Assembly: GCA_945862465.1 (NCBI GenBank)
Contig: CAMAYO010000020.1
Coordinates: forward strand, 1-36,655
Source of the DNA: Pseudorhodobacter antarcticus
GTDB lineage: Bacteria; Pseudomonadota; Alphaproteobacteria; Rhodobacterales; Rhodobacteraceae
Direction of reading: 5' to 3'
Length of the DNA stretch: 36,655 nucleotides
Shown one piece after another: positions 1-36,655 of this stretch; positions within the stretch are counted from its first letter, which is position 1, and each line of letters opens with the position of its first letter. Below the pieces are notes generated by a model. It did not search any database, was not told the origin of the DNA, and was given only the letters and a program-made list of their open reading frames with translations. A program made the translations under genes and the position numbers.

Positions 1-65
1 GCCAGCACCGCCAGCTTAATGATCTGCGACAGATTCGGGTCCATAGGCGCAGAATGCAGGGTCAT
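1..65 (-). CDS. iorB: indolepyruvate oxidoreductase subunit beta (5' fragment)
   Basis: Only the first 21 codons lie in the window; the gene runs off the left edge. The ATG at 65-63 overlaps the TGA of the upstream iorA (64-62) in an ATGA arrangement, which indicates translational coupling. The visible N-terminus reads MTLHSAPMDPNLSQIIKLAV. The identification comes from position: in this family the alpha subunit, which carries the thiamine diphosphate and iron-sulfur sites, is followed directly by the beta subunit. The fragment is too short for an independent family assignment. Confidence 0.6.
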   Translation of the reverse strand, partial: MTLHSAPMDPNLSQIIKLAVL

Positions 66-2209
66 GCCGCCCCCCCAAACACCAAGCGGCGTGCGGCGCG
101 GCGGCTTTGCAGCCAGCCGATCACACGGGCGCGCACACCCGCCCAGCGCCGCTCAAACGCGCTTGGGTTATGCACCACATCGGCGCGGTAAAAGCTGGGG
201 CACAGCACGGCGGCATCGGCCACCTCGCCGCAATTGCCACAGCCCACACAGCTTTGGTCAATCGAGGCCACCGGATCATCGCGCAGCGGATCGTCCAGCG
301 TTTTTAACCCCAGCGAAGGGCAGCCCGACAGCCGGATACAGGCATGATCACCGGTGCAAATGTCTTCATCCACGCCAAACCGCGGCGCTTCCACGCGCCT
401 GCCTTCCTTGATCGCCGCCGCCGCCAGCGGCTTTTCACGGCGCTGCTTGTTCAGCATACATTCCGACGAGGCAATGATAACCTTGGGCCCCGCCTCTTTC
501 GTCGTCAGCGCCTCTATCAGCACATCGCGCATATGGCCGACATCGTAAGTGCGGTTCACTTGGCGGACCCAATCAATCCCCACGCCCTTTAGCGCCTTGG
601 AAATCGGATGCTGGGTTTTTTTGGTGGCGTTGCTGGCGCGGGATGACAAAACATCCTGCCCCCCCGTCGCCGCCGAATAGTAGTTGTCAACGATAACAGC
701 CACCGAATCCGACTTGTTGAACGCCATATTTCCAAACGAAGAGCTTAAGCCGTTGTGCCAAAACCCCCCATCGCCAATGATCGAAATCGGCCGCCGCTCG
801 CCCCCGCCATCAAAGGCGGCGTTGGCGGCAGGGCCTAGGCCATAGCCCATCGTCGCCCCGCCAATTTCAAACGGCGGCAGGCTGCCGAACAGGTGACAGC
901 CGATGTCGGCGGTGATCTGCAACTTGCCCGTCTGCTTCTGCGCCAGCTTCATCGCGGCAAAGATCGGGCGTTCGGGGCAACCTGTGCAAAACCCCGGTGG
1001 GCGGATGGGCACGGTTTTCGACAGGTCGGGCACTTTGGGGCGGTCTTGGTTCGGAGCGCGCACAAGCGACGGCAGCAGGTCGGGTGCCGATTTTCGCAGA
1101 AAATCCGTGATCCCGTCTAGCATCACTTGCCCCGTGTATTCACCCGCCATCGGCAAAATGCCTTTGCCGTGCAGCTTCACTTGGGAACCCGCACGATAAA
1201 GATAGGTGGTCAACTGCTGTTCGATGAACTCTGGCTGACCTTCTTCAATCACAAGGATCTGCTCTTTACCGGCGCAGAAGTCCAAGAATTCGGATGACAC
1301 CAGCGGATAGGTCACGTTCAGCACATACAGCGGCACCTGCGACGCGCCGTAGATATCGGCCAGCCCCAAGCGTTGCAGCGCGCGGATGACGCCGTTGTAC
1401 ATACCGCCTTGAAGCACCAAGCCAACGGGGGCAGATTTGGGGCCGAACACCTCGTTCAACTGGTTCTCGACAATGAACTTTTCCGCCGCAGGCCAGCGGT
1501 TTTTGATCTTGTCTTGCTCGTGAATATACGACATCGGCGGCAGCACCACGCGGGCGAAATCCGACTGCGGCGCGCTGAGCGCGTCGCGCACCGATAGCGG
1601 CGGGCGCATGTTGTCTTTGGCGGCAAAGCTGCCCGTCACATGGCACGACCTGATGCGCACCATCAGCATCACGGGGGAGTTTGACGCCTCGGATAGCGCA
1701 AAGCCATCGGCCACGGCTTTGGTGATAGATGTCAGATTGGGGCGCGGGTCTAGCAGCCAGAACTGCGACTTCATCGCAAAAGCGTGGCTGCGTTCCTGCA
1801 TGATCGAGGACCCTTCGCCGTAATCCTCGCCCACGATAATCAGCGCGCCACCGTTCACACCAGACGAGGCCAAGTTCGCCAAAGCGTCAGAGGCCACGTT
1901 GACCCCAACCGATCCTTTAAACGTCACCGCGCCGCGAATAGGGTAATGCACCGAAGCGGCCAGCATCGCTGCCGCCGCCGCCTCGTTTGCGTTGGCTTCA
2001 AAGCGCACACCCAGTTCGCCCAACAGCTCTTCGGCATCGGCCAGCACATCCATCAAATGGCTGATCGGCGCGCCTTGATAGCCGCCCACATAGCCCACGC
2101 CGTTTTCCAGCAGGGCCTTGGTGATGGCCAAGATGCCTTCGCCGGTAAATGTATCGCCCGCGCCTAGGCGCAGATGTTCCACCTCGGCCTTGAAGGAACG
2201 CTCTGCCAT
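62..2209 (-). CDS. iorA: indolepyruvate-type 2-oxoacid:ferredoxin oxidoreductase, alpha subunit
   Basis: The 715-residue protein belongs to the thiamine-diphosphate, iron-sulfur 2-oxoacid oxidoreductases, which decarboxylate aryl 2-oxo acids such as indolepyruvate. Order: pyrimidine-binding domain (from about residue 15), transketolase-like domain 2, TPP-binding domain with GDGGFWHNG followed about 25 residues on by VDNYY, then a C-terminal ferredoxin domain. There the first cluster motif is C618-x2-D621-x2-C624-x5-C630-P, with Asp where the second Cys is usual. The second is C654-x2-C657-x2-C660-x9-C670-P. I chose ATG 2209 because the match to the family starts there and a purine-rich site (GGCAGAGG) lies just upstream, in the end of the MarR gene. 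A longer reading to 2476 would cover most of that gene. It is the fourth gene of the minus-strand operon, 1 bp after the MarR stop, and overlaps iorB by 4 bp. The physiological 2-oxo acid is not fixed by sequence. Confidence 0.88.
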   Translation of the reverse strand: MAERSFKAEVEHLRLGAGDTFTGEGILAITKALLENGVGYVGGYQGAPISHLMDVLADAEELLGELGVRFEANANEAAAAAMLAASVHYPIRGAVTFKGSVGVNVASDALANLASSGVNGGALIIVGEDYGEGSSIMQERSHAFAMKSQFWLLDPRPNLTSITKAVADGFALSEASNSPVMLMVRIRSCHVTGSFAAKDNMRPPLSVRDALSAPQSDFARVVLPPMSYIHEQDKIKNRWPAAEKFIVENQLNEVFGPKSAPVGLVLQGGMYNGVIRALQRLGLADIYGASQVPLYVLNVTYPLVSSEFLDFCAGKEQILVIEEGQPEFIEQQLTTYLYRAGSQVKLHGKGILPMAGEYTGQVMLDGITDFLRKSAPDLLPSLVRAPNQDRPKVPDLSKTVPIRPPGFCTGCPERPIFAAMKLAQKQTGKLQITADIGCHLFGSLPPFEIGGATMGYGLGPAANAAFDGGGERRPISIIGDGGFWHNGLSSSFGNMAFNKSDSVAVIVDNYYSAATGGQDVLSSRASNATKKTQHPISKALKGVGIDWVRQVNRTYDVGHMRDVLIEALTTKEAGPKVIIASSECMLNKQRREKPLAAAAIKEGRRVEAPRFGVDEDICTGDHACIRLSGCPSLGLKTLDDPLRDDPVASIDQSCVGCGNCGEVADAAVLCPSFYRADVVHNPSAFERRWAGVRARVIGWLQSRRAARRLVFGGAA

Positions 2210-2210
2210 G

Positions 2211-2672
2211 TCAAACCTCTGCCTTGCCGGTGTTGGCGTGAATTTTCTGCAAGGTAGCCACAAAGGCGCGTTGCTCTTCTGGGTCAATGCCTGCGAACAA
2301 ATCGGCATAGGTGCCCGCCATGTGTGGCCAAAGCGCGTCAAAGGCAGTGCGCCCCGCCTCGGTGATAAACACCCACACCATGCGGCTATCAGCTTCATCG
2401 GCCGCACGGCGCACCATGCCGTCAGCTTCCAGCGCGTCAATGGCGCGCGATAGGGTGGATTGTTCGACGATGGCATGCACCGCCAATTGCCCGATCACCA
2501 AGCCATCCATCACCGACAGCACCGCCAAGGCGCGCATTTTCGGCGTGGTCAGGCCCAGTTTGGCCATTTCCGCGCGAATGGCAGCGTTATAGCGCCCCAT
2601 GATGCGGTTCATCAAATAGGGCGGGTAGTTGGCCAGCCCTATCTCGCCCAAACTGGGTGCAGTGCCTTTCAT
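2211..2672 (-). CDS. MarR-family transcriptional regulator
   Basis: This 153-residue protein has the usual MarR length and layout. An N-terminal dimerisation helix (MNRIMGRYNAAIRAEMAKLG) is followed by a winged helix in which VEQSTLSRAIDALEADGMV is the recognition helix region and ADEADSRMVWVFIT is the wing. MarR proteins commonly repress catabolic or efflux operons and release DNA when an aromatic ligand binds. The gene sits inside the catabolic operon: its ATG (2672-2670) overlaps the stop of the flavoprotein gene by 4 bp, and iorA starts 1 bp after its own stop. I infer that it controls its own operon and perhaps the divergent transporter operon through the 5019-5136 interval. The ligand is unknown. 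Confidence 0.85.
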   Translation of the reverse strand: MKGTAPSLGEIGLANYPPYLMNRIMGRYNAAIRAEMAKLGLTTPKMRALAVLSVMDGLVIGQLAVHAIVEQSTLSRAIDALEADGMVRRAADEADSRMVWVFITEAGRTAFDALWPHMAGTYADLFAGIDPEEQRAFVATLQKIHANTGKAEV

Positions 2673-4225
2673 GCGCCCAACCTCTTGGCCGCTAAGAACC
2701 CTGATCCACCCCCCAAGCCGGGGCCGGGGTGGGTTGATGCGCCGATGTGCTGCAACCCGCGCAAAGCTTGGCCACCTGCGCCGTGGGCATAGGGACGCCA
2801 AATAAAGAACTGATCAAGGCTGCATTGCCCACCGTAAGGGTCGCCACCCACAAGGTTGACGTTCATCGCCTCCAGATCGACAGGCGAATAGGCCGTGCGC
2901 GCCAACTTTATCTTGGCGAAATCCTTGATGTAACGAGCTAGAATGGCTTCGATGCGGTCCGCAAACGCCTCTTTCGCTGCACCCCAATGCTGCGCAGCAA
3001 TTTCACCCGCAGCATCGCCTTTGATGACGCGCGGCGCATCGGGAATTTGCAGCCACAGGATGGCTTTTCCCTCTGGGCAGCGGGACGGGTCTAGCCGATG
3101 CGGTTGGCCTACGCAGATGGTGGGCACAGCGGGCAGCATCCCGCGCTCTGCCTCGTTCGCCGATTTTGACACGGCGTCGATCCCGTCTGACAGGTGGATC
3201 AGCGCCACATCCTCTAGCCCTGCCGACAGCCATTCAGGTACGGCATCCAGCGCGTAGTGCAGTTGGAAATTGCCGCGCCCGTGGCGAAAGGCCTTCGCCG
3301 CCGCCTGATCTTGGGGCAAGTTCACATCGGCCAGCAGCCTGTCTTGCAACTGCGACGGCGTGACCGAGGCGAGGACTGAGCGGCAGGCGATCTGTTCCCC
3401 ACCCGCAAGCCGAACGCCCGTAACCCGCCCATCTTGCACCAAAACCCGCTCCACATCGGCATTCACCCTGATCTGCCCGCCCTTTTCAGCGATCAACTTG
3501 GCGAAAGCCTGTGCCGCTTGGCCTGCGCCACCCTTGGCGATGGGGGCCCCTGCGGCTTCCAAAGCAAAGGCGATAACCTTGGCCATTTGGCCGGAATAGG
3601 CGCTGTCAGGGGTAAGCCCGCAATGCAGCACCCAAGGGGCAAACAGGGCCTGCACATTGGGGCTTTGGAAATCAGTCTCTAACCAAACCCGCGCGGGCGA
3701 CAGGGCTTGGCCGAACCATGCCGCCAACCCGCGCAACCCGCGCTTGCGGGCTTGGGTGAAAAGCAGTTTGAACGTGGCCCAAGACCACAGATTGCCACCG
3801 AGCAAAGCGAACAAAAACGGCGCATCGGCCCCGATCTGCCCCACAACAGCGGCATGGGCTTCACCGTCGCCGTGCGCCTGCGCGTTGAAGGCGGCGATGT
3901 TCTTAGCGCGGTCCATCGTCAGCACCAGACTTGACCCATCCGGCCGCACCACGGCGGTGGGGTGGGGCGAATGGCAATAGTCAAACCCATGCCGCGCCAA
4001 ATGGGCCCCAAGGGCGGCCCCCGCTGGCCCTGTCATGAACAGAACAAAGGTGGCGGCCATCACGTCATGCTGAAAGCCGGGCAAGGTGATCTCATCTGTG
4101 CGCAGACAGCCGCCGATCCGGTCAGACCGTTCAAGCAGCAGTACGCGGTCGCCCTTGATGGCAAGCATGGCGCCTGCCACCAAAGCGTTGATCCCTGACC
4201 CGATGATGACGTGATCAGGCGTCAT
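2669..4225 (-). CDS. FAD-dependent oxidoreductase, phytoene dehydrogenase/PYROXD2-like
   Basis: The 518-residue flavoprotein has a Rossmann ADP-binding fold at its N-terminus (VIIGSGINALVAGAML, then LLLERSDRIGG) and a second FAD contact region at the C-terminus (HPGPGLGGGSGFLAAKRL). This is the architecture of the CrtI/PYROXD2 branch of the amine-oxidase superfamily. No other carotenoid gene lies nearby, so carotenoid desaturation is unlikely; an oxidation or dehydrogenation step in the local catabolic pathway is the better inference. ATG 4225 puts the GxGxxG motif at residue 8 and follows the cyclase-family stop by 1 bp; the TGA overlaps the MarR start. A paralogue of the same architecture is at 5137-6717 on the other strand. 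The substrate is unknown. Confidence 0.85.
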   Translation of the reverse strand: MTPDHVIIGSGINALVAGAMLAIKGDRVLLLERSDRIGGCLRTDEITLPGFQHDVMAATFVLFMTGPAGAALGAHLARHGFDYCHSPHPTAVVRPDGSSLVLTMDRAKNIAAFNAQAHGDGEAHAAVVGQIGADAPFLFALLGGNLWSWATFKLLFTQARKRGLRGLAAWFGQALSPARVWLETDFQSPNVQALFAPWVLHCGLTPDSAYSGQMAKVIAFALEAAGAPIAKGGAGQAAQAFAKLIAEKGGQIRVNADVERVLVQDGRVTGVRLAGGEQIACRSVLASVTPSQLQDRLLADVNLPQDQAAAKAFRHGRGNFQLHYALDAVPEWLSAGLEDVALIHLSDGIDAVSKSANEAERGMLPAVPTICVGQPHRLDPSRCPEGKAILWLQIPDAPRVIKGDAAGEIAAQHWGAAKEAFADRIEAILARYIKDFAKIKLARTAYSPVDLEAMNVNLVGGDPYGGQCSLDQFFIWRPYAHGAGGQALRGLQHIGASTHPGPGLGGGSGFLAAKRLGA

Positions 4226-4226
4226 C

Positions 4227-5018
4227 TTACCCGCGCGGAACCAGCGCCAAGGCACGGATGGGCGAGCCTGTGCCATTCTTGATCTTCAAGGGGGCCGCAA
4301 TCAGGATAGCCCCTTTGGCGGGCAGTTTGTCTAGGTTGGCCAAAGACGCCAAACCGAAGCAGTTGTTCTTGTGCAGCAGGTTGTGCGCCGGATAGGGCGG
4401 CGTCATCCCACCCGCTTGGCCCGCATCGGTGCCAATGCACTGCGTGCCCCAGCCGACAATGCCCTTGGACAGAAGATATTGCACCACCTCGGCGGTAGGC
4501 CCGGGGGTGTGGGGGCCGGTTTCGTCGGCGTTCAGGAACAGGTTTTCGTCATGCGAACGCTTGTCCCAATCGCTGCGCAGCACAACCCATTCACCAGCGT
4601 TGATGGCACCGTGCTTGGCCTCCCACGCTTTCACATGGTCGATGGTCAGCAAAAAGTCTGCGTTCTTTCCACATTCAGCAGCGAAATCCAGCACGTTCAC
4701 CGGGGCGACCAAGCGCTGCACGGCCAGCGTGTCGGTATAACCATCGGCAAAATCCTTGCCGGTGATCCAGTGATGCGGCGCGTCAAAGTGGGTGCCCGAA
4801 TGCTCGCCCACTTTCAGCCAGTTCCACGCCCAGAACGGCCCGTTCTGGTCATAGTTGGAAATCGTGTGAATCTCGATCTTAGGGGTGTCTTTGGCGAAAT
4901 CCGGCGGCAGCTTCAACAGCGGCGTGTCTGGCCCCAAAACGCCGGTGCAATCCACCACTTCAACCCCGCCCGAGGCCAGCATTCCAGCCAGACTGGCCAG
5001 CACATTTGCAGATGTCAT
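4227..5018 (-). CDS. cyclase-family metal hydrolase, isatin hydrolase-like
   Basis: The protein has 263 residues and belongs to the cyclase family (PF04199), which includes kynurenine formamidase and isatin hydrolase. The metal motif H73-SGT-H77-F-D79-APHHW is intact, with further candidate active-site residues H212 and S225. From memory, the manganese ligands of the Labrenzia isatin hydrolase are numbered His73, His77 and Asp79, with Ser225 in its proton path. Full length and numbering therefore agree, which favours isatin hydrolase (isatin to isatinate) over kynurenine formamidase. ATG 5018 has a strong site, GGGAGAGAAAC, just upstream; a longer frame to 5048 lacks one. It is the first gene of the minus-strand operon, followed at 1 bp by the flavoprotein. 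A related cyclic amide or lactone is possible as substrate. Confidence 0.82.
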   Translation of the reverse strand: MTSANVLASLAGMLASGGVEVVDCTGVLGPDTPLLKLPPDFAKDTPKIEIHTISNYDQNGPFWAWNWLKVGEHSGTHFDAPHHWITGKDFADGYTDTLAVQRLVAPVNVLDFAAECGKNADFLLTIDHVKAWEAKHGAINAGEWVVLRSDWDKRSHDENLFLNADETGPHTPGPTAEVVQYLLSKGIVGWGTQCIGTDAGQAGGMTPPYPAHNLLHKNNCFGLASLANLDKLPAKGAILIAAPLKIKNGTGSPIRALALVPRG

Positions 5019-5136
5019 GTTTCTCTCCCTGTCGTGATGACTGCGCATAGGTTTCGGCAGGGCGGTGCGATTGTGCCCGTGCCCGATAGAATCATGCTAG
5101 ACAGAATTAAATGCGTTTGCAAATATCAACACTGAA
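5019..5136. promoter_or_regulatory. divergent promoter/operator region of the catabolic and transporter operons
   Basis: This is the only interval separating the two divergent operons. For the minus strand a promoter can be read as TTGCAA (5117-5122, complementary reading), a 17-bp spacer, and TAGCAT (reverse of 5094-5099). The same 5094-5099 hexamer (ATGCTA) also lies 17 bp downstream of TTGTGC (5071-5076) on the plus strand. A perfect 8-bp palindrome, TTTGCAAA, at 5116-5123 covers the minus-strand -35 box and would be a reasonable operator for the MarR protein encoded in the operon. All these matches are weak and read by eye. Confidence 0.4.
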
Positions 5137-6717
5137 GTGACGGAGGACAATCGCTTGGCCGAGTTCGACGCAGTGCTGATCGGCGCAGGGCATAACAGCT
5201 TGGCCGCCGCCTTGCATCTGGCAGCCAAAGGCTGGCGCGTTGGCGTGTTTGAAGCGGCCACTGTGTCGGGCGGTGCGGTTAAGACGGGGGAGTATACCCT
5301 GCCGGGCTTTCGCCATGATTGGGCCGCGATGAACCTGTCGCTCTTCGCTGGGAGCCCGTTTTTCAAAACCTATGGTGCAGAACTGGGGAAACATGGCTGC
5401 GCCTTTGTGCCAGTGGCCAAGCCCTTTGCGTCATCGTTCGCCGATGGCAGCCATGTGGGTGTTTCCACAGATATGGCGCAAACCTTGGCAATGATTGCAG
5501 CCCTGTCGCCCGAAGATGCTGCAACTTGGGCCCGCCTATGCGGCGGCTTTGGGGCCGAAGCGCCGCATTTGTTTGGCCTTTTGGGCGAGCGGATGCAGTT
5601 TCGTGCGCTTGCATATTTCATATTCAAAACACTCCGCGCAAAAGGGGTGGCGGGCACGGTGGATATGCTGCGCTTTTTGCTGCAATCGCCGCGCGGGTGG
5701 TTGGGGGAAACCTTTCAAAACGCCAAAGTGCAAGCCATGCTGGGCGCTTGGGGAATGCACCTAGACTTTGCCCCCGATGTCGCCGGTGGCGCGCTGTTTC
5801 CGTATCTAGAGGGTATGGCAGGCCAAGCCTTTGGCATGGTGATTGGCCAAGGCGGGGCGGATACGGTGGTTAAAGCCATGGTATCGGCCCTTCAGGCGCG
5901 GGGCGGCGTGGTGGAAACCAATGCCAAAGTGGCGCGCATTTTGCATGACGGGGGCCGCGCCACAGGGGTGGAACTGGCCGATGGCCGCAAGATCATAGCG
6001 CAAAAGGCCGTGATCGCAGGAGTTGCCCCAAGTGCGCTGACACGGCTGACGGGGGGCACAACGCCTGCCTTCGATGCTGGCATGGCGCGCTTTGATCATG
6101 CCCCGGGCACGATGATGATTCACCTTGCCCTGTCCGACTTGCCCGCGTGGCGCGCGCAAGACCTGCGCAGCTTTGCCTATGTGCATATCGCGCCCAGCTT
6201 GGATCAAATGGCGAAAACCTATGCGCAAGCGAAAGCGGGGCTTTTGCCGGATGAGCCGATTTTGGTAATCGGCCAGCCCACGGTGGTAGACCACTCGCGC
6301 GCGCCGCAGGGCCAGCACACGCTTTGGGTGCAGGTGCGTATGGCACCGGGCACGATCTTGGGCGATGCGGCGGGGCAGATTGCGGCGACCGATTGGGCAG
6401 AAGCGGCAGAACCCTTCGCCAACCGCGCGCTGAATATTCTGGAAGCCCACGCCCCCGGCACCCGCGCCAGCATCTTGGCCAAACGCATCGTCACGCCGCT
6501 GGACCTACAGGCCGACAACGCGAATTTAGTCGGCGGCGACCAAGTGTGCGGGTCGCACCACCTGTCACAGCATTTCCTTTTCCGTCCCATGCGCGGTCAT
6601 GCGGACGGCTCTACCCCGATCACGAACCTTCACCTAACCGGAGCCGCCGTTTGGCCCGGTGCGGGCACGGGGGCCGGGTCGGGCTATCTGCTTGCACGGC
6701 GACTTGCCGGAAACTGA
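5137..6717 (+). CDS. FAD-dependent oxidoreductase, phytoene dehydrogenase/PYROXD2-like (second copy)
   Basis: This flavoprotein of about 520 residues shows VLIGAGHNSLAAALHLA and FEAATVSGG at the N-terminus (ADP-binding Rossmann fold) and VWPGAGTGAGSGYLLARRL at the C-terminus. It has the same family and layout as the protein at 2669-4225, probably as a diverged paralogue; both share TLPGF near residue 55. The start is uncertain. The GTG at 5137 has little upstream support, whereas a TTG at 5155 follows GGAGG (5142-5146) at good spacing and would give MAEFDAVLIGAG, six residues shorter. It is the first gene of the plus-strand operon, 43 bp before the substrate-binding protein, so oxidation appears co-expressed with uptake. 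The substrate is not known. Confidence 0.85.
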   Translation: MTEDNRLAEFDAVLIGAGHNSLAAALHLAAKGWRVGVFEAATVSGGAVKTGEYTLPGFRHDWAAMNLSLFAGSPFFKTYGAELGKHGCAFVPVAKPFASSFADGSHVGVSTDMAQTLAMIAALSPEDAATWARLCGGFGAEAPHLFGLLGERMQFRALAYFIFKTLRAKGVAGTVDMLRFLLQSPRGWLGETFQNAKVQAMLGAWGMHLDFAPDVAGGALFPYLEGMAGQAFGMVIGQGGADTVVKAMVSALQARGGVVETNAKVARILHDGGRATGVELADGRKIIAQKAVIAGVAPSALTRLTGGTTPAFDAGMARFDHAPGTMMIHLALSDLPAWRAQDLRSFAYVHIAPSLDQMAKTYAQAKAGLLPDEPILVIGQPTVVDHSRAPQGQHTLWVQVRMAPGTILGDAAGQIAATDWAEAAEPFANRALNILEAHAPGTRASILAKRIVTPLDLQADNANLVGGDQVCGSHHLSQHFLFRPMRGHADGSTPITNLHLTGAAVWPGAGTGAGSGYLLARRLAGN

Positions 6718-6760
6718 AAAACCGTGAACACTGCAAAAAACCACAACAGGGACCAACAAA

Positions 6761-8278
6761 ATGAACCTTAGCAGACGCAGCCTTTTGAAGCTGTCGGGCG
6801 CGGCCATCGCCGCCTCGGTCGCTTTGCCCAGCTTTGCCCAAGCGATTGACGAGCTGGTGATCGCCTATAACGTGCCCTTGCCATCATGGGATCCGACCAC
6901 AGGCCCCTCGGCGGTCAACCCGACCATTCAAGGCCTGTACCAGTCAGTGTTTGACCAGTTCATCCTGCAACAGCCCGACCTGAAACCCGCCCCCGGTCTG
7001 CTGACCGAATGGGGGTGGAACGATGACAAAACCCAAGTGCACATGACCGTGCGCGAAGGTGTCACGTGGCACGACGGTTCGCCCTTTACCGCCGAAGACG
7101 TGGCGTGGAGCCTTGAGCGCGCCGCCAACCCCGAAACCGGCAACCCGATCAACTTCGTCTGGGCCTCGCTTGGCAATTTCAAGGTGGATGGCAACACGGT
7201 TACCGCCGATGTCAAACAATTCGACCCCACGATCTTTAAGTGGATGTATTTCCTGACCGGCTATGTGCTGCCCAAGGCATATTACACCGCAGTGGGCGCG
7301 GAAGGGTTTGAAAAGGCCCCAATCGGCACCGGACCCTACATGGTGGAAAAGTTCGAACAGAACGCCTTTGTGCGCCTGAAGGCCAATGCCAACTACTGGG
7401 GTGGCAAGCCTGACTTTGACACGGTGACGATCAAGTTCGTGACCGACTCCGCCGCCCGTGTGGCCGAGATTGAAAGCGGGTCCAGCCATGTCACGCTGGA
7501 AATGCCCTATGAAGAATACGACCGCTTGAAGGGCAATATGAACGCCTATGCAACGCCCGTGTCCGACATCGGGATGATCTTCCTGAACGACATCGAGGTG
7601 ATGGCCGACCCCAACGTGCGCAAAGCCGCTGTGGCCGCGATTGACAAACAGGCCATCGTGGATCGCCTGCTGTCGGGCTACGGCGTGCCGATCGACACGC
7701 TGGAGACGCCAGAATATGACGCTTACGATGCGTCGATCAAAACGCCCTATGATCCGGATGCAGCCATCGCCTTGCTGGCGGCATCGGGCTATAGCGTTGA
7801 TAACCCTGTCAAGTTCAAGATCCAGACCACCAAGGGCTTCAAGCCCAAGGACTATGAGATGATCCAAGCCATCGTGGGCCTGTGGCGCAAAGTGGGGATC
7901 GAGGCCGAGATCGAAGTTTACGAGATCGCAAAGCACTACGAACTGCGCGGCGCTGACCAACTGGCACCGGCGGCGTTCTACAACTGGGGCAACTCGGTCG
8001 CGGACCCGACCACGTCGACCGGCTTTGCGATGTTCGGACCCTCGCCCCACTCGGTTTGGGATAGCCAAGATCTGATCGACAAGATCGGCCCACTGTGGGG
8101 CGAGAAGGACGAAGCCAAACGGATTGAAGGCTGGAAAGGCGTAAGCCGCTATGTCGCGGAAAACGCCTATGTCATCCCGTTGCTGCAATATGTGCAGCCG
8201 ATCTTGGCGGCCAAGGGTGTGACGGTGACACCGCACCATTCCGGTGCGTTGCTGCCGCATCTGATGAAGCGGGCGTAA
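6761..8278 (+). CDS. ABC transporter substrate-binding protein, peptide/opine family (SBP_bac_5)
   Basis: This 505-residue periplasmic binding protein has a twin-arginine signal (SRRSLLKLSG at residues 4-13, hydrophobic stretch, cleavage near SFAQA), so it is probably exported folded by Tat. The mature part has the family 5 pattern: PTIQGLYQSVFD, then TVREGVTWHDGSPFTAEDVAWSLE, GTGPYMVEKF and NANYWGG. It captures the ligand for the permeases and ATPases that follow. The family binds peptides, nickel, opines, glycosides and other small molecules, so the fold does not name the ligand; neighbours suggest the compound processed by the flanking oxidoreductases. It is separated from the first permease by a repeat-containing 135-bp gap, which may let it be made in excess. 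Confidence 0.9.
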   Translation: MNLSRRSLLKLSGAAIAASVALPSFAQAIDELVIAYNVPLPSWDPTTGPSAVNPTIQGLYQSVFDQFILQQPDLKPAPGLLTEWGWNDDKTQVHMTVREGVTWHDGSPFTAEDVAWSLERAANPETGNPINFVWASLGNFKVDGNTVTADVKQFDPTIFKWMYFLTGYVLPKAYYTAVGAEGFEKAPIGTGPYMVEKFEQNAFVRLKANANYWGGKPDFDTVTIKFVTDSAARVAEIESGSSHVTLEMPYEEYDRLKGNMNAYATPVSDIGMIFLNDIEVMADPNVRKAAVAAIDKQAIVDRLLSGYGVPIDTLETPEYDAYDASIKTPYDPDAAIALLAASGYSVDNPVKFKIQTTKGFKPKDYEMIQAIVGLWRKVGIEAEIEVYEIAKHYELRGADQLAPAAFYNWGNSVADPTTSTGFAMFGPSPHSVWDSQDLIDKIGPLWGEKDEAKRIEGWKGVSRYVAENAYVIPLLQYVQPILAAKGVTVTPHHSGALLPHLMKRA

Positions 8279-8292
8279 GCCTGCTTGACCAA

Positions 8293-8360
8293 GCCGGGGG
8301 GTTTCACACCCCCCCGGACCCCGCTCCAAAGCCGGGGGGTTTCACACCCCCCGGACCCCC
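8293..8360. repeat. tandem GC-rich palindromic repeat (REP-like) between binding protein and permease genes
   Basis: Two near-identical units lie at 8293-8320 and 8331-8360. Each contains GCCGGGGGG, TTTCACA and CCCCCC followed by GGACCCC, so each unit can fold into a strong hairpin of six or more G-C pairs. The block is followed by GTGGGATATTTG and then ATATGAAAGGGG, a tail I associate with dispersed extragenic repeats in Rhodobacteraceae genomes. There is no T-tract, so it is not a typical terminator; it may stabilise the 3' end of the binding-protein message or reduce read-through into the permeases. Confidence 0.7.
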
Positions 8361-8413
8361 CGTGGGATATTTGTGCACATATGAAAGGGGCAAATGGCCC
8401 CTGATGAGGCTTC

Positions 8414-9424
8414 GTGGCCCTGTTACAGACCCTTATTCTGCGCGTGATCACCACCGCCGTGACCCTGTTAGGTGTGGCGGTGATTGTGTTTTTTGTGATC
8501 CGCGTGGTGCCAGGAAACCCCATTGCCATGATGCTGCCGCCGGGGGCTACGGCAGAGGATATTGCCAATCTGACGGCGATTTACGGTTTGGATAAGTCGA
8601 TCCCGCAGCAGTTTTTCATCTGGGGTACGGGGGTTTTGGGCGGAGATTTTGGCACCTCGATCACCTTGAAACAGCCCGTGTTGGAGCTTGTTCTGGGGCG
8701 GTTGCCGGCCACGTTAGAGCTTTCAGTGCTGGCCTTGGTTATGGCGATTGTCATCGGTGGGGCGGCGGCGCTGACAGGAACCCGCTTGCGGGAAACGCGG
8801 GTGGAAGGCGGAATCGATGTGGCCCAAGGTATGGCCCTGTCGGTTCCCGATTTTCTGTGGGGGCTGGTGTTGATTTTGGTCTTTGGCGTGTTGGTGCCGG
8901 TGTTCCAAATCTCGGGTCGTGTGACACCCTCGCTGCAACTACCGTTTGTGAGCGATTTTTACTTGGTGGAAAGCCTGCTGCGGCTGCGCTTTGATCTGAG
9001 CCTGGACCTTCTGTCGCATATGCTTCTGCCAGCCTTGGCCTTGGCCATTCCACTGGCGGCGATCATCGGGCAGTTGTTGAAGCAAAGCCTGAAAGAGACG
9101 ATGCATCTGGATTACGTCACCTTGGCGCGCACCCAAGGCTATTCGGAAGCCAAGGTGATCTGGTCGCAGGCGCTGCCCAATGCGATTTTGCCGACGCTGA
9201 CCTTGGTGGGGGTGCAGTTCACCTTTCTCATCGGCGGCACGGTGATCATCGAGCGGCTGTTTTCATACGAAGGCTTGGGCAACATGGCGATTGATGCCGT
9301 GATCAACCGCGATTTGCCGCTTATACAGGGCATTGTGATCTTGTTTGCCGTGATCTTCACTGGCGTGAACCTGCTGGTCGATCTGACCTATGCCGCCTTG
9401 AACCCAAGGTTGCGTCATGGCTGA
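8414..9424 (+). CDS. ABC transporter permease, DppB/OppB-type
   Basis: This 336-residue inner-membrane permease has the DppB layout: a first membrane helix (LLGVAVIVFFVIRVVPGNP), a periplasmic domain rich in the PQQFFIWGTGVLGGDFGTS pattern, then five further hydrophobic segments. The cytoplasmic EAA loop (ARTQGYSEAKVIWSQALPNA) contacts the ATPase. It starts with GTG at 8414, preceded by TGAGGC. Its stop overlaps the next permease start by 8 bp, indicating coupled translation of the pair that forms the transmembrane channel. Confidence 0.9.
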   Translation: MALLQTLILRVITTAVTLLGVAVIVFFVIRVVPGNPIAMMLPPGATAEDIANLTAIYGLDKSIPQQFFIWGTGVLGGDFGTSITLKQPVLELVLGRLPATLELSVLALVMAIVIGGAAALTGTRLRETRVEGGIDVAQGMALSVPDFLWGLVLILVFGVLVPVFQISGRVTPSLQLPFVSDFYLVESLLRLRFDLSLDLLSHMLLPALALAIPLAAIIGQLLKQSLKETMHLDYVTLARTQGYSEAKVIWSQALPNAILPTLTLVGVQFTFLIGGTVIIERLFSYEGLGNMAIDAVINRDLPLIQGIVILFAVIFTGVNLLVDLTYAALNPRLRHG

Positions 9425-10268
9425 GGGACGGTTTCAAGTGCGCCGCAGGGCAGGAGTGCGGCTGTGGCTTTCGGCGGCTTGGCTGATCGTGCTGGTCATC
9501 GTGGCCTTGTTTGCCCCCTATTTAGCGCCGAAAGACCCGCTGGAGCAGGATTTGTTCGCAGGCCGTTTGCCACCATTTTGGATGCAGGGGGCAGATGCGG
9601 CATTCTTGCTGGGCACCGATAGCCTTGGGCGCGATGTGCTAAGCCGGATCATCTTTGGCACCCGCATTGCGCTGACGGTGGCAGTGATTTCGGCCAGCCT
9701 GACCTGCTTGGTGGGCGCAGCACTTGGCCTGCTGGCGGGGTTTTATCGCGGCTGGGTTGATGTGGTTGTGTCGCGCTTTATCGATATCTGGATGGCGTTT
9801 CCGCCTGTCTTATTCTCGATCCTGCTGATTGCTGTCATCGGGCCGGGCCTGTTTTCGATCATCTTGGCAATTGTGGTGATCGATTGGACCCGCTTTGCCC
9901 GCGTGATCAGGGCTGAGGCTATGACGCAGAGCGCGATGGACTATGTCGCCTCAGCGCGCGTGGCGGGGCGGGGGCGGTTTGGCATTTTGCTGCGCGAGAT
10001 TTTGCCCAATGTGCTGCCCATCATCGTGGTGCTGCTGACGCTGGAAATGGGCATCGCGGTGATTGTGGAAGCGATTTTGTCTTTCGTGAACCTGTCGATT
10101 TCCACCGATGACCCGACCTGGGGCGGCATGATTTCGGAAGGGCGCACATCTATCCATCAAGCGTGGTGGGTGCTGGTCTTCCCGTTGATCACGCTGTTCT
10201 TGACCGTGCTGTCGTTTTCGCAACTGGGCGAGGGGTTGAAGAACCGCTTCGATCCGGTGCTGCGATGA
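9417..10268 (+). CDS. ABC transporter permease, DppC/OppC-type
   Basis: This 283-residue partner permease begins with a charged N-terminus and a first helix (LSAAWLIVLVIVALFAPYLAP), followed by the DppC-specific LGTDSLGRDVLSRIIFGTRIA. The EAA loop is visible as ASARVAGRGRFGILLREILP near the middle. It overlaps the preceding permease by 8 bp and the following ATPase by 4 bp (ATGA at 10265-10268). With its neighbour it makes the heterodimeric membrane channel of a peptide-type importer. Confidence 0.9.
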   Translation: MAEGRFQVRRRAGVRLWLSAAWLIVLVIVALFAPYLAPKDPLEQDLFAGRLPPFWMQGADAAFLLGTDSLGRDVLSRIIFGTRIALTVAVISASLTCLVGAALGLLAGFYRGWVDVVVSRFIDIWMAFPPVLFSILLIAVIGPGLFSIILAIVVIDWTRFARVIRAEAMTQSAMDYVASARVAGRGRFGILLREILPNVLPIIVVLLTLEMGIAVIVEAILSFVNLSISTDDPTWGGMISEGRTSIHQAWWVLVFPLITLFLTVLSFSQLGEGLKNRFDPVLR

Positions 10269-11113
10269 GCTTTTTGTCGGTGCGCAACCTGTCAGCACGG
10301 GTCAAGGGTGGCGGGCCTTTGCTGCGCGATGTGTCGTTGGATGTGGCTGTAGGCGAAGTGCGCGGCTTGGTTGGCGAAAGCGGTGCGGGCAAGTCGATGA
10401 TCGGCAAAGCGGTTTTGGGGATTTTGCCGAAGGCGGTTGAGATTACATCGGGCCAGATTATGCTGGACGGGGTTGATCTTTTGGCGCTGCCCCCCGCCCA
10501 GCGCCGCATCAAGGTGGGGGCGACCTGTGCGCTTATTCCGCAAGACCCGCTGACGGCCCTGAACCCCTCGCGTCGGATCGGGGTGCAGATCACCGACCGA
10601 TTGGTGGATATTCTGGGCTGGACGCGGCAGCGGGCCGAAGAGCGCGCGCTTGCCTTGCTGGGCGAAGTGCAGATCACCGAGCCCACCCGCGTGCTGCGGC
10701 AATATCCGCATGAATTGTCGGGCGGAATGCGCCAGCGCATCTTGATCGCATCCGCCTTTGCGGCGGAACCGAAGCTGATCGTGGCGGACGAGCCGACAAC
10801 CGCCTTGGATGTGACGGTGCAAAAGCAGATCCTAAAGCTGATCGCCGCCCTGCAAGTGCGGCATGGCACGGCGCTGCTGTTTGTGACGCATGATTTGGGT
10901 GTGGTCAGCAAGGTGTGCCAGAAGCTGTCGGTGCTGTATGCTGGCAAGGTGGTGGAGGACAGTGCGGTGGCAGATTTCTTCCGCGCACCCAAACACCCCT
11001 ATTCCGCAGCCCTTTTGGCCGCGACGCCGAAATACACCGACCCATTGGCCGGCTTGCAGCCCGTTCCCGAAGCTGTGATCGCCGCCGTGCGGGCCGAGGT
11101 GGCGCATGGCTGA
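10265..11113 (+). CDS. ABC transporter ATP-binding protein, DppD/OppD-type
   Basis: This 282-residue ATPase carries Walker A GESGAGKS near residue 38, the ABC signature LSGGMRQRI, Walker B LIVADEPTTALD, and a switch histidine in FVTHDLG. The C-terminal FFRAPKHPYSAALLAATP is the oligopeptide-transporter tail. The ATG at 10265 overlaps the permease stop in ATGA; an in-frame start at 10163 would lie inside the permease gene and is rejected. It hydrolyses ATP with the following gene product to drive import. Confidence 0.9.
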   Translation: MSFLSVRNLSARVKGGGPLLRDVSLDVAVGEVRGLVGESGAGKSMIGKAVLGILPKAVEITSGQIMLDGVDLLALPPAQRRIKVGATCALIPQDPLTALNPSRRIGVQITDRLVDILGWTRQRAEERALALLGEVQITEPTRVLRQYPHELSGGMRQRILIASAFAAEPKLIVADEPTTALDVTVQKQILKLIAALQVRHGTALLFVTHDLGVVSKVCQKLSVLYAGKVVEDSAVADFFRAPKHPYSAALLAATPKYTDPLAGLQPVPEAVIAAVRAEVAHG

Positions 11114-11906
11114 CTTATACACCATCACCGACCTGCACTTGTCTTTGGCCGATATGACGCGCAAGCCCTTGTTCGGATTGGCGCCTAGGCTGGATATTTT
11201 GAAGGGCCTAAGTTTCAGCATCGAAAAGGGCGCGGTGCTGGGGATTGTGGGCGGGTCAGGATCAGGCAAGTCAACGCTGGGGCGGGCTTTGGTGCGGTTG
11301 CTGGAACCCTCGGGCGGGCAGGTTGTGTTTGACGGGACCGATATCACCCACCTGTCCGACGCCGAATTGCGCCCGTTGCGGCGCAGGTTTCAGATGATCT
11401 TCCAAGACCCGATGAGCAGCCTGAACCCGCGCCACCGTGTTGGCACGATCATCGCTGAACCGTTGCGGCTGCACGGGTTTGACGGCATCCAAGCCCGCGT
11501 GCTGCGGGCGCTAGACCATGTGGGCTTGCCCAAAGAATTCGCGCAGCGCTACCCGCATGAGTTGTCAGGCGGGCAGCGGCAAAGGGTGGGCATCGCGCGG
11601 GCGATTGCACTAGAGCCGGACTTTATTCTGGCCGATGAGATTGTGTCGGGCCTTGATGTATCTTCCCAAGCGCAGGTGTTGAACCTGTTGGAACGCTTGG
11701 TGGCCGAACTTGGAATGACGCTGGCCTTCATCTCGCACGATCTAAGCGTGGTGCGGCGGTTGTGTCAGCGGGTGATGGTGTTGCAGCACGGACAGATCGT
11801 GGAAAACCGCGAGACGGCGGCGTTGTTTGCCGACCCGCAAGCGCAATACACCCGCGACTTGCTGGGGGCCATTCCGCTGCCTGACCCAAGTCAGGTGTGG
11901 GTCTAA
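11106..11906 (+). CDS. ABC transporter ATP-binding protein, DppF/OppF-type
   Basis: This 266-residue second ATPase has Walker A GGSGSGKST, Q-loop IFQDPMSSLNPRHRVG, signature LSGGQRQRVGIARA, Walker B FILADEIVSGLD and the H-loop ISHDLSVV. Walker B ends DEIVSGLD where DEPVSALD is common, a mild substitution. It overlaps the preceding ATPase by 8 bp and closes the transporter operon; the 80 bp to pyrF contain no clear terminator. Length is slightly below the usual 300-330 residues because the C-terminal tail is short. Confidence 0.9.
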   Translation: MADLYTITDLHLSLADMTRKPLFGLAPRLDILKGLSFSIEKGAVLGIVGGSGSGKSTLGRALVRLLEPSGGQVVFDGTDITHLSDAELRPLRRRFQMIFQDPMSSLNPRHRVGTIIAEPLRLHGFDGIQARVLRALDHVGLPKEFAQRYPHELSGGQRQRVGIARAIALEPDFILADEIVSGLDVSSQAQVLNLLERLVAELGMTLAFISHDLSVVRRLCQRVMVLQHGQIVENRETAALFADPQAQYTRDLLGAIPLPDPSQVWV

Positions 11907-11986
11907 GGGACCGCTGACCAGACCAGCCGGGAAGGCTTGACAGCGCGGCGCAGTCCTTGCAACTGGGCGCGAAACAGGGGGCATTC

Positions 11987-12685
11987 ATGACAAAACATTC
12001 TGACGACCGGCTGATCGTGGCGCTTGATGTGCCTAACCTGATCCAAGGCATGGCGCTGGTGGACCGGCTTGGTGACAGCGTAAGCTTTTACAAGATCGGG
12101 CTGGGGATGCTGACCGGCGGCGGCTTGGCCTTGGCCAACGAACTGAAGCAAGAGCGCGGCAAGCGGGTGTTTTTGGACATGAAGCTGTTCGACATTGGTG
12201 CCACGATTGAGGCCGCCGTGCGGGGGCTGGCGCAATATGACCTTGATTTCCTGACCGTCCACGGCGACCCGCAGGTGGTGCGCGCGGCGGCAGAGGGTAA
12301 GGCGGGGTCTGATATGAAGATCTTGGCCGTGACGGTGCTGACATCTTTGGACCGCGCCGATCTGGACGCGAACCTGATCAAAGCGGGCGATATTGCCCAG
12401 ATCACGCTGGAACGCGCCGCCCGCGCTTTAGAGGCGGGGGCGGATGGGGTGATCGCCTCACCGCAAGAAGCGATGATGATCCGCGCTTTGCCACAAGCGC
12501 GCGGCAAGCTGATCGTCACCCCCGGCGTGCGGCCAGCGGGGACAGCGCAGGGCGACCAAAAGCGCATCGCGACACCCGCGCAGGCGATTGCCGATGGGGC
12601 CGACCATATCGTGGTGGGGCGGCCTATCTGGCAAGCAGACGACCCTGCCGCAGCGGCGCGGGCGATTGTGGCGGGGTTGGGGTAG
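11987..12685 (+). CDS. pyrF: orotidine 5'-phosphate decarboxylase
   Basis: The 232-residue enzyme converts OMP to UMP, the last step of pyrimidine synthesis. The N-terminal LIVALDVPN and the catalytic Asp/Lys segment FLDMKLFDIGATIEAAVRG match the bacterial family, as do TVHGDP and the C-terminal phosphate-binding GADHIVVGRPIW. ATG 11987 is used because the family match begins there. A TTGACA at 11937-11942 could be a -35 box of its own promoter but no good -10 box follows. The gene ends 2 bp from the convergent restriction endonuclease gene. Confidence 0.95.
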   Translation: MTKHSDDRLIVALDVPNLIQGMALVDRLGDSVSFYKIGLGMLTGGGLALANELKQERGKRVFLDMKLFDIGATIEAAVRGLAQYDLDFLTVHGDPQVVRAAAEGKAGSDMKILAVTVLTSLDRADLDANLIKAGDIAQITLERAARALEAGADGVIASPQEAMMIRALPQARGKLIVTPGVRPAGTAQGDQKRIATPAQAIADGADHIVVGRPIWQADDPAAAARAIVAGLG

Positions 12686-12687
12686 GG

Positions 12688-13320
12688 TCAGAAAAGGTTT
12701 GTTGTGATTTTTGCTCGTGCGCGTAGGTGCGCTTGAACTTCCGCCTTAATGGTATCTGGGTGCTCCGGTCGTTCTTTGCATTTAGCGGCCCACTCGCGAC
12801 CCGGATGAAGGACATCCCATCGTGATCTCATTTGGTTAAAACGACCAGCGCCGGGCGTATGGTTTCCAAAGCCATCAACAATCACATTCCACAATGGCGA
12901 GAATTTCGAAATCATTAGGTTTTCACCAAGCGGAATCCAGATGTCGTCAACGATCAGATAACGACACCAAAAATCTTCTAAGTTTAGATTTCTAACCGCC
13001 CGAATGCTGTCAGCGTGCTCCTTAAGTCGCAGCCTCAGACTTCTACTTTCAGATAAGATCGATTGCTCTCCACCCTTTCGCCCGCCCAAAGGAATTGCTT
13101 TACCAACATAAATTGGTGATTTCCAAAACTGATTACGATTTTCATCCGAAAGTTGGCGGTAGGCGTCAAATTCTCCAACGTAGTATATCGAATAAATTCC
13201 TGCCCCTGCGAATGAATCCAAAGTTCCGAGTTGGACAGGCGCTTTTTCCAGTAAAGCCTCACCTACCGAGGCAGCGAGGTTTCTCTTATCTAATGGGTTA
13301 AATGGCAACGGATCGGTCAT
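12688..13320 (-). CDS. Eco29kI-family type II restriction endonuclease (GIY-YIG)
   Basis: The 210-residue protein carries a GIY-YIG nuclease fold: GIY at 41-43 and YVG at 71-73. The LRLRLKEH helix supplies R98 and H102; E133 and N145 follow in LGENLM and SPLWN. From memory the Eco29kI active site is Y49, Y76, R104, H108, E142 and N154, and the R-H and E-N spacings (4 and 12) agree exactly. The segment VDGFGNHTPGAGR is also typical. Eco29kI cuts CCGCGG; that specificity is likely but not certain here. Its start overlaps the methyltransferase stop by 4 bp, so both are translated from one message with the methylase first. Base composition is much more AT-rich than the flanks. Confidence 0.87.
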   Translation of the reverse strand: MTDPLPFNPLDKRNLAASVGEALLEKAPVQLGTLDSFAGAGIYSIYYVGEFDAYRQLSDENRNQFWKSPIYVGKAIPLGGRKGGEQSILSESRSLRLRLKEHADSIRAVRNLNLEDFWCRYLIVDDIWIPLGENLMISKFSPLWNVIVDGFGNHTPGAGRFNQMRSRWDVLHPGREWAAKCKERPEHPDTIKAEVQAHLRARAKITTNLF

Positions 13321-14522
13321 TGCATAAGTCGCTTTCTACCTTCCTGTCTGATGCTTGCCTCACAAAGTTTTTCGGCAACACTAGAAGCCACTGCCTGAGC
13401 AAGGACTACAGGGACAGCATTGCCGATTTGCCGCATCGCTTCTGACCAAGCACCATCAAATAGATAGCCGTCTGGAAAAGTCTGCAGCCGCGCGGCTTCG
13501 CGAATTGTGAAATATCTGACCAATCCATTTGGTAAAACGAGCATATTCTCGCCACCTGGCACACCATGTCCACCTGCTTTTAAAGCTTTTGAAGGGAAAT
13601 CTAGTGGGCTTCCGGTATGCCCCTGGTATGACTTGGCACCGATCTGCAAACGGTGGTTATAAACATGAGAGTATTCAGCTTCGAATGTCGGTTCAGGGAG
13701 GCCTATCAAGGCATCTCTGACAGTTTGCCACGGTGACGTTGTTGCGGGTTCATTGTCCCCTCGAATTTCACAAACTTTTTTCTTAAAAAAAGACGGCAAA
13801 GAGGGTCGTAGGCCTTTTGGCACTTCATGACGATCCCAGTACTCACCGGTAACCCATTGCGACCTTAGTAATTCACTTTGAGAATGTGTATGCTTAGGCC
13901 AATGCCACTGAACGTCTTGATCAGTTCTAAATCCAACTATGAAAACTCTATCGCGTTTTTGCGGTGTACCGAAGTCAGCAGCATTATACAGGTGCCTTTC
14001 GACGACATACCGCAACCCAATTTCTGCAGTTGAAGTCAAACATTCTGTTAAACGTTCAGAATGTCTTTCCCAACCTTCATTCTCGAAGCGCTCTATCTCG
14101 GGGGCTCTTAAGATATTTTCAATGTAATTTAAATAGTTTGTAAAATTAGATCGAGTCAGTCCACGAACGTTTTCGATGATGAAACTTCTTGGCTTAACTT
14201 GCGCCAAAACACGCGAGTAGGCTGAGAACATGTCGCGATCATCTTTATAAGCCTGGTGCTTCCCGCCAATCGAAAACGGTTGGCACGGCGGGCCCCCGGT
14301 AAGTAGATCAATAGTGCCCTGGTGTTCGGAAAAATCCATTTCTCTTACGTCACCGCGCAACACCGCGAGATTCCGTAGCAATGGATAGCCACGATCACGA
14401 TTTACTTCGAGAGTATTACAAGCCCAACGATCCCATTCTGCCGCAGCAACGGTATGAAAGCCCGCCATAGCCGTTCCAAGTGCTAGCCCACCAGCACCCG
14501 CAAATAGCTCAATTGAACGCAT
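13317..14522 (-). CDS. type II DNA (cytosine-5) methyltransferase of the Eco29kI-like system
   Basis: This 401-residue m5C methyltransferase has all main motifs in order: I (ELFAGAGGLALG, S-adenosylmethionine binding), IV (GGPPCQPFS, catalytic C80), VI (FIIENVRGL), VIII (QKRDRVFIVG), then the target-recognition region and motifs IX-X (EAARLQTFP and IGNAVPVVLA). It would protect host DNA from the partner nuclease by methylating the same site. CCGCGG is present many times in this window (for example near 375, 15027 and 30764), so the site is not avoided, as expected if it is methylated. The reading frame is low in GC: 25 of 60 bases at 13921-13980, against 44 of 60 in dinB at 15601-15660. ATG 14522 gives motif I at residue 3. 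Confidence 0.93.
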   Translation of the reverse strand: MRSIELFAGAGGLALGTAMAGFHTVAAAEWDRWACNTLEVNRDRGYPLLRNLAVLRGDVREMDFSEHQGTIDLLTGGPPCQPFSIGGKHQAYKDDRDMFSAYSRVLAQVKPRSFIIENVRGLTRSNFTNYLNYIENILRAPEIERFENEGWERHSERLTECLTSTAEIGLRYVVERHLYNAADFGTPQKRDRVFIVGFRTDQDVQWHWPKHTHSQSELLRSQWVTGEYWDRHEVPKGLRPSLPSFFKKKVCEIRGDNEPATTSPWQTVRDALIGLPEPTFEAEYSHVYNHRLQIGAKSYQGHTGSPLDFPSKALKAGGHGVPGGENMLVLPNGLVRYFTIREAARLQTFPDGYLFDGAWSEAMRQIGNAVPVVLAQAVASSVAEKLCEASIRQEGRKRLMQ

Positions 14523-14713
14523 AATCCCAAACCTCTCGACTGTTTTCCTCGTCCATCATCCTTAGCAGATAGATAGTCAACATTTCGAGGAAACTGTAAG
14601 TGACAACTTCGTCTTATTGCTTTGCGATATTCCTTCGGTTTCAACCTACCCCAAAGTTTACACTTTAGCAAACCGTTTCCCTCCCCCTCCCCCCATGCTA
14701 CCCTCCCCCCATC
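14523..14713. other. intergenic region between the restriction cassette and dinB
   Basis: These 191 bp separate two divergent genes. The left part is AT-rich like the cassette and presumably holds the methyltransferase promoter; the composition switches to pyrimidine-rich (CCCTCC runs) from about 14690, which probably marks the cassette edge. I found no LexA-type GTTC-N7-GTTC box for dinB, no duplicated target site and no control-protein gene. Confidence 0.4.
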
Positions 14714-15967
14714 ATGCCCAGACTGTGCCGCGATTGCCTTTCTCTTTTCCCCAGCGGTGCGCGGTGTCCCAACTGTCGCAGCCCGCGCATTGTGGCGCAC
14801 GCTGAACTGGAAAGCCTTTCCATCGCGCATATGGATTGTGACGCCTTTTATGCCAGCGTTGAAAAGCGCGATGATCCGGCGTTGCGCGATCAGCCGGTGA
14901 TTGTGGGCGGCGGGACGCGGGGGGTGGTTTCGACCTGTTGTTATCTGGCGCGCATTCATGGGGTGCGCTCTGCCATGCCGATGTTTCAGGCGCTGAAGCT
15001 GTGCCCGAATGCGGTGGTGGTGAAACCGCGGATGCAGGTTTATGTCGACACCTCACGTCAGATCCGCGCTTTGATGGAGACGTTGACGCCCGCCATCGAA
15101 CCCCTGTCGCTGGACGAGGCGTTTTTAGACCTGACCGGCACCGCCCGCCTGCACGGCGCGCCGCCGGCTGTGATGCTGGCGCAGTTGGTGCAGCAGATCG
15201 AGGTGCAGGTGGGGGTGACGGGGTCTATCGGGCTGTCGCACAACAAGTTTCTGGCCAAAATCGCATCAGACCTTGATAAACCGCGCGGGTTTTCGATCAT
15301 CGGGCTGGCCGAGACGGCTGACTTTCTGCGCCCCAAACCTTTGCGCATTTTGTGGGGCGTGGGGGCGGCGACCCAAGCCTCGTTAGAAGCTGCGGGCATT
15401 CGCACCATCGCCGACCTGTTGCGCTGGGACAGGGGCGATTTGCAGGCGCGCTTTGGGCAGATGGGCGAGCGGTTGTATCACTTGGCGCGGGGGCAAGATC
15501 ACCGACGGGTGTCGCGCGATGAGAAGGTGAAGTCGATTTCTAAAGAAACCACGTTCTTTGAGGATACCGCCGATTTTGATCTGCTCGATGGCCATATCTG
15601 GCGGCTGTCAGAACAGGTGGCCGACCGTGCCAAGGCCAAGCGGCTGGCGGGGCGGACGGTGACGCTCAAGCTGAAGCGCGGCGATTTTCAACTGATCACA
15701 CGGCGCAGCACTTTGGGCGATGCAACGCAGCTGACCGACCGCATTTACCGCGCCGCACGCGATTTGTTTGTGCAAGCGGCGGGCAAGGGACCCTTTCGGT
15801 TGATTGGGGTTGGAATTTCCGACCTTTGCGCCGAAGACCAAGCCGATCTGTCGCCCGATCTACTAGACCCAGATGCCACCAAGCGTGCCGCAGCCGAACG
15901 CGCTGCCGATGCCATTCGCGCGCGTTTCGGGCCAGAGGCGATTATCAAAGGCCGTTCGCTGCGCTGA
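14714..15967 (+). CDS. dinB: DNA polymerase IV with N-terminal zinc ribbon
   Basis: This 417-residue Y-family polymerase copies damaged templates. The palm motif MDCDAFYASVE gives D41 and D43, and SLDEAFLD the other acidic pair. The tandem helix-hairpin-helix thumb region (LRILWGVGAATQASLEAAGI) and the little finger follow. Unlike E. coli DinB it has about 33 extra residues at the N-terminus with C5-x2-C8-x9-C18-x2-C21, a probable zinc ribbon. This start keeps the four cysteines; starting later would lose them. It converges exactly on the stop of the N-formylglutamate amidohydrolase. SOS control could not be shown. Confidence 0.92.
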   Translation: MPRLCRDCLSLFPSGARCPNCRSPRIVAHAELESLSIAHMDCDAFYASVEKRDDPALRDQPVIVGGGTRGVVSTCCYLARIHGVRSAMPMFQALKLCPNAVVVKPRMQVYVDTSRQIRALMETLTPAIEPLSLDEAFLDLTGTARLHGAPPAVMLAQLVQQIEVQVGVTGSIGLSHNKFLAKIASDLDKPRGFSIIGLAETADFLRPKPLRILWGVGAATQASLEAAGIRTIADLLRWDRGDLQARFGQMGERLYHLARGQDHRRVSRDEKVKSISKETTFFEDTADFDLLDGHIWRLSEQVADRAKAKRLAGRTVTLKLKRGDFQLITRRSTLGDATQLTDRIYRAARDLFVQAAGKGPFRLIGVGISDLCAEDQADLSPDLLDPDATKRAAAERAADAIRARFGPEAIIKGRSLR

Positions 15968-16840
15968 TTATTCCGCCGCGATGGGCAGGGCTTGGCGACC
16001 TATCGCAGCCAATTCGCCGACCACGCGGTTGATGCGCTGACAAAAGGCGGAAAAGTTGGGCAGCGGTTCGACCTTGCGTTCGTCCAAGTATAGCGAGCGG
16101 TCAATTTCCACCTGCACGACGTGTTTGTTTGACACAGGGTGCCCATAGGCTTGGGAAATGTATGCCCCCGCAAAGGGCGAATTGCGCGCCACGCGAAAGC
16201 CAGCCTTGGTAAAGATCGCTTCCACCTGATCCACCACTGCGCGTGCTGCGGCAGCGCCAAAGCGGTCGCCCAAGACCACCTGCGGCAGCTCTTGGCCAGG
16301 GCGCATATGGGCGGCAATCGCCTCGTGCGGCATCGAGTGGCAGTCGATCAGAATCGCCTCGCCAAAGGTGGCGTGGGTGTCGTCAATCAACCCCTGCAAA
16401 GCCTTGTGCCACGGGTGCCAATGAGCGTCTATCCGCGCTTGCGCCTCGTCGCGGGGGATCTTGCCATGATAGATGGCGCGGCCCCCCGCCACGACGCGGG
16501 GAATCACCCCAAGGCCCGAGGCGATGCGCGGGTTATGCGCACCGCGCGGCACATCGGCGACCACGGCGGGGTCCAACTCATCAGCGCCCCGGTTCAGGTC
16601 GATATAGGCGCGGGGCGCTGTGGCGCATAAAAGAGGCGCACCAAACAGCGGGGCACGGGCAAAAAGCCTGTCTATATAAGCATCTTCCGATGATCGCAGC
16701 GCCAAAGGGACCAAGGGGCTGGCATCTAGAAAGGCCTGCGGATAGTCACGGCCGGAATGGGGCGAGGAAAAGATGACAGAGGTCTGCTGCCGCAAAGGCC
16801 GCGCCAAACGAAAAGCGGTGGCATTGGAAAGCGCGGTCAT
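15968..16840 (-). CDS. N-formylglutamate amidohydrolase family protein
   Basis: The 290-residue protein is of the PF05013 family, which hydrolyses N-formyl-L-glutamate, the last step of one histidine-degradation route. Visible family features are FSSPHSGRDYP near residue 27, YIDLNRGADELDP, the ILIDCHSMP metal-binding segment and NKHVVQVEIDRSLYLDE. ATG 16840 has a good site (GGAGG) 7 bp upstream; starts at 16851 or further would place that site inside the gene. No other hut genes are in view, so it may act on other N-formyl amino acids. Its stop abuts the dinB stop. Confidence 0.85.
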   Translation of the reverse strand: MTALSNATAFRLARPLRQQTSVIFSSPHSGRDYPQAFLDASPLVPLALRSSEDAYIDRLFARAPLFGAPLLCATAPRAYIDLNRGADELDPAVVADVPRGAHNPRIASGLGVIPRVVAGGRAIYHGKIPRDEAQARIDAHWHPWHKALQGLIDDTHATFGEAILIDCHSMPHEAIAAHMRPGQELPQVVLGDRFGAAAARAVVDQVEAIFTKAGFRVARNSPFAGAYISQAYGHPVSNKHVVQVEIDRSLYLDERKVEPLPNFSAFCQRINRVVGELAAIGRQALPIAAE

Positions 16841-16892
16841 CTTATCCTCCATCCCCTTAGCATAGCGGAACAATCGGGGGCGGAGAAAGCCC

Positions 16893-16921
16893 TTGAACAG
16901 GGTGGCGACTCTGTTTATTAG
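16893..16921 (+). promoter_or_regulatory. probable sigma-70 promoter of tRNA-Val
   Basis: TTGAAC at 16893-16898, a 17-bp spacer and TATTAG at 16916-16921 form a good promoter. Transcription would begin near 16928, about 60 bp before the tRNA, and might continue into rpmJ, as no terminator is seen after the tRNA. Confidence 0.5.
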
Positions 16922-16987
16922 ACCCGTCACCGACGCGGTTCCGCCCGCGTCCTTTTCTTTGGGCAAGGCGGGATGTGTCGACAAGGC

Positions 16988-17062
16988 GGGCGGTTAGCTC
17001 AGCGGTAGAGCACTACGTTGACATCGTAGTGGCCACTGGTTCGATCCCAGTACCGCCCACCA
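16988..17062 (+). tRNA. tRNA-Val(GAC)
   Basis: The cloverleaf is readable by eye. The acceptor strand GGGCGGT (16988-16994) pairs with ACCGCCC (17052-17058). The D arm is TAGCTCAGCGGTAGAGC and the anticodon arm CTACG-TTGACAT-CGTAG, with anticodon GAC. The T arm is CTGGTTCGATCCCAG, the discriminator is A and CCA is encoded (17060-17062). GAC reads valine GTC/GTT codons. Confidence 0.95.
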
Positions 17063-17099
17063 TTCATCGTTGGTCGCAAGGCCAGCACAGTTTTCAATT

Positions 17100-17115
17100 G
17101 GCGCGAGGACGCGCC
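17100..17115 (+). other. hairpin in the rpmJ leader
   Basis: GGCGCG-AGGA-CGCGCC forms a perfect 6-bp GC stem with a 4-base loop 20 bp before the rpmJ start and just upstream of its ribosome binding site. It is not a terminator, as no T-run follows. It could end tRNA processing or tune L36 translation; there is no direct evidence for either. Confidence 0.4.
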
Positions 17116-17135
17116 GCGAACCAGAGGAGACAGCC

Positions 17136-17261
17136 ATGAAGGTTGCAAACTCACTCCGCTCGCTGAAGACGCGTCATCGCGATTGCCAAGTCGTGCGCCG
17201 TAAAGGCCGCGTCTATGTGATCAACAAGACGCAAAAGCGTTACAAGGCCCGTCAGGGTTGA
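17136..17261 (+). CDS. rpmJ: 50S ribosomal protein L36
   Basis: The 41-residue protein ([20 protein letters not shown] at the start, KARQG at the end) is the longer alphaproteobacterial L36. It lacks the CxxC pairs of zinc-binding L36 and has a single Cys17, so it is the zinc-independent type. AGAGGAGACAGCC is a strong ribosome binding site. It lies 73 bp after tRNA-Val and is followed by a clear terminator, so it is transcribed alone or with the tRNA. Confidence 0.95.
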
Positions 17262-17287
17262 GGATCGCTTTTCAGCACGGTTGATGG

Positions 17288-17315
17288 GCCGCCAGGGGAA
17301 CCTCGGCGGCTTTTT
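17288..17315 (+). terminator. Rho-independent terminator of rpmJ
   Basis: GCCGCC (17288-17293) pairs with GGCGGC (17305-17310) and is followed by TTTTT (17311-17315). Confidence 0.8.
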
Positions 17316-17336
17316 CATGTCAGGATCGTACAGGCA

Positions 17337-17951
17337 ATGCACCCCAATCCCGCCTTTCGCAAAACAGCCACTGACCGCAACTTGGCCTTTGCACGGGCGC
17401 GGGGGTTTGGGGTTTTGTCGGTGAATGGGCCGGATGGGCCGCTGATGGCCCATGTGCCCTTTTTACTGTCAGACGATGGCACGACGGCCGATCTGCATTT
17501 GGCGCGATCGAACGCCGTGATTGCGGCTGGGCTTCCCGCGCAGGCCATTTTGGCGGTGATTGGGCCAGACGCCTATATCTCGCCCGATTGGTATGGCGTG
17601 GCGGACCAAGTGCCCACATGGAACTATATCGCCGTGCATCTGCGTGGCACTTTGGTGCAATTGCCAGATGAGGCGATGGACGGCCATGTGAATGCGCTGT
17701 CTGATCGGTTCGAGGCCCGCTTGGCCCCCAAGCCTGTCTGGAAATCCACCAAAATGGGCGACGGCGTGATGGACCGGATGAAGCGCATGATCCTGCCCTT
17801 TCGGCTGAACATCACCACTGTCGATGGCACTTGGAAGTTGAACCAGAACAAAACGCCAGCGGCGCGGGCTGGTGTCATCGTAGCGCTTGACGCCCAAGGC
17901 GGCGCGCAGGCCGAGATTGCGCGAGCCATGCGTGATCTGTCGGACGATTAG
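17337..17951 (+). CDS. FMN-binding negative transcriptional regulator, PaiB family
   Basis: The 204-residue protein fits PaiB, an FMN split-barrel family first described as a repressor in Bacillus. Family features include MAHVPFLLSDDG, YISPDWYGVADQVPTWNY (ligand pocket), VHLRGT and the C-terminal WKLNQNKTPAARAGV. It has no helix-turn-helix of a standard type, so the regulator name rests on family precedent; a flavin-dependent reductase role is equally possible. The ATG at 17337 follows the rpmJ terminator. It is probably transcribed alone or with the glutathione transferase 73 bp downstream. Confidence 0.85.
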   Translation: MHPNPAFRKTATDRNLAFARARGFGVLSVNGPDGPLMAHVPFLLSDDGTTADLHLARSNAVIAAGLPAQAILAVIGPDAYISPDWYGVADQVPTWNYIAVHLRGTLVQLPDEAMDGHVNALSDRFEARLAPKPVWKSTKMGDGVMDRMKRMILPFRLNITTVDGTWKLNQNKTPAARAGVIVALDAQGGAQAEIARAMRDLSDD

Positions 17952-18024
17952 GTGCTTTTTTGGTATCCCTTGCGGTCAAGATGGCTACAGTGACCCAACC
18001 GATGCTTCCAAAAAGGCCTTTGCT

Positions 18025-18630
18025 ATGAAACTTTACCATTCCCCCACCACGCCCTTTGGCCGCAAAGTCATGGCGCTGATCTTAGAAATCGGCTTCGGCG
18101 ATAGGGTCGAGATTATGCCTGCCTCAGGCACGCCCCTGGCACCGGGCAGCATGCCGGTCGATCTGAACCCCTTGGGCAAAATCCCCGCCCTTGTGCGCGA
18201 AGAGGGCGGCACAATCTATGACAGCCGCGTCATCTGCCGCTATCTAGACGATGTGGCGGGGTCGAACCTGTATCCCCAAGCCTACCTGTGGGAGGTCTTG
18301 ACCCTAGAAGCCACCGCCGACGGCATTCTAGAGGCGGCGCTGTTGATGGTTTACGAAGACCGCCTGCGCCCTGAAGACAAACGCTTTGCTGATTGGGTCG
18401 AGGGCCAATGGTCCAAAATCGCCCGCACCCTGAACGCGCTAGAGTCATCTTGGATGGCGCATCTGAATGGGCCCTTGGATATGGGTCAAATCGCTTTGGG
18501 CTGTGCTTTGGGCTATCTTGATTTTCGCCATGCCCCGCGCAACTGGCGCGCAGGCCACCCCAAACTGACCGCTTGGGAGGCAAATATCGTGAAAAGACCC
18601 GCCATGCAGGTCACAATCCCCCGTGCTTAA
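18025..18630 (+). CDS. glutathione S-transferase family protein
   Basis: This 201-residue protein has an N-terminal thioredoxin fold (MKLYHSPTTPFGRKVMALIL, with T8/T9 in the catalytic Ser/Thr position), the cis-proline segment GKIPAL and the glutathione contact YDSRVICRYLD. A helical C-terminal domain has the N-capping pattern LDMGQIALGCALGYLDFR. The start at 18025 is set by the fold; a longer frame to 17887 would overlap the PaiB gene. It is 211 bp upstream of petA, which probably has its own promoter. Substrate unknown. Confidence 0.9.
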   Translation: MKLYHSPTTPFGRKVMALILEIGFGDRVEIMPASGTPLAPGSMPVDLNPLGKIPALVREEGGTIYDSRVICRYLDDVAGSNLYPQAYLWEVLTLEATADGILEAALLMVYEDRLRPEDKRFADWVEGQWSKIARTLNALESSWMAHLNGPLDMGQIALGCALGYLDFRHAPRNWRAGHPKLTAWEANIVKRPAMQVTIPRA

Positions 18631-18841
18631 GCGGCAAATTTGCCGCAGGTGTGGGCGATGACGGCGATTTGAAGACACAAGATGCACGAAATCGGAAAAA
18701 GCGCGAGATTTGGCCCCTTTGTCCGCTGGACCTTGCGCCAATCCTTGTCTAAAACGCGCCTCGCAAGGCGGCGTCACAGGCGTTGTCTGTTTCGAATAAA
18801 GGGCTTGCCCGCAGGGCGGCCAGCGGAAGGGAGAAGCATTC

Positions 18842-19402
18842 GTGTCCCATGCTGATGATAGCGCAGGATCCCGCCGGGATTTCCTGTATTACGCGACCGC
18901 CGGGGCAGGCGTTGTCGCAACCTCTGCCGCGGTTTGGCCGCTGGTCAACCAGATGAACCCCTCTGCCGACGTGCGCGCACTGGCGTCCATTGATGTTGAC
19001 ATCAGCGGCATCGCCGAAGGCAGCCAGTTGACCGTTCTGTGGCGCGGCAAGCCGGTGTTCATCCGCTACCGCACCGCAGATGAGATCAAGGCTGCGCAAG
19101 ACGTGGCTTTGGGCGATTTGGTCGACACGACCTCGAACAACAACAACCAGCCCGAAACCGATGCGTCCGACGCGAACCGCGCCTTGGACAAAGAGGGCAA
19201 GTGGCTCGTGATGATGGGCGTTTGCACCCACTTGGGCTGCGTGCCCTTGGGCGACGGCGCTGGCGACTTTGGCGGCTGGTTCTGCCCCTGCCATGGGTCG
19301 CAATACGATACGTCGGGGCGCATCCGCAAAGGGCCCGCGCCGCGCAATATGGAAGTGCCGGTTGCGGCCTTCACCAACGAAACCACGATCAAGCTCGGGT
19401 AA
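18842..19402 (+). CDS. petA: ubiquinol-cytochrome c reductase iron-sulfur (Rieske) subunit
   Basis: The 186-residue Rieske protein of the bc1 complex moves electrons from ubiquinol to cytochrome c1. A twin-arginine signal anchor ([12 protein letters not shown], residues 10-21, then a hydrophobic helix) keeps it in the membrane. Box I C128-T-H130-L-G-C133 and box II C148-P-C150-H151-G-S give the cluster ligands C128, H130, C148 and H151 plus the C133-C150 disulfide. The Asn-rich insert near residues 99-103 resembles the Rhodobacter protein. The GTG start at 18842 is 7 bp after GGGAGAA; no upstream ATG in frame fits. petB follows at 12 bp. Confidence 0.96.
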
Positions 19403-19414
19403 GGAACGCATCAG

Positions 19415-20728
19415 ATGGCCGGTATCCCGCACGACCACTACGAGCCCAAACCGGGCTTTCAAACATGGCTTCATAACCGCCTGCCGGTTGTCAGCCTGCT
19501 GTATGACACATTGATGCTGCCCACCCCCAAGAACCTGAATTGGATGTGGATCTGGGGCATCGTGCTTACCTTCTGTCTGGCACTTCAAATCGTGACCGGC
19601 ATTGTGCTGGCGATGCATTACACGCCCAATGTTGACCTGGCCTTTGCCAGTGTTGAACATATCATGCGCGATGTGAACGGCGGCGTGATGCTGCGCTATT
19701 TGCACGCCAATGGCGCATCACTGTTCTTCTTTGCCGTCTACTGCCACATCTTCCGCAGCCTGTATTACGGCAGCTACAAATCCCCGCGCGAAGTGACTTG
19801 GGTGATCGGCATGATCATCTATTTCTTGATGATCGCGACCGCTTTCATGGGTTACGTTCTGCCTTGGGGCCAGATGAGCTTCTGGGGTGCCACGGTGATC
19901 ACGGGCCTGTTCGGCGCGATCCCCGGTGTGGGCACGGCGCTGCAAGAGTGGCTCTTGGGCGGGTTTGCCGTTGGCAATGCCACGCTGAACCGCTTCTTCA
20001 GCCTGCATTACCTGCTGCCCTTCGTCATCGCTGGCTTGGTTGGCGTGCACATCTGGGCCTTCCACACCACGGGCAACAACAACCCGACCGGTGTCGAAGT
20101 GCGCCGCACCTCTAAGGCTGAAGTCGAGGCTGATACTGTTCCCTTCTGGCCCTACTACGTGGTTAAAGATCTGTTCGCGCTGGCCGTGATCATGATGATC
20201 TTCTTTGCCATCGTGGGCTTTATGCCGAACTATCTGGGCGACCCTGACAACTACATTCAGGCCAACCCGCTGGCGACACCGGCGCATATCGTGCCGGAAT
20301 GGTATCTGCTGCCGTTCTACGCCATCCTGCGGACATTCGATAACACCGTCTGGGTCGTGCAACTCGTGCAGTTCCTGACCTTTGGCATCGTCGATTCCAA
20401 ATTGTTCGGCGTGATCGCTATGGTTGGTGCCATTCTAGCGATGGCGCTGGCACCTTGGCTTGATACCTCGTCGGTTCGGTCAGGTCGTTATCGCCCGATG
20501 TTCAAGGCGTGGTTTGCTGTGCTGGTGATCGACTTTGTCGTGCTGATGTGGTGCGGCTCTCAGGTGCCTTCGGCCTTCACGGGTTGGGTGGGCTTGATCG
20601 CGTCGACCTACTGGTTCGCCTATTTCCTCGTGATCCTGCCGCTGCTGGGTGTGCTTGAAAAGCCGCTGCTGCAACCGGCGTCGATCGAGGCTGACTTCAA
20701 GTCGCACTACGCCGATCCGGCCGAGTGA
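19415..20728 (+). CDS. petB: cytochrome b of the bc1 complex
   Basis: The 437-residue membrane protein holds haems bL and bH and both quinone sites. Haem histidines are H97 and H111 (YLHANG and YCHIF) and H198 and H212 (FSLHYL and VGVHIW), the same numbers as in Rhodobacter. The Qo-site PEWY motif is present in [15 protein letters not shown], and about eight hydrophobic helices can be seen. It lies between petA (12 bp) and petC (19 bp) in one operon. Confidence 0.97.
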
Positions 20729-20747
20729 GAGAAAGGAACTGACTGAG

Positions 20748-21542
20748 ATGTTTCGCAAAATCGCAATCAGCGCCGTTTCCGCACTGACCCTGATGTCCGG
20801 CTCTGCTTGGGCGGCCGAGGGCACCGCGCAGATAACCAACGTGGACTTCAGCTTCCAAGGGCCGTTCGGCAAGTTCGACGAACACCAACTGCAGCGCGGG
20901 CTTCAGGTTTACACCGAGGTTTGCTCTGCCTGCCATGGGCTGAAATTCCTGCGGATCGGGGCTTTGGCCGAACCGGGTGGCCCGAACCTGCCCGAAGAGC
21001 AGGTTAAGGCCTATGCCAAAACGATCACAGTGACCGACGCTGTTACGGGCGAAGATCGCCCAGCAACGCCCGCCGATCACTTCCCGGCCAATCTTGCCGC
21101 TGGCGCACCTGACCTGTCAGTCATGGCAAAGGCGCGGAAGGGCTTTTCTGGCCCCTACGGTCTGGGCACCAACCAGTTGTTCAAGGGCATGGGCGGGCCA
21201 GAATACATCTACTCGATGTTGACTGGCTTCACCGGCGAGACGAAAGAAATCGCCGGCGTGACGCTGTATGAAAACCACGCCTTCCCCGGTGGTTGGATGG
21301 CCATGATGAACGAGTCGTTGGTGGCAGACCAAGTGACTTATGCCGATGGCACCGAAGCCAGCCTAGAAAACGAAGCCGAGGATGTTTCGGCCTTCTTGAT
21401 GTGGGCGGCTGAACCCAAAATGATGACGCGCAAAGAGTCTGGCTTGAAAGGCGTCTTGCTGATGGGCCTGTTGTCGGTTCTGCTATATCTGACCAACAAG
21501 CGGCTCTGGTCGAAGGTTAAAGGCAAAAAGCTGGCCCACTAA
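20748..21542 (+). CDS. petC: cytochrome c1
   Basis: This 264-residue protein has a signal peptide ([20 protein letters not shown], cleavage after AWA), a haem c site C59-S-A-C62-H63, the periplasmic domain with PNLPEEQ and [15 protein letters not shown], and a C-terminal anchor helix ([20 protein letters not shown]). It passes electrons from the Rieske protein to soluble cytochrome c. ATG 20748 is preceded by GAAAGGA and begins the signal peptide. It ends the petABC operon before a bidirectional terminator. Confidence 0.96.
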
Positions 21543-21559
21543 GGTTTGGCGATTGAAGG

Positions 21560-21594
21560 AAAAAGGCCCCGCATAATTTGCGGGGCCTTTTTCA
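21560..21594. terminator. bidirectional terminator between petC and thiQ
   Basis: AAAGGCCCCGC (21562-21572) pairs with GCGGGGCCTTT (21580-21590) around ATAATTT, with an A-run before and a T-run after. It ends petABC on the plus strand and could end thiBPQ, whose stop is at 21596, on the minus strand. Confidence 0.9.
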
Positions 21595-21595
21595 T

Positions 21596-22288
21596 TTAGC
21601 CCAGATAGTCGCGCAACGCAGGCGGCGGGTTGGCAAAGATCGCGTCAGTCGCCACCGGCGCATCGGCCACGCCATCATGCACCAAGGCCACCCCACCCGC
21701 AAAGCGACGCGCATCGGCGGGGTCGTGGGTGACAAGGATCACGGTTGTGCCAGCCTCGGCCGCAAGGTCTGCGACCAAGCCCAGCAGATCGGCTTTCAAC
21801 GCAGGGCCAAGGGCTGCAAAGGGTTCATCCAGCAACAGCAAAGGCCGCGCTTGCAGCAGCACACGGCCAAGCGCCGCGCGGCCCAGTTGCCCGCCCGACA
21901 GGTTGGCAGGCGCGCGCGCACCCAGGCCTTGTAGGCCCAAGCGGTCCAAAACAGACTCAACCCGCGCCAGATCACTTGCGTTAAGCCGCAGTCGGGGGTT
22001 TATCGCCAGCCCAAGGTTCTGCGCCACGCTTAAATGCGGGAACAGGTTTTGGTCCTGAAACAAGATCGACACGGGCCTTTGCGCGGGCGTCAGCGCCGCC
22101 ATATCCCGCCCCTGCCACAGAATCCGTCCCGCACTGGGTGCGACAAACCCCGCCAGCCCCATCAGCAGCGTCGACTTGCCCGCCCCCGACGGCCCCAACA
22201 AGGCCAAGCGCGACCCTGCGGGCAGGTGCCAGTTGGCCGTGACGGTGAAGCCGTCTTGGGTCAGGCTCAGATGATCAAGATGCAGCAC
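21596..22288 (-). CDS. thiQ: thiamine ABC transporter ATP-binding protein
   Basis: This 230-residue ATPase has Walker A LGPSGAGKST, Q-loop FQDQNLFPHLSV, signature LSGGQLGRAALGR, Walker B LLLDEPFAALG and the H-loop LVTHDPADA. The signature LSGGQLGR replaces the usual QRQR. I use the GTG at 22288, which follows GGAGG by 5 bp and starts at VLHLDHLSL; a longer frame to 22447 lies within thiP. It overlaps the thiP stop by 14 bp and powers thiamine uptake. Confidence 0.9.
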   Translation of the reverse strand: MLHLDHLSLTQDGFTVTANWHLPAGSRLALLGPSGAGKSTLLMGLAGFVAPSAGRILWQGRDMAALTPAQRPVSILFQDQNLFPHLSVAQNLGLAINPRLRLNASDLARVESVLDRLGLQGLGARAPANLSGGQLGRAALGRVLLQARPLLLLDEPFAALGPALKADLLGLVADLAAEAGTTVILVTHDPADARRFAGGVALVHDGVADAPVATDAIFANPPPALRDYLG

Positions 22289-23792
22289 GGCGGCCTCCGA
22301 TATCGCATAGGGCGAACAGGGCAAAGCTGCACGCCACCAAGACAAGGGCAGCTGCTGCGGCTTGGTCCATGCGGTAAGCACCCGACAGGCGCTGCACCAC
22401 CAAGGGCAGCGTGGCCTGATCTTGGCCCGCAAACAGCGCAACCACACCCAGATCGCCCATCGACAACGCCGCCGCCAACCCCGCCCCCATGCCCAAAGGG
22501 CGGGCCAAGCGCGGCAGAGTCAACCAGCGCAACCGCGCAGCGCCTGACAGCCCCAAGGTCTGTGCCAAGCGGTCGTAATTGCGGTGCAGATCGCGGGCTT
22601 GCGGCAGCAGCAGTCGAAACAGAAAGGGCAGCGCCATCATCGCGTTGACCAGAAACGTCACCGGAAGCGCAAGCGTTTCGGGGCTTGCGACCGAACGTGT
22701 CAGCAAGAACAACCCCGTGCCCAGTACAAGCCCACTGGTGGCCAATGGCACCATCGCAGCCCCTTCAACCCACGCTGCCCCCGCAACCTTGGCCTGCACC
22801 AAGATCAGCGCCGCCGTCACCGACAAAAACGCCGCAGCGATTGCCATCAAGGCCGAGCGCAACGCCGCAGCCCAGACCAAATCCGGCAGGTGCAGCAGCG
22901 CGGGCGCGCCATCCGCCACCACAGCCACCAGCGGCAAAAGCAAGAACAGCGCCGCCAAGACCAGCACGGGTGCATCTACCCAATGCGCCCTTTGCCCGAA
23001 CTGGGCACGGTCCACCCCAAGACCCAAGCCTTCGGGCAGGGTAAAACGGGCGGCTAGGGTTACGGCCACGGCACAGATGATAAACTGCACCCCCGCCAAA
23101 AGGGCAGCATGGCCGGGATCAAAATCAAACCGCAGGGCTTGGTAGATCGCCAGTTCCAACGTGGTGGCGGCAGGCCCTCCGCCCAAGGTCAGGGCGACCA
23201 CAAAGGACGTGAGGCACACCAGAAAGATCGCCAGCGCCACCCCCGGCATAACCGCAGCCAACATGGGCCGTTCGATATGGCGAAAGGTTGATGGCAGGCC
23301 AAGCGTCTGCGCCAAACAAAACCGCTCTGCCGGAATTGATTGCCAGCCGTTCAGCAGCATTCGGGTGGCCAGCGGCAGGTTGAAAAACACATGGGCCAGC
23401 ACCACGCCGTGCAGCCCATAGATCGTGATCGTTGGCAGGCCCAAAGCCTCCAGCGTCTGGTTCAACACCCCACTTCGCCCATACAGGCTAACCAAGCCCA
23501 AGACCGCCACGATCACCGGCAGCAAGAACGGCGCGCCCATCAGCAAGATCAGCGCCCTGCGCCCAAAAAAGCGGCTGCGCGCCAAGGCGCGGGCCACGGG
23601 CAAGGCCAACAGGCAGGACAGCAACGTCGACAGGGCCGCTTGCGTCAGCGTAAAGCGCAAAGCGGCCCAGTCGGCGGGGCGCAGCGCCCCACCCTTGGCT
23701 TGCACGGCCAGCGCCAGTGCCGTTCCCAGCACCAGCGCCGCAATGCCGCCTGCCAGCGCCCCAGCGCTTATTGCGAAAGAACGGTTTGCCAT
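22275..23792 (-). CDS. thiP: thiamine ABC transporter permease
   Basis: This 505-residue permease is a fused double unit, with two sets of about six membrane helices and two EAA loops (near PAERFCLAQTLGLPS and in YDRLAQTLGLSGAARLRWLT). ThiP is a fused permease of this length. It overlaps the binding-protein gene by 25 bp upstream and thiQ by 14 bp downstream, so the three are one translational unit under the TPP riboswitch. Confidence 0.92.
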   Translation of the reverse strand: MANRSFAISAGALAGGIAALVLGTALALAVQAKGGALRPADWAALRFTLTQAALSTLLSCLLALPVARALARSRFFGRRALILLMGAPFLLPVIVAVLGLVSLYGRSGVLNQTLEALGLPTITIYGLHGVVLAHVFFNLPLATRMLLNGWQSIPAERFCLAQTLGLPSTFRHIERPMLAAVMPGVALAIFLVCLTSFVVALTLGGGPAATTLELAIYQALRFDFDPGHAALLAGVQFIICAVAVTLAARFTLPEGLGLGVDRAQFGQRAHWVDAPVLVLAALFLLLPLVAVVADGAPALLHLPDLVWAAALRSALMAIAAAFLSVTAALILVQAKVAGAAWVEGAAMVPLATSGLVLGTGLFLLTRSVASPETLALPVTFLVNAMMALPFLFRLLLPQARDLHRNYDRLAQTLGLSGAARLRWLTLPRLARPLGMGAGLAAALSMGDLGVVALFAGQDQATLPLVVQRLSGAYRMDQAAAAALVLVACSFALFALCDIGGRRAAS

Positions 23793-24754
23793 TCATCCAC
23801 CGCCGGTTTGCGCGCAGCCTCGGCCTCAACCGAGGTGAGCAGCAGCGATTTCGCAGGCGTGATCAGGGTTTCAAACCCCACAGGAAGGCCCGCTGCAGGG
23901 GTTTTCGCAGGATACATCCAGTTGGTGGTGGGAATAACGGCTTGGGCCGCATCGCCAGCCAAATAGGCCAAGAACTGATCCGCCAGCGCTTGCTGCTTGG
24001 AGGACGCCAGTTTGCCCGCCACTTCGATCTGCATGTACTGCCCCTCGTCAAAGGCCGCCGCCGACTTGCTGGCGTCATTCTCGGCGATCAGGTGGTAAGC
24101 GGGCGACGTGGTGTAAGACAAAACCATGTCCGCTTCGCCCTTTAGAAACAGGCCATAGGCCGCATCCCAAGACGGGGTGACGGTGACGATGTTGTCAGCC
24201 AAGTCTTGCCAGATCTGCGCCGATTGATCGCCATACGCCGCTTTCACCCACATCACCAAACCCAACCCGGGGGTGGAAGAGCGGGGGTCTTGGATCACGA
24301 TCTTCAGGTTCGATGCCGCCAATTCCTTGAACGATTTCGGCGGCGAGGTCAGCTTGATATTGTCATAGACAAAGGCAAACCAGCCCCAATCGAAGGGGGC
24401 AAAATTCGCATCCGTATAGGGCACCGGCAGATCATTGGGTGCCTGCGCGGCCAAGGGCGCAAACAGGCCCGTGGCGCGGGCGGTTTCGGTCAGGGTCGTG
24501 TCCAGCCCCAGCACGATATCAGTCGACGATCCCGCCCCTTCCATCTGCAAGCGCGATAGTAGGGCAGCGCCATCGCCAGCGGTGACATAAGCCACTGTGC
24601 AGGCGCATTCGGCCTCAAACCCCTTGGCGATGGCGGGGCCGGGGCCCCACTCGGCAGCGAAACTGTCATAGGTCAGAACCGTCAGCACAGGGGTTTCGGC
24701 CATGGCCATAGGGGCCAAAGACAGGAACGCCAGTGCAAGATGGATGGTTTTCAT
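23768..24754 (-). CDS. thiB: thiamine ABC transporter substrate-binding protein
   Basis: This 328-residue periplasmic protein (also called TbpA) has a signal peptide (MKTIHLALAFLSLAPMAMA) and the ThiB pattern: LTVLTYDSFAAEWGPGPAI, GDGAALLSRL, DIVLGLDTTL, then FDWGWFAFVYD, IQDPRSSTPGLGL and LSYTTSPAYH. It binds thiamine or its phosphates in the periplasm. ATG 24754 follows GGAGAGAGCT; a second ATG four codons upstream falls within the ribosome site. It is first in the operon, directly after the TPP riboswitch. Confidence 0.93.
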   Translation of the reverse strand: MKTIHLALAFLSLAPMAMAETPVLTVLTYDSFAAEWGPGPAIAKGFEAECACTVAYVTAGDGAALLSRLQMEGAGSSTDIVLGLDTTLTETARATGLFAPLAAQAPNDLPVPYTDANFAPFDWGWFAFVYDNIKLTSPPKSFKELAASNLKIVIQDPRSSTPGLGLVMWVKAAYGDQSAQIWQDLADNIVTVTPSWDAAYGLFLKGEADMVLSYTTSPAYHLIAENDASKSAAAFDEGQYMQIEVAGKLASSKQQALADQFLAYLAGDAAQAVIPTTNWMYPAKTPAAGLPVGFETLITPAKSLLLTSVEAEAARKPAVDEWQTVLSQ

Positions 24755-24799
24755 AGCTCTCTCCATTTTGCGACGGGCGGGAATGGAGTGGACTTAACC

Positions 24800-24884
24800 A
24801 GCACCTTCCCTCCGCCGGTATGATCCGGGTCAGGTTCAACGGGTCCGCTTGCGCATCTCAGCCTGTTGTCAGGCACCCCGAGGT
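24800..24884 (-). promoter_or_regulatory. TPP (THI-box) riboswitch
   Basis: Read on the minus strand this shows the conserved elements in order: GGGGTGCC, CAGGCTGAGAT, GACCCGTTGAACCTGATC, and CATACCGGCGGAGGGAA. These are the THI-box pyrophosphate and pyrimidine sensor helices. It lies about 45 bp before the thiB start; thiamine pyrophosphate should shut off the transporter, probably by masking the start region, since no terminator is seen. Confidence 0.96.
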
Positions 24885-24891
24885 GAGGCCG

Positions 24892-24919
24892 AAGATAGGG
24901 CTTTGACGTTTGGGCGCAA
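24892..24919 (-). promoter_or_regulatory. probable promoter of the thiBPQ operon
   Basis: On the minus strand TTGCGC (complement of 24914-24919), a 16-bp spacer and TATCTT (complement of 24892-24897) lie immediately upstream of the TPP riboswitch, as expected for its transcript start near 24886. Confidence 0.5.
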
Positions 24920-25010
24920 GGGCGAATGCGCAGAAGGCGGATTGCAAAAAGGGTGGCGCGGCGCGGGTTTTGGCCTATGCTTTTGGCATGATATGGCGGG
25001 GGTGGGCAAA

Positions 25011-25592
25011 ATGATGCTGCGGGCGGCGCTGGTGTGGATGATGTGCTCTCCCGCTTTTGCGGGATGCTTGGTGGAAGATGACTTGCTGAAAGGCGTGCAA
25101 GTTAGGCTGCAAGACGGGTCAAACTGGCATGTGCAGCGCGGCGCGCATGAGATGATCCGCGCCGATCAAACCAATGCCAAAGACAGCTATGCCCGCTATG
25201 TGGTGGCGCGGTTTGGGGTTTACCCCGCCGAAAGCACCCGCAATGGGCACGGCGATCTGTCGGAATACACCTATGCCCGCAGCCAGCCAAAGCCTGTGGC
25301 AGGGCTGGATTGGACATCGAACGCGCGGGCGGTTGTGACGCCAGTAGGCGGCGGACAAAGTGCCAAGTGGCGCGAAAAGGTGCATGTGACAGTGGGCGCA
25401 TTGGAGCAGGTGCAAATCAGCGGCTGCACCTATGACGTGCTGGAAATGGATATGGGCCACATAGGCGGCCCCAACCCAACCGTGCAGCATTTCACCTATT
25501 TCCCCGACCTGCGCTTTGGCATCCAGACGCGCATCACCTATCCGGCGGATACGGTGAAGAAATCAGCCGTTTTGGCGATGACGGCCGATTAG
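25011..25592 (+). CDS. secreted protein of unknown function
   Basis: I do not recognise this family. The 193-residue product has a signal peptide ([17 protein letters not shown]). Cleavage is probably after AFA, leaving G-C near the new N-terminus; F-A-G-C is a weak lipobox. The mature part has few hydrophobic stretches, contains Cys at about residues 19 and 142 that could form a disulfide, and ends [12 protein letters not shown]. An earlier start at 24993 is possible; the 247-residue reading from 24849 would overlap the TPP riboswitch on the other strand and has no signal peptide at its start. It is divergent from thiB and 76 bp before aroC. Confidence 0.6.
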
Positions 25593-25668
25593 GGCCACGA
25601 TTTTTCTGCGAAAAATCTGTTGCTGGCGCCACGATTGCCTTAAGGAAGCCAAAAGACCGGAGACGACC

Positions 25669-26769
25669 ATGAGCCTGAACACCTTTGGACATATGTTCCG
25701 CTTCACCACATGGGGTGAAAGCCATGGGCCGGCTATTGGGGCGACGGTGGATGGCTGCCCCTCGGGCATCGCGCTGACGGAGGCGGATTTGCAGCCGTGG
25801 TTGGATAAGCGCAAGCCGGGCACGTCAAAATTCACCACCCAGCGCAAGGAAGCCGATGAGGTACGCATTTTGTCGGGGGTGTTTGACGGGCGCACGACCG
25901 GCACGCCCATTCAATTGATGATCGAGAACACCGACCAACGCTCAAAGGATTACGGCGATATTGCCCAAGCCTTCCGGCCGGGCCATGCTGACATCACCTA
26001 TCATCAGAAATATGGTGTGCGCGATTATCGCGGCGGCGGGCGCTCTTCGGCGCGCGAAACGGCAAGCAGGGTGGCTGCGGGCGGTGTGGCGCGGGCGGTG
26101 CTGGCGCATCTGGTGCCTGCGCTGACCATCACGGGCTATATGGTGCAAATGGGGCCGCGCCAGATTGACCGCAGCCGATTTGACTGGGCGCAGATTGAGG
26201 AGAACCCGTTTTGGTGCCCTGACCCCGTGGCGGCAAAGGACTGGGCCGAGTATCTGGATGCGCTGCGGCTGTCACATGACTCGGTCGGTGCGGTGATCGA
26301 GGTGGTGGCGCGCGGTGTGCCTGCGGGCTTGGGTGCGCCGCTTTATGGCAAGCTGGATTCCGATTTGGCCAGCGCGATGATGTCGATCAACGCGGTCAAG
26401 GGGGTTGAGATTGGCGATGGCATGGCTTCGGCTTGCCTGACGGGTGTTGAAAATGCCGATGAAATTCGCATGGGACCAAACGGGCCAGAGTTTCTATCCA
26501 ACCATGCCGGTGGCATTCTGGGCGGGATCAGTTCGGGCCAGCCGGTGGTGTGCCGCTTTGCGGTGAAGCCGACCTCTAGCATCCTGACCCCGCGCCGCAC
26601 GATCAATACGCGCGGCGAAGAGGTGGATCTGATCACCAAGGGTCGCCACGACCCCTGTGTCGGCATCCGCGCCGTGCCGGTGGGCGAGGCGATGATGGCG
26701 CTGGTGCTCGCAGACCATCTGCTGCTGGACCGCGGGCAGACGGGCGGTGTGCGTGGGGTTATCGGGTAA
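25669..26769 (+). CDS. aroC: chorismate synthase
   Basis: The 366-residue FMN-dependent enzyme makes chorismate from 5-enolpyruvylshikimate 3-phosphate, the last shared step of aromatic amino acid synthesis. All signatures are present: [55 protein letters not shown] and [17 protein letters not shown], with FAVKPTSS near the end. Length is normal. CCGGAG lies 6 bp before ATG 25669. Its stop abuts the stop of the convergent exporter gene. Confidence 0.97.
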
Positions 26770-27636
26770 CTAGCGCGTGGCCTGACGGGCCATTTGCACA
26801 GCCAAGATGCCTGCCATGGCGATCAGCACGCCGATGATGTCGGTGACGGTGATATGTTCTCCCAAAAGCACGGCGGCGATGGCAACGCCGAAGAACGGGT
26901 TCAGGAAGTGAAAGGTGCTGGCGCGAATGGCCCCCACCCTGCCCACCAGCGCGAACCAGACCATTGTGGCCGTCAATCCGGGGATAAAGATTTGATAGGT
27001 CAGCGTCACCACCAGTTGCGGGGTGAGATCAAAGCGCGGGGTTTCAAAGGCCAGTGCTGCCAGCGCCAACAGCGCTGATCCCACCAGCATTTGCAGCCCG
27101 ACCACCATCAACAGGTTGCCCCCCGCGCTGACCGCTTTGACCTGCCGCGTGGCAAAGGCCAGTGCTGTGGCGGCGATAACACATAGGGCAACGCCTGTAA
27201 CATCCGCGCCTTGGGTGATGCGCCCCGCCATGATCAGCGCCACGCCGGCAAAGCCCGCGACAAGACCCCCAAAGCCCAAGCGCGACAGACGCTCGCCTTG
27301 GGCAAATCCGATGGCTGCCACGATCAGCGGCATGGCCGAGGCGATCACCGAAGCAAGTGCGCCTTCGACCCATTGTAGAGCCACAAAGTTCAAGCCCAGA
27401 TACAGGCCGTTCTGGCAAAAGCCAAAGATCAGCACGCTGCGTTTGATGGCAGGGCTGAGATGCCAGCTTTGGCCGCGCAGGCGCGCGATGGTTACAGCTA
27501 TCGCGCCCGATATCGCAAAACGCAGCGCAAGCACGGCCAAGGGCGAGGCATCGACCACAATGATCCGCCCCGTCGCAAAGGCCGAGGACCACATAACCGA
27601 AAAACAAAGCCCCATCAGGAGGGCAACAAAATCCAT
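26770..27636 (-). CDS. EamA-family (DMT superfamily) exporter
   Basis: This 288-residue membrane protein has ten hydrophobic segments in two repeats of five, the drug/metabolite transporter layout. The first repeat starts LLMGLCFSVMWSSAFATGR and ALRFAISGAIAV; the second includes TATMVWFALVG and the conserved FLNPFFGVAIAAVLLGE. Such proteins export amino acids or other metabolites; the substrate cannot be read. ATG 27636 has GGGGGCGAT upstream; a longer frame to 27684 would include the HU terminator. Confidence 0.88.
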   Translation of the reverse strand: MDFVALLMGLCFSVMWSSAFATGRIIVVDASPLAVLALRFAISGAIAVTIARLRGQSWHLSPAIKRSVLIFGFCQNGLYLGLNFVALQWVEGALASVIASAMPLIVAAIGFAQGERLSRLGFGGLVAGFAGVALIMAGRITQGADVTGVALCVIAATALAFATRQVKAVSAGGNLLMVVGLQMLVGSALLALAALAFETPRFDLTPQLVVTLTYQIFIPGLTATMVWFALVGRVGAIRASTFHFLNPFFGVAIAAVLLGEHITVTDIIGVLIAMAGILAVQMARQATR

Positions 27637-27648
27637 ATCGCCCCCAAT

Positions 27649-27675
27649 GAAAAAGGGTCGCCGAAAAGGCGACCC
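27649..27675 (-). terminator. Rho-independent terminator of the HU gene
   Basis: On the minus strand GGGTCGCC (complement of 27668-27675) pairs with GGCGACCC (complement of 27655-27662) around TTTTC and is followed by a T-run (complement of 27650-27654). It lies 21 bp after the HU stop. Confidence 0.88.
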
Positions 27676-27696
27676 CCTAGCCACAATCCGAAAGGA

Positions 27697-27984
27697 TTAT
27701 GCGTTAACGCTGTCTTTCAGCGCCTTGGCGATGGTGAACTTAACCTGCTTGTCAGCAGCCTTGGTCACGCTTTCGCCGGTTGCGGGGTTGCGCACCTGAC
27801 GCTGGGGGCGTGCGCGGCACGCCATTTTGCCAAGACCGGGCAAGGTGATTGCGCCGCCAGCGGCCACTTCGCGCGACACAACAGCCGAAATTGCATCCAG
27901 CGCTGCAGTTGCGGTCTTTTTGTCAGAGCCCATGGCTTCTGCCAAAGCAGCGATCAGTTGGGTCTTTGTCATCGGTTTGTTCAT
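27697..27984 (-). CDS. HU-family DNA-binding protein
   Basis: The 95-residue histone-like protein bends and compacts DNA as a dimer. The N-terminal helices (MTKTQLIAALAEAMGSDKKT) are followed by the hinge ITLPGLGKMACRARPQRQVRNPATGE; the usual F-x-V-x-x-R-x-A-R arm sequence is altered to LGKMACRARP. The start is ATG 27984 after AAAGGGACAG; the ATG five codons in is an alternative. The leader holds a small perfect hairpin CCCGG-TT-CCGGG (28007-28018), and a clear terminator follows, so it is monocistronic. Confidence 0.92.
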   Translation of the reverse strand: MNKPMTKTQLIAALAEAMGSDKKTATAALDAISAVVSREVAAGGAITLPGLGKMACRARPQRQVRNPATGESVTKAADKQVKFTIAKALKDSVNA

Positions 27985-28111
27985 GGTACTGTCCCTTTGG
28001 TTTGATCCCGGTTCCGGGTATCCATAGTTAATTTTAACTGCTTTGTTGATGGCTACACAGGTTTTTAACGCCGAAAGCAAGCTTTTTTGCGACTTTGGTG
28101 CAAAAATGGCA

Positions 28112-29584
28112 TCAAAGGAAAGCAGTTTCGTCGAAGCTGCGCAGTTTTCTGCTGTGTATCTCGCCCAAAGGCATCAAACGCAGGTGTTCCATCGCCCGTA
28201 TGCCGATTTGCAAATGGCGTGCAACTTGGGTTTTGTAGAACTCTGACGCCATGCCGGGCAGTTTCAATTCGCCGTGCAAGGGCTTGTCTGACACACACAG
28301 CAAGGTGCCGTAGGGCACGCGAAAGCGAAAGCCGTTGGCGGCAATGGTGGCGCTTTCCATATCCAGCGCGATGGCGCGCGATTGTGACAGGCGGCGCACG
28401 GGGCCGGATTGGTCGCGCAGCTCCCAATTGCGGTTGTCGATTGTGGCAACGGTGCCGGTGCGCATGATGCGCTTTAGCTCATACCCTTCCAATTGGGTCA
28501 CTTCGGCCACAGCGTCTTGCAGGGCGATCTGAATCTCGGCCAGCGCGGGGATTGGCACCCAGACGGGCAGGTCATCATCCAGCACATGGTCTTCGCGCAG
28601 ATAGGCATGGGCCAAGCAAAAATCGCCCAAAGATTGCGAATTGCGCAGGCCCGCGCAGTGGCCCAGCATCAGCCAAGCGTGGGGGCGCAGGACGGCGATG
28701 TGGTCAGTGGCGGTTTTGGCATTAGACGGACCAACCCCGATGTTCACCAAGGTGATCCCGTTCCCATCGGCCCGCTTCAAATGGTAGGTCGGCATCTGCG
28801 GCGTTTTGGCCGAGGGCGTCAGCACCCCGTCGCCCGTGGTGATGGTGGCATTGCCGCCCGCGACAAAGGCCGTGTAGCCGAGAGAAGGGTTCGACAGGGC
28901 CGCACGCGCCATGAACTCAAACTCGTCCACATAGAACTGATAGTTGGTGAACAGCACATAGTTCTGAAAATGGATCGGATCGGTCGCCGTGTAATGCGAC
29001 AGGCGCGAGAGCGAATAATCAACCCGTTGTGCCGTGAACGGGGCTAAGGGCTGTGATCCATCGGCGTTGTGGCTGCGCTGGCCGTTGACTATATCGTCGT
29101 TGGTGGTCGACAGGTCAGGCACATCGAACACATCGCGCAAGGTGAAATCCAACTCGCCCTGATGGGGCACGGACAGGTCTGGGTTGCCCGCCACGGCAAA
29201 ATGCAGCGGAATGGGCGTGTCGGACAGGCCGATTTGCACCGGCACAGCGTGGTTGTCCATCAACAGGGTCAATTGCTGGATCAGATAGTTGCGAAACAGA
29301 TCGGGGCGCGTGACAGTGGTGGCATAAGTGCCCGGATGCGCCACATGGCCAAAGGACAGACGGGAATCGATCTTGTCATGGCTGACAACGGTCAAGCGGA
29401 TTTCGGGGTAATAGGCGCGCAGGCGGGCGGTCGGTTTGCCTTGGGCCACAGCCGCCGCAAAGGCCTTGCCCAGAAACTGCGTGGCTTGGGCATAAAGCTT
29501 TTCCAGATGCGCCACGGCGGCCACGGGGTCGGTGAAGCTGACAGCGGCCGCAACGGGCGGAGAAAGGAAAAGGTCGTCGTGCAT
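28112..29584 (-). CDS. amn: AMP nucleosidase
   Basis: The 490-residue enzyme cleaves AMP to adenine and ribose 5-phosphate; E. coli Amn has 484 residues. The N-terminal regulatory domain spans about residues 1-170 (RPDLFRNYLIQQLTLLM). The C-terminal nucleoside-phosphorylase-like domain has NIGVGPSNAKTATDHIAVLRP, MLGHCAGLR, then DLPVWVPIPAL and ALDMESATIAANGFRFRVPYG. ATG 29584 has AGGAAG 8 bp upstream; an ATG at 29614 would add ten residues but has a weak site. It is transcribed alone, 127 bp upstream of the HU gene. Confidence 0.93.
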   Translation of the reverse strand: MHDDLFLSPPVAAAVSFTDPVAAVAHLEKLYAQATQFLGKAFAAAVAQGKPTARLRAYYPEIRLTVVSHDKIDSRLSFGHVAHPGTYATTVTRPDLFRNYLIQQLTLLMDNHAVPVQIGLSDTPIPLHFAVAGNPDLSVPHQGELDFTLRDVFDVPDLSTTNDDIVNGQRSHNADGSQPLAPFTAQRVDYSLSRLSHYTATDPIHFQNYVLFTNYQFYVDEFEFMARAALSNPSLGYTAFVAGGNATITTGDGVLTPSAKTPQMPTYHLKRADGNGITLVNIGVGPSNAKTATDHIAVLRPHAWLMLGHCAGLRNSQSLGDFCLAHAYLREDHVLDDDLPVWVPIPALAEIQIALQDAVAEVTQLEGYELKRIMRTGTVATIDNRNWELRDQSGPVRRLSQSRAIALDMESATIAANGFRFRVPYGTLLCVSDKPLHGELKLPGMASEFYKTQVARHLQIGIRAMEHLRLMPLGEIHSRKLRSFDETAFL

Positions 29585-29708
29585 GGCGGGCGCTTCCTGC
29601 TTTTGATCGGTCATCTAAGGTCTTGGGCAGGCGCAAAGCAAGTGAAGTTCTTATGACGCGCCCGAAAGCACCTTGCCTTTGGGCGCAAGCGCAGCAAATA
29701 AAGCCGCC

Positions 29709-30545
29709 ATGAACACGCTTTTATCCATAGGCCACGGCTATTCAGCGCAAGCGCTGGCGCGACGCTTGTTGCCGCAGGGCTGGCAGATCATTGGCACAAC
29801 CCGCACCGAGGCAGGGGCCAAAGCCTTGCGCGCCACGGGGATTGACGCGCTGGTTTGGCCCGAAGCTGATTTGTCAGCCGCGCTGGCCAAGGCCACGCAT
29901 CTGCTGACCTCTGTCGCACCAGGCGACAGCGACCCCGTGCTGCAAGCGATTGGCCCGCAGATCGCGCGTTCAGCGCTTAAATGGGTGGGCTATCTGTCCA
30001 CCACGGCGGTCTACGGCCACCACAACGGCGATTGGGTGGATGAGACCACGCCCTTGGCCCCCACCACCGCGCGGGGTGCCGCGCGCGTGCAGGCCGAAGC
30101 GGATTGGACAGCCCTTGGCTTACCGCTGCACATCTTTCGGCTGGCGGGCATTTATGGCCCGGGGCGCGGGCCGTTTGAAAAGGTGCGCGATGGCACCGCA
30201 CGGCGCATTCACAAGGCGGGTCAAGTCTTTTCGCGCATCCATGTCGATGACATAGCCCGCGTGCTGCACGCCGCTTTGCAGCGACCCCATCCAGGCATTT
30301 ACAACGTTTGCGACGACGATCCCGCCTCGCCCGAGGATATTTTAGGGCTGGCGGCGGACATGTTGGGCCTGCCCCCGCCCCCCATAGTGCCCTATGAACA
30401 GGCCGAGATGACCCCCATGGCGCGGTCGTTTTACGCCGAAAACAAACGGGTGCGAAATGATCGCATCAAGACGGTTCTGGGCGTCACGCTCGATTACCCC
30501 ACCTACCGCGAAGGTCTGGCAGCCATTTTGGCGGCTGGGGGTTGA
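29709..30545 (+). CDS. NAD-dependent epimerase/SDR-like protein (YeeZ-type)
   Basis: This 278-residue Rossmann protein begins LLSIGHGYSAQALARRLLPQ, an atypical G-x-G-x-x-A dinucleotide motif, and continues with GTTRTEAGAKAL, LSTTAVYGHHNGDWVDE (the Ser-Thr/Tyr region, lacking the classical YxxxK) and FRLAGIYGPGRGPFEK. Later IHVDDIARVLHAAL and YNVCDDDPASPEDIL match extended SDR proteins. It resembles the YeeZ family of uncertain function. The start at 29709 is preferred over TTG 29673. The terC promoter may overlap its stop. Confidence 0.8.
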   Translation: MNTLLSIGHGYSAQALARRLLPQGWQIIGTTRTEAGAKALRATGIDALVWPEADLSAALAKATHLLTSVAPGDSDPVLQAIGPQIARSALKWVGYLSTTAVYGHHNGDWVDETTPLAPTTARGAARVQAEADWTALGLPLHIFRLAGIYGPGRGPFEKVRDGTARRIHKAGQVFSRIHVDDIARVLHAALQRPHPGIYNVCDDDPASPEDILGLAADMLGLPPPPIVPYEQAEMTPMARSFYAENKRVRNDRIKTVLGVTLDYPTYREGLAAILAAGG

Positions 30546-30593
30546 AGATCTGCCAAGGCATCCCAAATAGGAAATGCGGACCGGGCCCCTCTG

Positions 30594-30645
30594 ACGTTTT
30601 CTGAACAAACGTGATGTCGGACCGCATCGAGCATGCTCGATGTGG
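30594..30645 (+). promoter_or_regulatory. structured 5' leader of terC with two hairpins
   Basis: Two stem-loops lie in the 135-bp gap before terC. The first is ACGTTT-TCTGAAC-AAACGT (30594-30612). The second is an 18-bp perfect palindrome CATCGAGCATGCTCGATG (30625-30642), which extends by G-U and two C-G pairs to CCG/TGG on each side. Upstream, TTGAAG (30542-30547), 17 bp, AAATAG (30565-30570) is a possible promoter. TerC genes are often under the manganese-sensing yybP-ykoY riboswitch, but I do not see its conserved boxes. Confidence 0.45.
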
Positions 30646-30680
30646 GTCAAACTCATGTCGAGCCTTACAGAGAGGTCGAG

Positions 30681-31625
30681 ATGGAATTTCTAATACACAG
30701 CTTCATGGGCACACCGGTCTGGATGTGGCTAAGCTTTATGGGGATCGTCGCGCTTTTATTGGCCGCGGATCTTGGGTTGTTTCACAATGGCGCCAAAGAG
30801 ATCGAGGTGGGCGAAAGCCTGCGTTTGTCGGCGGTCTACATCGCCCTTGGTCTGGGGTTTGCGGGCTTTGTGGGCTGGCAAATGGGGGCTGGGGCGGCGT
30901 CAAGCTATCTGACGGCCTTTGTCGTGGAAAAGTCGCTGTCGATGGACAACGTCTTTGTCATCGCGCTGATCTTTTCCTCGCTCGCCATTCCGCGCGCCTT
31001 GCAGCACCGCGTGTTGTTCTGGGGCGTTTTGGGGGTGATCGTGCTGCGCGGCATCATGATCGCACTGGGGGCCACGTTGGTCGCGCAGTATCACTGGGTG
31101 CTTTATGTCTTTGCCGCCTTCCTGATCTTGACCGGCATCAAAATGCTGCTGGTCACGGGTGATCATGCCCCGCAGGACAATGCGATGGTGCGCTGGCTGA
31201 AAGCGCGTCTGCGCCTGACCGAAAAGCTAGAGGGTGAGGCGTTTTTCGTGAAGCGGGATGGGGTGCTGTTTGCAACGCCCCTGTTCTTGGCGCTGATCAT
31301 GGTCGAAACGGCCGACCTGATTTTTGCGGTCGATTCCGTGCCAGCGGTCTTTGCCATCACGTCCGACCCGTTCTTGGTCTACACGTCGAACATCTTCGCC
31401 ATCCTTGGCCTACGCGCCCTTTACTTTGCGCTGGCCGCGATCTTGCACCGCTTTGCCTATCTGAAATATGCGCTGTCGGTGCTGCTGATCTTTATCGGAT
31501 CTAAGATGTTCGTCGCAGATTGGCTGGATTGGGAAAAGTTCCCCGCCAGCCTGTCTTTGGGCATCACGGCGGCCATCCTGACAACCGGCGTGGCGGTGAG
31601 CCTGTGGAAAACCCGCAACCTTTAA
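30681..31625 (+). CDS. TerC-family integral membrane protein
   Basis: This 314-residue membrane protein of the TerC/Alx family is implicated in manganese or other metal export. About nine hydrophobic helices are visible. Family signatures are FVVEKSLSMDNVFVIALIF, ALIMVETADLIFAVDSVPAVFAITSDPF and ILGLRALYFAL, with conserved acidic residues in the helices. ATG 30681 follows AGAGAGGTCG; an in-frame ATG at 30633 lies inside the leader hairpin. It is monocistronic, ending before a strong hairpin shared with the convergent TetR gene. Confidence 0.9.
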   Translation: MEFLIHSFMGTPVWMWLSFMGIVALLLAADLGLFHNGAKEIEVGESLRLSAVYIALGLGFAGFVGWQMGAGAASSYLTAFVVEKSLSMDNVFVIALIFSSLAIPRALQHRVLFWGVLGVIVLRGIMIALGATLVAQYHWVLYVFAAFLILTGIKMLLVTGDHAPQDNAMVRWLKARLRLTEKLEGEAFFVKRDGVLFATPLFLALIMVETADLIFAVDSVPAVFAITSDPFLVYTSNIFAILGLRALYFALAAILHRFAYLKYALSVLLIFIGSKMFVADWLDWEKFPASLSLGITAAILTTGVAVSLWKTRNL

Positions 31626-31634
31626 GCCTTTAGG

Positions 31635-31667
31635 GTGCGGGCGTTTCGATGAAACGCCCGCACTTTA
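31635..31667. terminator. hairpin terminator between terC and the TetR gene
   Basis: GTGCGGGCGTTTC (31635-31647) pairs perfectly with GAAACGCCCGCAC (31651-31663), a 13-bp stem with a GAT loop, followed by only TTTA. The long stem suggests a terminator for terC and possibly for the opposing gene, though the T-run is short. Confidence 0.65.
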
Positions 31668-32258
31668 CGCTGCAGGTTGCGACAACACGCGGACCATAAA
31701 GTTTGACACGATGCGCTGGTGTTCGGGCGTTCCGTAGAGCGGATTGCTTTCGAGCAACGGATAGCGACACAGATAGACAACGCCGCGCAGGTAAAGTGTT
31801 AACTCTTGATCCTCAAAACTGCGAAAGGTGCCAGTCTTGTCGCGTTCGATGGCCGCCTGCAGCGGTTGCACCAAACGATCCACCACGCGCTCGTGCTGCT
31901 CTGGCTTGGCAGATTGCGAAACAGCCAGATTGTAGGCAAAGCGCAAAACGGTGGGCGTGATGTTGCTATAGGTCGAGAAAAGAAGATCAACGATCTGGTG
32001 GCACAGCGTTTCGGCGGATTGATCGGGATCGTGGGCTGCGACAGTCGTCTCGATCTTCTTCACGGTGTCAGTCTGACGCCTTAGCACCAAGTGCGAGACA
32101 ACATCGCCCACCGAATTGAAATAGTTATAGATCGTGCCAACCGAGTATCCCGATTTCGCAGCAATTTCACGGGCATGAGGCGCACTGCCCTTTTCGTTCA
32201 GCAAGGCTTCTGCGGCATCCATAATGGCTTGGATCGTTGCATCTTTCTTGTGGCGCAT
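31665..32258 (-). CDS. TetR/AcrR-family transcriptional regulator
   Basis: This 197-residue regulator has an N-terminal helix-turn-helix (ATIQAIMDAAEALLNEKG, then AREIAAKSGYSVGTIYNYFNSVGDVVSHLV) and a helical ligand-binding domain without recognisable ligand residues. The ATG at 32258 fits the family; a GTG at 32291 would add 11 residues with no clear function. It converges on terC, and an AT-rich non-coding region lies upstream where its own operator may be. Target genes are unknown. Confidence 0.88.
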   Translation of the reverse strand: MRHKKDATIQAIMDAAEALLNEKGSAPHAREIAAKSGYSVGTIYNYFNSVGDVVSHLVLRRQTDTVKKIETTVAAHDPDQSAETLCHQIVDLLFSTYSNITPTVLRFAYNLAVSQSAKPEQHERVVDRLVQPLQAAIERDKTGTFRSFEDQELTLYLRGVVYLCRYPLLESNPLYGTPEHQRIVSNFMVRVLSQPAA

Positions 32259-32703
32259 TGGGTCCAATGTAGAGGGGGTCAAGGGGCCCACCCAAACCGC
32301 ATGATCTTGCCGGCTGAACGAGCCTTTACGCGGAACAGTGCAATGCAGATATTCAAGGCCATACTCCAGTTATAGTCGCTATTGCGGGGGCTAAGGACCC
32401 CCGCGCGGGACCCCCGCGGTCACATTTTGCGTGGTGTTGCAAAGTTTAAAGTCCTTTGCACTCGGTGAAATAGGTATAAAAATGAACATAGGCAGAGGTT
32501 TAGATCGCTTCGCGCTATAAAACTCAGCGAGATGAGCAGGTTAAACACTTATCATTTTTCGAACATACGTTTTGTCTGTTTTCAATTAAATGCTGAAATT
32601 TTGCGCAGGAAAAATGATCCGTGTCGCAAAATGGTTCGCCCGCAGCCAAAAGGGCGCGCTTTTAGGTTTTCAGCGGCGCGGGCGTTTCGGCCGACGCGGC
32701 TGG
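32259..32703. other. 445-bp AT-rich non-coding region with inverted repeats
   Basis: No gene is supported here. Near 32395-32422 the string GGACCCCCGCG is repeated twice in a GC-rich block. From about 32430 to 32620 the DNA is strongly AT-rich. TGCAAAG (32438-32444) and CTTTGCA (32454-32460) form a 7-bp inverted repeat. ATCATTTTTC (32551-32560) and GAAAAATGAT (32609-32618) form a perfect 10-bp inverted repeat 48 bp apart, with smaller complementary arms inside. It could be a small RNA, an operator region of the TetR gene, or a remnant element. Confidence 0.5.
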
Positions 32704-33072
32704 TTAGGCCTGTTCTAGCAAGCGGCCCAACACACGACCGCCCAGAATATGCAGATGATAGTGCGGCACTTCCTGCATTCCGTGCGCGCCCGCGTTGGTG
32801 ATGGCGCGGTAGCCCTCGCCAGAGGATATGCCCAGCATAGCACAAACTTTGGCCGCTGTCCGATGGAAATCCATCAGCTCTTCGGCGCTCGCCTCTGCGG
32901 CGAAATGGTCAAAGGTAACGTATGCGCCCTTGGGGATCACCAGCACATGAATTGGTGCTTGGGGGTGGATGTCGTGAAAGGCCAGCGTGTGGGCGGTTTC
33001 CAGCACCGTTTTGTTGGGAATTTCGCCGCGCAGGATACGGGCGAAGATGTTTTGCGGGTCGTAGGTGTGCAT
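32704..33072 (-). CDS. HIT-family (HINT) nucleotide-binding protein
   Basis: This 122-residue protein is of the HINT branch, which hydrolyses purine nucleoside phosphoramidates. The signature is H104-Y-H106-L-H108 in EVPHYHLHILGGR; upstream are NIFARILRGEIP, HPQAPIHVLVIPK and GYRAITNAGAHG. GGAGCGCGCT precedes ATG 33072. It is the last gene of the nth-pfkB-HIT operon, 21 bp after the kinase stop. Its neighbour, an adenosine-kinase-like protein, suggests a shared role in purine nucleotide handling. Confidence 0.93.
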   Translation of the reverse strand: MHTYDPQNIFARILRGEIPNKTVLETAHTLAFHDIHPQAPIHVLVIPKGAYVTFDHFAAEASAEELMDFHRTAAKVCAMLGISSGEGYRAITNAGAHGMQEVPHYHLHILGGRVLGRLLEQA

Positions 33073-33093
33073 AGCGCGCTCCGAAATCAGGGG

Positions 33094-34077
33094 TCAGATC
33101 AGGGATTCTTGGCGAAACAGGGCCTGAAGATCAACTTCAGGCCGCGCACCATAGTGCGAGATCACCTCAGCCGCCGCAACACAACCCATGCGGCCGCAGG
33201 TGGCCAAGGCTTGGCCAGTGGCAATGCCATATAAGAACCCCGCCGCGAACAGATCACCCGCGCCCGTGGCATCGACGGGCACGATGCGGTTCACTGGAAC
33301 CACGGCCCGTTCATCCCCGCGCAGCAAGATCACCTCTTCGCCCGACCTTGTGCAAACCACCATGCCCGCATCGCGCGAGGCCTGTTCCAAAGCTGAGGAC
33401 AGATCGGTTTGGTACAGCGAGGACCATTCATGCTCGTTCCCGATTACATAGTCTAAATCCTTGACCAAGCGGCGAAAATCATCGCGGTGACGGTCCACGC
33501 AGAAGGGGTCGGACAGCGCAATCCCCGCCTTGCCGCCCGCCTGCTGGCACAGCTTGGCCGCACGTTCAAAGGCGAGTTTCCCCTTGGGCTTATCGTACAG
33601 ATAGCCTTCCAAAAACAGCAAGCTGGCTTGCCCCGCCACGGCGTCTGACACATCATCCGGCCCCAGTTCGGATGAAATGCCCAGATAGGTGTTCATCGAC
33701 CGCTCCCCATCAGGGGCCACAAAGATCATCGACCGCGATGTCGGCAATTCGCCCCCCACCACCGGCGGATTGACAAAATCGGTGCCGCCCTGCGCCATCT
33801 GTTGGGCGTAAAACCGGCCCAAGGCATCGTCATGCACCCGCCCGATAAACGCCGTGGTCAGCCCCAGATTGCCCAAGCCCGCCAAAGTATTGGCCACCGA
33901 CCCACCAGGGGCCTGAATGCGGTCAGACATCGCGGCATAAAGCACCTCTCCCCGATCTTTTTCGACAAGTTGCATGATGCCCTTTTCAATGCCCATCTTG
34001 GCCAAAAAGCTATCTTCCGCCGCCGAGATCACATCAACAATCGCATTGCCGATGCCAACGACCTGATATTTCTTCAT
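33094..34077 (-). CDS. PfkB-family carbohydrate/adenosine kinase-like protein
   Basis: The 327-residue sugar or nucleoside kinase has the PfkB N-terminal signature region GGSVANTLAGLGNLG and the C-terminal VDATGAGDLFAAGFLYG, whose second Asp is the catalytic base. NGxx-type contact residues include GIGNAIVD near residue 8. The sequence is closest to adenosine-kinase-like members, but the substrate is not proven. ATG 34077 overlaps the nth stop by 4 bp (ATGA) with AAGGA upstream; a longer frame would run into nth. Confidence 0.88.
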   Translation of the reverse strand: MKKYQVVGIGNAIVDVISAAEDSFLAKMGIEKGIMQLVEKDRGEVLYAAMSDRIQAPGGSVANTLAGLGNLGLTTAFIGRVHDDALGRFYAQQMAQGGTDFVNPPVVGGELPTSRSMIFVAPDGERSMNTYLGISSELGPDDVSDAVAGQASLLFLEGYLYDKPKGKLAFERAAKLCQQAGGKAGIALSDPFCVDRHRDDFRRLVKDLDYVIGNEHEWSSLYQTDLSSALEQASRDAGMVVCTRSGEEVILLRGDERAVVPVNRIVPVDATGAGDLFAAGFLYGIATGQALATCGRMGCVAAAEVISHYGARPEVDLQALFRQESLI

Positions 34078-34715
34078 GTTTTTTCCTTGAACAAGCAAAA
34101 GGCGTGAATGGGGCAAAGGCTGCATTTAGGGCTGCGCGCGGTGCAGATATAGCGGCCATGCAGGATCAGCCAGTGGTGGGCGTGGGCTTGATATTCCACC
34201 GGCACGTTGTCTTCAATGGCGCGCTCCACGGCCAGTTCATCTTTGCCCGGCGCTATCCCCGTGCGGTTGCCCACACGAAACAGGTGGGTATCCACGGCTT
34301 GGGCCGGATGGTGGAACCACATGTTCAACACCACATTCGCCGTCTTGCGCCCTACGCCGGGCAATCGTTCTAAAGCGGCGCGAGAGGAGGGCACTTGTCC
34401 GTCATAATCCTCAATCAGCATCTGCGACAGACGGATCACATTCTTGGCTTTGTTGCGAAACAGGCCGATGGTTTTGATATGGTCGATCAGCGCCGCTTCC
34501 CCCAAGGCCAGCATCTTTTGCGGCGTATCCGCCACAGCGAACAGCGCCTTGGTTGCCTTATTCACCCCCACATCGGTCGCCTGTGCTGAAAGGGCTACGG
34601 CCACCAGCAGCGTGTAAGCGTTGGTGTGGTGCAACTCTCCCTCAGGCGCTGCGTTGGCGGCCTGAAAGGTTTGGAAGATTTTTTGCAGCGTGGCATAGGG
34701 CAATTGCGCGGTCAT
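34074..34715 (-). CDS. nth: endonuclease III
   Basis: The 213-residue DNA glycosylase/AP lyase removes oxidised pyrimidines. The helix-hairpin-helix LPGVGRKTANVVL gives catalytic K124, the aspartate is D142 in VDTHLFRV, and the [4Fe-4S] cluster ligands are C191-x6-C198-x2-C201-x5-C207. These are each four residues beyond the E. coli positions. ATG 34715 fits the family length; a frame extending to 34835 overlaps the divergent repair gene. It is the first gene of an operon with pfkB and HIT. Confidence 0.96.
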   Translation of the reverse strand: MTAQLPYATLQKIFQTFQAANAAPEGELHHTNAYTLLVAVALSAQATDVGVNKATKALFAVADTPQKMLALGEAALIDHIKTIGLFRNKAKNVIRLSQMLIEDYDGQVPSSRAALERLPGVGRKTANVVLNMWFHHPAQAVDTHLFRVGNRTGIAPGKDELAVERAIEDNVPVEYQAHAHHWLILHGRYICTARSPKCSLCPIHAFCLFKEKT

Positions 34716-34817
34716 GGCCGCGATATGCCCGCTTGAGCGACTTTGGGCAAGCATTTGCGCAGGTTTCGGGTGTTTTTGGCGGCAATTGGGGGTTAAATGC
34801 GCGGGATGGGGGAAAGT

Positions 34818-35645
34818 ATGGACAGCAAATACCACTACGCCGTGATCGAACGCGCCCTGCGCGAGATTGACGCCACTGGCCCCGCCCTAACGCTGGATGC
34901 CTTGGCCGACCGTATGGGGATGAGTGCTGCACATTTTCAGCGCGTCTTTTCGGCTTGGGTCGGCGTGTCGCCCAAGCGGTATCAGCAATACCTAACGCTG
35001 GACCATGCGCGCAGCTTGTTGGCCGAGCGCTTTACCGTGCTGGATACGGCGCTGTCGACCGGCCTGTCAGGCCCCTCTCGCCTGCACGACCTGTTCCTGA
35101 CATGGGAGGCTATGAGCCCGGGCGACTATGCCCGTGGCGGCGCAGGGCTAAGGATTGCTTGGGGCTGGTTTGACACGCCCTTTGGCCCCGCCGTGGTGAT
35201 GGGCACCCATCGGGGCATCTGCGGCATGGGCTTTGCCGCAGATATGGGCGAAACCGCAGCGTTCGAGGATTTGCAACGCCGTTGGCCTTTGGCGGATTTT
35301 GTGGAAGATGCGGCGCGGCTTCGCCCTTGGGTGCAAGCGGCCTTGGGCGGGCAAGCGGCCCCACTGGCGCTGATGGGCGCACCCTTCCAGATCAAGGTGT
35401 GGGAGGCGTTGCTGCGCATCCCATCGGGCCATGTGACCAGCTATGGCGAAATCGCTGCGGCCATAGGCAACCCCAAAGCGGTGCGCGCTGTGGGCACAGC
35501 GGTGGGGCGCAACCCGATCAGCCTGTTGATCCCCTGCCACCGCGCCCTGCGCAAATCGGGGGGCTTGGGTGGCTATCACTGGGGCTTGCCGGTGAAGCGC
35601 GCCATTCTGGCATGGGAATCGGCGCGGGCGGATGCCGCGCCTTAA
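34818..35645 (+). CDS. Ada-like protein: AraC helix-turn-helix fused to O6-methylguanine-DNA methyltransferase
   Basis: This 275-residue fusion has an AraC-type DNA-binding domain (about residues 24-105: LTLDALADRMGMSAAHFQRVF, then SPKRYQQYLTLDHARSLL). The methyltransferase domain follows (about 112-270), with acceptor C240 in LIPCHR and VTSYGEIAAAIGNP. The N-terminal Ada domain that repairs methyl phosphotriesters and triggers induction is absent. ATG 34818 follows GGGGGAAAG; ATG 34797 is possible but lacks a site. It is divergent from nth with 102 bp between, so two repair genes share one control region. Confidence 0.92.
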   Translation: MDSKYHYAVIERALREIDATGPALTLDALADRMGMSAAHFQRVFSAWVGVSPKRYQQYLTLDHARSLLAERFTVLDTALSTGLSGPSRLHDLFLTWEAMSPGDYARGGAGLRIAWGWFDTPFGPAVVMGTHRGICGMGFAADMGETAAFEDLQRRWPLADFVEDAARLRPWVQAALGGQAAPLALMGAPFQIKVWEALLRIPSGHVTSYGEIAAAIGNPKAVRAVGTAVGRNPISLLIPCHRALRKSGGLGGYHWGLPVKRAILAWESARADAAP

Positions 35646-35763
35646 CTGCCATGTGATGCACAAAAAGCAGCCCATCGGGGCAGACATCTGGGATAGACAG
35701 CCCAAGGGTGCTATATAGCCCACAGGGCCGGAACCTCGGCCTGTTCAGACGAGGCAGCAGAAC

Positions 35764-36420
35764 ATGAAAAACAATCTCACTCTTTCCTTCGCATTGGTGG
35801 CAAGCCTTGGGCTTGCGGCGTGCCAAAGCACCACCTCCAGCATTCAAGATCCGAATTACCGCACCAAAAACGGCGCTGCGACCGGGGCCATTGCGGGCGC
35901 CCTGATCGGTGGCATGTTTGCCAAGGACGATCACGCCGAAGGCGCTTTGCGCGGTGCGCTGATTGGCGGCTTGGTCGGTGGCGGCATTGGTGCCAACCTT
36001 GATGCGCAGGCGGCCGATATGCGCAACCGCTTGGGCAATCCCTATGTCACCGTGACCAACATGGGCAGCTACCTTTTGGTCAACCTGCCTGATGACGTCT
36101 TGTTCGCCAGCGGCAGCGCCACGTTGCAGCCGGCCCTGCAGGGCGAGATCAGCTCTATCGCGGCCAATCTTGTGACCTATCCCAAAAGCACCATCGAAGT
36201 GGTCGGCCATACCGACAGCGTCGGGTCTGAAGCTATGAACATGGACCTGTCGCAGCGCCGCGCCTATTCGGTGGCCAATATCCTGATCGGATCAGGCGTG
36301 CCTGCGGGCCGTGTTTCGGCCTATGGGCTTGGCATGACGCAACCAGTGGATACCAACGCAACCGAGGCTGGCCGCGCCCACAACCGCCGTGTGGAAATTC
36401 TGGTTCGCCCGACGAACTGA
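35764..36420 (+). CDS. OmpA-family outer-membrane lipoprotein
   Basis: This 218-residue protein has a lipoprotein signal with lipobox LAAC (C20). A glycine-zipper region at about residues 37-78 (GAIAGALIGGMFAKDDHAEG) follows, then an OmpA-like peptidoglycan-binding domain from about 103 (FASGSATLQPAL, VVGHTDSVGSEAMNMDLSQR, AHNRRVEILVRP). It likely anchors the outer membrane to the wall. GAGG lies upstream of ATG 35764. A GCTATATAGC palindrome near 35711 may mark the promoter. A bidirectional terminator follows. Confidence 0.93.
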   Translation: MKNNLTLSFALVASLGLAACQSTTSSIQDPNYRTKNGAATGAIAGALIGGMFAKDDHAEGALRGALIGGLVGGGIGANLDAQAADMRNRLGNPYVTVTNMGSYLLVNLPDDVLFASGSATLQPALQGEISSIAANLVTYPKSTIEVVGHTDSVGSEAMNMDLSQRRAYSVANILIGSGVPAGRVSAYGLGMTQPVDTNATEAGRAHNRRVEILVRPTN

Positions 36421-36439
36421 TCCCCGCCTAAGCCAAAGC

Positions 36440-36471
36440 AAAAGGGCCCAGAGTTTCCTCTGGGCCCTTTT
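36440..36471. terminator. bidirectional terminator between the OmpA-like gene and atpF
   Basis: AAAAGGGCCCAGAG (36440-36453) pairs perfectly with CTCTGGGCCCTTTT (36458-36471), a 14-bp stem with a TTTC loop. A and T tracts flank it on both sides, so it serves both convergent genes. Confidence 0.92.
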
Positions 36472-36487
36472 GTTTAAATCGGTTTGC

Positions 36488-36655
36488 TTAGTGCAGCTTG
36501 GCTGCAACCTGTTCAATCGAAGCGTCAATCGAAGCATTGGCCTGTGCCGCCGTCATCTGGCGCTTCAGCACATCTGCCGCAACCGCGACCGACACTGAAA
36601 TCGCCTGATCGCGCACAGCGCGTTCCGCCGCCTTGACCGAGGAGTCGATCTGATC
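36488..36655 (-). CDS. atpF: ATP synthase F0 subunit b (3' fragment)
   Basis: The last 55 codons and the TAA stop (36490-36488) lie in the window; the gene begins beyond the right edge. The visible sequence starts DQIDSSVKAAERAVRDQAIS, continues VSVAVAADVLKRQMTAAQAN and ends EQVAAKLH, the conserved C-terminus of the alphaproteobacterial b subunit that contacts the delta subunit of F1. It suggests that an F0 operon continues to the right. The stop is followed by the bidirectional terminator. Confidence 0.85.
   Translation of the reverse strand, partial: DQIDSSVKAAERAVRDQAISVSVAVAADVLKRQMTAAQANASIDASIEQVAAKLH

Follow-up and report, generated by a model that had tools for sequence, protein, structure and literature searches.

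Introduction

Several described systems for the breakdown of indolic compounds share parts with the locus reported here. The iad locus of Variovorax and Bradyrhizobium, which takes indole-3-acetate (IAA) to anthranilate, has iorAB homologs and a MarR regulator in common with it, and includes IadI, a protein annotated as a kynurenine formamidase that acts after C8H7NO2 (PMC9613470, PMC12633357). In Variovorax, the region iadC-K2, devoid of iadA and iadB, restores anthranilate formation from IAA (PMC12633357). The iif cluster for indole, in Acinetobacter and Cupriavidus, is a second such system. None of its genes forms or consumes isatin, and for that reason the available part of a 2018 review did not decide if isatin truly lies on the route of indole degradation (PMC6221969). 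Isatin hydrolases, for their part, have been recognised by a GLAS or GLQC signature, as given in the accessible text of PMC6117287.

The cluster that we describe in Pseudorhodobacter antarcticus is a variant of this already known indole/auxin catabolism. Our preferred reading, held with somewhat better than even confidence, is that it represents the opening half of an isatin pathway built from modules, with a core of FlavA, isatin hydrolase (IH) and IorAB, a supply part made of an importer and FlavB, and control by a MarR regulator. FlavA would be a candidate isatin-forming enzyme, and the cluster offers candidate genes for indole-breakdown steps so far without them. Among open-licence papers, we found no description of the FlavA step or of the conversion of isatinate to 2-aminobenzoyl-CoA by IorAB.

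Gene content and layout

The window, which is the whole stretch of 36,655 nucleotides analysed, begins with the first base of contig C20 and carries within positions 62-11906 two divergent operons: a leftward one (IH-flavA-marR-iorA), where every gene overlaps or abuts its neighbour, and a rightward one in which flavB precedes the five genes of a peptide-type ABC importer. The start codons of IorA and FlavA were set shorter, after their relatives.

3..65, minus strand: iorB, first 21 codons, truncated by the contig end (found with the IorB of locus L043 as query)
62..2209, minus strand: IorA, alpha subunit of a 2-oxoacid oxidoreductase of the TPP and iron-sulfur type (TPP_enzyme_C, 50.6 bits)
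2211..2672, minus strand: MarR-family regulator (domain search), proposed pathway sensor
2669..4225, minus strand: FlavA, CrtI/amine-oxidase-fold FAD enzyme, suggested to oxidise dioxindole to isatin
4227..5018, minus strand: isatin hydrolase, type B (473.7 bits to 4J0N)
5107..5126, minus strand: 20-base site ATATTTGCAAACGCATTTAA, proposed MarR operator for both operons (matrix score 38.5)
5137..6717, plus strand: FlavB, FlavA paralog, suggested to start the oxidation of the imported compound
6761..8278, plus strand: periplasmic binding protein, SBP family 5 (PF00496, 250.3 bits)
8414..9424, plus strand: importer permease, DppB type (domain search)
9417..10268, plus strand: importer permease, DppC type (domain search)
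10265..11113, plus strand: importer ATPase, DppD type (domain search; first likely start codon around 10265)
11106..11906, plus strand: importer ATPase, DppF type (domain search)

All the families named in the initial annotation are present, namely the hydrolase, two flavoproteins, MarR, the IorA/B type and the ABC importer. Its IorA/B-type oxidoreductase holds for IorA, but only residues 1-21 of IorB lie in the window, where the contig ends; residues 296-510 were found at the end of contig C59 (G000:C59:16457-17101).

Proposed pathway

The sequences themselves establish which genes are there and in what order, how far both are conserved, the hydrolase signatures and the conserved site between the operons; we infer all the enzyme activities, the order of the steps and the ligands of the importer and of MarR. 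The peptide-type ABC importer would bring a polar indole or oxindole derivative into the cell, where FlavB may oxidise it to the level accepted by FlavA, so that the two would supply a second entry to the route. FlavA would then convert the 3-hydroxyl of dioxindole to a ketone, giving isatin, whose ring would be opened by isatin hydrolase B to yield isatinate. This aryl 2-oxo acid could undergo oxidative decarboxylation by IorAB with CoA, and the resulting thioester, 2-aminobenzoyl-CoA, would be degraded by a module on C59. In the presence of a pathway compound, a MarR protein bound to a single site between the operons would release both of them.

Isatin hydrolase

The best-defined member of the cluster is the product of 4227-5018, which matches isatin hydrolase B of Labrenzia aggregata (4J0N) over its full length (473.7 bits). 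It shares with that enzyme (4J0N, 4M8D) the metal motif HxG[T/A]HxDxPxH, as HSGTHFDAPHH at residue 73, and the GLAS signature, at residue 222. An ungapped alignment to 4J0N gives an aromatic pocket of W63, W65, W84 and Y209; in the accessible text of PMC6117287 the pocket of the Labrenzia A enzyme has W, W, W and Y at its own positions, and Phe63 and Phe209 are given for Labrenzia B, where our protein has W63 and Y209. Judged from motif, signature and pocket, the protein is an isatin hydrolase B rather than a kynurenine formamidase, which bears out the original assignment. N-formylkynurenine, put forward with isatin as a substrate to try, finds no such support: the arylformamidase model TIGR03035 scores 29.4 bits (cut-off 223.05), and the kynurenine formamidase signature I(L/I)E is absent, its position being occupied by GLAS.

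The two flavoproteins

FlavA and FlavB are paralogs (37% identical), and the best fold match of both models is 4REP (TM 0.76 by query length), a comparison that resolves only the general CrtI/amine-oxidase class. They have the fold and the FAD domain in common with the CrtO/CrtI carotenoid flavoenzymes but, unlike these, occur in a catabolic context; a carotenoid role was rejected, as no CrtO or CrtI model reached its cut-off in a search of curated models (CrtO: 131.9 bits for FlavA and 184.3 for FlavB, cut-off 1000).

FlavA lies beside IH in loci of the conservation set described below and in Azospirillum; in the latter as well as in Alloyangia and Tsukamurella, both occur in one cluster together with an SDR and an enzyme resembling an indole monooxygenase or an FMO. 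The Azospirillum flavoprotein, taken at one point as FlavB-like (35%), is FlavA-like (59%), and the first of the Tsukamurella flavoproteins proved to be an FMO; FlavB was undetected in the FlavA-bearing stretches of Azospirillum and Tsukamurella. With the iif cluster, Azospirillum, Alloyangia and five other loci (L056, L104, L129, L130 and L134, where the genes lie downstream of IorB) share a StyA-type, indole-monooxygenase-like enzyme and an SDR near FlavA/IH, and the SDR would, by gene order only, correspond to IifB. These relatives differ from the iif cluster in having FlavA and IH, and in the Azospirillum and Alloyangia stretches no gene is annotated like IifA. Such clusters make the question of isatin as an intermediate testable.

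In the genome of the window, unlike the iif cluster, no orthologs of the searched indole monooxygenase, FMO, SDR and Rieske enzymes were found, which, as regards a source of dioxindole, weighs against the preferred reading; for the StyA-type monooxygenase there was no match at E of 0.001 or lower, in a search run without a positive control and hence a weak negative. This fits a variant of the pathway that needs no oxygenase, which we regard as less likely than not: FlavB would dehydrogenate an imported oxindole to a reactive indol-2-one, water addition would give dioxindole, and FlavA, IH and IorAB would carry it through isatin to 2-aminobenzoyl-CoA. The variant is also in line with FlavA and FlavB being paralogs, and with the occurrence of FlavA without detected FlavB where indole-monooxygenase-like or FMO-like enzymes and an SDR occur (Azospirillum, Tsukamurella). 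Against the isatin pathway in general count 10 type B loci, out of 27 drawn from the family, without FlavA beside IH, and the Tsukamurella IH, which keeps the metal motif and lacks both GLAS and GLQC.

IorAB and the thioester module

IorA has a TPP domain and cysteines at 654, 657, 660 and 670, preceded by a first group of three (618, 624 and 630). With 275.3 bits against the IOR_alpha model TIGR03336 (cut-off 650.9), it falls short of a strict indolepyruvate ferredoxin oxidoreductase; this shortfall and the three-cysteine group also count against our preferred reading. On C59, iorB is followed by a 2-aminobenzoyl-CoA-type module of thioester-using genes, with a MarR gene of its own: a monooxygenase/reductase fusion, hydratases, dehydrogenases, RidA and a benzoate-CoA-ligase-like enzyme. 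The fusion gene passes NF006101 (bifunctional salicylyl-CoA 5-hydroxylase/oxidoreductase; 1264.8 bits, cut-off 1078), with 2-aminobenzoyl-CoA as its probable substrate, and the ligase-like gene scores 361.5 bits against TIGR02262 (benzoate-CoA ligase family), just under the cut-off of 375.25. In Caballeronia, IorB, a thioesterase and the fusion enzyme are consecutive. A ligase-like gene and a monooxygenase/reductase fusion also belong to the 2-aminobenzoyl-CoA pathway of anthranilate degradation as presented in the available part of PMC6221969; the C59 module, unlike that pathway, adjoins iorB, and thus the thioester may come directly from isatinate. The ligase-like gene counts against our reading in that it permits a route via free anthranilate.

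It is unlikely, in our estimate, that IorAB acts instead upstream, on indolepyruvate to give indole-3-acetyl-CoA, as a mere neighbour of the isatin step. The family name of the IorA model, the label 'Signaling - auxin' given to a Ruegeria iorA in a fitness study (PMC10041152) and the formation of anthranilate without iadAB in Variovorax, which counts against the proposed IorAB step, speak for that role; the low model score, the CoA-pathway genes after iorB, the adjoining IH and IorAB of Novosphingobium and the loci where both persist without supply genes speak against it. The link between IorAB and the hydrolase suggested from the outset is strengthened by these last loci, free of importer and flavoproteins, and by the module after iorB. 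The clusters that combine an indole-monooxygenase-like enzyme, an SDR, FlavA and IH also offer a candidate role for IorAB genes adjoining isatin hydrolase.

Relation to auxin catabolism

More doubtful is an auxin locus proper, where the importer would take in IAA or oxidised derivatives of it as substrates for the flavoproteins, and anthranilate would be the end product, as in iad loci. Both iorAB and MarR belong to those loci (PMC9613470), and in Paracoccus saliphilus IH-MarR-IorAB has genes for Rieske, ligase, thiolase and TRAP proteins as neighbours. However, no ortholog of the Rieske IadCDE was found in this genome, which instead carries FlavA, FlavB and an importer of the Dpp type; the best match to the iadD-like Rieske protein is 33% identical over residues 23-228 of 441, in an assembly 92% complete. 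Rieske genes occur in 0/22 type B loci versus 4/6 type A loci, and the MarR protein is nearer in overall match to 3CJN, its nearest solved chain (178.8 bits), than to MarR_73, the auxin-binding MarR 7KFO scoring 35.8 bits. The IAA route is disfavoured here on account of the undetected iadD-like Rieske ortholog, the best match covering about half of the query. For bacteria with two isatin hydrolases, we suggest a split, with type A beside Rieske genes and type B for the most part in the cluster described here.

The proposed shared operator

Site 5107-5126 scores 38.5 with the operator matrix, the next best place in the window reaching 13.9, and it was found in 84 of 85 loci with MarR. We propose this conserved site as a MarR operator common to the two operons. 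The matrix yielded no convincing match ahead of the monooxygenase fusion, where the best score across 21 stretches was -1.9, the weakest matrix-building site having 16.5; a sigma-70 scan of 4900-5250 found no promoter.

Importer and conservation among relatives

The importer has the make-up of a peptide/nickel-type system (SBP family 5, two BPD permeases and two ATPases), and none of its proteins is above cut-off among the NCBIfam models shown. The closest solved relative of the binding protein scores 138.8 bits, and its relatives bind dipeptides/peptides, nickel, opines and haem, a mixture from which no ligand was deduced.

Conserved linkage, a check called for at the annotation stage, was examined in 52 related loci with a long stretch of sequence on either side, counting a gene at 80% or more of full length. 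All ten genes occur together in 42 of them, which indicates clustering beyond chance. The supply genes number seven when FlavA is counted among them: 45 loci have the full set (in one of these an ATPase gene is split), 5 have none and 2 retain remnants. Importer, FlavB and FlavA are present or lost as a block, and IH-MarR-IorAB can persist without them, as in L107, L110, L114, L117 and Sulfitobacter dubius.

Least probable is that the isatin genes have no more than the regulator in common with importer and FlavB, whose substrate would be some unrelated nitrogen compound resembling a peptide, an opine or a pyridine: binding-protein relatives with peptide, nickel, opine or haem ligands, the Mesorhizobium loti pML2037 FlavB (56%) and importer (65-69%) among molybdenum hydroxylase genes, with FlavA (57%) at a distance of 13 kb and nothing matching IH in the 49 kb examined, and the FlavA-FlavB-importer block of Sulfitobacter dubius about 60 kb from IH-MarR-IorAB would agree with it, but the supply genes are co-present or co-absent in 50 of the 52 loci, and FlavB (E at or below 1e-110) occurs, among 385 genomes of the class, just in the 4 with IH at 75% or more. 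Within the isatin pathway, the supply module points to a probably polar indole/oxindole compound taken up by many Rhodobacteraceae.

The gene cluster is conserved in both freshwater and marine bacteria.

Gene layout and identity of the hydrolase

Two divergent operons occupy bases 62-11906 of the window, and comprise the following genes:

62-2209, leftward operon, IorA
2211-2672, leftward operon, MarR regulator
2669-4225, leftward operon, FAD flavoprotein FlavA
4227-5018, leftward operon, isatin hydrolase (IH)
5137-6717, rightward operon, FAD flavoprotein FlavB, a paralog of FlavA (37% identical)
ending at 11906, rightward operon, after FlavB: family 5 binding protein (SBP), two permeases (PermB, PermC) and two ATPases (D, F)

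The window starts at base 1 of its contig, and IorB is split, with residues 1-21 at window bases 3-65 and residues 296-510 terminating a second contig of the same genome (C59) at 16457-17101.

The initial annotation of the hydrolase as isatin-hydrolase-like is borne out by phmmer: Labrenzia isatin hydrolase B scores 473.7 bits and three further isatin hydrolase sequences 276.9-278 bits, versus 87.9 bits for a cyclase family protein and 22.9 bits for kynurenine formamidases. Besides the metal motif, the protein carries the GLAS signature, and its pocket contains W63, W65, W84 and Y209; according to a published study, GLQC/GLAS plus the metal site is an apparent signature of isatin hydrolase activity (PMC6117287). 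An arylformamidase assignment was rejected (model score 29.4, cut-off 223.05).

Two side features were observed in the window. A hairpin repeat at 8287-8394, containing two near-identical 32-base units and with stable folding (z -2.76), separates the binding-protein gene from the permease genes and matches at least 34 further genome places (40 of 260 candidates scored). At 12688-14522, an Eco29kI-type restriction endonuclease adjoins a C5 cytosine methylase, and the two form a type II restriction-modification pair. GC content is lower in this stretch (0.491 at 13001-15000).

Conservation and modularity of the island

The proposed island is real and conserved. A genome scan provided the best 80 of 411 IH relatives, where each gene was counted at a length of at least 80% among the loci whose flank reaches it. 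Under these terms, MarR was present in 73/75 loci, IorA in 64/67, IorB in 60/61, FlavA in 66/77, FlavB in 63/72, SBP in 54/62, PermB in 52/60, PermC in 49/58, ATPase D in 48/57 and ATPase F in 49/57. The complete ten-gene set occurs in 42 of the 52 loci with long flanks on both sides, and two more loci (L083, L090) have it with one gene split. Four others (L107, L110, L114, L117) keep MarR-IorA-IorB without any of the seven supply genes (FlavA, FlavB and the importer), L094 lacks these seven and MarR, L080 and L089 show supply-gene remnants, and L081 has all seven without MarR-IorAB.

A second draw, which overlaps the first, found IH (E≤1e-80) in 27 of 149 family genomes. Long stretches were obtained for 28 of the 36 matches: 22 of type B, the kind found in the window (IH at least 67%), and six of type A (47-55%). 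All seven supply genes accompany 15 of the 22 type B loci and none the other seven, one of which (L146) has just 1755 bases of upstream sequence. Among five more type B matches on short flanks, L016 shows FlavA and FlavB, L021 FlavB, and in L011, L015 and L019 IH is directly followed by MarR and IorA. FlavA is not beside IH in 10 of the 27 type B loci of this draw, and L139, L141 and L144 have zero of the counted genes. Across 385 class genomes, IH of at least 75% occurs in four, and FlavB (E≤1e-110) in the same four. The cluster is unbroken in Sulfitobacter mediterraneus; in S. dubius, one plasmid holds both FlavA-FlavB-importer and, ~60 kb away, IH-MarR-IorAB, and Mesorhizobium loti pML2037 also has FlavB and importer together. 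To the earlier outline we can add that the core and the supply genes are separable modules.

A Rieske oxygenase was found in 0/22 type B loci versus 4/6 fetched type A loci, a gene type that the indole-3-acetate (iad) locus also has. Roseibium aggregatum has an IH of 50% inside a Rieske locus; as an exception, in Paracoccus saliphilus an IH of 75% and MarR-IorAB adjoin Rieske, ligase, thiolase and TRAP genes.

A 20-base candidate operator, consensus ATATTTGCAAATGCATTTAA, lies upstream of IH, with a single strong site in the window (5107-5126). Among 98 loci, it occurs with up to six mismatches in 84 of the 85 bearing MarR (exception L075), figures whose informative part is only the contrast with other places, since the matrix was built from the loci scored. 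Where the fetched stretch has no MarR (n=13), six loci, including L094, lack the site and seven have it: L066, L101 and L103, whose stretches are short; L081 and L127, which probably come from a single genome; and L138 and L140, with five mismatches.

Probable source of isatin

Gene context points to FlavA as the likely isatin-forming enzyme. Azospirillum thermophilum has the order AraC, SDR, styrene/indole monooxygenase, flavin reductase, transporter, FlavA (59%) and IH (51%), and Tsukamurella (Actinomycetota) SDR, FMO, FlavA (41%), opposite-strand IorB-IorA and IH (44%). In Alloyangia pacifica, SDR, monooxygenase, flavin reductase and a monooxygenase/reductase fusion precede IH-FlavA-MarR-IorA-IorB, FlavB and importer. 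The Alloyangia monooxygenase falls under the StyA cut-off (213.9 vs 550) and scores 608.4 bits against 7Z4X, the indole monooxygenase VpIndA1. Downstream of IorB, the loci L056, L104, L129, L130 and L134 carry this same monooxygenase together with the SDR, and L048, whose stretch stops at that gene, carries the monooxygenase alone; L049 and L095 pair SDR with FMO. In the iif indole cluster, a published review places 3-hydroxyindolin-2-one (dioxindole) before IifA, which forms anthranilate (PMC6221969), and the step remaining for FlavA would therefore be dioxindole to isatin, which the CrtI/amine oxidase fold class of both flavoproteins allows.

FlavB was not seen beyond the cross-match of FlavA in the Azospirillum and Tsukamurella stretches, so it may be dispensable if an oxygenase supplies dioxindole. 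The source genome, in an assembly 92% complete where a gene could be missed, gave no clear ortholog of the indole monooxygenase, FMO (best 30% over part), SDR (37%), iadD (33% over part) or a luciferase-like monooxygenase (28% over part). The latter occurs in 24 of the best 80 of 411 loci, in 23 on the IorB side. Many loci also have a flavin reductase-like gene (23 of 80) and a regulator resembling MarR (24 of 80) near IorB; L069:16620-18884 is an example of such a place. In L102, L107, L114 and L117, a three-subunit molybdenum hydroxylase (~6200-9860), divergent to IH, replaces FlavB and importer, and is possibly another isatin source.

Proposed steps after ring opening

The outline of the route initially proposed for indolic compounds, from uptake to decarboxylation, stands as a predicted series of enzymatic steps, and the island is a variant form of known indole/auxin catabolism. 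Isatinate is an aryl 2-oxo acid, which IorAB would convert to 2-aminobenzoyl-CoA; IorA has a TPP domain and missed the cut-off of the indolepyruvate model. IH and IorAB also adjoin in Novosphingobium. A further addition is that the predicted pathway carries on to C59, where the genes after iorB encode 3-hydroxyacyl-CoA dehydrogenase, enoyl-CoA hydratase, a monooxygenase/reductase fusion, SDR, MarR, hydratase, acyl-CoA dehydrogenase, RidA and a protein resembling benzoate-CoA ligase. The fusion scored 1264.8 bits (cut-off 1078) with a model named for salicylyl-CoA and presumably acts on 2-aminobenzoyl-CoA. Two points speak against the direct route from isatinate to the thioester: in Variovorax, anthranilate formation from indole-3-acetate is restored by the region iadC-K2, which contains neither iadA nor iadB (PMC12633357), and the ligase-like gene, slightly under its cut-off (361.5 vs 375.25), would permit a free-anthranilate route.

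Caballeronia has IorB, thioesterase and fusion enzyme in consecutive order, and in L143 a thioesterase sits between IH and IorA. Roseibium-like thioesterases occur in 20 of the best 80 of 411 loci, with an identity of 64-83% in 19 of them and of 36% in the remaining one. In Ruegeria pomeroyi, iorA (SPOA0111), labelled ‘Signaling - auxin’, had a fitness of -0.12 in a three-species culture (PMC10041152). In L142:8366-14836, the genes after IH-IorA-IorB are RidA and a cupin gene that shares 76% identity with its counterpart in the Caballeronia isatin hydrolase locus; this would represent another downstream route.
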